DNA of 64,000 bases from an uncultured Muribaculaceae bacterium (GTDB lineage Bacteria; Bacteroidota; Bacteroidia; Bacteroidales; Muribaculaceae), in assembly GCA_905233845.1 (NCBI GenBank), contig CAJOFH010000002.1, positions 1-64,000 on the forward strand. Direction: 5' to 3'. The notes under the pieces were generated by a model, which was given only the letters and a program-made list of their open reading frames with translations, made no database searches and was not told the DNA's origin. This document shows positions 1 through 64,000 of the stretch, one piece after another; positions within the stretch are counted from its first letter, which is position 1; each line of letters opens with the position of its first letter. The position numbers and the translations under genes were made by a program.

Positions 1-83
1 CTTTTTTGAACTGTACCGTCAAAAACCTTGCTGAAATCATCGCACATTGAAAAAATTTCTATAATTTTGTCTTCAGGAAACAT
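1..83 (-). mobile_element. IS982-like transposase, N-terminal fragment cut by window edge
   Basis: Reading leftwards from an ATG at 83-81, the frame is open to the window edge and gives 27 residues, beginning MFPEDKIIEIFSMCDDF and continuing SKVFDG. This resembles the N-terminus of IS982-family DDE transposases common in Bacteroidales, which open with an EDKITEIF..DDFCK pattern. Only the first few percent of the protein is visible, so neither the DDE residues nor the terminal inverted repeats can be checked. The element lies beside a truncated HAD gene and dispersed repeats, as expected at an insertion hot spot. Family assignment is from memory of the N-terminal motif. Confidence 0.55.
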
Positions 84-161
84 AGCGTGTTTTTTTTAAT
101 AATGTTTTTTGCACTACAAAATTACTAAAAATTTCGCTATGTTCCTAATTTTCAGCTAAAT

Positions 162-222
162 AAAATTCATCGAACTCACGTAAATTTATAGTATTGTCCT
201 ATAAAGGAGGCGTAGCTGCTCC
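162..222 (-). repeat. Composite of two dispersed intergenic repeats
   Basis: Two repeat pieces seen elsewhere in the window lie here. The stretch around 165-184 carries AAATTCATCGAACTCACGT, which recurs at about 41967-41985 and, inverted and diverged, near 21463 and 25154. The stretch 195-222, read on the minus strand (GGAGCAGCTAC then TTTATAGGACA), matches 21741-21768 at about 24 of 28 positions. The pair separates the transposase start from the broken HAD gene, so this is probably the scar that truncated that gene. Confidence 0.6.
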
Positions 223-248
223 ACCTAAACTACGGTCATTTTAGAGAA

Positions 249-458
249 TCAAATCCTCAATTTACCGCTCGTCCAACCGTTCAGCAGGTCATGATTGAAA
301 CGCTCGTAGTGGTCATGGAACATCTCATAGTCGTGGCACCACTCGCCACAACCCATCATCCTGAAAGTCGTGGCCAATGCTTTTTCGCTGTTACGCTCAA
401 ACCACCACAGCGTGTTGTCGATGTCGAGGAATACCGTTGTTATGCCGTCCATCACCAT
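249..458 (-). pseudogene. Truncated HAD-superfamily hydrolase (YjjG-like N-terminus)
   Basis: The 69-residue frame begins with the HAD motif I signature FLDIDNTLW (the DxDxT nucleophile loop) and continues into a helical cap start, as in YjjG-type pyrimidine nucleotidases and other non-specific phosphatases. Full-length members have about 225-235 residues with motifs II-IV further on; all of these are missing here. The frame ends at a stop right where dispersed repeats (162-222) and an IS982-like transposase begin, so the 3' two-thirds appears to have been replaced. It starts 12 bases after the lipoprotein gene at 471-947 ends and was probably co-transcribed with it. A functional 69-residue product is unlikely. 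Confidence 0.7.
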
Positions 459-470
459 AAACGACGCGAC

Positions 471-947
471 TTATTTCAAATCTTCGGGGGTGATGTCAAA
501 AGCGGTGATTTCTTCACCTGTGGCCTTGTTCACATAACTCACAGATATGGTAGCGCCCTTGCTCTTGATAGTTGCGTCGCTGGGCTTCGTGCTCTTCTTG
601 AACTGACTGATAAACTCAGGCACCTCATGCTCAACTATTGCCTCGGCGTAATCGGCCTCTTCTTGATCGTCAGGCACTTCAACTTGTTTGACGATTTTTA
701 CAGTATTGGTAGCTGCATCATAGGAATAATCGGCGTCGGCACCGGCGTGCTCCTCAGCGACAGCTTTTGAGAGTTCATCTGTCACCTCTTTGCTAGGTGC
801 AGCTTTAGTGGTGTCGGTAGTTGTAGTGTCGACAGAAGTGGTTGTGGTGTCGGCATTAGCTTTACTTTGGCTGGTGTTACCTTTGCCTGTACAACTTGCA
901 AGAGCAAATGTCAAAATTGCTATTGCGATAATTGAAAGATGTTTCAT
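471..947 (-). CDS. Small lipoprotein, function unknown
   Basis: A 158-residue protein with a classic lipoprotein signal: MKHLSI, a hydrophobic core, then lipobox LASC with the modified cysteine near residue 19. A Thr/Ser/Asp-rich low-complexity linker follows (about residues 25-50). The C-terminal half reads as a mixed alpha/beta domain with a pattern (ISVSYVNKATGEEITAFDI) typical of small Bacteroidales lipoproteins. I do not recognise a characterised family. It would be anchored to the outer or inner membrane facing the periplasm or surface. It sits between prmC (15 bases upstream) and the truncated HAD gene on the same strand. Confidence 0.8.
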   Translation of the reverse strand: MKHLSIIAIAILTFALASCTGKGNTSQSKANADTTTTSVDTTTTDTTKAAPSKEVTDELSKAVAEEHAGADADYSYDAATNTVKIVKQVEVPDDQEEADYAEAIVEHEVPEFISQFKKSTKPSDATIKSKGATISVSYVNKATGEEITAFDITPEDLK

Positions 948-962
948 TTTTTATTATGTATT

Positions 963-1814
963 TTATTCGATAATTTTAATTGCTGTGACAAACCGGTTGT
1001 TTCCGTTGAAATCGTTGTATACCTGAACGTTGCGCAAGCCAACACTAAGCAGTGTGTTGCACACTTGCTGGGCCATAGCACGGTTGATTTCCAAATACAA
1101 TCGGCCGCCATTTTTGAGCGCACGGCTCGCATAAGATGCTATGGGGCGATAAAAGAGCATAGGGTCACTGTCAGGGACAAAAAGTGCAACATTGGGCTCA
1201 TAGTCAAGGACGTCGCGCTCCATTGTGGCTTTCTCGCTCTCGGTGACATAGGGTGGATTGCTCACAATGATGTCCCACGCCTCGCTTGGCGCACGGCACG
1301 AGAGGATGTCTTGCTCCACGAACTTGACGCGGGTCTTCAATTCCGAAGCATTGCGGCTTGCCACTTCAAGCGCGTCACGACTGATGTCGGTGGCTGTGAC
1401 CTGAGCGAATTTCAAAGCCCTTGCCAGCGAGATAGCTATACAACCACTGCCCGTGCCAATGTCAAGCACCTGAAGGTCGCTGCCAGGGTTCTGGTCTACA
1501 ATCATATCTACGAGCTGTTCGGTCTCTGGGCGAGGAATGAGCACAGCCGGGGTCACCATAAACGAGTGTCCGTGAAAGCGTGCTTTTCCCAAGATGGACT
1601 GCAATGGCTCGTTGCGGCGCAAACGTGTTATTATCTCATTGAGGCGACTCGGGAAGAATACTGGCAGTTCCTCACTGTCGCGCATCACGATGTCAACGGG
1701 CTTCCATAGGAGCACTTCTTCAAAAATTACACGTGTCATGCTCTCCACCTCGCGTGGGTCGTACAAGCCACTCAGCTCGGTGCGAAGGCATTGTATTGCT
1801 TCTCGTGTTGTCAT
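963..1814 (-). CDS. prmC: Peptide chain release factor N5-glutamine methyltransferase PrmC
   Basis: A 283-residue SAM-dependent methyltransferase that modifies the glutamine of the GGQ motif in release factors RF1 and RF2. The N-terminal helical domain (about 1-85) is followed by PRPETE (94-99), the SAM loop DIGTGSG (118-124) and the catalytic NPPY motif (186-189) that contacts the glutamine amide. Length and motif order match PrmC/HemK throughout. The gene is divergent from lysA and leads the small lipoprotein gene downstream. No nearby prfA is present. Confidence 0.95.
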   Translation of the reverse strand: MTTREAIQCLRTELSGLYDPREVESMTRVIFEEVLLWKPVDIVMRDSEELPVFFPSRLNEIITRLRRNEPLQSILGKARFHGHSFMVTPAVLIPRPETEQLVDMIVDQNPGSDLQVLDIGTGSGCIAISLARALKFAQVTATDISRDALEVASRNASELKTRVKFVEQDILSCRAPSEAWDIIVSNPPYVTESEKATMERDVLDYEPNVALFVPDSDPMLFYRPIASYASRALKNGGRLYLEINRAMAQQVCNTLLSVGLRNVQVYNDFNGNNRFVTAIKIIE

Positions 1815-1884
1815 CTTTTCACTGATTTTGTTGACGAAATTACTAAAAAGATTGATATAAATAACAAAAATGTGGAAAAAATAA

Positions 1885-1914
1885 TTGTTTTTTTGAATTT
1901 TGTGTTTAACTTTG
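1885..1914 (+). promoter_or_regulatory. Promoter for lysA (Bacteroidetes type)
   Basis: A TTG at 1885-1887 is followed after 19 bases by TAACTTTG at 1907-1914. This matches the Bacteroidetes primary-sigma consensus of a -33 TTG and -7 TAnnTTTG. It lies about 50 bases upstream of lysA. Confidence 0.7.
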
Positions 1915-1964
1915 CAAAAATATCACAAGAAACACAAAACAAAAAAACACACTGATACTTAAAA

Positions 1965-3116
1965 ATGATGCATCTTGACACTTTCATGAGCCTTGCCTTA
2001 AAAGGCACTCCATTCTATGGCTACAATTTGCCGTTGCTGCGACGCACTCTTGACACCATCAAACAAGAGATTGCAGGCTATCCGTTTATGGTACATTATG
2101 CCGTAAAAGCAAACGGCAACCCAAGGATTCTAAACGAGATACAACAATCGGGGCTTGGTGTGGATTTGGTAAGTGGAAACGAGATTCTGGCTGCGCTGAA
2201 AGCAGGCTTTGACCCTGGCAAGATGGCATACGCAGGAGTGGGCAAGACCGACCGAGAAATCGAGATTGGCATCGACAATGATATATTTTGCTTCAACGTG
2301 GAGAGCGAACCAGAGATGGAGGTCATCAATGAGATTGCGGCACGCAAAGGCAAGACGGTGGGTGTAGCCATCCGTGTCAATCCTGACATCGACGCGCACA
2401 CACACCGATACATCACTACAGGCACATCGGCCGACAAGTTTGGCATCGACCTGCCCATGCTTGACGAAGCAGTAGATCTGGCTATGAAGCTCCCAAACCT
2501 GCATTTGCGTGGACTTCATTTTCATATTGGCTCTCAAGTCACCACCATCGAACCGTTCAAGATGCTATGCGACAAGATAAACCAATTACTCGAGCATTTT
2601 GAGAAACGTGGCATCAGTTTTGAGATGATAGACGCTGGCGGTGGACTTGGCGTTAACTATGAGCAGCCTGAGAAAAATCCCATCGCACCTTTCCATGACT
2701 TTTTCGAGGTATTTAAGAAGGGGCTTAAATTACGTCAGGGCCAAATGGTACATTTCGAGTTGGGACGCTCCATAGTGGCGCAATGTGGCGCGCTTATTGC
2801 CAAGGTGGTGTTCGTAAAGCAGAACGCTGCCAAGAAATTTGTTATACTGGATGCGGGCATGACCGATCTCATCCGTCCAGCTCTATACAATTCGCATCAC
2901 AAGATTGTCAATCTCACGTCACAAGAGAAAGAGATTGACACTTATGACGTAGTAGGACCCATCTGCGAGTCGAGCGACGTGTTCGGCACTGACCAACAGC
3001 TCCCAATGACTCGTCGTGGCGACATCATCGCCATACTCTCGGCAGGAGCCTATGGAGAGTCGATGGCAAGCACCTACAACATGCGTTCTCTGCCACAAAG
3101 TCACTTCATTGACTGA
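1965..3116 (+). CDS. lysA: Diaminopimelate decarboxylase
   Basis: A 383-residue PLP enzyme, fold type III, that decarboxylates meso-diaminopimelate to L-lysine in the cytoplasm. The PLP lysine is in HYAVKAN (K48). The phosphate-binding glycine loop is DAGGGLG, and the C-terminal barrel carries ELGRSIVAQCG and the active-site cysteine motif CESSD typical of DapDC. Length fits the shorter Bacteroidetes LysA. Two adjacent ATGs occur at 1965 and 1968; either could start the protein. A thioredoxin gene follows 59 bases later. An aspartokinase is encoded 6 kb away on the other strand. Confidence 0.93.
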   Translation: MMHLDTFMSLALKGTPFYGYNLPLLRRTLDTIKQEIAGYPFMVHYAVKANGNPRILNEIQQSGLGVDLVSGNEILAALKAGFDPGKMAYAGVGKTDREIEIGIDNDIFCFNVESEPEMEVINEIAARKGKTVGVAIRVNPDIDAHTHRYITTGTSADKFGIDLPMLDEAVDLAMKLPNLHLRGLHFHIGSQVTTIEPFKMLCDKINQLLEHFEKRGISFEMIDAGGGLGVNYEQPEKNPIAPFHDFFEVFKKGLKLRQGQMVHFELGRSIVAQCGALIAKVVFVKQNAAKKFVILDAGMTDLIRPALYNSHHKIVNLTSQEKEIDTYDVVGPICESSDVFGTDQQLPMTRRGDIIAILSAGAYGESMASTYNMRSLPQSHFID

Positions 3117-3175
3117 TGGCACAATAATTGCTCATGTTCATTTATCAGTAATAATTATCTTTAAATGATAGACTT

Positions 3176-3472
3176 ATGAATAACTTTGAGCAACTTATCG
3201 CTGGAGACAAACCAGTACTAGTCGATTTCTTCGCTACTTGGTGCGGACCATGCAAGATGATGCATCCCATACTTGAAGAACTAAAGAAAAGTATAGGCGA
3301 CCGTGCCACAATTATCAAGATTGACGTAGATGAGGCACAAGAGTTTGCTGTGCAATATGGAGTGAGGGCAGTACCCACTCTAGCCATCTTTAAGCAAGGT
3401 CAACTCGTGTGGCGTGAGGCAGGAGTACACAGCGCTCAGCAACTCACACAAGCCCTCGAGCAATTCATGTAA
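3176..3472 (+). CDS. trxA: Thioredoxin
   Basis: A 98-residue cytoplasmic thioredoxin with the redox motif WCGPC (C23 and C26) and the cis-proline segment AVPTLAIF. It has no signal peptide or extra domains, so it should act as a general disulfide reductase with thioredoxin reductase, which is not encoded in this window. The length is slightly short of the usual 105-110 because the N-terminus begins directly at NNFEQLI. It follows lysA on the same strand and ends at a strong terminator. Confidence 0.93.
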   Translation: MNNFEQLIAGDKPVLVDFFATWCGPCKMMHPILEELKKSIGDRATIIKIDVDEAQEFAVQYGVRAVPTLAIFKQGQLVWREAGVHSAQQLTQALEQFM

Positions 3473-3494
3473 TCACACATCCACCTAAAAAATT

Positions 3495-3525
3495 GAGGCT
3501 CAAGTCCATTTGAGTCTCATTTTTT
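3495..3525. terminator. Shared bidirectional terminator
   Basis: A 9-bp stem with one G-U pair (GAGGCTCAA at 3495-3503, TTGAGTCTC at 3510-3518) precedes a T-run. It lies between trxA and the convergent gene at 3524-3826. Confidence 0.75.
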
Positions 3526-3826
3526 ATTCTATCGTCTCCACAAGGAAGCTCACTGGCCTGAAGCCGTCGTTGCAGGAAATCATGGCACTGTGAGGATTCT
3601 TCATCCATCCGTCAAAGAAATTGCCGCCACCCTCGGCGAGCTCTTTCACCCACGGCTGCAGCGTTTCCCACGCGCTGTCGCACATTCCCTCAGGCTGCTG
3701 GCAGTTCTCAACGATGAAAGTTCGCCCAAGCGTCATGTCACAAGTATGCTCAATGGGGTTCTCATACTGTCCCATCAGGTCGTGATAGCACGCCATCCGC
3801 ATCACTGTTATCTTTACCTTCTTCAT
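3524..3826 (-). CDS. TIGR04076 family protein
   Basis: A 100-residue soluble protein starting MKKVKITVMR with conserved cysteines (CYHDL, HTCDM, ENCQQPEGMC, ISCNDG). The opening KVKITV strand, the C-rich centre and the closing ISCNDGFRPVSF block match the TIGR04076 family, which has no established function. Its cysteines could bind a metal or iron-sulfur cluster, but this is inference. A TATCTTTG -7 box on the minus strand (plus-strand 3866-3873) supports transcription from a divergent promoter facing the kinase-like gene. Confidence 0.75.
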   Translation of the reverse strand: MKKVKITVMRMACYHDLMGQYENPIEHTCDMTLGRTFIVENCQQPEGMCDSAWETLQPWVKELAEGGGNFFDGWMKNPHSAMISCNDGFRPVSFLVETIE

Positions 3827-3916
3827 AAACTTAATTCATTACTGTCAAATATGTTTATTGTAACGCAAAGATATAGTTTTTTGCAAGAAAAAGAGCAATT
3901 ATTCAATAAAAAATGA

Positions 3917-3924
3917 TATCTTTG
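3917..3924 (+). promoter_or_regulatory. -7 box that fixes the start of the kinase-like locus
   Basis: TATCTTTG at 3917-3924 is a perfect -7 box. It lies inside the longest possible kinase reading frame (from 3913), so translation must begin downstream, at 3962 or later. Confidence 0.65.
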
Positions 3925-3961
3925 CAACATATAAATAATAACTGTTGTAATATGTGGAAAT

Positions 3962-4147
3962 ATGGAAGAAAATTTATCCAAAATATTTTTAAGAAACGGT
4001 CAAACCGCACTTTCATATATTCAGGGCTTGCAACAAGAGTTCAGGCCGATAGCGACCGAAGCGATATTCGAATGTTTGAGGTTGGGATATCCTCTCAACG
4101 ATATGGAGATTACGAGCAAAGCACGGGAGCTACAGCGCAACAGATAG
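3962..4147 (+). CDS. Small helical protein or detached N-terminus of the following kinase-like gene
   Basis: A 61-residue frame whose ATG lies about 30 bases downstream of the -7 box at 3917-3924. Its translation looks like a real alpha-helical protein (FLRNGQTALSYIQGLQQEF, ATEAIFECLRLGYPLNDMEI, SKARELQRNR). The overlapping +1 frame in the same stretch reads like random sequence. It stops at 4147, exactly where the kinase frame begins to show family-like residues (GERLITIAKK). Either this is a separate gene overlapping the next, or it is the original N-terminus of one protein now split by a single-base change near 4140. Confidence 0.6.
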   Translation: MEENLSKIFLRNGQTALSYIQGLQQEFRPIATEAIFECLRLGYPLNDMEITSKARELQRNR

Positions 4148-4695
4148 AGGGCGAACGACTGATAACTATTGCAAAAAAATGCAATCTGTTTGTTGACAAA
4201 AAAGAATGGGAGAATCTTGGTGAAAGAAAAAGACTACCATCAGGAGAGAGTGTTGTTTATTTGAGTGATGATGAGACAAAAGTCATCAAGGTTAGGGACC
4301 CATTTGCAAAGTCAGCTTTAAAGCATTTGCATTCTCAAGATGTCATTTATGAGCATCTTGTTCATAATATACTTTTCCCTGATACAAGATATGAGTTTTT
4401 AGGAATCAGCACTGATGTTGATGGTGTTCGCATTCTCTTGGGTCAGAAATATATTTCTCACAGCTTTAGAACTGTTTCTCAAAAAGAGATAGATACTTAT
4501 TTGGTAAAGTATTTGGGCTTAAAGAAAGAGAACCAATATTTTTATGGAAATGACTATGTTGCTGTTACCGACGTCTCGGCCGATAGTGACAATGTTCTCA
4601 CAGATGGCACACATATGTTTTTTATAGATCCAATAATAAAATTTAAACGTCCAGCTATTGAAATTCTTGAATATTATTATTCTAAGATGTCATAG
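4072..4695 (+). pseudogene. Polyvalent-type protein kinase domain (Kinase-PolyVal-like), probably frameshifted
   Basis: From about 4145 the frame encodes GERLITIAKKCNLFV, SGESVVYLS, KVIKVRDPF, a linker, YEFLGISTDVDGVRILLGQKYI, then TDVSADSDNVLTDGTHMFFIDPII. This pattern resembles the polyvalent protein kinase fold (Kinase-PolyVal): a glycine-containing N-lobe, a K in VIKV, and a C-terminal D..NV...G...FIDP substrate/metal segment. These proteins are usually carried by mobile or phage-derived loci. The first in-frame ATG after the promoter is at 4072, but the residues before 4145 look non-coding. The simplest reading is a kinase gene split from its N-terminus at 3962-4147. The coding region is AT-rich compared with its neighbours, in line with transfer. 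Confidence 0.6.
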
Positions 4696-4742
4696 GTGAT
4701 GGTGATTTGATGACATTGTGATGATTTTTTTTGCTTCAAGTG

Positions 4743-4773
4743 TTGAAAGTTTTCGAGAAATGCGCTACCTTTG
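4743..4773 (+). promoter_or_regulatory. Promoter for udk
   Basis: TTG at 4743-4745, 20-base spacer, then TACCTTTG at 4766-4773, about 54 bases upstream of udk. Confidence 0.65.
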
Positions 4774-4826
4774 TATGATTTTAGGCTAATGTCCAGAACG
4801 TTTTAAACTAATATACATTCAAAACT

Positions 4827-5444
4827 ATGTTTATCATTGGTATAGCAGGCGGCACCGGTTCGGGAAAGACCACGGTAGTACGCAAAATCATGGAGCGCCT
4901 TCCTAAAGGTGAAGTGGGAATTATTTCGCAGGACTCATACTATAAGGACTCGAGTCATGTGCCAGTTGAAGACCGTCAAAAGATTAACTTCGACGAGCCC
5001 GCAGCTTTCGATTGGAATCTGCTCCTCGAGCACTTGAAGATGCTCAAACAAGGCAAATCAATCGAGATGCCCACCTACAGCTACCTTACTTGTACTCGCC
5101 AAAAGGAGACCGTGCATATGGATCCTCACGATGTTGTACTCATCGAGGGCATTCTTGTGATGAGCGACCCAAGGCTGAGGAAGATGATGGATATCAAGGT
5201 GTTTGTAGATGCCGATGGTGATGACCGCCTAATCCGCGTTATCTCCCGCGACTGCATCGAGCGTGGACGTACTGCCCAGGAGGTAATTGACCGCTACCAG
5301 CAAGTGCTCAAGCCCATGCACTTGATGCACATCGAGCCTTGCAAGCGCTATGTCGACATCATCGTGCCCGAGGGTGGTCACAACGAGGTTGCAATCAACC
5401 TGCTCACCGACTATATCAAGACTCGCCTCAATCTAAAGAAATAG
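4827..5444 (+). CDS. udk: Uridine kinase
   Basis: A 205-residue P-loop kinase that phosphorylates uridine and cytidine to UMP and CMP in pyrimidine salvage. The Walker A loop is GGTGSGKTT (8-16). SQDSYYKD and the NFDEPAAFDW block are diagnostic of the uridine kinase/phosphoribulokinase family, and the lid region RDCIERGRTAQEVIDRY follows. Length is standard. It has its own promoter and is followed 85 bases later by lptB on the same strand. Confidence 0.95.
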   Translation: MFIIGIAGGTGSGKTTVVRKIMERLPKGEVGIISQDSYYKDSSHVPVEDRQKINFDEPAAFDWNLLLEHLKMLKQGKSIEMPTYSYLTCTRQKETVHMDPHDVVLIEGILVMSDPRLRKMMDIKVFVDADGDDRLIRVISRDCIERGRTAQEVIDRYQQVLKPMHLMHIEPCKRYVDIIVPEGGHNEVAINLLTDYIKTRLNLKK

Positions 5445-5529
5445 CGAAAGTTGCCAACAAAGTTTTGATTGATTAGAAATTGGTGGTCACGCCGATTTCA
5501 GGCTGAATATCTATTACTATAAACGATTT

Positions 5530-6423
5530 ATGAAACTATACTGCAACCGCGACAAGGAGGCTGCTAATGCCGAACAAGCAGCGATTGACATCAGCGCCGA
5601 CGGCGAGAAGAAAATCACCGAAGTCACTGACAAGGTCGTCGATATGCTCAAGCATGCCGGTGACGCTGGGGTACTAGTGTTGCAAACTGACAACCTGGTG
5701 AAAAAGTATCGTCAACGCACCGTTGCCAACCATGTGTCAATCAATGTGCGACAAGGCGAGATAGTGGGACTGCTGGGGCCTAATGGTGCCGGGAAAACCA
5801 CCACGTTCTACATGACTACTGGACTAGTGACTCCAAATGAGGGACGCGTATATATAAATAATGTGGAAATCACCAAGCTGCCTGTTTACAAGCGCGCGCA
5901 GCTGGGCATCGGCTACCTGCCCCAGGAAGCGTCGGTGTTCCGCAAACTAACCGTCGAGAACAACATACGTACGGTGCTCGAAATGACCGACACAACGCCT
6001 GAATATCAGCGCGACAAGCTTGAGGAGCTAATCTCAGAGTTCCACCTCGAGAAGGTGCGCAAGAACTTGGGTGACCGCCTGAGTGGTGGTGAGCGACGAC
6101 GCACCGAGATTGCCCGTTGCCTGGCCATCAACCCGCGATTCATTATGCTCGATGAGCCGTTTGCAGGTGTTGACCCCATTGCTGTAGAAGACATTCAAAG
6201 TATCGTTTATAGCCTCAAGCACAAGAACATAGGCATCCTTATCACCGACCACAACGCTCCCGAGACGCTGAGCATTACCGATCGCGCCTACCTCCTCTTC
6301 GAGGGAAAAATCTTGTTCCAAGGCACCAGCGAAGAGCTCGCTGAGAACCCTGTTGTGCGAGAAAAATACCTTGGGCGCAACTTCGTATTCCGTCGCAAAA
6401 AATTCAAAGAGACAATTGATTAG
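5530..6423 (+). CDS. lptB: LPS export ABC transporter ATP-binding protein LptB, with N-terminal extension
   Basis: The 297-residue protein contains a complete LptB ATPase from about residue 50 (TDNLVKKYRQRTV): Walker A GPNGAGKT (83-90), QEASVF Q-loop, signature LSGGERRR, Walker B IMLDEPFAGVDP and the switch histidine in ITDHN. LptB drives lipopolysaccharide transport from the inner membrane with LptFG. The first 50 or so residues are extra compared with the usual 240-residue protein and are charged and Ala-rich. An alternative ATG at 5644 (M39) would remove most of them. The frame is open and unbroken from 5530, so either the extension is real or the true start is internal. Confidence 0.9.
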   Translation: MKLYCNRDKEAANAEQAAIDISADGEKKITEVTDKVVDMLKHAGDAGVLVLQTDNLVKKYRQRTVANHVSINVRQGEIVGLLGPNGAGKTTTFYMTTGLVTPNEGRVYINNVEITKLPVYKRAQLGIGYLPQEASVFRKLTVENNIRTVLEMTDTTPEYQRDKLEELISEFHLEKVRKNLGDRLSGGERRRTEIARCLAINPRFIMLDEPFAGVDPIAVEDIQSIVYSLKHKNIGILITDHNAPETLSITDRAYLLFEGKILFQGTSEELAENPVVREKYLGRNFVFRRKKFKETID

Positions 6424-6444
6424 TATTTTTTTCAATGACAAGTA

Positions 6445-6475
6445 TTGACGATTTAAAATATTTTGCCTATATTTG
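6445..6475 (+). promoter_or_regulatory. Promoter for the secreted protein at 6542
   Basis: TTG at 6445-6447, 20-base spacer, TATATTTG at 6468-6475. The gene starts 66 bases further on. Confidence 0.65.
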
Positions 6476-6541
6476 CGACATTCTTTAAAACAATAGCGAC
6501 ATCTAAGAAATATAAGTATAACCAATAAAAAATAAACGATT

Positions 6542-7318
6542 ATGAAGAAATTATTTTGCATTATTGCACTGGCGGGACTCGCACTGACCGCCTGGTCGCA
6601 GAAACCACTGAAGCTCAGCACTTACAGTGGCACATCTTTAGACCGCTATGACGGTCAACTGTGCGACGTGACAGCCGACCGTTACCTTTTCACTGGCTGG
6701 AACACCATCTCAATGCCTTTCGACATGACCGAGCAGGAGATTGACGATGCTCTGGGACAGGGAGTGAAACTTGAGAGACTGGTAGGCGTGACACAACAGG
6801 GCACCGAAATCATTTTGAATTTCCAGGATTGCAAGTCAGAAGGAATCCAAGCCAACAAGCCCTACATCCTCTACTATCCTGGCGAGGCTGGATCAAAGAA
6901 ATTTCATGCCTACACACAGATAAACAATGCTGAATCAAAGGTAACAATGACCACCAACGGAGGCGTGGAAGTGACAATGAATGGCGCGGCATTCAAGACC
7001 GATGGCAAGGGTCTCTATGGTATCCTCGCCATTAACAACGTTGATGCCAACTTCACTTATGTTGAGAATGACAAAGTGTTCTTCTATGCTACACGTTGCT
7101 TCATCAGCATTCCTGGCGAACAGCAGTTCACCTTGACTCCTAACCACTTGGGTGCTGGCGAGGTGACAAGCATCACCGACATCACTGCACCAAACGACAT
7201 TGTTGACGTTTACAATGTTCTGGGCATGAAAGTGGCTCACAACATCAAGGCTAGTGAAGTAAATAACCTCGCACCCAACATCTATGTAGTAAAAGGCCGC
7301 AAAATCCTCGTGAAGTAA
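6542..7318 (+). CDS. Secreted protein with Por-type C-terminal sorting-like tail
   Basis: A 258-residue protein with a clear Sec signal peptide (MKKLFCIIALAGLALTAWSQ). The body is beta-rich (WNTISMPFDMTEQEIDDALG, NKPYILYY) and I do not recognise a catalytic motif. The last 40 residues (VDVYNVLGMKVAHNI ... APNIYVVKGRKILVK) follow the pattern of type IX secretion C-terminal domains (VYNxxGxxV ... L..GxYVVKxxxxxxK). It is therefore probably exported across the outer membrane or displayed on the surface. It is monocistronic, with its own promoter and a strong terminator. Function unknown. Confidence 0.8.
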   Translation: MKKLFCIIALAGLALTAWSQKPLKLSTYSGTSLDRYDGQLCDVTADRYLFTGWNTISMPFDMTEQEIDDALGQGVKLERLVGVTQQGTEIILNFQDCKSEGIQANKPYILYYPGEAGSKKFHAYTQINNAESKVTMTTNGGVEVTMNGAAFKTDGKGLYGILAINNVDANFTYVENDKVFFYATRCFISIPGEQQFTLTPNHLGAGEVTSITDITAPNDIVDVYNVLGMKVAHNIKASEVNNLAPNIYVVKGRKILVK

Positions 7319-7343
7319 CGACCCCCTCTACTAAATCTAAAAT

Positions 7344-7380
7344 AAAGCAGCATCCCTTTCCGAGATGCTGCTTTGTTTTT
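7344..7380. terminator. Strong bidirectional terminator
   Basis: A perfect 11-bp stem (AAAGCAGCATC at 7344-7354, GATGCTGCTTT at 7364-7374) with T-runs. It serves the secreted protein gene and the convergent esterase gene. Confidence 0.85.
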
Positions 7381-8672
7381 CACTTCATATTGAACTGATC
7401 TTTTAGCCATTTCAGAGCATTCTCGGTTTGCCAAGGGTAGAGCCAATGGCCGGTGTCGCGGCCCAATTGCAGCTGCTTGGGAGCGGTGATGACGTTGTAA
7501 GCACTAAAAGTCGACGTGGGACAACATGCAGGGTCGTTAAATCCCCAGGCGTAGAAGCCAGGGACCTTGAGTAGGCGAGCAAAATTGACGGTGTCGTAAT
7601 ATTTCGACACCTCAATGCGTGCCTGCAAGTTTGGCTCTCTAGAATCACGGAACAGATGCGGCCAGCCTGCACCACGACCATAGTAATAACCTGTCACGTC
7701 ACAAAAGGCGGGGAAATATGCAAACAATGCGCTCACGCGCGGGCTCAGAGCAGCCGCCATTATCGACAGCATACCGCCCTGGCTACCTCCGTAAGTGGCG
7801 ATGCGTGCAGTGTCAACATCGTCACGTATGCACAAATAGTCGACAGCCCTCACGCACCCCAAGATAGAACGTTTATAATAATAGGTGTCGCGGTTGTCGA
7901 TGCCCATTGTGGTGTAGCCTGCCAACGCTCCATTCTCGAGCTGACGGTAAATCTCAGGCGACTGGTCAACAGGTATGCCATGAACTCCAATCTCAAGCAC
8001 AATAAATCCCTCGTAAGCCAGCTCATGAGGACCACTAAATGAGCGAACGGCAGCTCCGGGCAGACGCAAGATGGCTGGCTTCTTACCGGGCTTTTTAGGG
8101 GCGGTTAAAACTCCGTACACATAGTTTCCCTTCTTATAAGACTGCAGTTTTAGGTAATAGACTTCTACCCTATCGTTACTCTCTTTCTCACTGTAGCGCA
8201 GAGTGGGCGACATAGGAACCTTAGCAGCCTTGGCCATAGCATCGCTCCAGAACTGCTCAAAGTCATCGGGCATAGTTGTCGTGGGTTTTATCTCATAGGG
8301 ATCGAACGCGATATTTGTCATCGAACTATAGGTCTTCCCGTCAAGCTGCACTTTTACTCGCACACTGGTGAAACCTGGTTCCTTGGCACCAGGAACGTCG
8401 AAATGCGCCAAGCCATCCTTGCCAGTTTTCAGGGTGCCAGTATAAACGGCATCAAGTTTGTCGGGGCCGTAGCTGTAGGAGATTACAGCATCGGTCATTC
8501 TCACATTTTCCTTGATAGCATAGGCGGTGAAATGAGCTTTTTCGCCTACATGGTAAGTCCAGTCGGCATGATTGGGCTCAGCAACTACAGTAATGTATTG
8601 ATGGCTTGATGATTGTGCCGAAACGGTGATGACACACATCAAGCAAAACAGATAATTGAACAATCGTTTCAT
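7380..8672 (-). CDS. Acetyl xylan esterase-like alpha/beta hydrolase
   Basis: A 430-residue secreted esterase of the AXE1 / cephalosporin-C deacetylase family. The start at 8672 gives a signal peptide (MKRLFNYLFCLMCVITVSAQ); the frame is open 27 codons further upstream but without signal character. An N-terminal beta-sandwich (about 20-135) precedes the hydrolase. The nucleophile elbow is YGGSQGG, with the oxyanion segment LPGAAVRSFSG before it. A late aspartate in NDPACCP and a histidine in DTGHWLYPW complete the triad. Such enzymes remove acetyl groups from xylan or oligosaccharides. No glycan-use genes flank it; it is the last gene after lysC and a small unknown gene. Confidence 0.85.
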   Translation of the reverse strand: MKRLFNYLFCLMCVITVSAQSSSHQYITVVAEPNHADWTYHVGEKAHFTAYAIKENVRMTDAVISYSYGPDKLDAVYTGTLKTGKDGLAHFDVPGAKEPGFTSVRVKVQLDGKTYSSMTNIAFDPYEIKPTTTMPDDFEQFWSDAMAKAAKVPMSPTLRYSEKESNDRVEVYYLKLQSYKKGNYVYGVLTAPKKPGKKPAILRLPGAAVRSFSGPHELAYEGFIVLEIGVHGIPVDQSPEIYRQLENGALAGYTTMGIDNRDTYYYKRSILGCVRAVDYLCIRDDVDTARIATYGGSQGGMLSIMAAALSPRVSALFAYFPAFCDVTGYYYGRGAGWPHLFRDSREPNLQARIEVSKYYDTVNFARLLKVPGFYAWGFNDPACCPTSTFSAYNVITAPKQLQLGRDTGHWLYPWQTENALKWLKDQFNMK

Positions 8673-8694
8673 TAGAGTGATGTGAATAAAAGTG

Positions 8695-8964
8695 TTACAG
8701 GGGATATTGATGGCCTCCTTCTTCCAACACAAAGGTGTAGCCTTCATAGCCATCGGGCAGCATGATGCGGCTCACACGACGCCATTGGGGCGGGCCATAG
8801 TCACTTGACGAACCACTGAGCACCACCTGTCGCGAAGCATGGTTGATGCGCCAGTAACCGCCACCCATGCAGTGGTCACTTGGTTCCAACAAGTGCCTAT
8901 GCAGTGTCACCATGCCAAGCCTGATGTGCCCGTCATGAGTAAGTATGAATTTGGGATATGCCAT
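8695..8964 (-). CDS. Conserved small Bacteroidales protein
   Basis: An 89-residue soluble protein, MAYPKFILTHDGHIRLGMV..., rich in His and Gly (LHRHLLEPSDHCMGGGYWRI), with a second half SGSSSDYGPPQWRRV. I have the impression of a conserved Bacteroidales family next to lysC but know no function. The gene begins 9 bases after the lysC stop codon and reads in the same direction, indicating co-transcription. The ordered codon use and tight spacing favour a real gene. Confidence 0.65.
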   Translation of the reverse strand: MAYPKFILTHDGHIRLGMVTLHRHLLEPSDHCMGGGYWRINHASRQVVLSGSSSDYGPPQWRRVSRIMLPDGYEGYTFVLEEGGHQYPL

Positions 8965-8973
8965 AATAAATGG

Positions 8974-9837
8974 TTAGTCGGTGATAAGCGTTCCCAGTGC
9001 AGTGCGGTTGAAGGTGTTCTTCACCCAGATGGGGATTTTCTTCTCGGCAACAGGTTTGATTGTGGGAGCGTAAATCACCTTTGCGCCCTTGTCGCACATC
9101 TCTTGAGCCTGATCGTAGGTCATCTGACGGATAACGGTGGCATTGGGATCCTTCTTGGGGTCGGCGGTCATAAATCCGTCAACGTCGGTCCAAATCTCCA
9201 GGCTATTGGCATTGAGGGCGCTGGCAACGATAGCTGCCGTGTAGTCGCTACCTCCACGACCCAAGTTGGAGATGCGACGGCTCTTGCTGTCACGGGAGAT
9301 AAAGCCACCCATAACAGCCACTTTACCCTTGAACTTGCCCAAGGTCTTAGCGATATTCTCATTGGTAGCTTCAAGGTCACACTCATGGTTGTTGCTACGT
9401 ATTATCTCAAGCGAGTTGAAATGTGTTGCGTTCTCAATGATAAGGCTGATAACGAGCGAAGACAGGCGCTCACCATAGCTCACAACCTCCTCAAGGTCGC
9501 TCTCGGTGAGCTCCTCGCTTTGCGAGATGTCGGTATAGGCATTGCTCAACTCATAGAACAGCGCACGCACGCGGTTGAGGGCATCGTCTATCTCTTCGCC
9601 CTCAATGAGCTTGTTCATTATTTCGTTGTGGCGTGAGGTCACGTCCTGAACAATGCGGTAGGCGCCAATGTCGTTCTTGGCAGCAAGGTTCGCGGCCTTG
9701 ATAAGGTTGTCGGTAAGGCCTCCAAGCGCCGACACAACGACTACTACAGGCTCTTCCTGATGCTCCACGATGTATTTCACATTGCGCAGAGCCTCAACCG
9801 TTCCTACCGATGTTCCTCCAAATTTCAGTACCTTCAT
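8974..9837 (-). CDS. lysC: Aspartate kinase lacking ACT domains
   Basis: A 287-residue aspartokinase starting MKVLKFGGTSVG. It phosphorylates L-aspartate, the first step of lysine, threonine, methionine and diaminopimelate synthesis. The amino acid kinase domain is complete: KFGGTSVG, the VVSALGGLTD segment, SYGERLSS, GFISRD, LGRGGSDYTA, and the ATP-site segment WTDVDGFMTADPK. It ends at NTFNRTALGTLITD, where standard enzymes (about 440 residues) continue into two ACT domains that bind lysine. The upstream frame extension to 10347 is a shadow of yqgE. A near-consensus -7 box (TACCTTTA, minus strand, 9864-9871) lies upstream of the start. Confidence 0.9.
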   Translation of the reverse strand: MKVLKFGGTSVGTVEALRNVKYIVEHQEEPVVVVVSALGGLTDNLIKAANLAAKNDIGAYRIVQDVTSRHNEIMNKLIEGEEIDDALNRVRALFYELSNAYTDISQSEELTESDLEEVVSYGERLSSLVISLIIENATHFNSLEIIRSNNHECDLEATNENIAKTLGKFKGKVAVMGGFISRDSKSRRISNLGRGGSDYTAAIVASALNANSLEIWTDVDGFMTADPKKDPNATVIRQMTYDQAQEMCDKGAKVIYAPTIKPVAEKKIPIWVKNTFNRTALGTLITD

Positions 9838-9901
9838 GAGTGTAACGCTAGAATTTAAGTCCGTAAAGGTAGTACTTTTTCTTGATATGTGACCAAAAAT
9901 A

Positions 9902-9932
9902 TTGTAAAAATCGCAAGATTTTACTATTTTTG
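9902..9932 (+). promoter_or_regulatory. Promoter for yqgE, implying a nearly leaderless transcript
   Basis: TTG at 9902-9904, 20-base spacer, TATTTTTG at 9925-9932. The start codon is at 9941, so the expected transcription start leaves about 0-3 bases of leader. Confidence 0.65.
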
Positions 9933-9940
9933 CGTGCGAA

Positions 9941-10543
9941 ATGGAAGATTTGAACCTCGACATATTCAATTTGCTCGACTCGCAGCCCGAACCGGCACGA
10001 GGCACTCTGCTTGTAGCAAAGCCTACTGTGGAGGACTTCTGCTTCAAGCGCAGCGTAACAATCCTAGTTGACCACGACGCTGAGGGCTCAATGGGAGTCA
10101 TTGTCAACAAACCCACACGTTTCACTCTCAACGAAATCGTTCCAGAGATAGAATGCAACGAGCCAATTCCTCTATATTTAGGGGGACCCGTGGGCACCAA
10201 TATGCTCTTTTTCATCCACTCTCTGGGCAACGAAACCATCCCCGACAGTGTGCAGCTTGCACCAGGAGTTTTTTTCGGAGGGGACTTCGAAGTCATTAAA
10301 ATGCTCATTGAGAGCAGACAAGCTATAAACGGCAAAGTGAAGTTCATGGTAGGCTACAGCGACTGGACTACAGGACAACTCGACAGCGAAGTAAAGCGAC
10401 ACGACTGGGCTGTCCTAAAAGATGACGTAGCACAACTCGTAATGAACACCGACGACGAAACAATCTGGAACAACGCAGTAGCCCAGTTCGGTGACCAATA
10501 CCGCCTCTGGGCCACCTGGCCCACCGACATATCCCTCAACTGA
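9941..10543 (+). CDS. YqgE/AlgH family protein
   Basis: A 200-residue protein of the YqgE/AlgH (DUF179) family. Visible family blocks are RGTLLVAKP, the SVTILVDHD segment, GSMGVIVNKPT, LGGPVGTNMLFFIH, FGGDFE, and the C-terminal GYSDWTTGQLDSEV. The domain fills the whole length. The molecular role is not established. In Pseudomonas the gene was linked to alginate regulation, but that is not relevant here. It is divergent from lysC and monocistronic. Confidence 0.92.
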   Translation: MEDLNLDIFNLLDSQPEPARGTLLVAKPTVEDFCFKRSVTILVDHDAEGSMGVIVNKPTRFTLNEIVPEIECNEPIPLYLGGPVGTNMLFFIHSLGNETIPDSVQLAPGVFFGGDFEVIKMLIESRQAINGKVKFMVGYSDWTTGQLDSEVKRHDWAVLKDDVAQLVMNTDDETIWNNAVAQFGDQYRLWATWPTDISLN

Positions 10544-10681
10544 AACCACAACATCAAATGACAACGCATTGCCTATTAGTTGTGATAAACAGTGACTTTG
10601 GTACTTTCGCAAAAACAGCAAACGCACAAAGTCTTTTGCATCAATTAACTACATTCAATTCCTTCAAAAAGTTTAATTGTC

Positions 10682-11404
10682 ATGAAGTTTTCTGAATTAT
10701 TTGAAAATGAGAAGCCATTGATTGGCATGATTCATTGTAATTATAGCCAGGATTATTCTGTATTGGATCTGGCAAAAAGAGAAATAGATATTTTCCTCAA
10801 ATATGGTATCCACCCATTGATAGAGAACTATTTCGGGACGGCTGAAGACTGCGAAACCGTTTTGGCATGGATGCACGAAGAACATCCCGATGCCATCTAT
10901 GGCGTGAATATTTTAGGAGATTATCATGAAGCGTTTCGACTGGCCAAAAAATATGGAGCGTCGTTTGTTCAGATTGATTCGGTGTGCGGACATCTGGCGC
11001 CTAAAGATGATGAGAAATATGCCAAACAGCTCTCAAAGTTGCGCAAGGACGTGGATGTGGTATTGTTAGGCGGCGTTAGGTTTAAATATCAGATAGTTAG
11101 GTCAGGACGTTCCTTGGAAGAAGACTTGAAGCTTGGCATGGAACGTTGCGATGCCATCGTGTGCACTGGTGAAGGAACTGGTATACCTACCCCATTCGGT
11201 AAAGTTGAAGAATTCAAGTCTATTGTAAAAGACTTTCCTGTCATTGTAGGAGCAGGTGTCACTATGAACACGATTGAAGAAACGTTACGTCTGAGCGATG
11301 GCGCAATTGTTGGCAGCTGGTTTAAAGACACCCACTGCGAAACTGGCAACATCAAAGAAGAATATGTAAGTCAAATGGCGAGCATAGTTAAACTCAAGTC
11401 ATAA
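10682..11404 (+). CDS. BtpA/SgcQ family TIM-barrel protein
   Basis: A 240-residue protein of the BtpA family: LIGMIHCNY near the N-terminus, YGVNILGDYHEA, FVQIDSVCGHLAPKD, a DVVLLGGVRFKYQ strand, IVCTGEGTGIPTP, PVIVGAGVTMNTIEE and DGAIVGSWFKD. These correspond to successive strands of a (beta/alpha)8 barrel with a phosphate-binding end. BtpA affects photosystem I in cyanobacteria and SgcQ lies in sugar operons. The enzymatic role is unknown. Members often sit with sugar or nucleoside genes, but no such neighbours are seen here. It stands alone between yqgE and a palindromic element. Confidence 0.85.
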   Translation: MKFSELFENEKPLIGMIHCNYSQDYSVLDLAKREIDIFLKYGIHPLIENYFGTAEDCETVLAWMHEEHPDAIYGVNILGDYHEAFRLAKKYGASFVQIDSVCGHLAPKDDEKYAKQLSKLRKDVDVVLLGGVRFKYQIVRSGRSLEEDLKLGMERCDAIVCTGEGTGIPTPFGKVEEFKSIVKDFPVIVGAGVTMNTIEETLRLSDGAIVGSWFKDTHCETGNIKEEYVSQMASIVKLKS

Positions 11405-11459
11405 AGTATCATATCTCTGAGGTTTAGATAGTTACAATTAAGCAACCCTATATGAGGTT

Positions 11460-11530
11460 GTTGCAAAAATCTGTTTTGGGACAGCTCTCCCGCGGGAGAG
11501 CTAAAATGCTTGCATTTTTAGTTTTGCAAC
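11460..11530. repeat. Nested palindromic intergenic element
   Basis: An outer inverted repeat GTTGCAAAA (11460-11468) / TTTTGCAAC (11522-11530) encloses a perfect 20-base palindrome AGCTCTCCCGCGGGAGAGCT (11483-11502) and a second hairpin CTAAAATGC / GCATTTTTAG (11501-11521). It may act as a terminator for the BtpA-like gene, but the nested symmetry and the GC-rich core resemble a mobile palindromic unit. Confidence 0.7.
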
Positions 11531-11624
11531 TGCCTCAGCCGTTAATTGTCTTCAGTTTTCTTAATTGTTGAATGTGATTGTGATTAATTGTATGATAAAA
11601 AGGTGCCATCTAAAAACTTTTTAC

Positions 11625-11632
11625 TACCTTTG
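11625..11632 (+). promoter_or_regulatory. -7 box fixing the DMT gene start
   Basis: TACCTTTG at 11625-11632. The open frame extends upstream of it to 11565, so the ATG at 11661 is the likely start. Confidence 0.6.
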
Positions 11633-11660
11633 CAGCCGTTTTTTTGAATACAAACCCAAA

Positions 11661-12059
11661 ATGTCACATTTGAAACATATGAACTGGGCATTATTTGCTA
11701 CCCTTGGACTGCTCATAATGAGCAATATAGTGATGACTTTTGCTTGGTACGGTCACTTGAAGCTTCAACAGTTGGGAGTCACCTCGCACTGGCCTCTAAT
11801 ATTGGTCATTGTCTTCTCGTGGGGCATCGCATTCTTTGAATATATGCTTATGGTGCCAGCCAACCGACTGGGCTATGCAGGCAATGGCGGTCCCTTCTCG
11901 CTTATGCAACTTAAAGTGCTGCAAGAGGTTATAACGCTAACGGTATTCACCATTTTCGTAAAAATGTTCTTCAGCAACGAACCGCTCCATTGGAACCACT
12001 TTGTGTCGTTCGCATTCCTCGTCGTGGCGGTCTACTTCGCCTTCATGGAAGTGGAGTGA
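11661..12059 (+). CDS. DMT-family small membrane protein (DUF486)
   Basis: A 132-residue integral membrane protein with four predicted transmembrane helices (about 10-27, 40-60, 85-105, 112-130). The blocks MSNIVMTFAWYGHLK, FEYMLMVPANRLGY and LQEVITLTVFTIF identify the DUF486 group within the drug/metabolite transporter superfamily. Substrate unknown; such short members probably work as dimers. The start at 11661 is 28 bases downstream of a promoter box. The region after it (12060-12251) holds only a weak TATTTTTG box at 12199-12206. Confidence 0.85.
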   Translation: MSHLKHMNWALFATLGLLIMSNIVMTFAWYGHLKLQQLGVTSHWPLILVIVFSWGIAFFEYMLMVPANRLGYAGNGGPFSLMQLKVLQEVITLTVFTIFVKMFFSNEPLHWNHFVSFAFLVVAVYFAFMEVE

Positions 12060-12251
12060 ATAATGCGCTTTGCGCAAAGATCGTGAATGGGAATCGTGAA
12101 CGAGAAAATGTAAAATCCACATCGCGTTTCACTTTTTACGAGCAAAACCCGTAAATATAAAATTCCTTAAATATGTGGATGGGTTGAAAGGAAATGGTTA
12201 TTTTTGCAAATTATTTCTTGATACACAGGAAACCGAGTAAAGAATAATGAA

Positions 12252-12896
12252 ATGAACACAATAACCCTTCACAACGCCTTGCCACACGTCTTCGCTGGAC
12301 GTACTGACACTGGTAGCGAGATTTGGCTACGTGACGTCACTTTTGAACGTGGAAAGCACTATATCATAAGCGCCGAGAGCGGAACTGGCAAGTCTTCATT
12401 GTGCAGTTACCTCTACGGCTACCGAACTGACTACTTTGGCAATATGACTTTCGACGGACGTGACATCCAATCACTCTCAGTTGCTGAGTGGTGTCAGATA
12501 CGCACCCATCACATCGCCTATTTGGCACAGGACATGAAGCTCTTCCCCGAGCTCACAGCCTTCGAGAACATTATGCTAAAGAACTGCATAACAAACCACA
12601 AGAGCGAGCAAGAGATTCTGGGAATGATGCAGCATCTGGGCATTGGTGACAAGGTAAACAGCCTCGTGTCGAAGCTTTCGATAGGCCAGCAGCAACGGGT
12701 GGCGATTATCCGCACCTTGTGCCAGCCGTGCGACTTCATTCTCCTCGACGAGCCAGTAAGTCACCTCGACGACACAAATAATGAGATCGTGGCACAAATG
12801 GTTACCTTAGAGGCTCAAAGACAAGGAGCTGGAGTGATTGCCACTTCGGTAGGTAACAACGTGAAAATACGGGTCGACAAAAATTACAAACTATGA
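12252..12896 (+). CDS. ABC transporter ATP-binding protein (LolD/MacB-like)
   Basis: A 214-residue ATPase with Walker A AESGTGKSS, Q-loop YLAQDMKLFPELTAFENI, signature LSIGQQQRV (an LSxGQ variant), Walker B FILLDEPVSHLD, and a C-terminal segment (IATSVGN) where the switch histidine is not obvious. The length and the ELTAFENIMLK block place it with LolD/MacB-type exporters. Its stop overlaps the start of the permease gene by four bases (ATGA), so the two are translationally coupled and form one transporter. Confidence 0.88.
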   Translation: MNTITLHNALPHVFAGRTDTGSEIWLRDVTFERGKHYIISAESGTGKSSLCSYLYGYRTDYFGNMTFDGRDIQSLSVAEWCQIRTHHIAYLAQDMKLFPELTAFENIMLKNCITNHKSEQEILGMMQHLGIGDKVNSLVSKLSIGQQQRVAIIRTLCQPCDFILLDEPVSHLDDTNNEIVAQMVTLEAQRQGAGVIATSVGNNVKIRVDKNYKL

Positions 12897-14122
12897 GCAG
12901 CTCAAACAACAACTACAGCAGTAAACACCTAAAATGGAAATTGTTGCGCAAGCACATCAGCCCGGCGCAACTTGTGGGTTTCTCGCTGGCGAGCCTCATA
13001 GGCCTGACCATTGTGATATTGGCGGTACAATTCAATCAAGACGTGCGCCCCATCTTTAACGACGAGGAAAGTTTTATCAAGAAGGATTATCTCATTATCA
13101 CTCGCACAGTGTCGACGGCAGGCACCCTGCTGGGCGGCAGCAACGAGTTCTCGCAAGAAGCCATTGACGACATCCAGGCGCAGCCTTGGTGCCGCAAAGT
13201 GGGTAAATTCTCAAGCAACGACTACAGTCTCTATGCCACCATCTCGGTAGGCGGTTTCGGAGGCAACACCATGGGCACAATGCTCTTCTTTGAGTCGATA
13301 CCCACTGAGTTTATTGACGTTGCCGACAGTGACTGGAAATTCGACCCCGCCAAGCCCGAGATTCCCGTAATCATGTCACGCGATTACCTCTCGCTCTACA
13401 ACTTTGGATTCGCCGCAAGCCAAGGCATGCCACAGGTCAGCGAGGGCATCATCTCTAAAGTGCCACTCAATTTCACACTTCGTGGAAACGGCTACAACGA
13501 AACCATAAAAGGCCATATCGTGGGGTTCTCCAACCGCCTCAACACCATTGTGGTTCCCCAAGAATTCATGAAGTGGAGTAATGAAAGATATGGTAGCGGA
13601 AAAGAACGAAATCCATCACGACTCATCCTCGAAGTCAATAGCCCTGGCGACGTGAAGATGCAACGCTACTTTGAGGAACACGGCTACCAAGTGGCGGGAG
13701 AGAAGATGCAGCAAGGAAAAGCACAGTATTTCCTCAATCTGGTGGTGAGCATCGTTATTGTGGTGGGCATCATTATCAGTGTGTTGGCATTCTTCGTGCT
13801 CATGCTCAGCATCTACTTGTTGCTGCAAAAGAACACCAAGAAGCTGCAAGACATGCTGTTGCTGGGCTATTCGCCATCACAAGTTTCAAAGCCCTACATC
13901 AATATGGTCCTTGCTATCAACGCAGTCGTACTGGTGTTGGCCATCATAATCATGCTGCTTGCACGTGCCTATTACCTACCCATACTTCAAGCTTTGGGCA
14001 CCAGCGGCGGAACCATCATCATCGCTCTCATCGTGGCTGTAATCATCATGGCTCTCATCAGTGTGGGGAACATCATAGCCATCAAGCGAAAAATTAAAGC
14101 TTTATGGATTCAACAATCATAA
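12893..14122 (+). CDS. ABC transporter permease (FtsX/MacB-like)
   Basis: A 409-residue permease with one transmembrane helix near residues 28-48, a large periplasmic domain (about 50-275) and three C-terminal helices (about 280-310, 335-360, 370-395). This is the type VII/MacB-FtsX layout: N-terminal helix, extracytoplasmic domain, then a three-helix bundle with the coupling segment KNTKKLQDMLLLGYSPSQV. It probably transports or mechanically acts on a cell-envelope substrate with the ATPase encoded just upstream. It starts inside the ATPase stop codon. parA begins 19 bases after its stop. Confidence 0.85.
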   Translation: MSSSNNNYSSKHLKWKLLRKHISPAQLVGFSLASLIGLTIVILAVQFNQDVRPIFNDEESFIKKDYLIITRTVSTAGTLLGGSNEFSQEAIDDIQAQPWCRKVGKFSSNDYSLYATISVGGFGGNTMGTMLFFESIPTEFIDVADSDWKFDPAKPEIPVIMSRDYLSLYNFGFAASQGMPQVSEGIISKVPLNFTLRGNGYNETIKGHIVGFSNRLNTIVVPQEFMKWSNERYGSGKERNPSRLILEVNSPGDVKMQRYFEEHGYQVAGEKMQQGKAQYFLNLVVSIVIVVGIIISVLAFFVLMLSIYLLLQKNTKKLQDMLLLGYSPSQVSKPYINMVLAINAVVLVLAIIIMLLARAYYLPILQALGTSGGTIIIALIVAVIIMALISVGNIIAIKRKIKALWIQQS

Positions 14123-14141
14123 AAAACACAACTAAGAAGAT

Positions 14142-14915
14142 ATGACAAAAATAATAGCTATTGCAAACCAAAAAGGTGGTGTGGGAAAAACTACTACAGC
14201 CATCAACCTCGCAGCTTCGCTTGCTCATTATCATTACAAGAAGAAAGTCTTGCTCATCGACGCCGACCCCCAAGCAAACGCAACCTCAGGACTTGGAATA
14301 GACCCTCAACAATTGCAATCTTCGGTCTATGAGTGTCTTGTTGATGACTATCCTGTCAAGAGCGCATGCACCACATCATGTGTCGAGGGACTTGATGTTC
14401 TGGGCTCACGAATCGACCTTGTGGGAGCCGAGCTAGAACTAATCGACAAGCCTAACCGCGAGAAGGTGCTGCGACGACTACTTGAGCAGGTGGAAAACGA
14501 CTATGACTACATCCTCATCGACTGCAGTCCATCACTCGGCCTTATTACCGTCAATGCCCTCACAGCTGCCCACAGCGTCATTATCCCCGTCCAAGCCGAA
14601 TATTTCGCACTTGAAGGAATCAGCAAACTGCTCAACACCATTCGCATCATCAAGTCAAAACTCAACAACCGACTTCACATCGAGGGATTCCTGCTCACCA
14701 TGTACGATGCTCGTCTGCGTCTAGCAAATCAAATCTACGAGGAGCTAAAGAGCCACTTTGGCGATATTGTCTTCACCACCGTAATCCCACGCAACACACG
14801 ACTGAGCGAAGCGCCAAGCCACGGTCTGCCAGCCCTGCTCTACGACCCGCAGAGCCGAGGTTCAATCAGCCACTTGCAACTCGCCCAAGAGCTCATAGAG
14901 AAAGAGCAAAAATAA
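14142..14915 (+). CDS. parA: Chromosome-partitioning ATPase ParA (Soj)
   Basis: A 257-residue deviant Walker A ATPase. The motif is KGGVGKTTT with the signature lysine, followed by [30 protein letters not shown] and the C-terminal [12 protein letters not shown] segment of Soj-type ParA. It binds DNA non-specifically and works with ParB-parS to segregate chromosome origins. It ends at a strong terminator; parB has its own promoter 150 bases later. No parS-like palindrome was recognised in the window. Confidence 0.95.
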
Positions 14916-14923
14916 CACAAAAC

Positions 14924-14959
14924 GCCATCAATCACCGCAACAGATTGATGGCTTTTTTT
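14924..14959 (+). terminator. Terminator after parA
   Basis: Perfect 10-bp stem GCCATCAATC (14924-14933) / GATTGATGGC (14943-14952) followed by seven T. Confidence 0.88.
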
Positions 14960-15036
14960 CTTCAAATAACATTTTTAAGCATTTGTATTAATTATATATT
15001 ATAACGCGCGTGAGTTGTTAATGTATTAAAAATTAG

Positions 15037-15066
15037 TTGATTTCTCATCGTTTTTTTGTACCTTTG
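15037..15066 (+). promoter_or_regulatory. Promoter for parB
   Basis: TTG at 15037-15039, 19-base spacer, TACCTTTG at 15059-15066, then a 68-base leader to the parB ATG. Confidence 0.7.
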
Positions 15067-15133
15067 CAGGCTGAAAGCATTTTTTGTGGGGTGAGAGCCC
15101 CATTTGTAATGATTATAAAGAACCACAACGTAT

Positions 15134-16015
15134 ATGAAGCGAAACGCATTAGGGAGAGGACTTGACTCGCTAATCTCAATGGAAGACATACAAACCAACG
15201 GCACTTCGGCCATCAGTGAAATCAGCATCAAGCACATCACTCCCAACCCCGACCAGCCACGTACAACCTTCGACGAGGAAGCGCTCGACGAGCTTGCCGC
15301 GTCAATAAGCGAGCTGGGCATCATACAGCCTTTGACGCTTCGCAAGACTGGAGACGACAACTATCAAATCATCTCTGGAGAGAGACGCTTCCGCGCCGCC
15401 AAGAAGGCAGGACTTGACACCGTGCCAGCCTACATACGCGACGCTACCGACAGCGAGCTCACCGAGATGGCGCTCATCGAGAACATTCAGCGTGAAGATC
15501 TCAATGCTATTGAAATAGCACTCACCTTCCACAAGCTCATCGACCAGTACCATCTCACTCAAGAGCGTCTGAGCCAGCGCATTGGAAAAAAACGCACTAC
15601 TATAGCTAACTTCCTACGTCTGCTTAAACTACCCGCAGAGATACAGCTTGGTTTACGCGACAAGGCACTCGATATGGGACACGCACGTGCTTTACTGGCA
15701 ATCGATGACCCTGCTTTACAGTTAAAATTATATAACGAGACACTTAAAAAAGGTTTATCTGTCAGACAAGTAGAACAACTCGCCAAGAATTATCAGGAAG
15801 ACGCAAAAAAACGTAAAGATGGTGACACCCCGTCGTCGAACCACCGCAACACAAGCGATTTCGACATCCTCACCAAACATCTATCCAAAGCTTTTGGCGT
15901 TCCCGTGAAGCTTTCATGCGCCACGTCGGGTAAAGGAAAAATAACATTTTCGTTCAACAACGACGAAGACCTCGATAGAATAATTAGTATTTTTGATCGT
16001 TTAAAAAGTAAATAA
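15134..16015 (+). CDS. parB: Chromosome-partitioning protein ParB (Spo0J)
   Basis: A 293-residue ParB. The N-terminus KRNALGRGLDSLI is the ParA-interacting segment, followed by PNPDQPRTTFDEEALDELAASI, the CTPase motif ISGERRFRAAKKAGL, NIQREDLNAIE, the helix-turn-helix region LSQRIGKKRTTIANFLRLLKLP and MGHARALLAI. A short linker and C-terminal dimerisation domain end the protein. ParB spreads from parS as a CTP-gated clamp. It leads the DUF5683 and MltD-like genes, an order conserved in Bacteroidales. Confidence 0.95.
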   Translation: MKRNALGRGLDSLISMEDIQTNGTSAISEISIKHITPNPDQPRTTFDEEALDELAASISELGIIQPLTLRKTGDDNYQIISGERRFRAAKKAGLDTVPAYIRDATDSELTEMALIENIQREDLNAIEIALTFHKLIDQYHLTQERLSQRIGKKRTTIANFLRLLKLPAEIQLGLRDKALDMGHARALLAIDDPALQLKLYNETLKKGLSVRQVEQLAKNYQEDAKKRKDGDTPSSNHRNTSDFDILTKHLSKAFGVPVKLSCATSGKGKITFSFNNDEDLDRIISIFDRLKSK

Positions 16016-16054
16016 ATAATAATTAATTTAGCTCTAAAACTTAAAGAGGCAAAA

Positions 16055-16759
16055 GTGAGAACAAGCTGCAACACATACCAACTGATAAAGCACACAACGG
16101 CATTGCTGTTGTGCGCTATTGTTGCTGTAGCAGCTGGCGCTCAAGACAACTACGACCTTGACAGGCCGATACTGAACAACGACACCACAGTGCTAAACGA
16201 CAGCACAGCAATGTTGACAGCGACGCCAATGAAGGCACCAAGTCAAGACCTCAACAAGAGCTTAAAGTTCAACCCGAACCCCATGCGGGCTATGTGGCTC
16301 TCGGCCCTGTGCCCTGGATTGGGACAAATCTACAACCGTCGATACTGGAAACTGCCCATCGTGATTGGCGCCTTTGTTGGTCTCACCTACGGCACGTCGT
16401 GGAACAACCGAATGCTCAACGACTACTCCAAGGCCTACCGAGATATCAGCGATAACGACCCAAACACTCGTAGCTACATGGACTTCTACCCACCAACCGT
16501 AAAGGAAAGCGACCTCGACATCACCTGGCTCACCAGTACCCTCAAGAGTCGCAAAGACTACTATCGTCGCTACCGCGACATCTGCATCATTGGCATTGCA
16601 GCAGTTTACTTGCTAAATGTGATTGACGCTTATGTCGATGCATCGATGATGCACTTTGATGTGAACCCCGACCTGTCGCTTCGTTGGGGACCTGCCGTTA
16701 TCGACAATGAGACGTCACGACTACCCTCGTTTGGGATGGGATGCTCATTAAACTTTTGA
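16055..16759 (+). CDS. DUF5683 domain membrane protein
   Basis: A 234-residue protein read from a GTG codon at 16055, preceded by AAAGAGG; no ATG is better placed. It has an N-terminal signal segment (about 12-30, ending AGAQD), then the DUF5683 core: ALCPGLGQIYNRRYWKLPIVIGAF, a first membrane helix, the SKAYRDISDNDP segment, YRRYRDICIIGIAAVYLLNVIDAYVDASM with a second helix, and a C-terminal strand. Function unknown, but the gene follows parB and precedes MltD-type genes in many Bacteroidales, hinting at a link with cell-wall growth or division. Confidence 0.85.
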   Translation: MRTSCNTYQLIKHTTALLLCAIVAVAAGAQDNYDLDRPILNNDTTVLNDSTAMLTATPMKAPSQDLNKSLKFNPNPMRAMWLSALCPGLGQIYNRRYWKLPIVIGAFVGLTYGTSWNNRMLNDYSKAYRDISDNDPNTRSYMDFYPPTVKESDLDITWLTSTLKSRKDYYRRYRDICIIGIAAVYLLNVIDAYVDASMMHFDVNPDLSLRWGPAVIDNETSRLPSFGMGCSLNF

Positions 16760-16797
16760 CAACACTTTAAATTTGATAATATAAAACCAAAGTTATT

Positions 16798-18858
16798 ATG
16801 AAATATCGATTATTAGTAACTCTATTGTGTTTAATAACAATAACATCGGTGTGGGCCGACACTAAGAAGAGCAAGAATATTTTGTCGCTCAAGGAAACCA
16901 TCACCGACAACGACATCCGTTACCCTTCGAGCTTTAACGAGTCGAACGACATGATGAAGGATTGGTACAACCTCTACCACGAGACCAATGCTCCTATCGA
17001 CAAAACTAACGACGGTCAATATGGCAACGTGAGCGACAAGGTTTACAAGGAGAGACTGCAAAAACTGCCAACCTCTATCGAAATGCCTTTCAACCAAATC
17101 GTGAAAAGCTATATTGAGCGTTATGTTGTGAAAGGACGGTCGATGGTGGCTAATCTGCTTGGAATGAGCAACTATTATATGCCAATCTTTGAAGCGGCTT
17201 TAGCACGTCACCACATGCCTCTTGAGCTCAAGTACATCCCTATCATCGAGAGCGCACTGAACCCCAATGCCGTTTCACCAGCAGGAGCAGGTGGGTTGTG
17301 GCAGTTCATGCCTGCCACCGCCAAGGGACATGGCATGGAGGTCAACAACACCGTTGACCAGCGTCGTGACCCTTACGTAGCAAGTGAGAAAGCTGCTATT
17401 TTCTTCCAGAAGCTTTACAACACCTATGGTGACTGGTCGCTGGCAATTGCCGCTTACAACTGTGGTCCTGGCAATGTGAACAAGGCCATCAAGCGCACTG
17501 GCAACGACAAAGCCGACTTTTGGGAGATATACAATTACCTTCCCAAAGAAACAAGAGGTTACGTCCCAGCGTTTATCGCGGCCAACTATATGATGACTTA
17601 CTACAAAGACCATGGCATCTCTCCGCAAAAGACTCGCGCTTTTGTGGTTGACACTGTAATGGTGAAAAAGCGTGTCACTTTCAGCCAGATATCCCGAGTA
17701 CTCAATATTCCTATTGAGGAGATTAGAATTCTCAACCCACAGTATCGTGGTGATGTGATTCCTGGCAACGTACACCCTTATTACCTTGCCCTGCCTTCAC
17801 AGCACATCATTAGCTACATTGCTAATGAGAGCAGAATCATAGGTGGCAGTGGTTATAGCAATAGACCATCCAACTCTTCAGGAACCGCTTTTGTCAGTCA
17901 TGTGGTGAAAGATGAAGAAAGCATCTACGATATCAGTGATCAGTATGGCATAACTGTTGATGACATACTACTTCTCAACAATCTCCAAACTGCCGAAGAG
18001 ATAAGACCTGGAATGCAACTTAAGGTCATCAATAACGGAAAGAAGCTCAAGACCACTAATGATAATCCACAAAACACTCAAGGCAATGAGGAGGACGACT
18101 ATGATGACGACTATGATGATGACAACGGCACTTTGAACAACAAAGGGACATTGGCCAACAATGACAACAACAATAAGAGAACTAGCTATTATCTTGATGA
18201 TGACGACTATGACACCAACTACAACGGAAGCCGCCATAACGGTAGCGACGGTCGCAAAGTGCCAGTATCACAACGTCGCAAGGTTGACGACAAGCCCGAA
18301 GTCCCTGTTCAAAGAAAGAACAACGACAACGACAATTATAACCGAAACTATCACAACAACAATAACTACTACGACGACCAAGATGACGACGAGGAAGAAG
18401 AACTGAGACGTCAAGAGGAGGAAGCAAGAAAAGAGGCTGAACGCAAGAAGAAAGCTGCCGAAGAAGCCCGAAAGAGAAAAGCCGCCGAGGAAGCTGCTAA
18501 GAAGAAAGCTGCCGAGGAGTATGCTAAGAAGAAAGCTGCCGAGAAGAAAGCCGCCGAAGAGGCTGCAAAGAAGAGGGCCGCCGAGAAAGAAGCAGCCAAG
18601 AAGAAAGCTGCCGAAGAAGCAGCTAAGAAAAAAGCCGCCGAAGAAGCAGCTAAAAAGAAAGCTGCCGAGGAGGCTGCCAAGAGAAAAGCTGCCGAAGAAG
18701 CAGCCAAGCCCCACATTCACAATGTTGCCGATGGCGAGAATCTAACAAAAATCGCTAAGAGATATGGCACAACGCCTCAAAAAATCAAACAGGCAAATGG
18801 CATCAAAGATGACAATATGATAAGAAGTGGTACCAAGCTCAAAATTCCTAAGAACTGA
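16798..18858 (+). CDS. MltD-like lytic transglycosylase with LysM domains
   Basis: A 686-residue exported murein hydrolase. Signal peptide 1-20; soluble lytic transglycosylase domain about 95-270 with catalytic E151 in YIPIIESALNP, then GAGGLWQFMP and IAAYNCGPGNVNKAI. A first LysM follows at about 366-412, then Asp/Asn-rich linkers. A TolA-like Lys/Ala/Glu coiled-coil of repeats (KKAAEEAAK) covers about 532-637. A final LysM lies at about 639-685. The enzyme cleaves glycan strands to anhydro-muropeptides, and the KA-rich rod may span the periplasm. All catalytic motifs are intact, unlike in its tandem paralogue downstream. Confidence 0.92.
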   Translation: MKYRLLVTLLCLITITSVWADTKKSKNILSLKETITDNDIRYPSSFNESNDMMKDWYNLYHETNAPIDKTNDGQYGNVSDKVYKERLQKLPTSIEMPFNQIVKSYIERYVVKGRSMVANLLGMSNYYMPIFEAALARHHMPLELKYIPIIESALNPNAVSPAGAGGLWQFMPATAKGHGMEVNNTVDQRRDPYVASEKAAIFFQKLYNTYGDWSLAIAAYNCGPGNVNKAIKRTGNDKADFWEIYNYLPKETRGYVPAFIAANYMMTYYKDHGISPQKTRAFVVDTVMVKKRVTFSQISRVLNIPIEEIRILNPQYRGDVIPGNVHPYYLALPSQHIISYIANESRIIGGSGYSNRPSNSSGTAFVSHVVKDEESIYDISDQYGITVDDILLLNNLQTAEEIRPGMQLKVINNGKKLKTTNDNPQNTQGNEEDDYDDDYDDDNGTLNNKGTLANNDNNNKRTSYYLDDDDYDTNYNGSRHNGSDGRKVPVSQRRKVDDKPEVPVQRKNNDNDNYNRNYHNNNNYYDDQDDDEEEELRRQEEEARKEAERKKKAAEEARKRKAAEEAAKKKAAEEYAKKKAAEKKAAEEAAKKRAAEKEAAKKKAAEEAAKKKAAEEAAKKKAAEEAAKRKAAEEAAKPHIHNVADGENLTKIAKRYGTTPQKIKQANGIKDDNMIRSGTKLKIPKN

Positions 18859-18956
18859 CAACGATGAGCGCTGGCTACCACTAAGAGAACTGATTGGACT
18901 CTCATCAAGATTAAAAAACAAAAGACACTGAACTTATCAGAAATCAAAATAGAATT

Positions 18957-21416
18957 ATGAAATATAAAATATTTTTTATCACAACTTTAGTCTTTTTATC
19001 GCAGGTGGTTCTTGGCAACGCTGCCGAGAAGGAAAAGACTAACATTGTCTATCCCACTTGGATTGAAACGGCCCCGTCGGACGCCGACATGTCAGTGCCT
19101 AATTGGTATCTGAAAAACTACACTACCATCGACCAAAACAAAGCTGACAACTACCGTTCGCCTAAGGGAGCCAGCGACCAGGATTATAGGTCGCGATTAG
19201 ATAGGCTGTCCAAGCGTTATGGCATGAATTTGCAATACAACGACATTGTGAAGAACTACATAGAGCGATATGTCATAAAGAATCGCTCGCAAGTGTCGTG
19301 CATGCTGGGATTGTGGCCCTACTATAAACCAATCTTTGAGAATGAGATAAGCAAAAACAAGCTTCCCGAAGCACTGAAATACCTGCCAGTGGCTTGCTCA
19401 GCTCTTAACCCTGATGTAATCTCTAACGACGGAGCTGCTGGACTATGGCAGTTTATGATAGCCCCAGCCAAGGGAAATGGCCTTGAGGTCAACACCATCG
19501 TCGACGAGAGGTTTGACCCCTATCGCTCGAGTGAGAAAGCTGCTGAATACTTGAAGAAACTATATTCTTCCTATAACGACTGGCTTCTTGCCATAGCGGC
19601 TCACACTTGCGGCATTGGCAACGTCAACAAGTCTATACAGCGCGCCAAGAATCAAAAGGTGAACAATCCCAACTTTTGGGACATCTACAAATATCTACCA
19701 AAAAACTCTCGTGGCTATGTGCCAGCATTTATCGCAGCATGTTATGCTATGAACTATTTCAATGAGCACGACATCACTCCCACCCTCACCAACCGCCGAC
19801 TCGTGACAGCGACAACACAGGTGACGAAACGCGTGAGTATCCATCAAATTTCGCAGGTGCTGGGCATTGACCAGAATGAGATTAGGTTCCTTAATCCTCA
19901 GTATCGCGAGGAGGTGAACGATGTAATCGTCATTCCAGGCAACATACGTCCTTACACACTCACTTTGCCATCAGGACAAATCAACAGTTACCGTATTGCC
20001 GAGGACAGGATTGCCAATTACCAGAAGAAGCAATTCGAGCGCCGTGCCGAGGTGCAACCTGGCGATATCAAGAGTATTGTTGGTGGTGAAGAGGATATCG
20101 ACAATGGTATTGTCTACCATGAGGTTGTTGAAGATGAAGATTTGGAAAGCATCGCCAAGAGATATGGCGTGACGGTCGAGAACCTCAAAAAGACCAACAG
20201 GTTGACATCCTACGACATTGAGCCTGGCGACATCATTCAAATCAACACCAAAGGTGCCGCTGCTGCCGCAAGAGGAAAGAGTAAGGAGAATATCTATGCC
20301 TCCAACTCTGGTTCTAACTATGGCTCTGGTTCAAACTCTGGCTCTTATTCCAACTCAAACCAAAATTCCAACTCAGGACGCAACAACAACTCTGGCTATA
20401 ATGATGACATTTATGCCGACAACAACACTCCCAGACACAGAGGTAGTGACACTCGCAATGTTCCTCCCTATAACAGGAATAAAGAAACCCAAGCACAACA
20501 AAACTACTTGAACGATGACTCGGACGACTCGCAACAACGTTATCAAGAAGAGCTGAAGCGTCAAAAAGAAATCGAGCGCAAGAAGCGAGAAGCTGAGCGT
20601 AGAAGGAAAGCCGAGGAGGCTGCCAAGAGAAAGGCTGCCGAGGAGGCTGCTGCAAAGAAGAAAGCCGCTGAAAGAGAAGCTGCCAAGAAGAAAGCCGCCG
20701 AAGATGCAGCCAAGAGAAAGGCTGCTGAAGAAGCTGCCAAGAGAAAAGCTGCCGAGGAAGCCGCTAAGAGAAAGGCCGCCGAGGAGGCTGCTAAGCCTAT
20801 TGTTCACCAAGTGAAAGAGGGCAACAACTTAACTAAACTTGCTGAACAATATGGAGTGTCAATTGCCGACATAAAGGATGCTAACCCCGATTTGAAAGAT
20901 GAGAACATTAAGATTGGGCAAAAAATTAATATTCCCAAGAAGAGTCAACGTGGTCAAAATGCAGCATCTTCAAGCAAGCAAAATGACAAGCAAGTAAATA
21001 CACCACAAAACGGTAAGCGCAATTCTTTAGACAAGGATAAACAGCAACAATCGGATAAGAGCAAGAAAGAAAAATCGGCCGGAGAGGCTTACAAGAAGAG
21101 GAAGGCCGAGGAATTAGCAAAGAAGAAAGCTGCCGAGGAAGCAAAAAAGAAGGCCGAAGAAGAAGCCAAGAAGAAAGCAGCTGAAGAGGCTAAGAAGAAA
21201 GCTGCCGAGGAGGCTAAGAGAAAGGCCGCTGAGGAGGCTGCCAAGAAACCCACACATCATGTGGTAAAAGAAGGCAACAACCTAACCAAGCTTGCCGCTC
21301 AATATGGTGTCTCGGCCGATGATATCCGGAAAGCCAATGGCATAACTGGCGATAACATCCGAATTGGCCAAAAGCTTATCATTCCACCCAAGAAAGCTGG
21401 CACTAAGAAGAAATAA
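18957..21416 (+). CDS. MltD paralogue with lost catalytic glutamate and three LysM domains
   Basis: An 819-residue tandem paralogue of the preceding protein. Signal peptide 1-22. The transglycosylase domain (about 90-265) aligns throughout, but the catalytic ES pair reads CS (C147 in YLPVACSALNP). QFMP has become QFMIA, and AAYNCGPGNV has become AAHTCGIGNV. LysM domains lie at about 387-433, 616-662 and 766-813, separated by two KA-rich rods (about 531-615 and 700-763). I infer a peptidoglycan-binding pseudoenzyme rather than an active hydrolase. In other Bacteroidales a relA homologue follows mltD; here this paralogue takes that place. Confidence 0.88.
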   Translation: MKYKIFFITTLVFLSQVVLGNAAEKEKTNIVYPTWIETAPSDADMSVPNWYLKNYTTIDQNKADNYRSPKGASDQDYRSRLDRLSKRYGMNLQYNDIVKNYIERYVIKNRSQVSCMLGLWPYYKPIFENEISKNKLPEALKYLPVACSALNPDVISNDGAAGLWQFMIAPAKGNGLEVNTIVDERFDPYRSSEKAAEYLKKLYSSYNDWLLAIAAHTCGIGNVNKSIQRAKNQKVNNPNFWDIYKYLPKNSRGYVPAFIAACYAMNYFNEHDITPTLTNRRLVTATTQVTKRVSIHQISQVLGIDQNEIRFLNPQYREEVNDVIVIPGNIRPYTLTLPSGQINSYRIAEDRIANYQKKQFERRAEVQPGDIKSIVGGEEDIDNGIVYHEVVEDEDLESIAKRYGVTVENLKKTNRLTSYDIEPGDIIQINTKGAAAAARGKSKENIYASNSGSNYGSGSNSGSYSNSNQNSNSGRNNNSGYNDDIYADNNTPRHRGSDTRNVPPYNRNKETQAQQNYLNDDSDDSQQRYQEELKRQKEIERKKREAERRRKAEEAAKRKAAEEAAAKKKAAEREAAKKKAAEDAAKRKAAEEAAKRKAAEEAAKRKAAEEAAKPIVHQVKEGNNLTKLAEQYGVSIADIKDANPDLKDENIKIGQKINIPKKSQRGQNAASSSKQNDKQVNTPQNGKRNSLDKDKQQQSDKSKKEKSAGEAYKKRKAEELAKKKAAEEAKKKAEEEAKKKAAEEAKKKAAEEAKRKAAEEAAKKPTHHVVKEGNNLTKLAAQYGVSADDIRKANGITGDNIRIGQKLIIPPKKAGTKKK

Positions 21417-21462
21417 GCTTCCCTTTTGCAAGGACATAAAACCCAATTCGGTCATTAGGATT

Positions 21463-21545
21463 CATGAGTTCGATAATTTTTTATCCTAATATTCAGCGTT
21501 TTAAGCTCCCCCTCTAAGATAGAGGGGGATACAGGGGGAGTATGA
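21463..21545 (+). repeat. Dispersed CCCCTCTA-hairpin element, copy 1
   Basis: It reads from ATGAGTTCGATAATTTTTTA through ATTCAGCGTTTTAAGCTCC to a hairpin CCCCCTCTAAGATAGAGGGGG and ends near GGGGGAGTATGA. The same order appears at 25154-25232 and, inverted, at 41881-41985. The hairpin core alone is tripled in ribD. Confidence 0.8.
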
Positions 21546-21590
21546 TAAAGTGTTTTTGAAGGCCGTCGGCCTAATGGCCTATTTGGGTTA

Positions 21591-21626
21591 AAAACAGTTC
21601 TAATGAAACACCATTAGAACTGTTTT
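21591..21626. terminator. Perfect 15-bp stem-loop
   Basis: AAAACAGTTCTAATG (21591-21605) and CATTAGAACTGTTTT (21612-21626) pair perfectly around a six-base loop. It probably terminates the mltD-like operon, although it lies 175 bases downstream between dispersed repeats. Confidence 0.6.
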
Positions 21627-21631
21627 CTATT

Positions 21632-21779
21632 GCTCCCCCTCTAAGAGGGGGGCAGGGGGAATATGACTATATCAAAGTTCTGTAACTCAATGCGTCTGCC
21701 ATACCCCTCAGTCACTTCGTGACAGCTCCCCTAGCTTATGGGAGCAGCTACTTCACCTTTATCGGACACTAATAGTTTT
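21632..21779. repeat. Further hairpin repeats abutting vsr
   Basis: Contains a partial CCCCCTCTAAGAGGGGGG hairpin (about 21634-21653), GTCAC/GTGAC and CTCCC/GGGAG hairpins (about 21712-21745), and the 28-base piece 21741-21768 that recurs near position 200. The repeat runs up to the vsr stop codon. No gene is seen in 21417-21779. Confidence 0.65.
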
Positions 21780-22292
21780 TTATCCCCCATACTCCACCTC
21801 GGGCTCTGCGGCTTGCTCAAGCTCGTTGTCGTATGGAGTAGGGCTATAAACTTTCACATCGTGTGTCGTGAGGTAGATTTGGCTCAGTCGATGCGAGAGT
21901 GCAAGGAGGGTGTCGCGTCGCCATTCCTTCTCGAGCTGACATTCCCACACCACGAGTACATACCATCCCATCTTGTGAAGAAGCCTGTAGTTGCGCTCGT
22001 CACGTGCCTTGTTGCGCTGGAACTTCGAAATCCAGAAATCAACATTGGTGTGTGGAATGCGATATCGGTCGCAGTTCTCATGAGCGTGCCAAAAGCATCC
22101 GTTCACAAAGATTGCCGTACTATATCGTGGCAATACAATATCAGGACTGCCAGGCAGACGCTTGACGTTAACACGATAGCGATATCCTTGATGCCATAGC
22201 CATCGCCTGACAATCATCTCAGGGCGAGTATTCTTGCTGCCAATGTGGCTCATGCAGCGATGTCGCTGCTCGGGTGTCATCTTATCGGCCAT
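21780..22292 (-). CDS. vsr: Very short patch repair endonuclease (orphan)
   Basis: A 170-residue Vsr endonuclease. It nicks next to T:G mismatches formed by deamination of 5-methylcytosine. Family blocks are MTPEQRHRCMSHIGSKNTRPE, GSPDIVLP with the catalytic aspartate, FVNGCFWHAHENC with catalytic histidines and zinc-site residues, and WYVLVVWECQLE. Vsr normally sits beside a Dcm-type cytosine methylase, but none is in this window. The 3' end abuts dispersed repeats. An ompH-like gene lies 14 bases upstream on the same strand. Confidence 0.93.
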   Translation of the reverse strand: MADKMTPEQRHRCMSHIGSKNTRPEMIVRRWLWHQGYRYRVNVKRLPGSPDIVLPRYSTAIFVNGCFWHAHENCDRYRIPHTNVDFWISKFQRNKARDERNYRLLHKMGWYVLVVWECQLEKEWRRDTLLALSHRLSQIYLTTHDVKVYSPTPYDNELEQAAEPEVEYGG

Positions 22293-22305
22293 GCATCAAG
22301 CAATG

Positions 22306-22812
22306 TCATTCAATTCCCAGCAACTGCTTCACGGCTGCGGTGACATCAACGGCACCTTCGCCTGCGTATGCCACCGGAGTCTTCGATACATCTATTATAT
22401 AGGTGTATCCTCCTTCGTCGCCTATCTGCTTAATGGCAGCAGCGATTTTTCCATAGATAGGAGTTTCCAGTTCCTGTTTTTGAGTTTCGAGAGAGGACTT
22501 GGTGCTTGCAAGAAATGCTGCTATCTCACGGTCGCTGTCCTGAATCTCACGGATGCGTCGGTCTCTTATCGTTGCAGGGACATTTTTATCCATCGCTTGA
22601 TAAGCATCATACTTGCGGTTGAAGTCAGCTTGCATGAGCTCATACTCCGCCTTATACTGCTGCGACGCTTTGTCGAGCGTCTCACGGGCCTGGGTGCTCT
22701 CGGGCATAGCGGCAAAAATCTGCTGCACGTCAACTGTGGCAATCTTCATCTGCGCCATCACTGCAAGTGGCATCACCACCACCGCCATCACTAAAAGTCT
22801 TTTAATCTTCAT
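22306..22812 (-). CDS. OmpH/Skp family periplasmic chaperone
   Basis: A 168-residue exported protein with signal peptide MKIKRLLVMAVVVMPLAVMAQ, followed by the Skp-like pattern KIATVDVQQIFAAMPESTQA, a long charged coiled coil (about 45-125) and a C-terminal strand YTYIIDVSKTPVAYAGEGAVDVT. Skp-like chaperones hold unfolded outer-membrane proteins in the periplasm. This is the third such gene in the window and lies apart from the pair next to bamA. A TACCTTTG box on the minus strand (plus 22843-22850) is a good promoter. Confidence 0.88.
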   Translation of the reverse strand: MKIKRLLVMAVVVMPLAVMAQMKIATVDVQQIFAAMPESTQARETLDKASQQYKAEYELMQADFNRKYDAYQAMDKNVPATIRDRRIREIQDSDREIAAFLASTKSSLETQKQELETPIYGKIAAAIKQIGDEGGYTYIIDVSKTPVAYAGEGAVDVTAAVKQLLGIE

Positions 22813-22930
22813 CGTCGATAATGTTTTTTATGTCTTCTACCGCAAAGGTAGTAAAAAGTTTTCAGTTGGCGACAAGTTAAGGAGAGTTTCCTTGACTTAT
22901 CCGGAATGAGAAGAACATTTTGTTATCATA

Positions 22931-22962
22931 TTGCCTTTTTTGCTGAAAAAGTTGTATCTTTG
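22931..22962 (+). promoter_or_regulatory. Promoter for hsdS
   Basis: TTG at 22931-22933, 21-base spacer, TATCTTTG at 22955-22962, 75 bases before the hsdS start. Confidence 0.55.
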
Positions 22963-23037
22963 TGGTTATATTTGGTTTGTGCCCTTCTCCTTTTCAAAAA
23001 AAGAAATTGACAATGGCAAAGTAACACCAAGACATAA

Positions 23038-24192
23038 ATGAATAAACATGGATGGACATATAAGAAGTTAGGGGAGGTCTGTGAGACATCTTCAGGTGGC
23101 ACACCATCCAAATCTCACAAAGAATACTATGAAGGGGGCACAATCCCATGGTTAAGAAGTGGTGAGGTTGCACAAGGGATGATATATGATACAGAACTAT
23201 GTATAACTGAATTGGGGCTGGAAAAATCTTCAGCAAAACTATTTCCTGTTAATACCGTTGTAATTGCAATGTATGGTGCAACTGTTGGACAAGTAGGGCT
23301 TTTAAAAAACGAAATGGCAACAAATCAAGCCATTTGTGGTATTTTTCCTAATAGTAAACTCTCTCCATCATTCTTACTATATTGCTTGAAATCTAAAAAG
23401 TCTCTTTTCTTGAAAGATGCTGTTGGTGGAGCACAACCAAATATTTCTCAGAATTTAATTAAAAATACAATTATCCCCATTCCACCCCTTGCTGAGCAAG
23501 AGCGTATTGTTGCGGAACTTGACCTGCTATCAAGTATTATAGAGAAGAAGAAGACACAACTCAAAGAATATGACCGGCTCGCTCAATCTATCTTCTATGA
23601 TATGTTTGAAGATTACAATGAGCAAATATGTATCTCTAACTATATTGCTTCTTTGGGAGGTGGAAAAAGCTTAGCAGGAAATGAAGAATGTGCCAACAAA
23701 GTGTTGAAAACAGGTGCTGTTACATACGATTACTTTAATGGTAATGAAGTAAAATCTTTGCCAATTGATTATAATCCAAAACCTGAACATTTGCTAAAAG
23801 ATGGTGATATATTAATAAGCCGTATGAACACCTTAGAATATGTTGGTGCGTGTGCTTATGTGTGGAAAGCCCCAAACAATACTTATCTTCCCGATAGACT
23901 TTGGCGTGCTACATTAAAAGACAATATTAATCCTATCTATTTGTGGTTCTCTCTAATACAGGATTCCTCAAAAAAACAGATTAGGACATTGGCATCAGGA
24001 ACAAGTGGAAGTATGAAAAACATTTCTATCCCTCGTTTTTTGAGTATTGAGATAAAGAAAGTGCCACTTGCCATACAAAAGTTATTTGCCTCAAAGATAG
24101 AGTCAATAGAGCAACAAAAGTCACTAATTCAACAATCCATTGTCGAAACGCAGACGCTTTTCGACAGCCGCATGGATTACTGGTTTGATTAA
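23038..24192 (+). CDS. hsdS: Type I restriction-modification specificity subunit (orphan)
   Basis: A 384-residue HsdS with two target recognition domains. TRD1 (about 5-150) starts WTYKKLGEV and contains VIAMYGATVGQ and GGAQPNIS. The central conserved helix reads PPLAEQERIVAELDLL...KKKTQLKEYDRLAQSIFYDMF. TRD2 (about 200-345) contains GDILISRMN and SGTSGSMKNIS. A short C-terminal helix follows. HsdS dictates which bipartite site the HsdM/HsdR complex recognises. No hsdM or hsdR is present within 20 kb, so it is orphan here. The gene is AT-rich compared with nadE, suggesting transfer. Confidence 0.9.
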   Translation: MNKHGWTYKKLGEVCETSSGGTPSKSHKEYYEGGTIPWLRSGEVAQGMIYDTELCITELGLEKSSAKLFPVNTVVIAMYGATVGQVGLLKNEMATNQAICGIFPNSKLSPSFLLYCLKSKKSLFLKDAVGGAQPNISQNLIKNTIIPIPPLAEQERIVAELDLLSSIIEKKKTQLKEYDRLAQSIFYDMFEDYNEQICISNYIASLGGGKSLAGNEECANKVLKTGAVTYDYFNGNEVKSLPIDYNPKPEHLLKDGDILISRMNTLEYVGACAYVWKAPNNTYLPDRLWRATLKDNINPIYLWFSLIQDSSKKQIRTLASGTSGSMKNISIPRFLSIEIKKVPLAIQKLFASKIESIEQQKSLIQQSIVETQTLFDSRMDYWFD

Positions 24193-24222
24193 TTATTCAA
24201 AAATCAATAAAATTTTAAAGTT

Positions 24223-25071
24223 ATGGATTATAAGAGAGTATTTGATACTATGGTGAGCGAGACGGCGAAGTATCTTAGTGAGAACGGCCTGAAGACCATG
24301 GTTTTGGGGTTCTCAGGAGGCCTTGACTCCACTATTACTGGCGCTATCTGCCATGAGGTAGTAAAGCAGAACCCAGAGAAGCAGTTCACATTTATAGGCG
24401 TGAGTCTGCCTTGTTCTTCTAATAGCGTCGAAGAGAACGACTCGGCAAGCATGGCCATGAAGGCCTTCAGCAACAAATGTTGGGTTGAGAACTTGCAAGC
24501 CCAATATCTGCTGATGAAAGCAACCTGCGAGCAGCACTATCCCTCCACCCCTATCTCACAAGGCAATATCAAGGCTCGTCTGCGCATGATATACCTTTAT
24601 AATATCGCCTCGGTAACAGGCGGACTGGTAATGGACACCGATAACCTGACAGAGCACAACCTGGGCTTCTGGACTATTCATGGTGATGTAGCCGACTACA
24701 ATCCCATTGGCGGACTGTGGAAGCATGAGGTGTATGAACTGTGCAAATATCTCTTTACCGAGCGCTACACCGATGAGGACGATCCTCGCCGTCATGCCTT
24801 GAAGGCAGCCTACGACATCATGCCAACCGATGGCAATGGCGTGGCAGCTGGTGGCGACATGGCCCAGATAGCTCCTGGACACACCTACGAGGAAGTTGAT
24901 GACATCCTGAACACCTACTTGCAGCAGGGCGACAATGAGCAGGAGATGAAGCGCCTAGTCGATGCCTACGGTGCCGAAACCGTGGAGCGTGTGCTGGCTC
25001 GTCATCGGGGCTCAGCCTTCAAGCGCAAACGCATGCCTCTGGTTATTGAGAGGTCACTCTATGACTCGTGA
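24223..25071 (+). CDS. nadE: NAD synthetase
   Basis: A 282-residue NAD+ synthase that amidates deamido-NAD using ammonia, the last step of NAD synthesis. The ATP pyrophosphatase P-loop is FSGGLDST (about 30-37). TDNLTEHNLGFWTIHGD is the deamido-NAD and ammonia site region. No glutaminase domain is fused, so ammonia or a separate glutaminase must be used. It begins 30 bases after hsdS and ends at a hairpin terminator that is duplicated 2.9 kb away. Confidence 0.93.
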   Translation: MDYKRVFDTMVSETAKYLSENGLKTMVLGFSGGLDSTITGAICHEVVKQNPEKQFTFIGVSLPCSSNSVEENDSASMAMKAFSNKCWVENLQAQYLLMKATCEQHYPSTPISQGNIKARLRMIYLYNIASVTGGLVMDTDNLTEHNLGFWTIHGDVADYNPIGGLWKHEVYELCKYLFTERYTDEDDPRRHALKAAYDIMPTDGNGVAAGGDMAQIAPGHTYEEVDDILNTYLQQGDNEQEMKRLVDAYGAETVERVLARHRGSAFKRKRMPLVIERSLYDS

Positions 25072-25093
25072 AAGCGATTAGAACCAATAAAAA

Positions 25094-25155
25094 TGACCTG
25101 CAGCGATCCCTCGCCGCAGGTCAATTATTTTTTTATTAATAATAGTATTATTTAA
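25094..25155. repeat. Duplicated terminator segment, copy 1
   Basis: A hairpin TGACCTGC / GCAGGTCA (25094-25101 and 25116-25123), a T-run and a following AT-rich stretch (TTATTAATAATAGTATTATT) form a 62-base segment. It matches 27983-28043 except for the hairpin loop and one T. It terminates nadE. Confidence 0.85.
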
Positions 25156-25232
25156 CGTGAGTTCAATGATTTTTTGTCCTTATAATCAGCGCTTTAAGCT
25201 CCCCAAGATAGAGGGGCGGGGGGGTATGAAAA
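25154..25232 (+). repeat. Dispersed CCCCTCTA-hairpin element, copy 2
   Basis: Starts ACGTGAGTTCAATGATTTTT, continues CAGCGCTTTAAGCTCC and ends in a degenerate hairpin (CCCCAAGATAGAGGGG) and TATGA. It follows the duplicated terminator directly. I see nothing else in 25233-25368. Confidence 0.75.
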
Positions 25233-25368
25233 AGAGATTTTGAGGACAAAAATGCGATTAAGCGAGTGAAAGCAGAACTTGTTTAATGTCTCTCGAGCGT
25301 GAGCATTTTATTCAATTTATTTTGTTGATTTATGATTCTTCTCTTTTTACACTGCAAAAATAATCTCT

Positions 25369-27654
25369 TTAATAAGATACCGATGTTATGACGCCATTAC
25401 GAACTATCACAAAATAGTCGTAACCTCCCTTAAATGCTATTTTATATTCACTGGTGTTATCTCTAGTCCAAAGTCGCTTAAAATCTGTTACGTAAGCGCC
25501 CTTTATGTAGTGGTCATCTAATAAATCGCTATAGTTTTCAATATGTTTTAACTTCATGCCACGCTGTATTATACCTTTTGACAGCTTATCAAAATTTGCT
25601 CTGCCACCCACCAAATTAATCTCTTGGACAGTTGGTGGTCGACCTGCGTCATTAGGAAAAATATTTAAATTTTCACGTTTAGCTTCAAACTCTGGTGGCA
25701 CTTGTAGTTTTGTTATATTATCACAATCTTCAAATGCAATGCGCTCAATCTTAATATTTGGATTCTTAATGGTCACCGAGGTCAAACCTTTGCAGCCATA
25801 GAAAGCCGCTTCGCCAATCGAGGTCACCGAGTTAGGGAAGGTCACCGAGGTCAAGCCTGTGCATCCACAGAAAGTACTTACTCCAATCGAAGTCACAGAG
25901 GTGCCTATTGTCACCGAGGTCAAACCTGTGCAATGCCAGAAAGCACGTTCGCCAATCGATTTTACCGAGTTAGGGATGGTCACCGAGGTCAAGCCCGTTA
26001 AGCCTGAGCAAAGTCCTCCAGGAATGGACTCCACTTCGCTGCCAAAAGTGAAAGTTTTGATGCCTAATTCTTTGAACGATTTATCGAATTCACCAAAATT
26101 GGCACATGATTTTGCATTCCAAGTCACACTTTTCAAGCCGCTGCAACCTGAGAAGGCATTATATCCAATCTCAGTAACCGAGTTGGGAATAGTAACCGAA
26201 GTCAAGCCACTGCAACCTGAGAAGGCATCATTTTTAATCTCAGTAACCGAGTTGGGGATGGTAACCGAAGTCAAGCCTCTGCAACCTGAGAAGGCATTAT
26301 ATCCAATCTCAGTAACCGAGTTGGGAATGGTAACCGAAGTCAAACCTCTGCAATCGTTGAAGGCATAAGCGCCAATCGATGTAACTTTACAAGAAACCCC
26401 TTCAAAAGTTACTATTTTGGGTATTACTAAATCTCCTTTGAAATCTTCTTTTGATTTTTCGTGACCTATCACTGCCATAGATTTACCATCATTATTAACA
26501 CTGTAACAAATGCCATCCTGTACGAACTTTCTTCCAGTACCTAAAACATCTATACTCTTTCCCTCTCCAACAATTGTGGCATCTTTCCATGCGGCCTGAT
26601 ATAATCCTACACTCTCATTTGGAACCTGTACAACAACATTTTTTCCAAAAGAATGGTTTCCAAAAACAGAAGGATCTTTTACCTCGCAATAAACATTTGA
26701 TAGACCAGTACAATCACTGAAGGCACCGCTACCAATCGAAGTTACCGAGCTTGGAATAGTAATCTCTTTTAAGCCTGTGCAACCCGCAAAAGCACCTTCA
26801 GTAATTCCTGTACATCCATCTTTCAACACAATAGATGTACCATCTGGCATATTACCTTCATAACTATAAGCAACCATACCAGCATATATCAAACCTTCAG
26901 GTTGGCTGAAATACCATGGTGTTCCATGAAAAGCATACTTGCCTATCTTAGTTACCGAATTAGATATACTAACCGATGTTAAACTATTGCATCCCATAAA
27001 GGCTTTACTTCCAATCTCTGTTACCGAGCTTGGAATTGTCACTGATGTTAAACTTTTGCACCCCATAAAGGCTTTACTTCCAATCTCAGTTACCGAACTT
27101 GGAATTGTCACTGATGTCAAACTTCCACATCCATAAAACACTCCATCATTAATTTTTGTTACAGAGCTTGGAATAATCAAATCTCTGACTTCTTTATCAT
27201 TAAAATAAAGTATGGCACCGTATAAAGGATTGATTCCTTCATAATCAATATTATTACTTCCATAATAAGGATTATAATAAGGAGAATCTATACCCATATC
27301 AATATTGCACCATGCTGCAATATCGCTTATGTAAACTTTTTCCAGATTGGTACTACGAAAAGCACCATAACGAATTAACTTTACAGTACTAGGAATTGTT
27401 ATATTTTTCAAAGTCGTATATGAAAAGTCTCCTATTGCAGTCACAGCGAAAGACCTTCCATCTTTTTTTACTGTTGCTGGAATTTTAACTGAATTAATTT
27501 TATATCGCGAATAGTTGTCTTGAGAAAGATGAAATTTGTCAAGATAAACCTCAGCAGTATTATCCCTATAATAATAATCACGAACATCCCATAAAGAAGC
27601 ATTAACAAACAGTACAGTAGTTGCCATTAATGAGAGCATTAAAATCTTTTTCAT
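25369..27654 (-). CDS. BspA-like leucine-rich repeat surface protein
   Basis: A 761-residue exported protein. The start at 27654 gives signal peptide MKKILMLSLMATTVLFVNA; a longer frame from 27687 has no better start. Most of the sequence is LRR_5 / TpLRR repeats of about 23 residues (GCSGLTSVTIPNSVTEIGYNAF), in two blocks (about 60-345 and 400-645), separated by a spacer (DVLGTGRKFVQDGICYSV). The C-terminal 120 residues are non-repetitive and end VIVRNGVITSVSY. There is no clear type IX sorting tail. BspA-like proteins bind host or matrix proteins. Several DNA repeat units are nearly identical, so repeat number may vary. Confidence 0.9.
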   Translation of the reverse strand: MKKILMLSLMATTVLFVNASLWDVRDYYYRDNTAEVYLDKFHLSQDNYSRYKINSVKIPATVKKDGRSFAVTAIGDFSYTTLKNITIPSTVKLIRYGAFRSTNLEKVYISDIAAWCNIDMGIDSPYYNPYYGSNNIDYEGINPLYGAILYFNDKEVRDLIIPSSVTKINDGVFYGCGSLTSVTIPSSVTEIGSKAFMGCKSLTSVTIPSSVTEIGSKAFMGCNSLTSVSISNSVTKIGKYAFHGTPWYFSQPEGLIYAGMVAYSYEGNMPDGTSIVLKDGCTGITEGAFAGCTGLKEITIPSSVTSIGSGAFSDCTGLSNVYCEVKDPSVFGNHSFGKNVVVQVPNESVGLYQAAWKDATIVGEGKSIDVLGTGRKFVQDGICYSVNNDGKSMAVIGHEKSKEDFKGDLVIPKIVTFEGVSCKVTSIGAYAFNDCRGLTSVTIPNSVTEIGYNAFSGCRGLTSVTIPNSVTEIKNDAFSGCSGLTSVTIPNSVTEIGYNAFSGCSGLKSVTWNAKSCANFGEFDKSFKELGIKTFTFGSEVESIPGGLCSGLTGLTSVTIPNSVKSIGERAFWHCTGLTSVTIGTSVTSIGVSTFCGCTGLTSVTFPNSVTSIGEAAFYGCKGLTSVTIKNPNIKIERIAFEDCDNITKLQVPPEFEAKRENLNIFPNDAGRPPTVQEINLVGGRANFDKLSKGIIQRGMKLKHIENYSDLLDDHYIKGAYVTDFKRLWTRDNTSEYKIAFKGGYDYFVIVRNGVITSVSY

Positions 27655-27684
27655 AACAAAGTTTTTTTGGTTTATAATTATTTG

Positions 27685-27692
27685 CAAAGATA
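27685..27692 (-). promoter_or_regulatory. -7 box for the BspA-like gene
   Basis: TATCTTTG on the minus strand (CAAAGATA at 27685-27692), about 31 bases before the start. I see nothing else recognisable in 27693-27982. Confidence 0.55.
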
Positions 27693-27982
27693 GTTAGTTC
27701 TAATGAAAAAAATAGTGTTTCGGGCTACAAAAACACCTCAAGATTATTCACGCTGAAGATACAGCATATTCTCGCTTGGTGTATTTGACTGCTATTCAAG
27801 AGCTTAAACTGTTGCGTTTCATTATAGAAGTTATATCTTAAAGGGATACAGTTGTTCCAGTTTCGTCTTTTCCAATATCAGTATACTCAAAAACTAGTTG
27901 ATTTTCCATGTTTTGCAACAGTCTCATGTTCTGACAAAAATCCTAATAACGACCGAATTGGGATAAATAGAAATATAACAAT

Positions 27983-28043
27983 TGACCTGCAGCGAAAAGT
28001 CACCGCAGGTCAATTATTTTTTATTAATAATAGTATTATTTAA
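27983..28043. repeat. Duplicated terminator segment, copy 2
   Basis: The 61-base partner of 25094-25155. It includes the last two codons and stop of the ompH-like gene at 28036-28539, and is probably the original location of the segment. It acts as that operon's terminator on the minus strand. Confidence 0.85.
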
Positions 28044-28539
28044 TGCCGAGTTTAGCTTTTACTTTAGCCGAAACATCCTCGATGTTGTTGCCCTTATAGA
28101 GCAGAGAGTTAGCATCCAGGATACCTGCATAACCACCCTCGGCTCCCACTGCCTGAATAGCGTTAACAAGCTTCTGCTGAATGGGTGCAAGAAGAGTTTC
28201 TTGTTGCTTCTGGAGATCTTGTTGAGCAGTTTGAGCAAAAGTCTCATAACGAGTGTTGAGATCGGTGAGCTCTTTTTGCTTAGCTTCGAGAGTAGCCTCA
28301 GGTGCTTTGTTCTTTACGAGCTCTTGATACTCGCTATACTTCTTTTGGAGTTCCTCCTCAAGAGGTTTAGCTTGTGCAGCATATTTCTCTTGCACCTGCT
28401 TGAGGGTATTATTGGCTGTTGCCACGTCGGGCATAACGTTAAAGATCTCGGTTGGATTTACAGCACCAAATTTCAGTGTTTGTGCTGAAAGGCACATTGG
28501 AGCAGCCACGAGGACTGCGAGTAAGATTTTCTTAAACAT
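28036..28539 (-). CDS. OmpH/Skp family periplasmic chaperone
   Basis: A 167-residue Skp-like protein with signal peptide MFKKILLAVLVAAPMCLSAQ, then LKFGAVNPTEIFNVMPDVATA, a central coiled coil (about 45-125) and a C-terminal segment GGYAGILDANSLLYKGNNIEDVS. It is the distal gene of the bamA operon, following a second ompH-like gene, and should help deliver outer-membrane proteins to the Bam complex. Its 3' end is the source of a duplicated terminator segment near nadE. Confidence 0.9.
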   Translation of the reverse strand: MFKKILLAVLVAAPMCLSAQTLKFGAVNPTEIFNVMPDVATANNTLKQVQEKYAAQAKPLEEELQKKYSEYQELVKNKAPEATLEAKQKELTDLNTRYETFAQTAQQDLQKQQETLLAPIQQKLVNAIQAVGAEGGYAGILDANSLLYKGNNIEDVSAKVKAKLGIK

Positions 28540-28577
28540 AATCTATTAATTGGTTATTTATTAAAATTATTTATTTC

Positions 28578-28700
28578 AGTTGAGAGTTGAGAGGGAAGAG
28601 TTGAGAGGGAAGAGTTGAGGGAAGAGTTGAGAGGATTAGACTTTGTCCTTCCTACTTCCTACTTCCTACTTCCTACTTCCTACTTCCTACTTCCTACTTC
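28578..28700. repeat. Two tandem minisatellites between ompH genes
   Basis: First, 28578-28635 holds imperfect copies of GAGTTGAGAGGGAA. Second, 28648-28700 holds seven exact CTTCCTA heptamers plus a partial copy. The heptamer array stops five bases before the downstream stop codon of the second ompH-like gene. A frame reading SYFLLPT repeats through it is not a gene. Confidence 0.85.
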
Positions 28701-28704
28701 TTTC

Positions 28705-29220
28705 TTACTTCGAGTATCCAAGTCTCTCGAGTACTTGGTTGCTGATGTCGATGTTGGGAGAAGCAAAGATGATACTCTGTGATGATGCACGGTCAAAAAT
28801 CACCTGCAAGCCACGCTCCTCGCTCACCTTCTTAACAGCAGCATATATGTCGTCCTGGATAGGTTTCATGAGCGATTGACGCTTCTTAAAGAGCTCGCCT
28901 TGTGGGCCAAAGTACTTGTAGTTCAATTGTGATGCCTCTTTCTCCTTAGCGACGATTTCTTCTTCTTTTTTCTTCTTTTGGTCGTCGGTGAGGAACACCA
29001 TATCACTCTGATAGTTCTTGTACATGGTGTCGGCAGCTTTCTTCAGCTCGTCAACTTCACGTTGCCAACGTTGCGACACCTGGTTTAATTGCTCATTTGC
29101 CATCTCGTAGGCAGGGATGTTCTTGAGGATATACTCCATATCGACAAGAGCGAACTTTTGTGCATTGGCCGATGACATGCAAGCCACCATAGCCACAATC
29201 AATAATGCTAACTTTTTCAT
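28705..29220 (-). CDS. OmpH/Skp family periplasmic chaperone
   Basis: A 171-residue Skp-like protein with signal peptide MKKLALLIVAMVACMSSANAQ, then KFALVDMEYILKNIPAYEMA, a long coiled coil (QRWQREVDELKKAADTMYKNY, KKKEEEIVAKEKEASQL) and a C-terminal strand LQVIFDRASSQSIIFASPNIDIS. It lies directly downstream of bamA in the standard Bacteroidales order. The gap to bamA (29221-29313) contains no recognised promoter, so it is probably co-transcribed. Confidence 0.92.
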   Translation of the reverse strand: MKKLALLIVAMVACMSSANAQKFALVDMEYILKNIPAYEMANEQLNQVSQRWQREVDELKKAADTMYKNYQSDMVFLTDDQKKKKEEEIVAKEKEASQLNYKYFGPQGELFKKRQSLMKPIQDDIYAAVKKVSEERGLQVIFDRASSQSIIFASPNIDISNQVLERLGYSK

Positions 29221-29313
29221 TTTTATATAATCTAAATTTGTTAATATTCGGTTGTTTTGACTCCAAATTAAGTTAAAAGTTTAAAACCCTTTGTTTTCTT
29301 GACTAAGAACTGT

Positions 29314-31962
29314 TTAGAACTCCTGGCCAAGAACGAAGTGGAAGTTGCTGCCGCCCTTGGTGCCATAAACCTTGTCTAATCCATAACCCCAGTCAATACC
29401 CATCATACCAATCATTGGCAGATAGATGCGAGCACCAATGCCCACTGAGCGCTTGAGGTCAAATGGGTTAAACTTCTTCACGCTGGTCCAAGCATTACCA
29501 GCCTCGGCAAAGATAAGAGGATAGATTGTAGCGCTATTAGAAAGCATCAATGGGAAGTGGAGCTCAACCACATAGCGGTTGTAGGCATAACCTTCCTGTC
29601 CGTAAGGAGTGAAGGCACCGTTCTCATAACCACGCAGAGCGATTGTCTCAGTGGCGTAAGTGTAGCTACCGCTCATACCGTCGCCACCCACATAGAATGT
29701 CTCGAAAGGCGATTTCAGGTGCTTGTTCCAGCTACCCAGCAAACCAAAGTCGGCGCGTGTCATGAGCACGAGAGTCCAACGTCCATTAGGATCGGTGAGT
29801 GGTGTGTAAGTCTTAGCTTGGAACTTAACTTTCCAATATTCAATCCATCGGTAAAGGTCCTTCTTGGCAGCCTCAGTATTAGTCTCGCTCAGGGTCTTCC
29901 AATCCTTCTTGCCAAAGAGGCTTGCAGGTGGAGTGGCGTGGAACGAGAGAGTGAACGAACTACCACGACGAGTGTATAATGGGTTGTCAATACTATTGCG
30001 CGACAGAGTGAGACCTAACACAATCGAGTTGCTCACACCATTCTTCATGTAATACATGTACTCCCAGTTCTTGAGGCTGTACCACTGATAGCTCAGGTCG
30101 GCCATAAGAGTGAAGTAGTCATCGGGCCATTTCAAGCGCTTACCGAATCCCACTGTAACACCTGCCATCTGCAGATACTTGCCTGGGTCGTAGGCGTTCT
30201 CATAGTAGTTGCCAGTGTTTCCATAGTAATTGTTATAGCCATTGTAGCCATTATACATGCCACTGTACATGTAATTGAGATAATAGTTCTGGTACTGGCT
30301 ATTGTAGAACGACGAGTTAATACCCGTGGTGCGGCTGTAGAATGCCGACACCGAGAGGGTGTTTGGTCGCTTTCCGCCAAACCATGGATCCATAAACGAG
30401 AGGCTATAAGCCTGATAGTACTTAGCATTGGTCTGCGCGCTAATCGAGAACGTCTGTCCATCACCCTGTGGAATTATGCCCTTATAGGACGAGGGGTGGA
30501 AGAGGTTCTTGATAGAGAAGTTGGTAAACTTGAGCGTAACCTTTCCGATGATACCCGTTTGTCCCCAACCAGCCGAGACTTCAATCTGGTCATTAGCTTT
30601 CGACTCCAGATTAAGAATGATGTCAACAGTACCGTCTTCCTCGTTAGGCTCAGGACGAATGTCCATCTTCTCGGGGTCGAAGTGTCCTGTCTGAGCAATC
30701 TCACGCGCCGAGCGCACCAAGTCTTCCTTGCTGAAAAGCTCACCTGGTCGCACACGCAGCTCACGTCGCACTACCCTCTCATAGAGGCGGTCGTTACCGT
30801 TAATCACTACCTTGTTGATACGAGCCTGCTTTCCTTCGTACATACGCATCTCCAAGTCGATAGAATCTCCTTCGACACGTGATTCGGTGGGAATGAGCTG
30901 GAAGAAGAGGTAACCGTTGTTCATATACATGTTGGCAACGGCATCATCATCCTCGGTGGTGCGCTTGTTGAGCAGCTTCTGGTTGTAAACATCTCCCTTC
31001 TCAAATCCCAGGACCTCGTTGAGCACAGAAGTGGGATAAACAGTGTTGCCCACCCAGCTGATATTGGAGATATAATATTTCTTACCCTCATCAACCTTGA
31101 GATAAACATCAACTTTCTTGTCGTCATAGTTTGCGATACTATCCCACACTATCACGGCATCGCGATATCCCTTCTCATTGTACTTGTCGATGATGAGCTG
31201 TTTGTCGTTTTCGTAGTCGGAGCGCACAAACTTCTTCTGGCTAAACCATTTCCAGATGTTAGTGAATCCGCTCTCGTTAGTCTTCTTCATCGCGCGCTTA
31301 ATCTTTCCATCGCTGAAGACTTTGTTTCCTTCGATATAGATTTTGTGGACATTTATCTTCTCATGCTTGTCGACCACTATGTCAACAAGCACCTCGTTCT
31401 GCTTGCTCAGGTCTTCTTGCTGCTTAACTTTACAAGTAGCTTTCTCAAAGCCCTTTCCTGCATAGTATTTTTCAATTATCTTCTCTATGCGACTTGAGAT
31501 GTTGGGAGTAATTTGAGTGCCAACCAAGTTGCCGAGTCGCTCGGTGATATCCTTTTGCTCACCTTTCTTCATGCCAATGTAGTTCACCTTAGAGATGCGA
31601 GGCTGCTGGCGCAGTACAAACTCGAGCCATGCCTTGTCGCCATAGATTTTCTCTACCTTGATTTGCACCTTAGAGAACAATCCCTGGCGCCAGAACCGCT
31701 TGGCAGTATTCCTAAGTTCTCCACCTGGAATGTCGATGCGCTGTCCCACAGAAAGACCAGAGTAACCAATGATGATGTAGTCTTCATAGTTATCAACTCC
31801 CGTGACCTTGATTCCCGCAATCTCATATCTTGTGGGAGTGCCATTAAACACCAGTTTGGGATTGAAAATCGTGTCGTTGAGAGTATATGATTCCTGTGCG
31901 AGTGCTGTCGCGCTTGCAATAAAAATCGAGAGGAGAACTATAAAATTCTTAATATATCGCAT
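29314..31962 (-). CDS. bamA: Outer membrane protein assembly factor BamA
   Basis: An 882-residue outer-membrane insertase. Starting at 31962 gives a signal peptide (MRYIKNFIVLLSIFIASATALAQ) and a five-base gap after uppS; a start at 31980 would overlap uppS. Tandem POTRA domains fill about 45-440 (IAGIKVTGVDNYEDYII, ISKVNYIGMKKGEQKDI, INVHKIYIEGNKVFSDGKI, YYISNISWVGNTVYPTSVL, INKVVINGNDRLYERVVRRELRV). The 16-strand barrel follows, with a Tyr/Asn-rich loop (about 570-610) and a final strand ending in F. It folds barrel proteins into the outer membrane. Confidence 0.95.
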   Translation of the reverse strand: MRYIKNFIVLLSIFIASATALAQESYTLNDTIFNPKLVFNGTPTRYEIAGIKVTGVDNYEDYIIIGYSGLSVGQRIDIPGGELRNTAKRFWRQGLFSKVQIKVEKIYGDKAWLEFVLRQQPRISKVNYIGMKKGEQKDITERLGNLVGTQITPNISSRIEKIIEKYYAGKGFEKATCKVKQQEDLSKQNEVLVDIVVDKHEKINVHKIYIEGNKVFSDGKIKRAMKKTNESGFTNIWKWFSQKKFVRSDYENDKQLIIDKYNEKGYRDAVIVWDSIANYDDKKVDVYLKVDEGKKYYISNISWVGNTVYPTSVLNEVLGFEKGDVYNQKLLNKRTTEDDDAVANMYMNNGYLFFQLIPTESRVEGDSIDLEMRMYEGKQARINKVVINGNDRLYERVVRRELRVRPGELFSKEDLVRSAREIAQTGHFDPEKMDIRPEPNEEDGTVDIILNLESKANDQIEVSAGWGQTGIIGKVTLKFTNFSIKNLFHPSSYKGIIPQGDGQTFSISAQTNAKYYQAYSLSFMDPWFGGKRPNTLSVSAFYSRTTGINSSFYNSQYQNYYLNYMYSGMYNGYNGYNNYYGNTGNYYENAYDPGKYLQMAGVTVGFGKRLKWPDDYFTLMADLSYQWYSLKNWEYMYYMKNGVSNSIVLGLTLSRNSIDNPLYTRRGSSFTLSFHATPPASLFGKKDWKTLSETNTEAAKKDLYRWIEYWKVKFQAKTYTPLTDPNGRWTLVLMTRADFGLLGSWNKHLKSPFETFYVGGDGMSGSYTYATETIALRGYENGAFTPYGQEGYAYNRYVVELHFPLMLSNSATIYPLIFAEAGNAWTSVKKFNPFDLKRSVGIGARIYLPMIGMMGIDWGYGLDKVYGTKGGSNFHFVLGQEF

Positions 31963-31966
31963 AGTG

Positions 31967-32725
31967 TCAAATTTGTTCATTTTGGTTAATCACTTGTTCG
32001 CTGGTCTTGCCGAAACGACGCTCACGACTCTGGTAGTCGACAATAGCATCACAGAAGTCATCCTTCGTGAAATCGGGCCAGAACTTTGGAGTGAAATACA
32101 GCTCACTGTAAGCAATCTGCCAAAGCAGGAAGTTGCTGATGCGCTCGTCTCCAGCGGTGCGAATGAGCAGGTCGGGATCGGGCATATCTCGCGTTGCAAG
32201 AGCTCCCGCTACCATTTCATCGTTGATGGTTGCCGGGTCGATTTCACCACGAGCAGCTTGCGTGGCAAGAGTTTTGCATGCCTCCACAATCTCCCATCGG
32301 GAGGAGTAGCTCAACGCCAAGCATAGCACCAATCCGGTGCAATGTGCTGTATCGCTCATGCACTTCTCAAGTCGTTCTCGTGCGAAGTTGGGCATCCTAT
32401 TCAGGTTACCAATCGCCGTGAGACTCACATTGTTTTTAATGAGATCAGGGGTTTGCTGCTCAATAGATATCACTATCAGGTTCATGAGCGCATCCACCTC
32501 GTCCTGTGGGCGGTTCCAGTTCTCGGTCGAGAAAGTGTATAAGGTAAGGAAACCAATTCCCAGCTCACTTGCTATCTCGGTAATCTTGCGCACTGTGGTC
32601 ACTCCATTCTCATGCCCTATAGAGCGCAAAAAACCATGTTGCTTAGCCCAACGTCCATTGCCGTCCATGATGATGGCGACGTGACGCGGAAGCCTTTCCC
32701 TATCAATTTTCTCAATCGAAGACAT
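31967..32725 (-). CDS. uppS: Isoprenyl (undecaprenyl) diphosphate synthase
   Basis: A 252-residue cis-prenyltransferase that makes undecaprenyl diphosphate, the lipid carrier for cell-wall and O-antigen units. The catalytic loop is [10 protein letters not shown], followed by [26 protein letters not shown], the SSRWEIVEA region and [29 protein letters not shown]. Length is standard. It lies between the DUF6089 gene and bamA on the same strand, a conserved Bacteroidetes arrangement linking lipid carrier supply and outer-membrane biogenesis. Confidence 0.96.
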
Positions 32726-32752
32726 AGTGTGTAAATATATTAATCGTTGGTT

Positions 32753-33421
32753 TTATTCAATGTAATGACACTTCACGCATCGCTTGCTAAACTCATAGGT
32801 GAGGGTGAACATGCCCACCGAATACCAGTCGGTGTTCTTAGCAAAGCCATGTGGGTATCCATAGAGGTCGGTAATGCCGTCGACCTTGTCGCTGAAAGCC
32901 TTGCGCATGGTGAATTCAAAGCCAATGTTCAGACGATCTTTGAGTCGGTATTTCACGCCAATGCCCAAAGGCAACACTGCACCAAAACTTGTGTTGCCAT
33001 TAGCAAACGACATCTCCACGCCCAAGCCAGCAACCATATAAGGCGAGATGCGCTTGTAGTTCTTGTATCTCGCACCTTGTCCAAAGTGGAAGAAATTAAA
33101 TTCCACCTGTGCTCCCAGGTCAATCACATGGGCGGTGAAGCTATATTGCTGGTCAAAAGGGAACTTCGACTCGATGTTCTTGCTGTCGCCAGCGAGGTTC
33201 ACATAGAGCAAATTACCCTTGAAAGCCCAACGCGTGTTATGGTTGTAGCGGAAAATGCCACCACCAGCCACACGCGGCATCCTGAACAGGTTGCTCTTGT
33301 TAACATCGCCCAGATAACCAGTGATTCCTATTGCCGGTCCCACCTCATAACGGTAGTCCTGACACCAGGCGCACTTGGCCACAGCAATCATTATCAACAA
33401 TATTACGATTTTCTTTATCAT
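32753..33421 (-). CDS. DUF6089 family outer-membrane protein
   Basis: A 222-residue exported beta-barrel protein. The start at 33421 gives signal peptide MIKKIVILLIMIAVAKCAWCQ; the frame is open upstream to 33469 without signal character. Alternating strands begin YRYEVGPAIGITGYLGDVNKS and end FTLTYEFSKR. The G.GI.GYLGD start and the KFPFDQQYSF and FGFEFTMRKAFSDKVDGI-like blocks match the DUF6089 family, which almost always precedes uppS-bamA in Bacteroidales. It may be an accessory to outer-membrane assembly. Function unproven. Confidence 0.85.
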   Translation of the reverse strand: MIKKIVILLIMIAVAKCAWCQDYRYEVGPAIGITGYLGDVNKSNLFRMPRVAGGGIFRYNHNTRWAFKGNLLYVNLAGDSKNIESKFPFDQQYSFTAHVIDLGAQVEFNFFHFGQGARYKNYKRISPYMVAGLGVEMSFANGNTSFGAVLPLGIGVKYRLKDRLNIGFEFTMRKAFSDKVDGITDLYGYPHGFAKNTDWYSVGMFTLTYEFSKRCVKCHYIE

Positions 33422-33525
33422 TATCTTCAAGCTATTATAAGTAAAGTTATAGTAATAAAGAAAACGCATTTAAGCTGCCAAAAAGTATATTTCAACCGAG
33501 CAACAAGTCATTTATTAATTATTTT

Positions 33526-35019
33526 TTAGAACACTGGCTTGAAAGTCAATCCTGTGAGAACTCCTTCCCATACACTGTTGTGTGCACCACCATTTTTGGC
33601 ATATCCACCAAAGAGATATAGATAAGGGCACTGCCACTGGGTGACAGGAGTCACCTGACCAGGATTATAGGACATCAATAATGTTGAAGCCGAACTTTGA
33701 GTGCGCTCAAAAGAGAATACCTGTGCGCCATAGAAAGCTGGCATGTGAGCAGGTTGTTGCACACTGTTCTCGCCCTTAGCCCAGTTGATGCCCTGGTTGC
33801 GTGATATGTAGCTGGTGCTGTTGAGTTTGCCGTCATTGAGCATACCGCCCATGACCATCCATGTCACTTTCTTATCATAAGTAGCACCTGTGGAACGCTT
33901 CACCATGGTGTAATAAGGGAAGAGCACGGCGTCACGCACAGCAGGCAACACATTATCGTTGCTGATTGGTGCCCAGTTCTTTCCGTCATATCCCCACACC
34001 AAGTTAGTTAAATTGCCGTTGGCAAGTACTCCACCTACAATCATTGCCTGCTGAGAAGAAGTCCACTCATTGTTTGCCATAACCAGAGGGCTCATACCCT
34101 GCAGCGGGAAGTTTTCATCCACATTGCCAGTAGTACAAGTTTGATTCTCGTTAAATTCCACATGAACGTAACCGCCATTACCATCCGACATGATACCCAG
34201 CAGTTTATTGTCATACCCACCAACAATCGATAACCAAGCTACTCCGCAATCGGTCCAGCTGGCACCTAAATCGGTGCTCTTGAAGAGCTGTCCGTTGGTG
34301 TCGAGCATGTAGAGAGCATCGGTTGTAGCGTTGAAACTTGCAACTTGTGGCGTGAATGGCAAAGCCAACATGGTCTTGCTCCACGTTCCAGCGAGTGGAT
34401 CGTCGCTGCTACTGAGCACATAATTGCTGTTGTCATTGACAAGACACAAAAACTCATTATTCTGCTTTACTGTTTTCGATGCTTTTAGGTTCGAAGAAAC
34501 ATTAGGGAGGTCACGACGTCGGCTCTGATTCCACACGATAGTGTCCACGTCAAGCTTGTGAACGTTGACCTTTACCTTGTAGTTTCGCACATAATTACCA
34601 TCGCCCGATGTAATGCGCAACGTCACGTCGCCGGTGAAGTCGATAGAGTCGTTCTGCGATGCATTATAAGTGATAACGGTGTCCTTTAACACATCACCGT
34701 TCTTGATGACAAACTCCTTGGAAGCGACACTGCTGGCGCAAGTCATCTCCACGAGAAGCGCATTGATGCGCGTGCCACGAGGCAGTGAATCGGCGTTATA
34801 GATGAGCCCTCGGTCTTGGTCAATTGTGAACTTTACCGAGTCGAGATTACTCATTATCTTAGTGTTCGCTTTTAGTGAGAAATCCGAAACCATCGTGCTG
34901 GAAAAAGAATAAACTTCGTAGGCGGTGGTTGTAGTAGTGTCCTCATCCTTGTTACATGACTGTAGTCCCAAAATCACGGCAACAGCCATTATCAAATATA
35001 TTGAAAAATATTTCTTCAT
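33526..35019 (-). CDS. DUF6242 lipoprotein with beta-propeller-like body
   Basis: A 497-residue lipoprotein. The start at 35019 gives MKKYFSIYLIMAVAVILGLQSC with the lipid-modified cysteine in LQSC. The N-terminal region (about 30-150) is an immunoglobulin-like cadherin fold (VTLRITSGDGNYVRNYKVKVNVH). From about 180, repeated blades such as WSKTMLALPF, LFKSTDLGASWTDCG and YISRNQGINWAKG resemble sialidase/BNR or kelch propellers. The order matches DUF6242 proteins of Bacteroidales. Probably surface-exposed; ligand unknown. A TAACTTTG box (minus strand, 35044-35051) lies about 25 bases upstream. Confidence 0.82.
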   Translation of the reverse strand: MKKYFSIYLIMAVAVILGLQSCNKDEDTTTTTAYEVYSFSSTMVSDFSLKANTKIMSNLDSVKFTIDQDRGLIYNADSLPRGTRINALLVEMTCASSVASKEFVIKNGDVLKDTVITYNASQNDSIDFTGDVTLRITSGDGNYVRNYKVKVNVHKLDVDTIVWNQSRRRDLPNVSSNLKASKTVKQNNEFLCLVNDNSNYVLSSSDDPLAGTWSKTMLALPFTPQVASFNATTDALYMLDTNGQLFKSTDLGASWTDCGVAWLSIVGGYDNKLLGIMSDGNGGYVHVEFNENQTCTTGNVDENFPLQGMSPLVMANNEWTSSQQAMIVGGVLANGNLTNLVWGYDGKNWAPISNDNVLPAVRDAVLFPYYTMVKRSTGATYDKKVTWMVMGGMLNDGKLNSTSYISRNQGINWAKGENSVQQPAHMPAFYGAQVFSFERTQSSASTLLMSYNPGQVTPVTQWQCPYLYLFGGYAKNGGAHNSVWEGVLTGLTFKPVF

Positions 35020-35254
35020 TTTCTTCTTTAAAAAATCAACTTGCAAAGTTACAACAAAAAAAGCAAAAATCAGGGCTTTTAATCGCCAATAATAAGCAAC
35101 CAGGAAAAAGAGCCCATTTTTTCACGGTGTAAAATTAATATTATGCTATCAATGCACATATATTAATTAAGATATTAAAAGGCAAAATCCCGTTTTTTAC
35201 ACCTTTTTAACGCATGATGATAACTGGACAGATAAACTTTTAATCATTTTTCAT

Positions 35255-35284
35255 TTGACAACACGTCAAAACTTACTACCTTTG
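35255..35284 (+). promoter_or_regulatory. Promoter for the GYF_2/TPM cluster
   Basis: TTG at 35255-35257, 19-base spacer, TACCTTTG at 35277-35284. The first gene starts at 35316. The rest of the gap 35052-35254 is AT-rich with nothing recognised. Confidence 0.7.
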
Positions 35285-35315
35285 TCAAAAAGTTTAAACT
35301 TGTTTGTATAACTAT

Positions 35316-36080
35316 ATGGACTACTATATTTCCAAGAACAACGGCAAGTACTCTGGGCCATTCAAGAAAGAGCAGCTAATAGCTGCTGGCCTCGACCTCG
35401 ACACAATGGTGTGGAGGCAGGGTATGACAGCTTGGGCACCTGCCAAACAACTTCCAGAGCTGAGCGACATTATAGGCGACGTGCCACCTCCCATGGACAT
35501 GGTCATGGAACCAAATGCTGTGGTGCAACCGCCTGTGCAACAAGTTACTGCTCAGCTCAATGAGATGCAACAGCAATTGAATCAGCTTAACAGAGAAAAA
35601 GAGGAATTAAAGAAACTGCTGGAGCAAAAGAAAGCCGAAGGAGACAAAAAACTTGCTATTGCAAAGGCACAGCACCAAGCCGAGGTAAAAGAACAGAAAA
35701 AGCAGAAGGAAAAAAAAGAAAAAGAAGAGAAGGAAAAAGCCAAGAAGAAGACAAGATATGACTACCCGGTGTGCGACTGGCGCAACGAGTCGATTTGGCT
35801 GCTCTTCTTCGTTATCTGCCATGCGGCTATGGCAATTGCTGGTTGGACGACATTCTTCTACATCTATTTCGACATTGTGGGAGCTGTTTTGAGCATCATT
35901 GGCATTGTAATTGGCAACAAAATTCGCAAGCTCAATGCAATCTCCTACAAGAAAGGAAGCGAGTCGCGACTGAAAGCTGAGCCGCTGGGCTACTACAACG
36001 GCATTTTTGTGAGCGTGACGGCTGCGATTGGATTCCTTATAATTCTTGTGCAATCGGCTCATTATGTTTATGTTTGCTAA
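35316..36080 (+). CDS. GYF_2 domain membrane protein with coiled coil
   Basis: A 254-residue protein. The start at 35316 (MDYYISKNNGKYSGPF) fits the GYF_2 domain edge; the open frame begins four codons earlier at a TTG. GYF_2 covers about 1-45, with the hallmark GPFKKEQL and TMVWRQGMTAWAPA. A basic/acidic coiled coil (about 75-145, rich in KKEKEEKEK) follows, then two or three transmembrane helices from about 160 with the CD225-like pattern FYIYFDIVGAVLSIIGIVIGNKIRKLN. GYF_2 domains bind proline-rich peptides. The domain probably faces the cytoplasm. Confidence 0.85.
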   Translation: MDYYISKNNGKYSGPFKKEQLIAAGLDLDTMVWRQGMTAWAPAKQLPELSDIIGDVPPPMDMVMEPNAVVQPPVQQVTAQLNEMQQQLNQLNREKEELKKLLEQKKAEGDKKLAIAKAQHQAEVKEQKKQKEKKEKEEKEKAKKKTRYDYPVCDWRNESIWLLFFVICHAAMAIAGWTTFFYIYFDIVGAVLSIIGIVIGNKIRKLNAISYKKGSESRLKAEPLGYYNGIFVSVTAAIGFLIILVQSAHYVYVC

Positions 36081-36093
36081 TCCTTTACGCACT

Positions 36094-36942
36094 ATGAAAA
36101 ATTTTTCAAAAACAAGATATTTAGTCCTTGTGCTATTGATGATGATGGTGGCGTTGACAATGAACGCCGACATTCCACCCCAGCCCAAGAACGCCAATGA
36201 GCTGGTCTATGACTACGCCCATGTTATTGACAGTGCCAACCTGGCTGTTATCAATGACTCTCTTCAGAACTTGTATCACTATAATAAGTCGCAAGTAGTT
36301 GTCCTGACCGTCGAGTCGCTCGACGGAATGGAAATCGAGGACTTCTGCCAGCAAGTATTCCAGGAATGGGGCATTGGCGATAAGAAGACTAACAACGGAG
36401 TGCTTATCGTGGTCAAGCCAAAAACTGAGACGAGCAAAGGACAGGTGCGCATCCATACTGGATATGGCGTCGAGGGTGTGCTACCCGACTTGCTGTGTAA
36501 GAAAATTCAGACCGACTCGATGATTCCGGCTTTCAAGGAGAACAACTATGGCTTAGCGATAAGAAAGGCCGTAACCCTTATAACTCCTTCCATAAAAGGC
36601 GAGTATCCAAAGGATATTGCTGCGTTCTTGAAGGAGAAAGAAGAGGAACGAGAGTCTAATGCACGCATTGCCGTCATCGTCTATGTGATACTCTATATTC
36701 TGCTATGCGGCTTGATATGGTATTTCTTCTTCATGCCCACCAAGAAAGACTGGTACTCCATTATGGCGTCGCCCATCTATGCTGCGACATTGGCAGCGTC
36801 ATCCTCGGGCAGGAGGTCAAGTGGTTCGAGTTGGTCTTCTGGCTCAAGCTCAAGAAGTAGCGGCAGTTGGAGCTCTGGCTCAAGCTCAAGCAGTTGGGGC
36901 GGTGGCTCAAGCGGTGGTGGCGGAGCCAGCAGTTCGTGGTAA
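36094..36942 (+). CDS. TPM domain membrane protein (YgcG/Psb32-like)
   Basis: A 282-residue protein. The start at 36094 gives a signal peptide (MKNFSKTRYLVLVLLMMMVALTMNA); the frame is open to 36046 but that overlaps the upstream gene. The TPM domain (about 28-180) has LVYDYAHVIDSANLAVINDSL, VVVLTVESLDGMEIEDF, FQEWGIGDKKTNNGVLIVV and IHTGYGVEGVLPD. One membrane helix follows (about 200-222). The tail is Ser/Gly-rich and ends GGGSSGGGGASSSW, as in many TPM proteins. It lies 13 bases after the first GYF_2 gene. Confidence 0.9.
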   Translation: MKNFSKTRYLVLVLLMMMVALTMNADIPPQPKNANELVYDYAHVIDSANLAVINDSLQNLYHYNKSQVVVLTVESLDGMEIEDFCQQVFQEWGIGDKKTNNGVLIVVKPKTETSKGQVRIHTGYGVEGVLPDLLCKKIQTDSMIPAFKENNYGLAIRKAVTLITPSIKGEYPKDIAAFLKEKEEERESNARIAVIVYVILYILLCGLIWYFFFMPTKKDWYSIMASPIYAATLAASSSGRRSSGSSWSSGSSSRSSGSWSSGSSSSSWGGGSSGGGGASSSW

Positions 36943-36975
36943 CATAATTGTGAGTTTTTCAGTTGTCGGGGTTTT

Positions 36976-37986
36976 ATGGACTACTATATAAGCCAAGGTA
37001 ATGGTCAAAAACAAGGACCGTTCAAGAGAGAAGAGTTGACGCAACACGGATTAACGCCGTCGACTCTGGTGTGGCGACAGGGAATGGGCCAATGGTTGGC
37101 GGCAAGCGCTATGCCCGAGCTCGCCGACATAGTTGCTGTCACAAATATTCCTCTTTTGCCCAGCGCTCCAGAGCCAATAAACTCTCTGCGTCAAGAGATT
37201 GAGAAGTCGAAGCGTGAGATTGAAGAGCTACGCAAGGAAGTCGACAAGCTTGATCCCGACAATCTTGAAAGCTTAATTCGCCCTCCCATAAAACTAAAGG
37301 AAAAGACACCCTACGACTTCCGTTGCCCCACATGGACCAAGGAAGCTTGGATAGCTCTCGCATGCGTGGTTGGGCATTTCCTGCTGGGTGTCACAAGAAT
37401 CTCCACATTCTTTTACATTTTCTTTGACCTAATTGGGTTTGCTCTCTGTTTCACAGCTCTTTATCTTGGCTCCAAAATCAAGACATTGAACAAAGTTTCC
37501 TACGTCCAAGGCACTCCCACACGCATTAAAGGCGACAAGTTGGCGCAAGCCAACGGCTGGCTTATTAGTATCACCGTGTTAATTGGAATAGTCATAATTC
37601 TGATTCAGTCGGGGTTAGACATGTTCAGCGAGGGAAAGGAGACTGGTATCACTTATTTAGTCACTTACATTGGTCTAATGGGGTTTTTGTGGTATTGTTA
37701 TTTCAGGCCCATAAAACTCGACAACTATTCCTTGAAAACCTCACCAACATTATTAACTAACGCGAAGCAGAAGAAGTTGCAAGATGCCGACGAACTGCGC
37801 TGGCGCAGAGAGATGCACCGTCACGGATTAAGACCTGGCGACAGCGATAACAGCGACGGTGATGGCGATGGCAGCGATTGGGACAACGACGATTGGGACA
37901 GCGATGATGGGTATGACAGCGACGATGGCGACTCCGACTGGGGTGGTGGCGACAGTGGTGGAGGCGGCGCCTCAAGCGAGTGGTAA
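36976..37986 (+). CDS. GYF_2 membrane protein with TPM-type C-terminal tail
   Basis: A 336-residue protein. GYF_2 occupies about 1-45 (YYISQGNGQKQGPFKREEL, TLVWRQGMGQWLAA). A short coiled coil (about 60-95) follows, then helices matching the first GYF_2 protein (FYIFFDLIGFALCFTALYLGSKIKTLN). From about 225 the sequence instead resembles the TPM protein: LWYCYFRPIKLDNYSLKTSP aligns with IWYFFFMPTKKDWYSIMASP. The tail ends GGGDSGGGGASSEW after a highly acidic Asp/Ser/Gly run. It therefore combines parts of both neighbours without the TPM domain. It ends one base before the convergent ribD gene. Confidence 0.85.
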   Translation: MDYYISQGNGQKQGPFKREELTQHGLTPSTLVWRQGMGQWLAASAMPELADIVAVTNIPLLPSAPEPINSLRQEIEKSKREIEELRKEVDKLDPDNLESLIRPPIKLKEKTPYDFRCPTWTKEAWIALACVVGHFLLGVTRISTFFYIFFDLIGFALCFTALYLGSKIKTLNKVSYVQGTPTRIKGDKLAQANGWLISITVLIGIVIILIQSGLDMFSEGKETGITYLVTYIGLMGFLWYCYFRPIKLDNYSLKTSPTLLTNAKQKKLQDADELRWRREMHRHGLRPGDSDNSDGDGDGSDWDNDDWDSDDGYDSDDGDSDWGGGDSGGGGASSEW

Positions 37987-37987
37987 C

Positions 37988-39190
37988 CTATCTAGTCTCT
38001 CTCACAATAAGATTACCATCAATTTCTTCACCAATTGTATGACTCAAGTCGACAACTGGGGCTTTGATTCCTTTTCTCAGAGTTGCTGGAGAGATTTCTA
38101 TGCGCAGTTCGTTCCAGGCGTTGGCATCAAGCATCTGCTGGAGGACGTTGGCACCGCCCTCTACCATCACACTTGTGATGCCACGGCGATAGAGGTCACG
38201 AAGCCATGACTGCGGCTCGATGGTGTTGAGTTTTACCCACTCCAAACTGCCCTTTGTTTCGTTTTTTATCGCATTATATATCAGCGTTTTACCACCATCG
38301 GCGATTAATTTGCAATCGCTTGGCATTGAGAGGTTTTTATCGAGCACCACACGCAATGGAGAGTTGCCGCTCCAGTGGCGCGTGGTGAGCGACGGATTGT
38401 CGATTTTTACAGTATTGGCTCCCACTACAATAGCGTCGACCATCGAGCGTTCGCGGTGCATGAGAGCTCGCGTCAAAGGGGTACTGAATTGTACTGCCCC
38501 ATTCTCATCGGCAAGGAAGCCATCGCTGCTCTGAGCCCACTTGAGCATCACCCAGGGCATGCCTGTCGTGTGGGCGGTGAAAAATCGACGGTTTAGGTCA
38601 CGGCACTGCTGCTCGAGAATGCCAACTTCCACCTCGACCCCTGCCTCGCGGAGCATCTGAACGCCACGTCCACTCACCTTCTCAAATGGGTCGAGAGTGC
38701 CCACTACCACACGCTTTATATTCTTCTCTATCAAGAGTTTGGCACATGGTGGGGTCTTGCCATAATGTGAGCACGGCTCAAGGGTGACATAGATAGTGCT
38801 CTCGGAGAGCAGCGTGTGGTCTCGAACGCTTGCTATGGCATTGACCTCGGCATGCCCCTGTCCGCAACAACGGTGGAAGCCCTCTCCTATTATCTTGCCG
38901 CGATGAACCACCACAGCACCCACCATGGGGTTGGGTGAGGCATGTCCCCCACCCTGCCGTGCCAGCTGCAGAGCCCGGCGCATGTATCTCTCATCAATAG
39001 ACTTTGCCTCGGTCATACTCCCCCTGCCCCCCTCTATCTTAGAGGGGGAACTGACGGTTGTCTCGGTCATACTCCCCCTAGCCCCCTCTATCTTAGAGGG
39101 GGAACTGGCGGTTGTCTCGGTCATACTTCCCCTGACCCCCTCTATCTTAGAGGGGGAACTGGATTGAATGTATTTCTCGTCAGTTGTCAT
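37988..39190 (-). CDS. ribD: Riboflavin biosynthesis deaminase/reductase RibD with repeat-derived N-terminal insert
   Basis: A 400-residue bifunctional enzyme. The deaminase (about 65-190) has HAEVNAI and PCSHYGKTPPCAKLL zinc motifs. The reductase (about 200-400) has WVMLKWAQSSDGFLA, VGANTVKIDNPSL and VMVEGGANVLQQML. It converts the GTP-derived pyrimidine to 5-amino-6-ribitylaminouracil phosphate. The start at 39190 overlaps the upstream DUF2284 stop (ATGA). Residues about 8-61 are three exact-length 18-residue repeats (SPSKIEG.RGSMTETT.S) encoded by a dispersed hairpin repeat; normal RibD lacks this segment. The catalytic part appears intact. Confidence 0.93.
   Translation of the reverse strand: MTTDEKYIQSSSPSKIEGVRGSMTETTASSPSKIEGARGSMTETTVSSPSKIEGGRGSMTEAKSIDERYMRRALQLARQGGGHASPNPMVGAVVVHRGKIIGEGFHRCCGQGHAEVNAIASVRDHTLLSESTIYVTLEPCSHYGKTPPCAKLLIEKNIKRVVVGTLDPFEKVSGRGVQMLREAGVEVEVGILEQQCRDLNRRFFTAHTTGMPWVMLKWAQSSDGFLADENGAVQFSTPLTRALMHRERSMVDAIVVGANTVKIDNPSLTTRHWSGNSPLRVVLDKNLSMPSDCKLIADGGKTLIYNAIKNETKGSLEWVKLNTIEPQSWLRDLYRRGITSVMVEGGANVLQQMLDANAWNELRIEISPATLRKGIKAPVVDLSHTIGEEIDGNLIVRETR
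39008..39169 (-). repeat. Three 54-bp tandem copies of the CCCCTCTA hairpin inside ribD
   Basis: Units start at 39008, 39062 and 39116, each 54 bases (18 codons). Each contains CCCCTCTATCTTAGAGGGG, which folds into an 8-bp hairpin, and TCATACT-CCCCT. Because 54 is a multiple of three, the ribD frame stays open through all copies. The same hairpin is intergenic at 21463, 25154 and 41881. Confidence 0.92.
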
Positions 39191-39759
39191 TGTTTCCATT
39201 TTGGGTCTTCTCCATTGAAAAATAGTCCGCACACAACAGTGATGTACTTGGGCAAATGCTTGTCGTGGCTCCATTGAATGTCGATGTCAAGGAGTTCGCT
39301 TGTGGTCTTGCCTATGTCAAACCCATAAGCCTCGAGCGATGGACGCACTTTGTCGGGATGGCGGCAAGGCTTTCCCTGCTGGCGGGCACATGGGGCACCA
39401 TGGCAGTAAGGACATTTTCCAACAAAGCCGAATGCTAAGCCGTTCTTCTCACGCTCCAACTCAAGTAACCGTTTGTTGACACGTTCCAGTTCTGGACGCA
39501 TCAAATCATGGACTTTATCAAGTGGCATCCTGCTATCGTGAGGCGTGATTTTCACACCTATTATCATGACCTTGTCGTAGGGCAACAGGTCCTGAAGCGT
39601 GTCGTGGTCAAAGGGTGGACATCCCCAGCGCATGCCATAGTTTGGGCATGCACGGCAGCACTCCTCAAAGGTTGCCACATCGCGGAACTCCCTCACATAA
39701 CGGTCACGGTCAATAACCGCCACCACCTCCTCAGCATCATATTTTTTACCGTCATCCAT
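39187..39759 (-). CDS. DUF2284 cysteine-rich protein
   Basis: A 190-residue cytoplasmic protein starting MDDGKKYD at 39759. The longer frame to 39858 is dispersed-repeat sequence and can be ignored. Cysteine clusters (CCRACPNYGMRWGCPPFDHD near 35-55; CPYCHGAPCARQQGKPCRHP near 115-135) and the closing VVCGLFF match the DUF2284 family of predicted metal-binding proteins. They may bind iron-sulfur clusters. A TACTTTTG -7 box (plus 39783-39790) lies 24 bases upstream. Its stop overlaps the ribD start, indicating coupled translation. Confidence 0.85.
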   Translation of the reverse strand: MDDGKKYDAEEVVAVIDRDRYVREFRDVATFEECCRACPNYGMRWGCPPFDHDTLQDLLPYDKVMIIGVKITPHDSRMPLDKVHDLMRPELERVNKRLLELEREKNGLAFGFVGKCPYCHGAPCARQQGKPCRHPDKVRPSLEAYGFDIGKTTSELLDIDIQWSHDKHLPKYITVVCGLFFNGEDPKWKQ

Positions 39760-39804
39760 AGTCACATTACAGATTTGATATACAAAAGTAGTAGATTTTT
39801 GTTT

Positions 39805-40320
39805 GTGTGGGACACTTTTTGGAAAAAAATTTTTACACCGCGCTGACTTTAGTCTCACGCAAATATTGCAATTTCAAACAACTGGAACAACTTAAATACA
39901 ACTTGCACAACAAATGTGGGTTGTGTGGGACAGTTTTTGGAAAAAACTTTTTACACCGCGACTGCGGTGCAATACATAGACAACTCCCAGGTGTGTGGGA
40001 CAGTTTTTGAAAAAATTTTGAAGTGAAGGTTTTTGGTTGGTCGAACAACGAACAGCGATATTTCGAATTATCGAATATAATATTATTGAGACAACGGACG
40101 CAGTTTGTTTTGACAGGGTGAACAAGATTTTCATGGTTTGGGACAGTTTTTGAAAAAAATTATTTGATGATTTTGGAGTTTTTGACCATAAAATTGAGTT
40201 TTTTTGGTTAAAAACGGAAGTGGGTTGGGACAGTTTTTGAAAAATTTTTTTACACCGCGCCGGCGGTGTAATACATTGACAGCTCCCAGGAGCGTGTGGG
40301 ACAGTTTTTGAAAAAATATT
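39805..40320. repeat. Cluster of GGGACAGTTTTTGAAAA repeats with hairpins
   Basis: Six copies of GTGTGGGACAGTTTTTGAAAA or close variants start near 39805, 39923, 39993, 40137, 40224 and 40294. Three are followed by TTACACCGCG; two of these continue as a hairpin (TACACCGC / GCGGTGTA at about 40251-40270 and a variant at 39953-39972), then AATACAT-GACA-CTCCCAGG. Copy spacing is irregular (about 70-144 bases), so this is not a CRISPR array. No gene is supported in 39760-40751. From 40321 to 40751 I see only fading GGGAC-like pieces and unremarkable sequence. Confidence 0.8.
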
Positions 40321-40751
40321 TTGAGTTTTATGGGACTTGTGGGATTTTGGGGACGTTTGACAATTTTGGGACAAGTGGGACATTGTACAAGACTGTCGTC
40401 TTGTAGTACGTTGACAGATTTGGGATAAAACTGAAAATGAATGTTTCATAGTGGTATATATTAAATGAACGGGTGTGCGCGCAAAGATAAATGTGATTGA
40501 GGGGTGAAACAATGTTAAAATAATGTAGGTGAGAGGTGAGTGGGGAGAGGGAAGATTGGCTTCGCGCGATAGTGCGGTGAGGGCTCGATTTTGCTACGCT
40601 TGAGTGGCTTTTTGACACTGGGATGTGTGGCTTTATGAGAGAAAAACAGTAACAACTTGCATAATTGAACAGTAATTACTAACTTCGTGGCGTTCAAGTG
40701 CGACCTTAAAAGCAAAACTATATGATAACAAGAACTGGAAAAAACATAATT

Positions 40752-41849
40752 ATGAGAGCTCTAAAATCTACTTTCAAGATTTTTATAATGGTTCTTGCAA
40801 TAATTACTGTGCAATCATGCAAGGACGATAACGATGAGCCAGACTTTCCTGTTTCAAAAGGAGATGTGACGATTAACGCATTGTCATTTACTGCAAACAC
40901 GCTCTACACAATGTCGACCAAGGATGGGGTGTTGAAGACCTATGAATTCAGCACTGAGACACCTTCGGAAAAATTGAATGAGATCATTGCCTACAATGGA
41001 CAGGCATGGTACTGGAACAATAATACTCAAAGTCTGCTTCGCTTTCAAGATGGAGCGGTTGTTGAGACTAAGAAAATACAATTTCTTGACATGTCAAGAA
41101 GCTCATATTACTCACCAGGAGTGATTAATGGAAAGTGTTATTTTATTGGCAACGATGGGAACAATATACTTGTTTATGACTCAAATGGATCGTTGAGCCT
41201 TGTAAACATCCCAAATAATGATGGTTACTTTAAAAATGACACTGTACATTCATATTATTATAGGTGGGCTTTGGACATTGATTTCAATATTTACACATGT
41301 GGTCATGTTAATAACAATCCGTTGTGGAAATTATTAAAGAATGAACAGAAATTGGCCGATATACCATTTGTTACAGTTTATTCCAATGGATTAATTGATG
41401 GCGAGTATTACGCTTTAGGTTCCTCGACCAATGGTATTGGGGCTTATTGGCATAGAGGGACTATTGTTGAGGACAATAATTTCTCGATGATTACATGCGC
41501 CGCCTCGCTTAACGGAAATCTGTGCCTGGGTGGCTACAAGACCGATGAAGAGGGTGTGAGGAGGGCTGTGCTTAAAATAGGCAACGTCTATGTTGATCTT
41601 ACCGATGAAACCGGCTTGTACCGACCAGATAATGCAAGTGGTGAAAATGTTCTCATTTATCCCCCGTCTTCTGTTGAACAGATGGTTGTGGTAAACAATG
41701 AAGTATATTCTAAAGTCACAAGAAGCTTGTATCGTCCAACGAATGGAAGAGAGCTAATTCCTTATGCCGACGCCATCTTTAGAAACGGAAACAAGATTGT
41801 TGACTTTAATAACAAAAGAATCAAAGGCTTTGTCGTGACATCAAACTGA
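40752..41849 (+). CDS. Lipoprotein of unknown function, propeller-like
   Basis: A 365-residue lipoprotein. The start at 40752 gives MRALKSTFKIFIMVLAIITVQSC with the lipobox cysteine in VQSC; a start at 40722 is possible but less typical. After the Asp-rich linker (KDDNDEPDFP), repeated short strands with W/Y and G (NGQAWYWNNNTQSLLRF, INGKCYFIGNDGNNILVY, LNGNLCLGGYKTDEEGVRRAVLK) suggest a beta-propeller. I recognise no family. Codon use is more AT-rich than in ribD. It stands alone between repeat blocks. Probably on the cell surface or in the periplasm. Confidence 0.75.
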   Translation: MRALKSTFKIFIMVLAIITVQSCKDDNDEPDFPVSKGDVTINALSFTANTLYTMSTKDGVLKTYEFSTETPSEKLNEIIAYNGQAWYWNNNTQSLLRFQDGAVVETKKIQFLDMSRSSYYSPGVINGKCYFIGNDGNNILVYDSNGSLSLVNIPNNDGYFKNDTVHSYYYRWALDIDFNIYTCGHVNNNPLWKLLKNEQKLADIPFVTVYSNGLIDGEYYALGSSTNGIGAYWHRGTIVEDNNFSMITCAASLNGNLCLGGYKTDEEGVRRAVLKIGNVYVDLTDETGLYRPDNASGENVLIYPPSSVEQMVVVNNEVYSKVTRSLYRPTNGRELIPYADAIFRNGNKIVDFNNKRIKGFVVTSN

Positions 41850-41880
41850 TTATTTGAAAGTTGATTAGAAGGTCTTGCTC

Positions 41881-42005
41881 TGTCATACTCCCCCCGCCCT
41901 CTGTCATACTCACCCTAACCCCCTCTATCTTAGAGGGGGAGCTAAAACGCTGAATATAAGGATTAAAATTCATCGAACTCACGTTATCTTAGAGGAGGAG
42001 TCTCG
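41881..42005 (-). repeat. Dispersed CCCCTCTA-hairpin element, copy 3 (inverted) plus partial copy
   Basis: Read on the minus strand it runs ACGTGAGTTCGATGAATTTT, ATCCTTATATTCAGCGTTTT, AGCTCC, hairpin CCCCTCTAAGATAGAGGGG and GAGTATGACAG, the same order as copies 1 and 2. A half hairpin (TTATCTTAGAGGAGGAG, 41984-42000) lies between it and the stop codon of the next gene. Confidence 0.82.
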
Positions 42006-42012
42006 CATGTTC

Positions 42013-42624
42013 TCAGAAACGGAAGCGGACGCCGCCGTGAATCAGGCCTTGCTCTCCGAAACCAAGTTCGGCAAAGCCTCGTACGTTGTTGCCGCCAGCC
42101 TCAATGCCCACAAGCGATGCCTGGAAATTGAAGAAGTTGTCACCCGATGAATCCTTGGTATAGGTTCCGTTGGAGTCCTTGCCTGTAGTGTTGAATTCAG
42201 CTCGGGTATATCCTACGCCAAGTTTTGAATACAAGCCCCAATGCTGCTTGCGCAGCCAGTTGAACTTCACTGCCGGTAAGATAGTGAAGTAGTTGCTTGT
42301 ACGTTTTCCTGTGACTTGCTCGTCCTGTAACACATCCTGCCTGTGGTGGTTGTAGACACCAATTCCTCCCACACCCACCAAGGGACTCACATGGTAGAAA
42401 TACTCTGCCGAGAAAGGCCCTATGAATTTTTCATTCTGATAGCGAGCACCAAACATCGCACTCACCACGTCGACAAAGACGTCGAGCACGTTAGACGTGC
42501 TCACAGCTCCGTAAGCCACTGCCAGTTCATTTTTAGGCTCGTCGTTGGGGTCAAAGTCCTGCGCGTGCACAACTGGAGCGCACCACATTGCCATCGCGAC
42601 TATCAATATCAATAATTTATTCAT
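42013..42624 (-). CDS. Outer-membrane beta-barrel protein
   Basis: A 203-residue exported protein with signal peptide MNKLLILIVAMAMWCAPVVHAQ and alternating barrel strands (FIGPFSAEYFYHVSPLVGVGGIGVYN, YFTILPAVKFNWL, WGLYSKLGVGYTRAEF, RGFAELGFGEQGLIHGGVRFRF) ending in phenylalanine, the BamA-recognised C-terminal residue. An eight-stranded OmpW/OmpX-like barrel is likely. Role unknown. A TACATTTG box on the minus strand (plus 42646-42653) is a probable promoter. Its 3' end abuts a dispersed repeat. Confidence 0.82.
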   Translation of the reverse strand: MNKLLILIVAMAMWCAPVVHAQDFDPNDEPKNELAVAYGAVSTSNVLDVFVDVVSAMFGARYQNEKFIGPFSAEYFYHVSPLVGVGGIGVYNHHRQDVLQDEQVTGKRTSNYFTILPAVKFNWLRKQHWGLYSKLGVGYTRAEFNTTGKDSNGTYTKDSSGDNFFNFQASLVGIEAGGNNVRGFAELGFGEQGLIHGGVRFRF

Positions 42625-42663
42625 AATTCATTAAATATTTTTCCACAAATGTAATTGTTTTCA

Positions 42664-42730
42664 TTAATGCAAAATGCACAATGCACAATGCACAATTGGG
42701 GCTAACGCCACGATGCAATGCACAATGAAG
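42664..42730. repeat. ATGCACA tandem repeat
   Basis: Short units ATGCAAA / ATGCACA repeat at 42667-42693 and resume at 42712-42727 around a spacer (TTGGGGCTAACGCCACG). It fills the gap between the barrel gene's promoter and the stop codon of the next minus-strand gene. Confidence 0.7.
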
Positions 42731-42743
42731 AATTGCGGTAGAC

Positions 42744-43385
42744 TTATCTTTTCTCGTAGATGTCGGCATCAACATCGTGCATAGGCTTCTCAATGAAAAC
42801 TGCACCCAATAAAGTATCGTCATCTTTCAATTTTATAATGAGATTGTCGTCAGGCTCATCTAATTGCATTGTAACCGACTCACACCCTACATATGCAATC
42901 ATCACTTTGGTGCCTTTTGAAATTCTAAGGGCAAATTGTCCGTAATAATCAGTGGCTGTACCGTATATTGTTGCTTTACCTTTCTTATCAAGGACGTTAA
43001 TAGTTGCTCCAACCAATGGCTCATCGGCCTCATCGAGGACATATCCACGCACAATTATTGCTGCGGTGTCGTTTGACGCACAATCAACAGGTGTCAGTTT
43101 CTGACTGTGGGCAGCTTTATGAGTTGGTTGCACTTGATTTTGTGCCATTGCAGGAGCAATGCTTGTCGCCCCAAGAGCAAGTACCGCAACCACAGCAACC
43201 TTGCCAATAGCCTGTCGCCGCAACAGTTGACGCTCGATGTAGCGCACTTCTTTCTCGCATTGTGGACAAGTTCCCGAGCAGTCTCCCTTGTGACCGCACT
43301 CGGCTGGAGTATAATCGATATCGTTGGATTGAGCTATGCTAAGCCTAATTTCTTTGAGTTTCTTGCAGATGTTTTTGCCTTTCAT
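42744..43385 (-). CDS. Cys-motif membrane protein with carboxypeptidase-like regulatory domain
   Basis: A 213-residue protein. The N-terminal cytoplasmic part has a cysteine motif CGHKGDCSGTCPQCEKEV (about 29-46), a likely zinc or Fe-S site. A membrane helix follows (about 60-82, KVAVVAVLALGATSIAPAMA), which also resembles a late signal peptide. The rest is a CarboxypepD_reg-like fold (about 110-190): VRGYVLDEADEPLVGATINVL, ATDYYGQFALRI and MIAYVGCESVTMQL. Similar proteins recur in Bacteroidales, but I know no function. A divergent promoter box (TACCTTTG, plus 43420-43427) is present. Confidence 0.75.
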   Translation of the reverse strand: MKGKNICKKLKEIRLSIAQSNDIDYTPAECGHKGDCSGTCPQCEKEVRYIERQLLRRQAIGKVAVVAVLALGATSIAPAMAQNQVQPTHKAAHSQKLTPVDCASNDTAAIIVRGYVLDEADEPLVGATINVLDKKGKATIYGTATDYYGQFALRISKGTKVMIAYVGCESVTMQLDEPDDNLIIKLKDDDTLLGAVFIEKPMHDVDADIYEKR

Positions 43386-43499
43386 GATTAATTAAGTGGG
43401 TTTACGGTGTTCAATTTCGCAAAGGTAATGATAATTTTTGAAAACGATGAGATTTTGAGAAGTTATATTGCGAACTAGCCTTATAAATTGAATCTTGAT

Positions 43500-43530
43500 T
43501 TGGAATTTTCGTTTTTTACATTTATCTTTG
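43500..43530 (+). promoter_or_regulatory. Promoter for the TolB-like gene
   Basis: TTG at 43500-43502, 20-base spacer, TATCTTTG at 43523-43530, 50 bases before the start codon. Confidence 0.65.
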
Positions 43531-43579
43531 CAAAAAGATACAAATTGACGAATATATTATCATTAAATACTATGCTACA

Positions 43580-44467
43580 ATGAAAAAAACATTACTTATT
43601 ATCTTGGGGGCGACGGCCTTGCTTGGCAACGCACAGCAGGTGACAGTGACATCGAGCACATCACCGCTGAAGGGCGTTGAAACGGCATTCTACCCCACCC
43701 TCAATTCGAGCGGTGACAAGTTGCTCTATAGCGACGTTGACGCTAACGGCTTGAAGATGCTTGACTTCTCGACCAATCAAGTCTCTACCATCAGCAATGA
43801 TGGCGGCGCAGGCTTCGATGCAAAGTGGAGCGCCGACGGTAAAGTGTATTACGTTACCAGTAAGGTTGATGAGAAAAGCCGACTGGTGTATCGCACTGGT
43901 ATGCGCTATGACCTTGCGCAGAAAGCTAATGACGTGGTACTAGAGGCTCAGCATGGTGCCGTACACCTTGAGACTGGCACAAGAGGCATGGCGATGAATG
44001 GCGAGAGACGCAACTATGCCACAAGTCCCAACCGTGGAGTGAGCGTTTATACCACTGGTTCGCAACTTGTTGTGAACATCAACGGCAAAGAGAACCGCTA
44101 CACACCAGTTGAGAGCTATGCTGGCTACTTGTGGTCGTCAATCTCTCCCAATGGTGACAAGATTGCCTTCTTTGCCGCAGGCAAGGGAATAGTTGTCACC
44201 GACCTCCGTGGCAAGGTGCTCGCCGAGCTTGGCAACTACGAGATGCCTTGCTGGTACAACAACGACTACATAGTAGCTCAGAACGCTACCGACGACGGCT
44301 ATCAGTTCACATCGTCACAGATATTACTGCTGAAAGCCGACGGCACTTTTAAGCATGAGCTCACACCCAAGACCTCGATGACCATGCAACCCACAAGTGG
44401 TGGCGGCAAAATTGCCTACACCACGATAGACGGAAACCTCACCGTAATAACTATCGACATTAAATAA
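43580..44467 (+). CDS. TolB-like beta-propeller periplasmic protein
   Basis: A 295-residue exported protein with signal peptide MKKTLLIILGATALLGNAQ. PD40/TolB-type blades are visible: FYPTLNSSGDKLLYSDVDANGLKM, FDAKWSADGKVYYVTS, LWSSISPNGDKIAFFAAGKGIVV and QPTSGGGKIAYTTI. It lies 23 bases upstream of the secreted amidase gene on the same strand, so the two are probably co-transcribed. The propeller may bind peptides or peptidoglycan-associated proteins, but this is inference. Confidence 0.82.
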   Translation: MKKTLLIILGATALLGNAQQVTVTSSTSPLKGVETAFYPTLNSSGDKLLYSDVDANGLKMLDFSTNQVSTISNDGGAGFDAKWSADGKVYYVTSKVDEKSRLVYRTGMRYDLAQKANDVVLEAQHGAVHLETGTRGMAMNGERRNYATSPNRGVSVYTTGSQLVVNINGKENRYTPVESYAGYLWSSISPNGDKIAFFAAGKGIVVTDLRGKVLAELGNYEMPCWYNNDYIVAQNATDDGYQFTSSQILLLKADGTFKHELTPKTSMTMQPTSGGGKIAYTTIDGNLTVITIDIK

Positions 44468-44490
44468 TCACTGCAACACATTAAATTATT

Positions 44491-47076
44491 ATGAAAAAGA
44501 TTTTCTACACAATAGCATTGATGATGGTTGCAGTGTTTGCAGCCAATGGCCAATACATGCCACACGTCTACATTAATCCTGGTCACGGTGGACACGAGAG
44601 CGACGACCGCAACGTAGTTATTTATCCCTTCGCCCAAGGCGACACCGCAGGCTACTGGGAATCGAACTCTAACCTCAAAAAAGGCTTTGCCTTGAACAAC
44701 TGCCTCAAGGCTAAGGGCTATACTACCAGTATGTCGCGCGTAACCAACGACCAGAACAGCGACCTCGCTCTGTCGACCATCGTGGCACTTTGCAACAGCA
44801 GCGGTGCCGACATATTCTATGCCATCCACAGCAACGCCACTGGTGTGCCCGCCCGTCGCAACCACATTTTAGGACTTTATCGTGGTCCTACGGGTTCTCC
44901 CGTGATAGCCAACAGCGATGTGCTCGCCCAAACCCTTATGGAGCGCTTGCAAGTAAACCAAGCGGCAGTGTGGACCAGCAACTACCAGATTGCCGGTGAC
45001 TTCACATTCTACCCCGACTGGCACAATGCCGGCCTGGGTGTGCTGCGCGGCAACAACGCAGTTTCAATGTTGAGCGAGGGCTCGTTCCATGACTATATCC
45101 CCGAGACCTACCGCCTGATGAACGACAACTACTGCTGGATGGAGGGTTGGAACTTCTCACTTGGCGCCGACGACTACTTCGGCTACCAATTCTTTGGTAA
45201 AGGTTGTGTAGCAGGTAATCTCCGTGACAACCGTATGCCTCGCGTTATCAACGACTTCATCATGTTTGGCGATGACAACCGCGAGCCAGTGTGCAACGCG
45301 ACTGTCATCCTGCTCGACATGGACGACAATCCACTCGACACATGCTATACCGACGACCTGTACAACGGCATTTATGCCTTCAAGATGCTCGACCCCGGCA
45401 CTTATAAAATTAAGGTGGAGCAAGAGCACTACTTCAGCCAAACCAAGCAGGTGACTATTGAGGCCAACCACTCAAGTTACTGCAACTTCGACCTTGCTCG
45501 AGTGCGTGAGACACCTCCCGAGGTCATCAACTACTCACCAGTATGGAACGAAGGCGATGCCCCTCTCAAAGCCAACATACCAGTGGTGCTCGAGTTCAAC
45601 TGGGACATGAACACCGAAATCACCGAGGCTGCATTCCACATTGAGCCAGCAGTGGATGGCCACTTCCGTTGGGAGGACAGCAATTACCGCATGGTATTTG
45701 AGCCTAACGACGCCTACGAAATCAACACCCTCTACACCGTGACACTCGACACTACCGCCGAGCACGGTGGCGGCATGAAGATGCAGGAGCCTTTCACCCT
45801 GCAGTTCAAGACCACCTACCGCAAGTACCTTGAGGTTATTGACATCTTCCCGCATGAGGGCGACCCGGTACACTACAAGAGTGCGACCATCGAACTCCGT
45901 ACCGACTCGATGCTCAACAACAGTTACTACTACGACAAAATCGTCCTTACCGACAAGGATGGCAACGCCCTCACCTACAACCGCCGCAACACCAAGACCG
46001 GTAAGATTGGTGATCCGTTCGGCTTTATTCGCATCCCTGTTGCCACCACCATGGTTCCCGGCGAGGAATACACTCTCACAATTGCCAAGGAGATGGACGA
46101 CACCGCAGGAATCCATCTGCCCGAAACCATCGTCCATAAGTTCATTGCTGTTGACGCTGGCGAAGATAAACCCGACGCAACCGTGATCGAAGGCTTTGAG
46201 GACGCAAGCACATTCTCGATGGTGACAGCATCGGTAAATACCGAAGCAACAATGAGTGCTTCAACCGACCGTCTCTTCGGCAGCAAGTCGCTGCAAATCA
46301 AGTATAACGCAGTACCTTGTGGAGATTATGTGTTCACCAGCACAGCTATCGATGATGCCATTATCAATGGTAATGAAGAACTCTCATTACACATCAATGG
46401 CGACATGAGCAACGTTTTCTTAAGCATTGATCTCAGGAGTACCGATGACAATAGTCTCAAGACTATAGACTTTGGCAAGATTGACTTCCACGGATGGCGT
46501 TATGTTACTGGCAAGGGAAATCTCCAGCCTGAGAAGACCTACAAAATTGAGTCGATTATCATTTCGAGTGACACCACCGAGCCTATCAAGAGCGCTACCA
46601 TCAAGCTCGACAACCTGCTCAAGTGTCAGAAGAATTCGGGAGTATATGGCGATGTAAACGGCGACGGAATAGTAAGCAGTGTCGATATCACAGCAATCTA
46701 CAACTACCTGCTTAACGGCGATGACACCTACTTGAGCACAAGCGACGTTGACGGCGATGGTGTGGTTTCGAGCGTGGACATCACTATACTCTACAACATC
46801 TTACTTGGCAACAACAGCAGCAAGGCGCCAGAGGCCGAACAAGAGCCCGTCACCAACACTACCGTAAAGGTAGGTCCAGTGCCTTCGAGCGACTATATCG
46901 TGGCAAGCGCGACTGGCTACATCCAGGGTGTAGAACTATACGACATGAACGGCAACCTGGTGGCACGCAACGGCGGCAACTACATGAATGTTGAAGGCAT
47001 GCGCGACGGCCATTATATATTAAAGGTGTATTCAGGCACCGAAGTATCGTCTCACCACGTAGCAGTGAAACACTGA
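44491..47076 (+). CDS. Secreted N-acetylmuramoyl-L-alanine amidase with dockerin and Por-type sorting domain
   Basis: An 861-residue exported protein. Signal peptide 1-20. The Amidase_3 domain (about 24-220) has zinc ligands H32 (INPGHGG), E57 (YWESNSNL) and H113 (AIHSNATG), and catalytic E196 (MLSEGSF). It cleaves the bond between MurNAc and L-alanine. A CarboxypepD_reg-like domain (about 255-335), Ig-like domains (about 345-555) and a carbohydrate-binding-like region follow. A dockerin-like pair of calcium repeats (about 720-772, GDVNGDGIVSSVDITAIYNYLL) comes next. The C-terminal sorting domain (about 790-861) ends LKVYSGTEVSSHHVAVKH, typical of type IX secretion cargo. Confidence 0.9.
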   Translation: MKKIFYTIALMMVAVFAANGQYMPHVYINPGHGGHESDDRNVVIYPFAQGDTAGYWESNSNLKKGFALNNCLKAKGYTTSMSRVTNDQNSDLALSTIVALCNSSGADIFYAIHSNATGVPARRNHILGLYRGPTGSPVIANSDVLAQTLMERLQVNQAAVWTSNYQIAGDFTFYPDWHNAGLGVLRGNNAVSMLSEGSFHDYIPETYRLMNDNYCWMEGWNFSLGADDYFGYQFFGKGCVAGNLRDNRMPRVINDFIMFGDDNREPVCNATVILLDMDDNPLDTCYTDDLYNGIYAFKMLDPGTYKIKVEQEHYFSQTKQVTIEANHSSYCNFDLARVRETPPEVINYSPVWNEGDAPLKANIPVVLEFNWDMNTEITEAAFHIEPAVDGHFRWEDSNYRMVFEPNDAYEINTLYTVTLDTTAEHGGGMKMQEPFTLQFKTTYRKYLEVIDIFPHEGDPVHYKSATIELRTDSMLNNSYYYDKIVLTDKDGNALTYNRRNTKTGKIGDPFGFIRIPVATTMVPGEEYTLTIAKEMDDTAGIHLPETIVHKFIAVDAGEDKPDATVIEGFEDASTFSMVTASVNTEATMSASTDRLFGSKSLQIKYNAVPCGDYVFTSTAIDDAIINGNEELSLHINGDMSNVFLSIDLRSTDDNSLKTIDFGKIDFHGWRYVTGKGNLQPEKTYKIESIIISSDTTEPIKSATIKLDNLLKCQKNSGVYGDVNGDGIVSSVDITAIYNYLLNGDDTYLSTSDVDGDGVVSSVDITILYNILLGNNSSKAPEAEQEPVTNTTVKVGPVPSSDYIVASATGYIQGVELYDMNGNLVARNGGNYMNVEGMRDGHYILKVYSGTEVSSHHVAVKH

Positions 47077-47127
47077 CACACTAACTGCAATTTTACGAAC
47101 AATATTAACAAATAATTAATAATTCTA

Positions 47128-49155
47128 ATGAAACGATTTTTATTTTTAATTGCAACCGTGGCGATGCTCGCCATGAACGCCAGTGCAAACATCCTGTTTG
47201 ATGTGGGCAAACTGAGATTCTGGGTTTGCGACGACGGCAAGTCGGTTTTCCTTCAAAAAGTGGTACCAGGTCAGACAGTATCGGGCGACCTCTATATTCC
47301 CCAGATAGTGAGCGACGGGGATAAAGAATATACTGTTGTGGGAATTACACAAAGTGCTTTTAGCCAACAAACCGGGTTAACGAGTGTTTACATCCCCAAC
47401 ACCGTCAAATACATCCAGAATAAAGCATTCTATAAATGCACGAGTTTAGCCAGTGTCACTGTACCGAACACTCTGGAATTTCTCGGCTACCAAGCATTTG
47501 AAAATACACCGTGGTTCAATGCCAAGCCTAACGGCCCTGTGTATTTCGGCAACACGCTCTATGTCTATAAAAACCCCAGCTCCATGCCAGCTGGCACTAA
47601 CATCGTGGTAAAAGACGGGACTACACATATAGCGGCTGATGCTTTTCTGGGCTGTGCGAATCTGACTAGTATTCACATTCCCAGTAGTGTCACATCTATT
47701 GGCGACGCTGCCTTCCTGAATTGCACCGGTCTGACAAGCGTGACCCTCCCCAACTCGGCAAAGAATCTCGGCAGCAGATTGTTCAATGGCTGCACCAGCT
47801 TGACCAGCGTAACCCTTCCGAATACAATGACTTTTATTCCTAAATCTTTTTTCAGTGGTTGTAAAGCATTGTCGAGCATTACCATCCCCAGCAACGTCGA
47901 GACAATCTTTGAGAATGCGTTCTACAATTGCAGTAGTCTGACGAGTGTGAACATTCCCAACAAAGTGAAAGCAATTGGTTACAATGCGTTCTCTGGCTGC
48001 ACCAGTTTGGCGGATATTACCGTTCCTAGTTCGGTGAGATATCTCAATTACTATGCGTTTCAAAATACCGCTTGGCTCAACAATCAACCCGACGGCATTG
48101 TGTATGCAGGCAATGTAGCATATACCTATAAGGGCACGCCATCGGGCATTCTCACCATTAAAGAAGGTACCACCGCCATAGCGTGCCAGGCCTTCTATGA
48201 ATGCTCCGGCATTACGGTATTGCGACTTCCCAACTCGCTCCTGTACATCGGCGACCAGGCGTTCCAGAAATGCACTAGCTTGACCTACTTAAACCTTCCC
48301 GGCAACTTGAAGGCAATAGGTGACGCTGCGTTCAACAGTTGCACCAACTTGACCGAAATCACCTTCCCCAATTCCCTTATCTCGGTGTACAGCATAAACG
48401 CGTTCTATAATACACAGTGGTACACCGACCAACCCGATGGCGTCTTATATGCCGGACCAGTGGCGATTGGCTATAAAGGCTCCTACCCCGCCGACAGAAT
48501 AATTACCGTGAAAGAAGGCACAAAGGCCATAGCGAATCATGGAGTGGGAACTGGTGCCCATAAAGTTATTATTCCAAACAGCGTCACAACATTGGGGGCA
48601 TATGCTTTTGAAGGTAGCTCCTCTCTGAAAGAGATTAATATTCCTCAATCAGTAACCAGCATAGGCTATTGTGCATTCCTCAGCACATCCTCCCTGGAGA
48701 GGATTGACGCTTATGTTGACCCGGCAAATGTGAAGTTGGGTGATGACGCCCTCATTATGGGTATGCCCAAATTGGAGGACTATTATAACATAATTGATTA
48801 TGGCATTTGTTTCCATTTCACTGGATCAAATCGTGGGATGGACGATTGCGTGCTTCACGTGCTGCCCGGCAAGGAGGAGAGCTTCGCCAACGCTTGGAGC
48901 TGGGCTCGATTCAAGAACATCGTGGGCGACCTGGGTGGCGGCACTCCTGCAGTTCACGGCGATGTTGACGGCGACGGAGTAGTGAGCAGCGTCGATATCA
49001 CTGCAATCTACAACTACCTGCTTAACGGCGATGACACCTACTTGAGCACAAGCGACGTTGACGGCGATGGCGTGGTTTCCAGCGTGGATATCACTATAAT
49101 TTACAACATTTTGCTTGGCAACAGCAAGGCTCCAGAGACTGCCACTATAAATTAA
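47128..49155 (+). CDS. BspA-like leucine-rich repeat protein with dockerin, truncated sorting domain
   Basis: A 675-residue exported protein with signal peptide MKRFLFLIATVAMLAMNASA. LRR_5 / BspA repeats fill about 55-560 (CTSLASVTVPNTLEFLGYQAF and similar), with periodic spacers containing a W..QPDGVLYAG motif. A dockerin-like pair (about 610-665) is nearly identical in DNA to that of the upstream amidase. The protein stops at NSKAPETATIN. The bases just after the stop still encode, one frame away, the end of a Por-type sorting domain (LKVYTG...SSHHVVVKH). The gene has therefore lost most of its C-terminal sorting domain. Confidence 0.88.
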   Translation: MKRFLFLIATVAMLAMNASANILFDVGKLRFWVCDDGKSVFLQKVVPGQTVSGDLYIPQIVSDGDKEYTVVGITQSAFSQQTGLTSVYIPNTVKYIQNKAFYKCTSLASVTVPNTLEFLGYQAFENTPWFNAKPNGPVYFGNTLYVYKNPSSMPAGTNIVVKDGTTHIAADAFLGCANLTSIHIPSSVTSIGDAAFLNCTGLTSVTLPNSAKNLGSRLFNGCTSLTSVTLPNTMTFIPKSFFSGCKALSSITIPSNVETIFENAFYNCSSLTSVNIPNKVKAIGYNAFSGCTSLADITVPSSVRYLNYYAFQNTAWLNNQPDGIVYAGNVAYTYKGTPSGILTIKEGTTAIACQAFYECSGITVLRLPNSLLYIGDQAFQKCTSLTYLNLPGNLKAIGDAAFNSCTNLTEITFPNSLISVYSINAFYNTQWYTDQPDGVLYAGPVAIGYKGSYPADRIITVKEGTKAIANHGVGTGAHKVIIPNSVTTLGAYAFEGSSSLKEINIPQSVTSIGYCAFLSTSSLERIDAYVDPANVKLGDDALIMGMPKLEDYYNIIDYGICFHFTGSNRGMDDCVLHVLPGKEESFANAWSWARFKNIVGDLGGGTPAVHGDVDGDGVVSSVDITAIYNYLLNGDDTYLSTSDVDGDGVVSSVDITIIYNILLGNSKAPETATIN

Positions 49156-49209
49156 AAGGTGTATACTGGCAATACAATCAGCAGCCATCATGTTGTAGTG
49201 AAACACTAA
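49156..49209 (+). pseudogene. Out-of-frame remnant of type IX sorting domain
   Basis: Read from TTA at 49153 with one A skipped, the sequence gives LKVYTGNTISSHHVVVKH and a stop, matching the amidase C-terminus LKVYSGTEVSSHHVAVKH. It marks a deletion plus frameshift at the end of the preceding BspA-like gene. Confidence 0.85.
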
Positions 49210-49241
49210 GGACAAGTAAGGAACCACTAAGATTAAGAACG

Positions 49242-49282
49242 GGTGATGTTGTTAAAAAAAATAACAACATCGCCTATTTTTT
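49242..49282 (+). terminator. Terminator after the BspA/dockerin gene
   Basis: 13-bp stem with one G-U pair (GGTGATGTTGTTA at 49242-49254, TAACAACATCGCC at 49262-49274) followed by TATTTTTT. Confidence 0.88.
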
Positions 49283-49344
49283 ACTAAATAATGTATTGTT
49301 GTGTTAAACTTTATATAAATTTTATTAATTCGAATTATAATTTA

Positions 49345-49352
49345 TAATTTTG
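49345..49352 (+). promoter_or_regulatory. -7 box for the sugar-kinase gene
   Basis: TAATTTTG at 49345-49352, 65 bases before the start codon. No clear -33 element. Confidence 0.45.
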
Positions 49353-49416
49353 CAGCCAGAAATAAATCTCCACCAAAAAAATCACATAAAATACTAAACT
49401 TTACTATAGCAAAATA

Positions 49417-50283
49417 ATGAGTGCAAGTCAATTTGCAAAAGTAATTGCCGAGAGCACGTCAAATCACTCCGAGTGGAGTTTAATAGACGGCAACAATGTG
49501 GTTGCTCATGCCATCATCTCAGGCATCAACCCCTATTTCCAAACCCGCCGCGAGATAAGTCACATCATCAGGCTCGAGTTGCCTCGTGACTTTTTCAAAC
49601 GCCGTTGGGACCGCATCATGTTTTATGGAGCAGGCTGCTCAACTCCTGAACGTAAAAAGATTGTTGAACTGTCGTTGGTGGCACAGTTCAAGACCCCTGT
49701 CACTGTAGAGAGTGACCTCGTGGGTGCTGCTCACGGCCTTCTTCAACACGAAGCAGGCTTAGCATGTATCTTAGGAACAGGATCAAACTCATGCTTCTAC
49801 GATGGTGAGCGCATCACCAAGAGCGTCACCTCAGGCGGCTTTATCCTGGGCGATGAAGGTAGTGGCTCGTCGATGGGTCGCATCTTCTTGAGCGACGTAT
49901 TGAAGAACCTTGCCCCACGCGAGTTGATTGAGAAGTTCTATGATGTGAACAAGATTACCAGTGCTGATGTTTTGGACTCGGTGTACAACAACCCACACGC
50001 CAACAACAATCTTCACAACTACTCATTCTTCCTTGCCGACAACCTCGACAACGAGTATGCCCGCAATCTTGTCACCACCGAGATTAAGCGATTCTTCGAT
50101 CGTAATCTTTGCCAATATGATTACAAAGACTACCCCGTGTGCTTCGTCGGCTCGGTTGCCACACGCTACAGCGAGATTCTTCTACAAGTAGCTTACAGCT
50201 ACAACATGAACGTGAAGAAAATCGTGAGCGACTCAATGCCAGGACTGGTTGCTTATCATTCCATAGCACTCATGGGGCAATAA
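49417..50283 (+). CDS. BadF/BadG-family N-acetylhexosamine (MurNAc/GlcNAc) kinase-like protein
   Basis: A 288-residue ASKHA-fold protein of the BcrAD/BadFG group, the family that contains MurK kinases of MurNAc and GlcNAc. Family blocks are ISGINPYFQTRREISHII, RIMFYGAGCSTPERKK, VESDLVGAAHGLL, ACILGTGSNSCFYDG, GGFILGDEGSGSSMGR, NNLHNYSFFLADN and CFVGSVATRYSEILLQ. The N-terminal phosphate-1 loop, normally ADSGSTKTDW, reads AESTSNHSEW (about 11-20), so the invariant Asp and Gly are lost. It may be a regulator or a weak kinase. It precedes a peptidoglycan-related operon but has its own terminator. Confidence 0.82.
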   Translation: MSASQFAKVIAESTSNHSEWSLIDGNNVVAHAIISGINPYFQTRREISHIIRLELPRDFFKRRWDRIMFYGAGCSTPERKKIVELSLVAQFKTPVTVESDLVGAAHGLLQHEAGLACILGTGSNSCFYDGERITKSVTSGGFILGDEGSGSSMGRIFLSDVLKNLAPRELIEKFYDVNKITSADVLDSVYNNPHANNNLHNYSFFLADNLDNEYARNLVTTEIKRFFDRNLCQYDYKDYPVCFVGSVATRYSEILLQVAYSYNMNVKKIVSDSMPGLVAYHSIALMGQ

Positions 50284-50307
50284 AAAGCGGACAAAAAGAC
50301 ATCTCAT

Positions 50308-50347
50308 AAAAACATCAAACATTCACAACAGAGTGTTTGATGTTTTT
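50308..50347 (+). terminator. Terminator after the kinase-like gene
   Basis: Perfect 14-bp stem AAAAACATCAAACA (50308-50321) / TGTTTGATGTTTTT (50334-50347). Confidence 0.85.
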
Positions 50348-50442
50348 CTATGCCTAAAACCACCATTTTTAGTGTTTATTTTTCAAAAAAAAATGTTTAT
50401 AACACATAAATAAAATGCTTTTATGAAAAATGAACACTTTTT

Positions 50443-50476
50443 TTGTTTTTTATTCGAAATGTTTGTTGTATTTTTG
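50443..50476 (+). promoter_or_regulatory. Probable promoter of the peptidoglycan operon
   Basis: TATTTTTG at 50469-50476 with a TTG at 50443-50445 (23-base spacer, slightly long), 32 bases before the start of the golvesin/amidase gene. Confidence 0.55.
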
Positions 50477-50508
50477 TGAACTAAAGTTTTCAGAAAACAA
50501 AAACAATC

Positions 50509-53500
50509 ATGAATATAAGAAATAGAATATTCCTATGTGGTGCATTAGGCTTACTTTTAGCCTTGCCCGTCACTGCCACCGAAACTGGCGACACAATAGT
50601 TGTCCCAACCGAGAATATCGTGGACACAGTCAACAGCTACGAGTTTGTTGACACTGTGAAAAACACAATCACCATCACCGATAGCCAGAAAGAGAACGTT
50701 CAAAAGGTCATAGCATCCAATCTGCCCGACAAAATGGGCATTGGTAAGCTCAAGGCCAATAATATAGCCATCGTGGGTGACTCTATCAAAGTAGACCTGA
50801 GTGAGAACTTCGGCGACGTGCCTTTCACAAAAGAAAGTATCGCCACGCTCAAAGACAACATCAAGACTGCGCTTGGTGAGCAATACAGCAACCGTGAGGT
50901 CTATTTGACAATTGCCGGCAACGACATCAATAACTACTTCTCGGACTTTGACGCCAGCTACCAGCGCAAGCACAATGCCTTTGTGACACCAGTAGACGAG
51001 AACCGTCAATATAAAAAAGGATTGAGCGGGAACATCATTGCGGTGTGGCCCAGCCACGGCTGGTACTTCGAGCCTTATCTTAACCGCTGGGAGTGGCAAC
51101 GCGCACGCCTGTTCCACACAGTTGAGGACATGTACACCCACAGTTACATGATACCCTTCATCATGCCCATGCTCGAGAACGCTGGCGCCTACGTTTGGGA
51201 CCCTCGCGAGCGTGATACCCACAACTTTGGTGCTGTCGTCGACAATGATGGTGACCATGCCCAAAAAGGCTACCACGAGAACAATGGTAAAAAGAAATGG
51301 AAAAACGGTGAGGGAAAAGGCTTCGGCTACTACCGCAGCGAGTACAAAGACTTTGAGAGCCCTTTTGATGAGGGCTCATACCGCATGGTGGAAGTAGAGA
51401 ACGACAAGAACAATAAACTCGCGCAAGCATCATGGGATGTGGAAATGCCTGAGGCAGGCACCTATGCCATCTACGTCAGCTACAAGTCGCTTCCCAACAG
51501 TGCTCATGACGCCAACTATACAATTAATTCACTTGAAGGAGCTCAACAGTTTATCGTTGACCAAACGATGGCTGGCGGCGTGTGGGTTTACCTTGGCTCT
51601 TTCCAGCTCGCCAAGGGCATGAACAAGAGCGTAGTTACCCTCAACAACCTCAGTAGCCAGAAAAATGCTGTAATTACTGCCGATGCCATCAAGGTGGGCG
51701 GTGGTAAGGGCAACATCGTGCGCCGCGTGGCACTTCCTACCCCCGAGAACATAGCAATCGCCGAGAAAAACGACGACATGAAATATCTGGGCAAAGAAGG
51801 AATCGACTACCAATATGTGGGCAGTGGCGACCACCCCTGGTTCCACCTTGGAGCACGTTACTTCTTGCAGTGGTCGGGATTCCCCCACAAAGTATATTCC
51901 ACAAGTGACGGAATCAACGATTACGTTGACGACTACCGCAGCCGTGGAGAATGGGTGAACTACCTGGCCGGCGGCAGCGATGTGCTTCCTAACAAACCTG
52001 GCCTAAAAGTTCCCATTGACGTATCGTTCTGCCTACACACTGATGCTGGTACAACGCCCAACGATGACATCATTGGCACACTGCTTATCTACTGTACCAC
52101 TAAGAATGGCAAACAGTTCGGAAAATATGAGAATGGCACTCCTCGAGAGCTGTCAAGGCAGTTTGCCAATATCGTATCTACAGAAGTGGTTAACGACATC
52201 CGTGCCAAGTACGAGCCAAACTGGACTCGTCGCGGCATGTGGGACAAGACCTACTATGAAGCTCGTGTTCCTGAAGTTCCCGCATTGCTCATGGAGTTAC
52301 TGTCACACCAAAACTTTGCAGACATGAAATATGGACTTGACCCTGAATTCCGCTTCGACGTGAGCCGTGCCATCTACAAGGGAATTGCCAAGTTCATCGC
52401 TAAGCGAGACCACCGCGAGTGCGTTATTCAGCCGTTGCCTGTAAACTCGTTTGCCATCAGCAAAATGAGCGAGAGCCTTCATATGCTCAGTTGGGAGCCC
52501 ACTTCTGATCCTTTGTGCCCCAGTGCCGAAGCCAAGAAGTACGTTGTTCTTGAGCAAGTGGGCCTCGATGGTGGCTTTAAAGAGATTGAGGTTGTTGATA
52601 AGACTTTCTGTTCGGTCTATATCACCGATAACGAGATACACAGCTTCAAGATAATCGCCATGAACGACGGTGGCCGCAGCTTCCCAAGCGAGACATTAAG
52701 TGTGGGCGTTGCTAAGAACAGCAAAGGAACCGTGATGGTCATCAACAATTTTACCCGCGTGAGCGCCCCCGACTGGTTTGAGAGCGGCAATATGGCAGGC
52801 TTCTACGACAATAAAGACCATGGAGTTCCTTATATGGAGCAAATCAACTATCTGGGCTCGCAGTTTGAGTTCCGTCGCGACCATCAGTGGCGCGATGACG
52901 ACGCTCCAGGTTTCGGAGCCAGCCGCAGCAATTACGAGACTCAGAACATCGCTGGAAACACTTTCAACTACCCATCACGCCACGGCGAAGCCATCATGAA
53001 CGCAGGTTACTCTTTTATCTCAAGCAGTGCCAAAGCCTTTGAGAAAGGAAACTTGGACCTCAATGACATCAAAACCATTGATATCATCATGGGCAAACAA
53101 AAGGAGACACCCACTGGCCGGGGAGCAAAACCCTCGCGATATAAAGCCTTCAACAATGAGCTTATAAACGCAATCACTGCCTACACCCGCAACGGCGGCA
53201 ACGTGCTCATGACTGGAGCCTACGTCGGCAGCGACATCTGGGACAAGGACAAGAATAAGACCAACTCCACCGAGAAAAACTTCGCTCAAAAAGTGATGGG
53301 TTATACTTGGGTTGACGGACGTGCTACCCTTACTGGTGAGGTTTATAGCGTCCCCACCGTACTCAAGATGAGTGACGGCATGGGCAAGCTCTCGTTCTAC
53401 ACTACCCTCAACAGCGACTTCTATGCTGTTGAGTCGCCTGATGCAATCAAGGCCAGTGACGACAAGGGGGCCACTATCCTGCGCTACAGCGAGAACAACA

Positions 53501-53634
53501 TTCCTGCTGGTATCGCATCAAACCGCAATGGTTACAAGACAGTTGTGACAGGCTTCCCATTTGAGACCATCAAGAACGAAAACGAGCGCAACGAGTTCAT
53601 GCAACGCGTGCTCAACTTCTTTGAGAATGAATAA
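50509..53634 (+). CDS. Large secreted amidase-like protein with inserted golvesin-type domain
   Basis: A 1041-residue exported protein, often annotated as xanthan lyase or golvesin C-terminal-like. Signal peptide 1-23. An Amidase_3-like domain appears split. The first part (about 170-240) has H183 in WPSHGWYF and E195 in NRWEW. A golvesin-type beta domain is inserted at about 305-405 (MPEAGTYAIYVSYKSLPNSA, VWVYLGSFQLAKG, ITADAIKVGGG). The amidase then resumes with H510 (CLHTDAG) and E596 (PALLMELLSHQN). A fibronectin-like domain (about 645-730) and a C-terminal flavodoxin-like or ThuA-like region follow. It probably cleaves peptidoglycan. First gene of the operon. Confidence 0.8.
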   Translation: MNIRNRIFLCGALGLLLALPVTATETGDTIVVPTENIVDTVNSYEFVDTVKNTITITDSQKENVQKVIASNLPDKMGIGKLKANNIAIVGDSIKVDLSENFGDVPFTKESIATLKDNIKTALGEQYSNREVYLTIAGNDINNYFSDFDASYQRKHNAFVTPVDENRQYKKGLSGNIIAVWPSHGWYFEPYLNRWEWQRARLFHTVEDMYTHSYMIPFIMPMLENAGAYVWDPRERDTHNFGAVVDNDGDHAQKGYHENNGKKKWKNGEGKGFGYYRSEYKDFESPFDEGSYRMVEVENDKNNKLAQASWDVEMPEAGTYAIYVSYKSLPNSAHDANYTINSLEGAQQFIVDQTMAGGVWVYLGSFQLAKGMNKSVVTLNNLSSQKNAVITADAIKVGGGKGNIVRRVALPTPENIAIAEKNDDMKYLGKEGIDYQYVGSGDHPWFHLGARYFLQWSGFPHKVYSTSDGINDYVDDYRSRGEWVNYLAGGSDVLPNKPGLKVPIDVSFCLHTDAGTTPNDDIIGTLLIYCTTKNGKQFGKYENGTPRELSRQFANIVSTEVVNDIRAKYEPNWTRRGMWDKTYYEARVPEVPALLMELLSHQNFADMKYGLDPEFRFDVSRAIYKGIAKFIAKRDHRECVIQPLPVNSFAISKMSESLHMLSWEPTSDPLCPSAEAKKYVVLEQVGLDGGFKEIEVVDKTFCSVYITDNEIHSFKIIAMNDGGRSFPSETLSVGVAKNSKGTVMVINNFTRVSAPDWFESGNMAGFYDNKDHGVPYMEQINYLGSQFEFRRDHQWRDDDAPGFGASRSNYETQNIAGNTFNYPSRHGEAIMNAGYSFISSSAKAFEKGNLDLNDIKTIDIIMGKQKETPTGRGAKPSRYKAFNNELINAITAYTRNGGNVLMTGAYVGSDIWDKDKNKTNSTEKNFAQKVMGYTWVDGRATLTGEVYSVPTVLKMSDGMGKLSFYTTLNSDFYAVESPDAIKASDDKGATILRYSENNIPAGIASNRNGYKTVVTGFPFETIKNENERNEFMQRVLNFFENE

Positions 53635-53651
53635 TACATTTTTCCTGATTT

Positions 53652-55076
53652 ATGGAAGAACATATATCCATATCTCCTATCACCTGCCACCAAGCAAAAA
53701 TTATTGCTTGTGATGGCGACTTGCCATTAAGGAAAAACTATCATAGTATAGACCTTAATGGATTGGGAAGTGATTGGTTGGAATCTCTAAAGCACATTGG
53801 AGATTCTAAATATGGACTTTATATTTTAAAACCTGGACTCATTGAGCTTGGTCACATGGCATTGAGACGCATGGTTAAAGTTGCCCAAGACACTGGTGCT
53901 GCAATGGTCTATTGCGATCATTTTAATGGCAGGACCGATGGCACACTTGCCAAGCATCCCGTTATTGACTGCCAAGAAGGCTCGCTGCGCGATGACTTTG
54001 ACTTCGGGCCAGTTGTAATGATAAATCGAAATGCTTTATATGAAGCATGCAAGGAGATAGAAGAGGATTTTGACAATCTGCATCACTCATTTTTCTATGC
54101 AATGAGGCTGGCTATATCGCGATTTGGAAAAATTGTGCACATTCCCGAATACCTCTACACATCCGACATCCAAGACTTACGCAGTAGTGGCGAGCGAATC
54201 TTTGACTATCAGCGCGAGAGCGAAGCCGAAAGGCAGAAAGAGCTGGAGGCTGTGTGCACATGGCATTTAAAGAAGATTGGCGCCTATCTGCCACCTGAGC
54301 AATATGATGATGTTGATTTAAGTGAGGGCGAGTTTCCTGTGGAATGCTCAGTAATCATTCCTGTGCTCAATCGTGTGAATGTTATTCGTGATGCCATCAA
54401 GAGTGTGCTATCGCAAGAGGCCCCGTTTAAATTCAACCTTATTGTTATCGACAACCATTCAACCGACGGCACTAGCGAGGCTATCGACAAGTTTGCCCAA
54501 GACCCGCGCCTTATTCATATTATTCCCGAGCGACGTGATTTGGGAATTGGCGGATGCTGGAACTTGGGAATTTACGACGAGCGATGTGGTCGCTTTGCAG
54601 TTGGTCTCGACAGCGATGACCTATTTGCCACACCTCATGTTTTGGAAACTATGGTTGCCAAATTCTATGAGGACAACGCTGCAATGGTCGTGGGCAGCTA
54701 CAATGTTGTCAACAATGACCTGCAAGAAGTTCCTCCTGGCATTATCGCACACCGTGAGTGGACATTGGAGAATGGTCGCAACAACTTGTTGCGCGTGAAC
54801 GGTATTGGTGGACCACGCGCATTCTTCACTCCTATATACCGCCGCATTTGTCTGCCATGCAGCAGCTATGGCGAGGACTATGGCATGGGGCTAATGATTT
54901 CTCGACATTACCGTGTGGGACGCGTTTGGGACGTGATGACCCTTGCCCGCCGCGGCGACAATAACACCGATTCCAACCTCAGCATTGAGCAGGAGAATGC
55001 CAACAACCTATATAAAGACCGCCTTCGTACTTGGGAAGTACAAGCACGACAGGCACTAATGAAATGTGATAATTAA
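53652..55076 (+). CDS. Family 2 glycosyltransferase, paralogue 1
   Basis: A 474-residue cytoplasmic protein. Residues about 225-474 form a complete GT-A glycosyltransferase 2 domain: CSVIIPVLNRVNVIRDAIKS, LIVIDNHSTDGTSEAI, GIGGCWNLGI, the DxD-type VGLDSDDLF, and GEDYGMGLMIS near the catalytic base. The N-terminal 220 residues look like a second, degenerate GT-A half with MVYCDHFNGRTDG, SLRDDFDFGPVV and a long helical link. No membrane helices are evident. It lies 17 bases after the amidase and before a close paralogue. Its codon use in the first 150 residues is more AT-rich than the paralogue's. Confidence 0.85.
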   Translation: MEEHISISPITCHQAKIIACDGDLPLRKNYHSIDLNGLGSDWLESLKHIGDSKYGLYILKPGLIELGHMALRRMVKVAQDTGAAMVYCDHFNGRTDGTLAKHPVIDCQEGSLRDDFDFGPVVMINRNALYEACKEIEEDFDNLHHSFFYAMRLAISRFGKIVHIPEYLYTSDIQDLRSSGERIFDYQRESEAERQKELEAVCTWHLKKIGAYLPPEQYDDVDLSEGEFPVECSVIIPVLNRVNVIRDAIKSVLSQEAPFKFNLIVIDNHSTDGTSEAIDKFAQDPRLIHIIPERRDLGIGGCWNLGIYDERCGRFAVGLDSDDLFATPHVLETMVAKFYEDNAAMVVGSYNVVNNDLQEVPPGIIAHREWTLENGRNNLLRVNGIGGPRAFFTPIYRRICLPCSSYGEDYGMGLMISRHYRVGRVWDVMTLARRGDNNTDSNLSIEQENANNLYKDRLRTWEVQARQALMKCDN

Positions 55077-55097
55077 CAATCAAAATATAAGAACATC

Positions 55098-56582
55098 ATG
55101 ACAAAGATTAATTGCTTTATTCCTTTTGCCAACGCCGAGCAGGCTCAGGCTACTGTTGATGGATTGAAAAATAATTCATTAGTGAACAAAATCTATTTGC
55201 TTGCCAATGACGAGGCACAAGGCACCATCGAGGGCTGCGAGATGCTCAAGGTGAACAACCTCACCTCGACCGCTACCATCAAGGCTATTGCTGAGCGCAG
55301 CGACGCATGCGTAACCATGCTTTACACAAAGTATGTAACCTTGAAATTTGCGCCCTTCGCTATTGAGCGTTTCGTAAAGATTCTCGCCGACACACAGAGC
55401 GGTATGGTCTATGCCGACCACTACAACGTGACCGACAAGGGCGCCGACAAGGCTCCCGTGATTGACTATCAAATGGGTTCGCTGCGCGACGACTTCGACT
55501 TTGGCTCAGTGCTCGTGTTCTGTGGCGAGTGCTTCAAGAAGGCTGCAGCAGCCATGAAGTCGACATATGAGTTTGCAGGACTCTATGATCTGCGCCTCAA
55601 ACTGTCGCAGTTTGCTGCAATCACTCACATCAATGAGTTCCTCTACAGTGACGTAGAGCTTGACACCCGCAAGAGCGGTGAGAAGATTTTTGACTATGTA
55701 GACCCACGCAACCGCGGCCGCCAGATTGAAATGGAGGCTGCTTGCACCGAACACCTGAAGGAGATAGGCGGATATCTCGCACCAACTAAGGTGGTTGATG
55801 GTAAGGAAGTTCCCAACTTCAAGCACATCGAATTTGACCACGACAAGTTTGAGGTAGAGGCAACCGTAATGATACCCGTGCGCAACCGTATCCGCACCAT
55901 CCGCGACGCCATCGATAGCGTGCTGAAGCAGAAGACCAACTTCAAATTCAACTTGATGGTAGTCGACAACTTCTCGACCGACGGCACTCGTGAGGCCATT
56001 GCCGAGTACAACGACCCACGCTTAATTCATATCATCGCCGACTTCTATGACATGGGCATTGGCGGTTACTGGAACCTTGCCGCTCATCACCCAAAGGCCG
56101 GCAAGTTTGTGGTGCAGCTCGACAGCGACGACATGTACAAGGACGAGAACACGCTGCAGACCATGGTTAACGCCTTCTACGAGCAGAACGTGGCAATGGT
56201 AGTGGGAACCTACCTGATGACCGACATCCATTGCAACCCCATTCCTCCCGGTGTGATCGACCACAAGGAGTGGACTCCCGAGAACGGTCGCAACAACGCC
56301 CTGCGCATCAACGGACTGGGCGCACCCCGCGCGTTCTACACTCCAGTGCTGCGTGAGGTGATGCTGCCAAACACCAGCTATGGCGAGGACTATGCTCTTG
56401 GTCTAAACATTTCTCGCACCTATCAGATTGGTCGCGTGTATGAGCCAGTGTATCTGTGCCGCCGTTGGGATGACAACAGCGATGCCAACGTAGACGTTGT
56501 TAAGATGAACAACAACAATATCTACAAAGACCGCATGCGCACATGGGAGCTTATGGCCCGCATCGCAATGAACAAGAAATAA
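55098..56582 (+). CDS. Family 2 glycosyltransferase, paralogue 2
   Basis: A 494-residue tandem paralogue of the preceding protein with the same layout: a degenerate N-terminal GT-A half (about 1-225, with MVYADHYNVTDKG and SLRDDFDFGSVL) and a full GT2 domain (about 245-494) with VMIPVRNRIRTIRDAIDSVLK, LMVVDNFSTDGTREAI, GIGGYWNLAA, VQLDSDDMY and GEDYALGLNIS. Its position among muropeptide genes suggests a sugar-nucleotide substrate derived from GlcNAc or MurNAc, but acceptor and donor are unknown. It starts 21 bases after its paralogue. Confidence 0.88.
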   Translation: MTKINCFIPFANAEQAQATVDGLKNNSLVNKIYLLANDEAQGTIEGCEMLKVNNLTSTATIKAIAERSDACVTMLYTKYVTLKFAPFAIERFVKILADTQSGMVYADHYNVTDKGADKAPVIDYQMGSLRDDFDFGSVLVFCGECFKKAAAAMKSTYEFAGLYDLRLKLSQFAAITHINEFLYSDVELDTRKSGEKIFDYVDPRNRGRQIEMEAACTEHLKEIGGYLAPTKVVDGKEVPNFKHIEFDHDKFEVEATVMIPVRNRIRTIRDAIDSVLKQKTNFKFNLMVVDNFSTDGTREAIAEYNDPRLIHIIADFYDMGIGGYWNLAAHHPKAGKFVVQLDSDDMYKDENTLQTMVNAFYEQNVAMVVGTYLMTDIHCNPIPPGVIDHKEWTPENGRNNALRINGLGAPRAFYTPVLREVMLPNTSYGEDYALGLNISRTYQIGRVYEPVYLCRRWDDNSDANVDVVKMNNNNIYKDRMRTWELMARIAMNKK

Positions 56583-56592
56583 ATCTAGTACT

Positions 56593-57549
56593 ATGTCAAG
56601 CAACTATATTGAAGAAATCGACCACCTCTGGCAACGACAGTTGACCGAGTGGGATGCCGTAATCAAAAATTATGGCAACCTCACACATGTCGACACTCGC
56701 GTTGTGGAGTTGGGCGATTCTTCAATTACGTTGCAATATAACCCTGAGCGGTTGAGGTCGTCGGCAGCAAATATCGATGACGCATCGCTCAAGGCACGCC
56801 CATGTTTCCTGTGCCGTGAGAATCAGCCCAAGGAACAGGAAACTGTGCTCTGGGAAAACCGTTACAAGATTCAGGTTAACCCCTACCCCATCTTTTCGCG
56901 CCACCTCACTATCTCGGCCGTAGAGCACACACCCCAACGCATTGCAGGTCGTATTGTCGACATGATGCTCCTAGCTCGAGACTTGGAGGACTATGTGCTG
57001 TTTTATAATGGGCCTCAATGTGGTGCCTCGGCCCCCGACCACATGCATTTCCAAGCTGGGCCATGCAACGAGCTACCCATATGCGACGAACTCTTCACCG
57101 CAAGCATAAGACTTTTTGACGCTAACAACAAAGGCATTTTTGGTGTTGTCACCAGCTTGGGGCGTCCAATCTTTTACATTGAGACTATGAGCACCAATTT
57201 AGGAGAAATGTGGTTCAATTCTCTTCTCAATGAATTGCCGGTAAAAAATGGGCATTGCGAGCCCATGATCAACATCCTGTGCTGGCACCACAATGGCTCA
57301 TGGTGCATAGCAGTGTTTCCACGCCGCAAGCACCGTCCTGCATGTTACGGCACTGACGAAGACCAATTTGTGCTCAGTCCAGCCTCGGTTGACATGGGTG
57401 GACTATGGGCTATTGCACGAGAAGAAGACTATAAAAATCTCACCCTTCACGATGTGACAATAATCTACATGGATGTGTGTCAATCACCGCAAGATGTAGA
57501 TGATATATCGGAGAAATTATTACAATATTACTATTCAAAAAAACAATAG
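56593..57549 (+). CDS. DUF4922 protein, HIT/GalT-like predicted nucleotidyltransferase or phosphorylase
   Basis: A 318-residue soluble protein of the DUF4922 family. ARPCFLCRENQPKEQ (about 75-90) is a zinc-type C..C motif, followed by NPYPIFSRHLTIS. The motif H150-M-H152-F-Q154 in SAPDHMHFQAG matches the HxHxQ active site of galactose-1-phosphate uridylyltransferase and Ap4A phosphorylase, where the central histidine forms a nucleotidyl intermediate. A sugar-phosphate uridylyl- or phosphorylase activity is a reasonable hypothesis; nothing proves the substrate. It begins 10 bases after the second glycosyltransferase and ends 3 bases before the SpoIID gene. Confidence 0.8.
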   Translation: MSSNYIEEIDHLWQRQLTEWDAVIKNYGNLTHVDTRVVELGDSSITLQYNPERLRSSAANIDDASLKARPCFLCRENQPKEQETVLWENRYKIQVNPYPIFSRHLTISAVEHTPQRIAGRIVDMMLLARDLEDYVLFYNGPQCGASAPDHMHFQAGPCNELPICDELFTASIRLFDANNKGIFGVVTSLGRPIFYIETMSTNLGEMWFNSLLNELPVKNGHCEPMINILCWHHNGSWCIAVFPRRKHRPACYGTDEDQFVLSPASVDMGGLWAIAREEDYKNLTLHDVTIIYMDVCQSPQDVDDISEKLLQYYYSKKQ

Positions 57550-57552
57550 ATT

Positions 57553-58878
57553 ATGGCACAAGTTCCGCAAGTTAGAGTGGGCATCATGAATGAGCCTATG
57601 GTTGAGTTTGAGCTCAATGGCGAATATCTTGTCAACGGCGAGAAAGTTACCGGCAACCAGCTGACACGCTGCGTCGACGGCATGGTAGAATGGAACGGAC
57701 GCAAATATAGCGATCTCCTATTTGAACCCACAAACGTCGACACCGACTCGTTCACCCTTGAGAACGTGACGATAGGTGTGAGTTTCCACTGGAAACGCAA
57801 GGAGAACCAAACCTTCAGGGGCGCACTGCACCTGATTGTTGAGAACGACCAAATCACTACCATCAATATCCTCTCGATAGAGGAATACTTGCTAAGTGTA
57901 ATTTCAAGCGAGATGAGTGCTACGGCATCGCTCGAGCTGCTAAAGGCTCATGCTGTAATATCGAGGAGCTGGCTGCTAGCACAAATCCACAAGGATAACG
58001 TTGCTACTGCTGTCAACCCAGGACTGCACCAGGAGTTTGAAGCCAGCAACGACGAAGAAGAAATCAAGTGGTGGGACCGTGACGACCACGTTAACTTTGA
58101 CGTATGCGCCGACGACCACTGCCAGCGCTATCAAGGCATCACCCGTGCCTCAACTGAAGCAGTGCGCCAAGCCATCGAGGCGACCTGGGGACAGGTGCTG
58201 ATGTATGGTGGAGAATTGTGCGACGCTCGTTTCTCGAAGTCATGCGGTGGCGTCTACGAACAGTTTGAGAACTGTTGGCAAGATGACCATCACCCTTACT
58301 TGGTGGCACGTCGCGATGATGAAGACGAGATGAATTTCCCCGACCTCACCCGTGAAGACAATGCAGCCGACTGGATTCTCTCGTCACCTCACGCTCACTG
58401 CAACACCACTGACAAAGAAATCTTGTCACAGGTGCTTAACGACTATGACCAAGAGACCACCGACTTCTATCGTTGGCGTGTAGAATACACTCAAGACGAG
58501 CTAAGCAAGCTCATCAAGGAGCGCACCGGTGATGACTATGGCCGCATTATCGACCTTGAGCCAGTGGCACGTGGCACCAGCGGCCGATTGTACAAACTAC
58601 GCATCGTGGGCGAGAAAATGACCAAGACTATTGGAAAAGAGCTCTCAATACGTTATGCTCTGTCGCCTTCATGCCTCTACAGCTCGGCCTTCATCGTTGA
58701 GAAAATCAACGAGAGCAATGATGAGTTCCCTGAGAAATTTATCTTGCGAGGTGCTGGATGGGGCCATGGCGTAGGTCTGTGCCAGATAGGTGCTGCCGTG
58801 ATGGGAGCCAAAGGATATGACTACGACGAGATTCTGCTCCACTACTTCATAGATGCACAAATAAAGACTATTTACTAA
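57553..58878 (+). CDS. SpoIID/LytB domain protein without signal peptide
   Basis: A 441-residue protein with an N-terminal GBS Bsp-like or strand-rich region (about 1-90) and a SpoIID domain (about 90-430). Catalytic-type E120 sits in SVISSEMSATASLELLKAHAVISRSW. FSKSCGGVYE and the closing GAGWGHGVGLCQIGAAVMGAKGYDYDEILLHYF are hallmark blocks. SpoIID of Bacillus is a lytic transglycosylase acting on peptide-free glycan strands. Here the N-terminus MAQVPQVRVGIMNEP has no signal or membrane helix, so the protein appears cytoplasmic. It should then act on imported muropeptide fragments. It lies three bases after DUF4922. Confidence 0.88.
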   Translation: MAQVPQVRVGIMNEPMVEFELNGEYLVNGEKVTGNQLTRCVDGMVEWNGRKYSDLLFEPTNVDTDSFTLENVTIGVSFHWKRKENQTFRGALHLIVENDQITTINILSIEEYLLSVISSEMSATASLELLKAHAVISRSWLLAQIHKDNVATAVNPGLHQEFEASNDEEEIKWWDRDDHVNFDVCADDHCQRYQGITRASTEAVRQAIEATWGQVLMYGGELCDARFSKSCGGVYEQFENCWQDDHHPYLVARRDDEDEMNFPDLTREDNAADWILSSPHAHCNTTDKEILSQVLNDYDQETTDFYRWRVEYTQDELSKLIKERTGDDYGRIIDLEPVARGTSGRLYKLRIVGEKMTKTIGKELSIRYALSPSCLYSSAFIVEKINESNDEFPEKFILRGAGWGHGVGLCQIGAAVMGAKGYDYDEILLHYFIDAQIKTIY

Positions 58879-58907
58879 TAAACGCTAATAACCAAAACTC
58901 TATAACA

Positions 58908-60236
58908 ATGAGCGCATTAACAAAATTCAAACAATCGCCATGGGCGTGGGTTTCTACGCTATATTTCATCGAGGGAATTCCCTACTTTCTCGTGAATGAG
59001 ATTTCAGTAATCTTATTCAAGAAGATGGGTGTCCCCAATGGACAGATGGCGCTGTTCACCAGTCTTATCTATCTTCCATGGGTTATTAAACCCCTTTGGA
59101 GTCCATTTGTCGACATTATCAAGAAAAAACGCTGGTGGATTGTCATGATGCAGGCACTCATGGCAGTAACTCTTATCCTTCTCACTGTGACGATGCCATC
59201 GCCTGGTGAAGAGATGATCAAAGCGGGCACAACGCCTATGAGCATGTTTACCGTAACACTGATTTTCTTCATCATTACAGCATTTGCCTCGGCAACTCAC
59301 GACATTGCAGCCGACGGTTTTTACATGCTGGCGTTGACACAAAAGAATCAATCGGCATTTGTGGGAGTTCGTTCTACATTCTACCGCCTTGCCAACATCT
59401 TTGGCAATGGTGTGCTGGTGTGGATAGCTGGATATCTTGAGACCAAAACATCGATTCCCGCCGCATGGAAAATTACAATGGGCATAGCTTCGGCTATCTT
59501 GTGCTTGTTCTATGTTTATCACCTATTCTTCATTCCTCGTCCCGACAGTGACCGTTCATCGCTTGAAGGGTCGTTAAAAAATAACAGTTCGAAAGTGTTG
59601 AGTGAGTTTGGACGCACCATTGTGACCTACTTCAAAAAGCCAGGCGTGTGGATTGCAATTATCTTCATGCTGCTCTATCGCTTGCCCGAGGCCTTCCTGC
59701 TCAAGATGTGTAAGCCATTTATGCTCGACCCAATAGACAAAGGCGGTTTGTCGATGACCACCCAGGATGTTGGACTCGCCTACGGCACAATTGGTGTGGC
59801 TGCCCTCCTGGCTGGAGGTATTCTAGGAGGAATATTCTCATCAAAAGTTGGTCTTAAAAAAGCCATTTGGCTCATGGCAGCGTGTATGACATTGCCATGC
59901 TTGACCTTTGTATATCTCTCTATGGCTCAACCCACCAACTTCTTCGTCATTAGCACATGTATCGTGATTGAGCAGTTTGGTTACGGCTTTGGATTCACTG
60001 CCTATATGTTATACATGATGTTCTTCTCAGAGGGCGAATTCAAGACATCGCACTATGCGTTGTGTACGGCTTTCATGTCACTGAGTATGATGATACCAGG
60101 CATGTTTGCCGGTTACTTGCAAGAGGCTATGGGTTATTCAGCATTCTTCTGGATGGCATTTGCATGTAGCATCGCTACAATCTTCGTGACCTTCCTTGCC
60201 GACCGAAAGATAGATCCCGACTACGGCCTCAAGTAA
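58908..60236 (+). CDS. ampG: AmpG-like muropeptide permease
   Basis: A 442-residue major facilitator protein with about 12 transmembrane helices. SPWAWVSTLYFIEGIPYFLVNEISVILFKKMG, LIYLPWVIKPLWSPFVDI, ATHDIAADGFYMLAL and IEQFGYGFGFTAYMLYMM are typical of the AmpG family, which imports anhydro-muropeptides or GlcNAc-anhydroMurNAc into the cytoplasm. It is flanked by SpoIID and NamZ genes. A weak stem AAACTAC / GTAGTTT plus T-run lies just after the gene (60253-60278) and could attenuate transcription. Confidence 0.92.
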   Translation: MSALTKFKQSPWAWVSTLYFIEGIPYFLVNEISVILFKKMGVPNGQMALFTSLIYLPWVIKPLWSPFVDIIKKKRWWIVMMQALMAVTLILLTVTMPSPGEEMIKAGTTPMSMFTVTLIFFIITAFASATHDIAADGFYMLALTQKNQSAFVGVRSTFYRLANIFGNGVLVWIAGYLETKTSIPAAWKITMGIASAILCLFYVYHLFFIPRPDSDRSSLEGSLKNNSSKVLSEFGRTIVTYFKKPGVWIAIIFMLLYRLPEAFLLKMCKPFMLDPIDKGGLSMTTQDVGLAYGTIGVAALLAGGILGGIFSSKVGLKKAIWLMAACMTLPCLTFVYLSMAQPTNFFVISTCIVIEQFGYGFGFTAYMLYMMFFSEGEFKTSHYALCTAFMSLSMMIPGMFAGYLQEAMGYSAFFWMAFACSIATIFVTFLADRKIDPDYGLK

Positions 60237-60252
60237 ATTGACACACATTATT

Positions 60253-60278
60253 AAACTACAGATAAATCCGTAGTTTTT
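60253..60278 (+). terminator. Weak stem-loop, possible attenuator
   Basis: A 7-bp stem AAACTAC (60253-60259) / GTAGTTT (60270-60276) followed by a short T-run, between ampG and the NamZ-like gene. Confidence 0.4.
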
Positions 60279-60294
60279 ATAAAAAATTAAAGAT

Positions 60295-61548
60295 ATGAAA
60301 CGACACATTATATTAATTGCTCTAGCGATGGTGGTGATGGCTGCTAACGCGGTTGTGAAACCTGGCATTGAGGTATTGCGCGATAGTGGTTTCAAGCAAC
60401 TGCAGGGCAAGCGTGTGGGACTGGTCACCAACCCTAGTGGTATCGACAACAACCTTAAATCAACAGTCGATATCCTTAATGAGGCTAAAGGTGTGAAGCT
60501 GGTGGCTTTGTTTGGCCCAGAGCATGGCGTTCGCGGTAATGCCCATGCAGGCGATGCGGTGGGCGATGCCGTAGATCCCGCAACTGGCGTGAAAATGTAC
60601 TCACTCTTTGGCAAAACGCATGAGCCCACTGCCGAGATGCTTAAAGGCATCGACGTGCTAGTCTACGACATTCAAGACATTGGCTGCCGCAGCTACACGT
60701 TCTATGCTACCATGGGCGTGTGTATGCAGGCGTGCGCCAAGCATAATAAGGAATTCATGGTCCTCGACCGCCCCAATCCCCTTGGCGGTAACAAGGTGGA
60801 GGGAAACCTCGTGGAGCCTGGATATTTCTCGTTTGTGAGTAAATATGCTATTCCCTACCTCTATGGCTTAACACCTGGCGAACTTGCCCAGTACCTCAAC
60901 GAGGAAGGCATCATTGGCAAGGAGTCAAAAACCGGCAAAAAGTGTAAACTTACTGTCATCCCTATGGAAGGATGGACCCGTGACATGAAGTTCCGCGACA
61001 CTGGTATGCCCTGGGTGCTTCCCTCACCACAAATACCCGCACCCGAGAACGCATTCTTCTATCCCGTGAGCGGTATTCTAGGTGAGCTGTATATCTTCAA
61101 CACTGGCATTGGCTACACTTTACCCTTTGAGTGTTTTGCTGCCTCATGGATTGATGCCGAGGCACTTGCCAAGAAGATGAACGCGTTGAATCTTCCCGGC
61201 ATGCACTTCCGCCCCATCAACTATAAGCCATTCTTTGCATTGAGTGTGGCAGTTGACCAGTCGTTACAAGAGGTGCATGGTGTGCAGATTTATATAACCG
61301 ACTTTGACAAAGCTAACCTCGTGCTCACTCAGTTCTACTTCCTGCAAGTGATTCACGAGATGTATCCCAAAAAGCAGCTCTTTGAGCAGAATCCTAAGCG
61401 ATATGCTATGTTTGACAAGGTGTGTGGCACCAAGGAGATTCGCGAACGCTTCTGCAAGCGCTACAAAGTAGCCGACATCGTTGACTACTTCAACAAAGAC
61501 ACCGAGGCTTTCAAAGCAAAATCGAGCAAGTATTATCTTTATCAATAA
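60295..61548 (+). CDS. namZ: Exo-beta-N-acetylmuramidase, NamZ type (DUF1343, GH171)
   Basis: A 417-residue exported protein with signal peptide MKRHIILIALAMVVMAANA. The DUF1343 core begins PGIEVLRDSGFKQLQGKRVGLVTNPSG, then LFGPEHGVRG (E76, H77), VLVYDIQDIGCRSYTFYATM, FMVLDRPNPLGG, MEGWTRDMKFRDTGMPWVLPSPQIP and LSVAVDQ. NamZ enzymes (CAZy GH171) release MurNAc from the non-reducing ends of peptidoglycan glycans in the periplasm, as known in Bacillus subtilis and Tannerella forsythia. The product would need a transporter and MurNAc-using enzymes; ampG is adjacent. Confidence 0.9.
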   Translation: MKRHIILIALAMVVMAANAVVKPGIEVLRDSGFKQLQGKRVGLVTNPSGIDNNLKSTVDILNEAKGVKLVALFGPEHGVRGNAHAGDAVGDAVDPATGVKMYSLFGKTHEPTAEMLKGIDVLVYDIQDIGCRSYTFYATMGVCMQACAKHNKEFMVLDRPNPLGGNKVEGNLVEPGYFSFVSKYAIPYLYGLTPGELAQYLNEEGIIGKESKTGKKCKLTVIPMEGWTRDMKFRDTGMPWVLPSPQIPAPENAFFYPVSGILGELYIFNTGIGYTLPFECFAASWIDAEALAKKMNALNLPGMHFRPINYKPFFALSVAVDQSLQEVHGVQIYITDFDKANLVLTQFYFLQVIHEMYPKKQLFEQNPKRYAMFDKVCGTKEIRERFCKRYKVADIVDYFNKDTEAFKAKSSKYYLYQ

Positions 61549-61584
61549 TCTAGAAAATCTAGAGCTTCTAGAACATCTAGCATA
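61549..61584. repeat. TCTAGA-rich spacer
   Basis: Four near-copies of TCTAGA/ATCTAG within 33 bases (61549-61581) fill the gap between namZ and the oxidase gene and can form alternative small hairpins. Confidence 0.6.
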
Positions 61585-64000
61585 ATGGAAGAGAACCACA
61601 AAACATATCTCAAGCGCATCGGGGAATTCATCCCTAAAAATCGCATATATACCGATGACCTGCACTGCCTAGCGTGGGGCACCGATGCTGGCTTCTACCG
61701 CAACATTCCGCAAATTGTGGTGCGTTCCATGAACGAGCAGGAGGTGTCGCAACTGCTTGCCATTGCAAGTGAGATGCAACTGCCAGTGACGTTCCGTGCT
61801 GCGGGAACAAGTTTGAGCGGTCAGACCAACACCGACTCTATCCTCATTGTCGCTGGCAAGAACTGGGAGCACTATGAGGTGGCTCCCGATGCCAGCTACA
61901 TCAAGTTGCAGCCAGGACTCGTGGGCAGCGAGGTCGACAAGATTCTTGCTCGTCACAACCGCGCCTTCACCCCTGACCCTGCCAGCAAGAATTCGTCGAT
62001 GGTGGGTGGCATCGTCATCAACAACGCCAGCGGAATGAGCTGTGGCACTCATGCCAACAGCGACCGAATGATGCTCTCGATGCGCATCGTACTTGCCGAT
62101 GGCACCGTCCTCGACACAGGCGACGAGACAAGCCGCAACGCCTTTACAAAATCGCATCCCGACTTCATCAAGCGAATTGAAGAGATTCGTGACCGCGTGA
62201 TGGCCGACAAAGACCTCGTTGAACGCATTCGTCGCAAATATTCCATCAAGAATGTCACAGGACTCAACATCTCTCCATTTATATTATATACCGACCCGTT
62301 CGACATAATTACCCACCTCATCGTAGGCAGTGAGGGCACCCTTGCCTTTGCCAGTGAATTCACAATGAAGACCGGGCACCTCTACCCTTGCCGCGCCAGC
62401 GCAATGCTATACTTCAAAGATATGCGCGAGTCGTGCGAGACAGTGGTGGCAATGAAGAAAGGCCCTGTTCACTGCGCCGAGATTCTTGACAAGAAATCGC
62501 TTGCGAGCGTTGACGACAATACCGGTGAAGGCCTCACCGCAGTCCTTATCCAAACCTTTGCCGACAGCAAAGAAGAGTTGCAGAGCAACATCGATGAGAT
62601 AATGACCATCCTTGAGCCATTCCATCTATATGTGCCTGCCGTCTTCACCGACGACCCCAAAGTCTATGGCAAGTATTGGGCAATACGCTCCGGCATCTTC
62701 CCCAGTGTGGGTGGCACACGTCCGCTCGGGACCACGGTGCTAATCGAGGATGTGGCATTCCACATCGAGGATTTACCCGACGCCACTGTCGACCTTGCTC
62801 AGATGCTCATCGACTACGGCTACGACGACAGCTGCATCTACGGCCATGCCCTTGAGGGCAATTATCACTTCATCATCTCGCAGTCATTTGATACTCAAGA
62901 AGAAATCAAGCGTTACGAGAACCTTATGCGTGCCGTTGTGGAGCTAGTGATAGACAAATATGATGGTTCGCTCAAGGCAGAGCATGGTACAGGCCGCAAC
63001 ATGGCACCGTTCGTCAAGAAAGAATGGGGCGAAAAGGCCTATCAGGTAATGCTCGACGTGAAGCAGCTCTTTGACCCACAAGGCGTCCTTAATCCCGGCG
63101 TGATTTTCAACGACGACCCTGAGTGCTTCATCAAGAACCTCAAACCCATGCCGTTGACAAATGATAACGTCAACAAGTGCATCGAGTGCGGGTTCTGCGA
63201 GGTGAACTGTGTGAGCAGTGGATTCACACTCTCTTCGCGCCAGCGCATCATCGTGCAACGTGAGATTTCTAGATTAAGAGATACGGGCGAAGACCCCGAG
63301 CGGTTAAAACGCCTCGAAGAACAATATAAATACTATGGAGAAGCCACTTGCGCCGCCGACGGTCTTTGCTCCACCTCTTGCCCGATGGGTATCAACGTGG
63401 GTGAATTGACCCACGATTTGCGAGCCGAGCAACATGCTAAGGGTACTATGGCTCATAGTATTGGCAACTACGTGTCGCGTCATTTTGCAAGGACCAAAGG
63501 TGGTCTCAAGTCGTTGCTTTACATCGCTGATGCGGCACACTCGGTGATAGGTGACGGCGGTGTGAAAGCCATGGGCAAAGCCATGCATGCCATAGGTGCT
63601 CCATTATGGACACCATCCACTCCTAAGCCACACAAGATGAAGGCATTGAACCAACATACCAGCGACAAGAAAGTCGTGTACTTCCCCAGCTGCCTCAACC
63701 AAGCGTTGGGCCGCGACAAGCATGGGGTGGAGGTTGATCTCGTTGATAAAGTGGTGGCTTTCCTCAACAAGGCTGGATGGGAAGTCATATATCCCGAGAA
63801 CATGAATAACCTGTGCTGCGGCATGATTTGGAACAGCAAGGGTATGCCCGACATAGCGCAACAGAAAACCGACGAACTCGAGCAGGCTTTTCTTAAAGCG
63901 AGCGAAGGCGGCAAGTTGCCCGTAGTGTGCGACCAAAGTCCATGTCTGCACCATATGCGCGAACACATGAAGCAAGTGAAACCATTGGAGCTTATGGAGT
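61585..64000 (+). CDS. FAD/Fe-S D-lactate dehydrogenase-type oxidase, cut by window end
   Basis: At least 805 residues from ATG at 61585, open to the window edge. The FAD-binding PCMH domain (about 40-260) has FRAAGTSLSGQTN and SSMVGGIVINNASGMSCGTH. The FAD-linked oxidase C-terminal domain (about 270-505) ends LKAEHGTGRNMAPF, LFDPQGVLNPGVIF. Two ferredoxin-type clusters follow: CIECGFCEVNC (about 533-543) and CAADGLCSTSCP (about 588-599). A CCG domain starts near 690 (PSCLNQALGR, NLCCGMIWNSKG). This layout fits D-lactate or D-2-hydroxyacid dehydrogenases. Beside namZ, oxidation of D-lactate cleaved from MurNAc is a natural role, but glycolate-type substrates are not excluded. Confidence 0.88.
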   Translation, partial: MEENHKTYLKRIGEFIPKNRIYTDDLHCLAWGTDAGFYRNIPQIVVRSMNEQEVSQLLAIASEMQLPVTFRAAGTSLSGQTNTDSILIVAGKNWEHYEVAPDASYIKLQPGLVGSEVDKILARHNRAFTPDPASKNSSMVGGIVINNASGMSCGTHANSDRMMLSMRIVLADGTVLDTGDETSRNAFTKSHPDFIKRIEEIRDRVMADKDLVERIRRKYSIKNVTGLNISPFILYTDPFDIITHLIVGSEGTLAFASEFTMKTGHLYPCRASAMLYFKDMRESCETVVAMKKGPVHCAEILDKKSLASVDDNTGEGLTAVLIQTFADSKEELQSNIDEIMTILEPFHLYVPAVFTDDPKVYGKYWAIRSGIFPSVGGTRPLGTTVLIEDVAFHIEDLPDATVDLAQMLIDYGYDDSCIYGHALEGNYHFIISQSFDTQEEIKRYENLMRAVVELVIDKYDGSLKAEHGTGRNMAPFVKKEWGEKAYQVMLDVKQLFDPQGVLNPGVIFNDDPECFIKNLKPMPLTNDNVNKCIECGFCEVNCVSSGFTLSSRQRIIVQREISRLRDTGEDPERLKRLEEQYKYYGEATCAADGLCSTSCPMGINVGELTHDLRAEQHAKGTMAHSIGNYVSRHFARTKGGLKSLLYIADAAHSVIGDGGVKAMGKAMHAIGAPLWTPSTPKPHKMKALNQHTSDKKVVYFPSCLNQALGRDKHGVEVDLVDKVVAFLNKAGWEVIYPENMNNLCCGMIWNSKGMPDIAQQKTDELEQAFLKASEGGKLPVVCDQSPCLHHMREHMKQVKPLELME

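Follow-up and report, generated by a model that had tools for sequence, protein, structure and literature searches.

A DUF4922 protein, a two-domain GT2 protein and a SpoIID protein without signal peptide form an all-or-none trio in genomes of Bacteroidota, an association that is new here. We put at about one half the probability that the trio constitutes one cytosolic functional unit, which would provide an AnmK-independent route for fragments imported by AmpG. Genome comparison supports the trio as a unit, its likely location in the cytosol, its nesting within genomes that carry AmpG, and the absence of AnmK among AmpG genomes only on a trio background; the chemistry of every step is what we infer. 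To our knowledge, no activity has been described for any of the three proteins.

Organization of the gene cluster

The window analysed is a stretch of 64,000 nt (positions 1–64,000 of contig CAJOFH010000002.1, assembly GCA_905233845.1) from an uncultured Muribaculaceae bacterium. All genes named in the original prediction exist as open frames on the + strand, from 49417 to the window end (Table 1), and its interpretation of them as a peptidoglycan-salvage set is supported in part. Intergenic gaps measure 3 to 58 nt across 50509–61585, with a 225-nt gap ahead of 50509, a spacing that would suit a single transcript starting at about 50.5 kb. Around that position, scans returned 6 promoter sites (3.4 in shuffles) and 2 terminators (2.0 in shuffles), and were left unused. 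The full salvage route proposed for the window is not complete there, with MurT, MurK and MurQ lying just beyond its end (contig positions 64376–67388).

Table 1 Genes of the salvage cluster and its surroundings (window coordinates unless stated).
Feature	Position	Strand	Basis or remark
Secreted amidase, dockerin and type IX sorting tail	44491..47076	+	Upstream of the run
BadF/ASKHA kinase, T. forsythia K1058 orthologue	49417..50283	+	phmmer versus PDB, identity
Secreted Golvesin_C + Amidase_3 protein	50509..53634	+	Pfam; 44% identity to T. forsythia protein
Second GT2 copy	53652..55076	+	Pfam; 46% identity to other copy
GT2 protein of the trio, two-domain	55098..56582	+	63% identity to T. forsythia
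DUF4922 protein of the trio	56593..57549	+	206.5 bits versus cut-off 23.6
SpoIID of the trio, zinc-loop type	57553..58878	+	PF08486 and TIGR02669 above cut-off
AmpG-type muropeptide permease (MFS)	58908..60236	+	MFS_1; 49% identity to T. forsythia AmpG
NamZ exo-beta-N-acetylmuramidase	60295..61548	+	NamZ_N and NamZ_C above cut-off; 54% identity to T. forsythia operon copy
FAD/Fe-S oxidoreductase (D-2-hydroxyacid dehydrogenase)	61585..64000, crosses window end	+	Pfam/NCBIfam
MurK-position gene	contig 65596-66432		52% identity to T. forsythia MurK

Outside the cytosol, the Golvesin_C + Amidase_3 protein may remove stem peptides. The gene predicted for a secreted amidase is present, and 50 of 54 relatives have a signal-like N-terminus (by a rule based on hydropathy rather than a signal-peptide predictor, as used throughout); its Amidase_3 match falls slightly under the Pfam cut-off (25.5 versus 27). 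Several loci carry relatives of the amidase encoded further upstream, about equally far away. NamZ (Pfam scores of 284.5 bits for NamZ_N and 127.1 bits for NamZ_C) is probably exported, with a signal-like N-terminus in 65 of 67 relatives. The permease scores 182 bits against TIGR00901, below the NCBI cut-off of 350; the function of its T. forsythia homologue has been demonstrated. The oxidoreductase gene ends near contig position 64383 (full length 932 residues in L004), and the substrate of this FAD-oxidase and Fe-S dehydrogenase is probably D-lactate.

Co-occurrence of the trio

DUF4922 (counting strong matches), the GT2 protein and the zinc-loop SpoIID are confined to the identical 22 of 148 Bacteroidota genomes. 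Two weak DUF4922 matches were left out before counting (G027, over the cut-off, and G136, under it), Fisher P values on these counts ignore kinship, and the 'long' SpoIID was defined after two-peaked match spans had been seen (255–288 versus 339–363 nt). Within the order of the window, the spans separate by eye into 330–408 nt and at most 276 nt; the trio is common to 21 of 99 genomes, with two single-gene exceptions, a long SpoIID alone (G243) and a weaker GT2 match alone in a genome that is 61% complete (G158). All three genes are retained in G074 and G132 although they lie far apart. An RpoB tree of 74 of the 99 genomes (all 21 with the trio, both exceptions and a hand-picked further 51, most of them among the more complete) contains nine changes of trio state, at least five of them forced by starred branches. 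Across the five starred pairs, the other two genes follow DUF4922 in a mean of 4.9 and 4.7 pairs and never oppose it, with P = 0.05 unreachable.

Five natural fusions were found, four of DUF4922 to SpoIID (L119, L136, L155 and L156) and one of GT2 to DUF4922 (L157). The L136 locus belongs to Carboxylicivirga linearis. Synteny was counted in 80 named loci, chosen for being the most similar to the window protein, so the counts lean towards close relatives. SpoIID is missing near DUF4922 in 6 of the 75 loci with enough downstream DNA (L080, L083, L086, L088, L094 and L134). Within the locus, GT and AmpG are absent too from L083 and L128, and AmpG from L113; in families f15 and f33, AmpG is not adjacent to the trio genes.

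Among the 148 genomes, AmpG is present in 22 of 22 with the trio versus 22 of 126 others (44 in all). AnmK is found in 8 of the 22 AmpG genomes with the trio versus all 22 without it, and no AmpG genome has neither; the trio thus occurs without AnmK in 14 genomes. Outside the AmpG set, AnmK is absent from 31 genomes that have no trio. As for co-occurrence of the gene set with murQ, 6 of the 22 trio genomes have no MurQ over the cut-off, and MurQ dependence was rejected as the purpose of the trio. NamZ was likewise rejected as part of a trio-specific package, being present in 146 of 148 genomes and missing only in G009, a trio genome, and G021.

Proteins of the trio

Signal-like N-termini are nearly absent from the trio proteins. 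The SpoIID was predicted to have no signal peptide, and this is borne out: its N-terminus is not signal-like, and only 3 of 91 relatives have one that is, which together with the fusions behind DUF4922 argues against export or membrane anchoring. Its E120 aligns with the catalytic Glu of SpoIID structures, C185, H189 and C190 are assigned as zinc residues by motif, and conservation of all four is 95% or higher across 94 rows. The roles of the Glu and the C/H/C zinc residues are described in the available excerpts on the Clostridioides difficile SpoIID lytic transglycosylase (PMC6221140), from which the trio protein differs in its N-terminus and in being fused or linked to DUF4922.

DUF4922 adopts the HIT-superfamily nucleotidyl transferase/phosphorylase fold of the two-half GalT/Apa type. 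The HxHxQ site that had been predicted is present (H150-M-H152-F-Q154) and invariant across 67 rows, with Q154 replaced by His in 1 of 18 rows of a wider set. By comparison with HIT and GalT proteins, C71, C74, H112 and H150 probably form a zinc site, and H152 is the probable nucleophile. By far the best fold match is the Ap4A phosphorylase Apa2 (4i5t), ahead of GalT, with the whole fold and the HxHxQ motif in common at 17% identity; the Pfam Ap4A_phos_N score is 16.3 bits, below the cut-off of 23.1, and such matches recur in 66 of 67 members, weakly (E up to 5). In the literature library searched, DUF4922 came up solely with plant GGP genes.

Both GT2 genes score above the Pfam cut-off (84.6 and 70.4 bits). 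The predicted pairing is real in the window, and 3 of 78 related loci, many of them cut upstream, have two full copies; a conserved pair of GT2 genes was rejected on this ground, and the copy at 53652 is probably a lineage-specific local duplicate. The trio GT2 has a GT-A-like N-terminal half and a canonical C-terminal GT2 domain (LDSDD, GED and RRW). A clean internal GT-A duplication was rejected, as profile comparison gave only a 21-column match, so the first half is assigned by its fold match. As in chondroitin polymerase K4CP (2z86), there are two GT-A-like halves, the second with canonical GT2 motifs; unlike in K4CP, the first half has no usual DxD, and the halves pack differently (398 residues at an r.m.s.d. 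of 21).

In the pathway that builds on the original prediction, DUF4922 would make an NDP-sugar from a salvaged sugar-1-phosphate, GT2 would spend it on new glycan, and SpoIID would trim the glycan. The HxHxQ site in a GalT-superfamily fold, the GT2–DUF4922 fusion and the likeness of GT2 to chondroitin polymerase and heparosan synthase agree with this pathway. However, the nearest fold is a phosphorylase, the cluster in the window holds no gene for glycan export or anchoring, and T. forsythia already has AmgK/MurU for UDP-MurNAc, which also disfavours DUF4922 as a replacement for MurU. We regard the pathway as doubtful.

The kinase upstream of the run

The kinase, predicted to resemble MurK, turns out to be closer to T. 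forsythia K1058 (53% identity) than to T. forsythia MurK (38%). Its Pfam BadF match is below the cut-off (16.3 versus 31.5), whereas phmmer matched solved kinases strongly, K1058 best: 8ow7 (5e-98), 8oqk (2e-97) and 8ow9 (4e-58), the last titled 'putative novel MurNAc kinase' in the PDB. Compared by eye, 8ow7 and 8oqk have the sequence encoded by the gene that precedes the operon in T. forsythia; 8oqw we take to be T. forsythia MurK. K1058 sits directly upstream of the run, and the T. forsythia enzyme binds MurNAc tightly and turns it over poorly; it could perform the missing anhMurNAc step, leaving the trio another role in salvage. The phosphate-1 loops are mostly altered (ESTSNHSEW in the window; GSTK in 1 of 21 K1058-type kinases of the examined loci, a set that includes one truncated kinase), which makes this unlikely. 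T. forsythia MurK gave no phosphorylation of anhMurNAc.

Comparison with known recycling systems

The closest known system is the T. forsythia AmpG-MurTKQ operon (Tanf_08345–08385), with the same genes in the same order at 40 to 74% identity, found in T. forsythia, by RT-PCR, to be one transcript according to the available parts of the reports (PMC5388701, PMC7670621). A single transcript under GppX counts as a hallmark of that operon, and the RT-PCR result is for T. forsythia alone. The order common to L115 (T. forsythia) and window/L004 is golvesin/amidase, GT, DUF4922, SpoIID, AmpG, NamZ, MurT, MurK and MurQ, so that T. forsythia carries the trio. By position, its counterpart of the Golvesin_C + Amidase_3 protein is Tanf_08345, published as a 'xanthan lyase' (PMC5388701, PMC7670621), and by order, Tanf_08355, published as a second 'glycosyltransferase', is the DUF4922 gene (L115:9992–10924). 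An FAD oxidase and a duplicated GT2 are added in the window; K1058 adjoins in both, on the same strand in the window, unlike in T. forsythia. With muropeptide recycling in Escherichia coli and Pseudomonas (AmpG, NagZ, AnmK, and MurQ or AmgK/MurU), the present gene set shares AmpG import, a MurNAc kinase and an etherase, whereas AnmK was not found in the window genome.

T. forsythia is likewise reported, in the accessible excerpts of the AmpG study, to have no predicted AnmK and to grow on GlcNAc-anhMurNAc in an AmpG-dependent manner, with limited growth on free anhMurNAc; how the imported fragments are processed was left by its authors as an open question (PMC7670621). The same excerpts describe import by AmpG of GlcNAc-MurNAc, the main disaccharide in cell-extract digests (PMC7670621), as expected if the trio handled GlcNAc-MurNAc only, in lineages that had lost AnmK with the making of anhydro ends. 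That is improbable given the growth on GlcNAc-anhMurNAc and the presence of anhMurNAc in T. forsythia's own wall. Still less probable is that DUF4922 has a housekeeping role of the Ap4A or GDP-glucose type, as a phosphorylase of dinucleotides or stray NDP-sugars co-transcribed by chance. The Apa2-like fold and weak Ap4A_phos_N matches might suggest this, but DUF4922 strictly co-occurs with GT2 and SpoIID and is fused to both.

Proposed route and implications

In the AnmK-independent route that we favour, secreted amidases would strip the peptides and AmpG would then import the sugar. Known relatives of SpoIID generate 1,6-anhydro ends on glycan free of peptides; working at the MurNAc end, the trio SpoIID would run this chemistry in reverse to open the anhydro ring, the acceptor being water or a sugar. 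The GlcNAc or NDP-sugar side would fall to GT2 and DUF4922, MurNAc would pass to MurK/MurQ or AmgK/MurU, and D-lactate released by MurQ could feed the FAD oxidase. We know of no lytic-transglycosylase-fold enzyme that undoes an anhydro bond in the cytosol, and the available excerpts of the literature hold no mention of ring opening by SpoIID. A more specific version, which we consider a long shot, is a nucleotide-relay phosphorolysis machine standing in for NagZ and AnmK: SpoIID would open the ring of GlcNAc-anhMurNAc, GT2 running in reverse with NDP would yield NDP-GlcNAc and MurNAc, and DUF4922 would phosphorolyse NDP-GlcNAc to GlcNAc-1-P, returning NDP. If true, a cell-wall disaccharide and Pi would be turned into GlcNAc-1-P and MurNAc without ATP.

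The trio gives DUF4922 a functional setting. It may explain the use of fragments in relatives such as Tannerella, where no processing enzyme is known, and supplies three named genes for the processing question in T. forsythia, among them the DUF4922 gene that had been published as a 'glycosyltransferase'. If the favoured route is true, 22 of the 148 Bacteroidota genomes sampled, about 1 in 7, would recycle cell wall outside the textbook scheme.

Gene run and its Tannerella forsythia counterpart

From the golvesin/amidase gene to the oxidase, all genes lie head to tail with intergenic gaps of 3–58 nt, and the gene calls of the original prediction were borne out by open frames and domain searches. 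Directly upstream of the kinase, two secreted-looking proteins are encoded. One is an amidase that matches dockerin and carries a type IX sorting tail; the other is a BspA-type leucine-rich-repeat protein, in which the same dockerin-like repeat was read by eye. The GDSL esterase next to MurQ might remove O-acetyl groups from MurNAc.

Coordinates of the gene run, its continuation and related features
Feature	Position	Remarks
Two secreted-looking proteins	44491–49155	
K1058-type kinase	49417–50283	Ahead of the run
Golvesin/amidase	50509–53634	Secreted
GT2 protein	55098–56582	Two-domain
DUF4922 protein	56593–57549	
Zinc-loop SpoIID	57553–58878	
Oxidase	61585 to near 64383	Ends beyond the window
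MurT-like protein	contig 64376–65527	49% identity to T. forsythia protein
MurK	contig 65596–66432	52% identity to T. forsythia MurK, 44% to K1058
MurQ	contig 66570–67388	305 bits; 74% identity to T. forsythia protein
GDSL esterase	contig 67406–68173 (L004:7406–8173)	Relative also 3' of MurQ in locus L160
Second NamZ	G000:C18:6052–6660	Separate contig of the window genome
T. forsythia DUF4922 protein	L115:9992–10924	216.5 bits, profile match

Similarity to DUF4922 retrieved contig 82 of T. forsythia ATCC 43037 (L115), on which K1058, on the opposite strand to the operon, is followed by golvesin/amidase, GT2, DUF4922, SpoIID, AmpG, NamZ, MurT, MurK and MurQ. Identity between the window and T. 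forsythia proteins is 40% for DUF4922, 49% for AmpG, 62% for SpoIID and 63% for GT2. According to Ruscitto et al. (PMC5388701), Tanf_08345–08385 are co-transcribed by RT-PCR, from a promoter activated by GppX, and are listed as xanthan lyase, gtf, gtf, lytB, ampG and ybbC, then murTKQ. Because the six genes occupy the same six places in order, we infer that the second glycosyltransferase of this list (Tanf_08355 by order) is the DUF4922 protein.

The kinase ahead of the run, originally likened to MurK, is on sequence comparison a K1058 orthologue instead. Its phosphate-1 loop is changed (ESTSNHSEW); among the examined loci, the GSTK loop is kept in 1 of 21 K1058-type frames (the window's own included, one incomplete) versus 50 of 53 MurK-type frames. 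The K1058-type kinase may serve as a regulator or act on a different substrate.

Conservation of gene order

Gene order was counted in the 80 named loci most similar to the window protein, using only flanks reaching far enough and omitting L119 and L136, because DUF4922 is fused to SpoIID in both. Close to DUF4922 lie SpoIID in 69/75 loci, AmpG in 63/66, NamZ in 51/63 and the oxidase in 36/60, as do a GT in 69/71 and golvesin/amidase in 45/57. The six loci with no SpoIID near DUF4922 are L080, L083, L086, L088, L094 and L134. The oxidase tends to accompany MurQ: it is present in 28 of the 39 loci that have MurQ in the neighbourhood versus 7 of the 20 that do not, as expected if it consumes the D-lactate freed by MurQ.

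In L139 (family f15) and L048 (f33), the gene 3' of the zinc-loop SpoIID resembles by eye a GT4 glycosyltransferase, not AmpG, and several of L139–L152 in f15 have frames of similar length. A gene named by eye as a GNAT-type acetyltransferase lies between GT2 and DUF4922 in L043 and L052, from two family codes.

Co-occurrence, fusions and probable location of the trio

Across the 148-genome phylum sample (DUF4922 at E < 1e-40, GT2 profile at E ≤ 1e-60), DUF4922, GT2 and zinc-loop SpoIID each occur in the identical 22 genomes; SpoIID of any kind, ordinary short ones included, occurs in 45. The trio genes are widely separated in some of the 22 (such as G074 and G132); in the one-contig genome G132, GT2 and the remaining two genes are more than 2 Mb apart in record coordinates. 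Among the 99 genomes of the window's order, 21 have DUF4922; GT2 occurs in these and G158 (227 bits; genome 61% complete), and long SpoIID in these and G243. When 74 of the 99 are placed on an RpoB tree, the trio requires nine changes of state, of which starred branches force at least five. In five starred pairs, too few for a sign test to reach 0.05, SpoIID and GT2 track DUF4922 in averages of 4.9 and 4.7 pairs and never run against it.

Natural fusions in open frames join DUF4922 to SpoIID in L119 (761 aa), L136 from Carboxylicivirga linearis (760 aa), L155 (792 aa) and L156 (673 aa, both parts shortened), and GT2 to DUF4922 in L157 (830 aa). Signal-like N-termini are found in 0/98 DUF4922 and 1/92 GT2 proteins and, in agreement with the predicted signal-less SpoIID, in just 3/91 of its relatives; the comparison proteins NamZ and golvesin/amidase have them in 65/67 and 50/54. 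From co-occurrence, fusions and the rarity of signal-like N-termini, the three proteins appear to work jointly in the cytosol.

AmpG import, AnmK and the putative role of the trio

A search with the AmpG of the window (E ≤ 1e-20) finds this muropeptide importer in 44 of the 148 genomes: all 22 with the trio and 22 of the 126 others. AnmK, the kinase for anhMurNAc, was counted in this sample alone and occurs in 103 genomes (8/22 with the trio, 95/126 without). Among the 44 AmpG genomes, AnmK is present in 22/22 without the trio versus 8/22 with it (Fisher p = 5.6e-6, ignoring kinship), and none of the 44 lacks both. The 14 AnmK-less trio genomes span six family codes (f1, f13, f15, f18, f29 and f33), five of which contain both AnmK states; MurQ over the cut-off is also missing in 6 of the 14. 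The window genome (97% complete) lacks AnmK.

As described in PMC7670621, T. forsythia grows on GlcNAc-anhMurNAc via AmpG, no AnmK is predicted in it, and its cell-extract digests and ampG mutant medium contained disaccharides, not disaccharide-peptides; the authors regard how the imported fragments are processed further as an open question. T. forsythia MurK is inactive on anhMurNAc, according to PMC5790795.

SpoIID would open the anhydro ring of the imported fragment, the likeliest single step at about one in three, and GT2 and DUF4922 would handle the GlcNAc side. The biosynthetic version of the original prediction, with DUF4922 making a nucleotide sugar for GT2 to use, is possible. The association and architecture of the trio are supported, and it is best seen as a core that would process, by a putative reaction, the fragments imported by AmpG.
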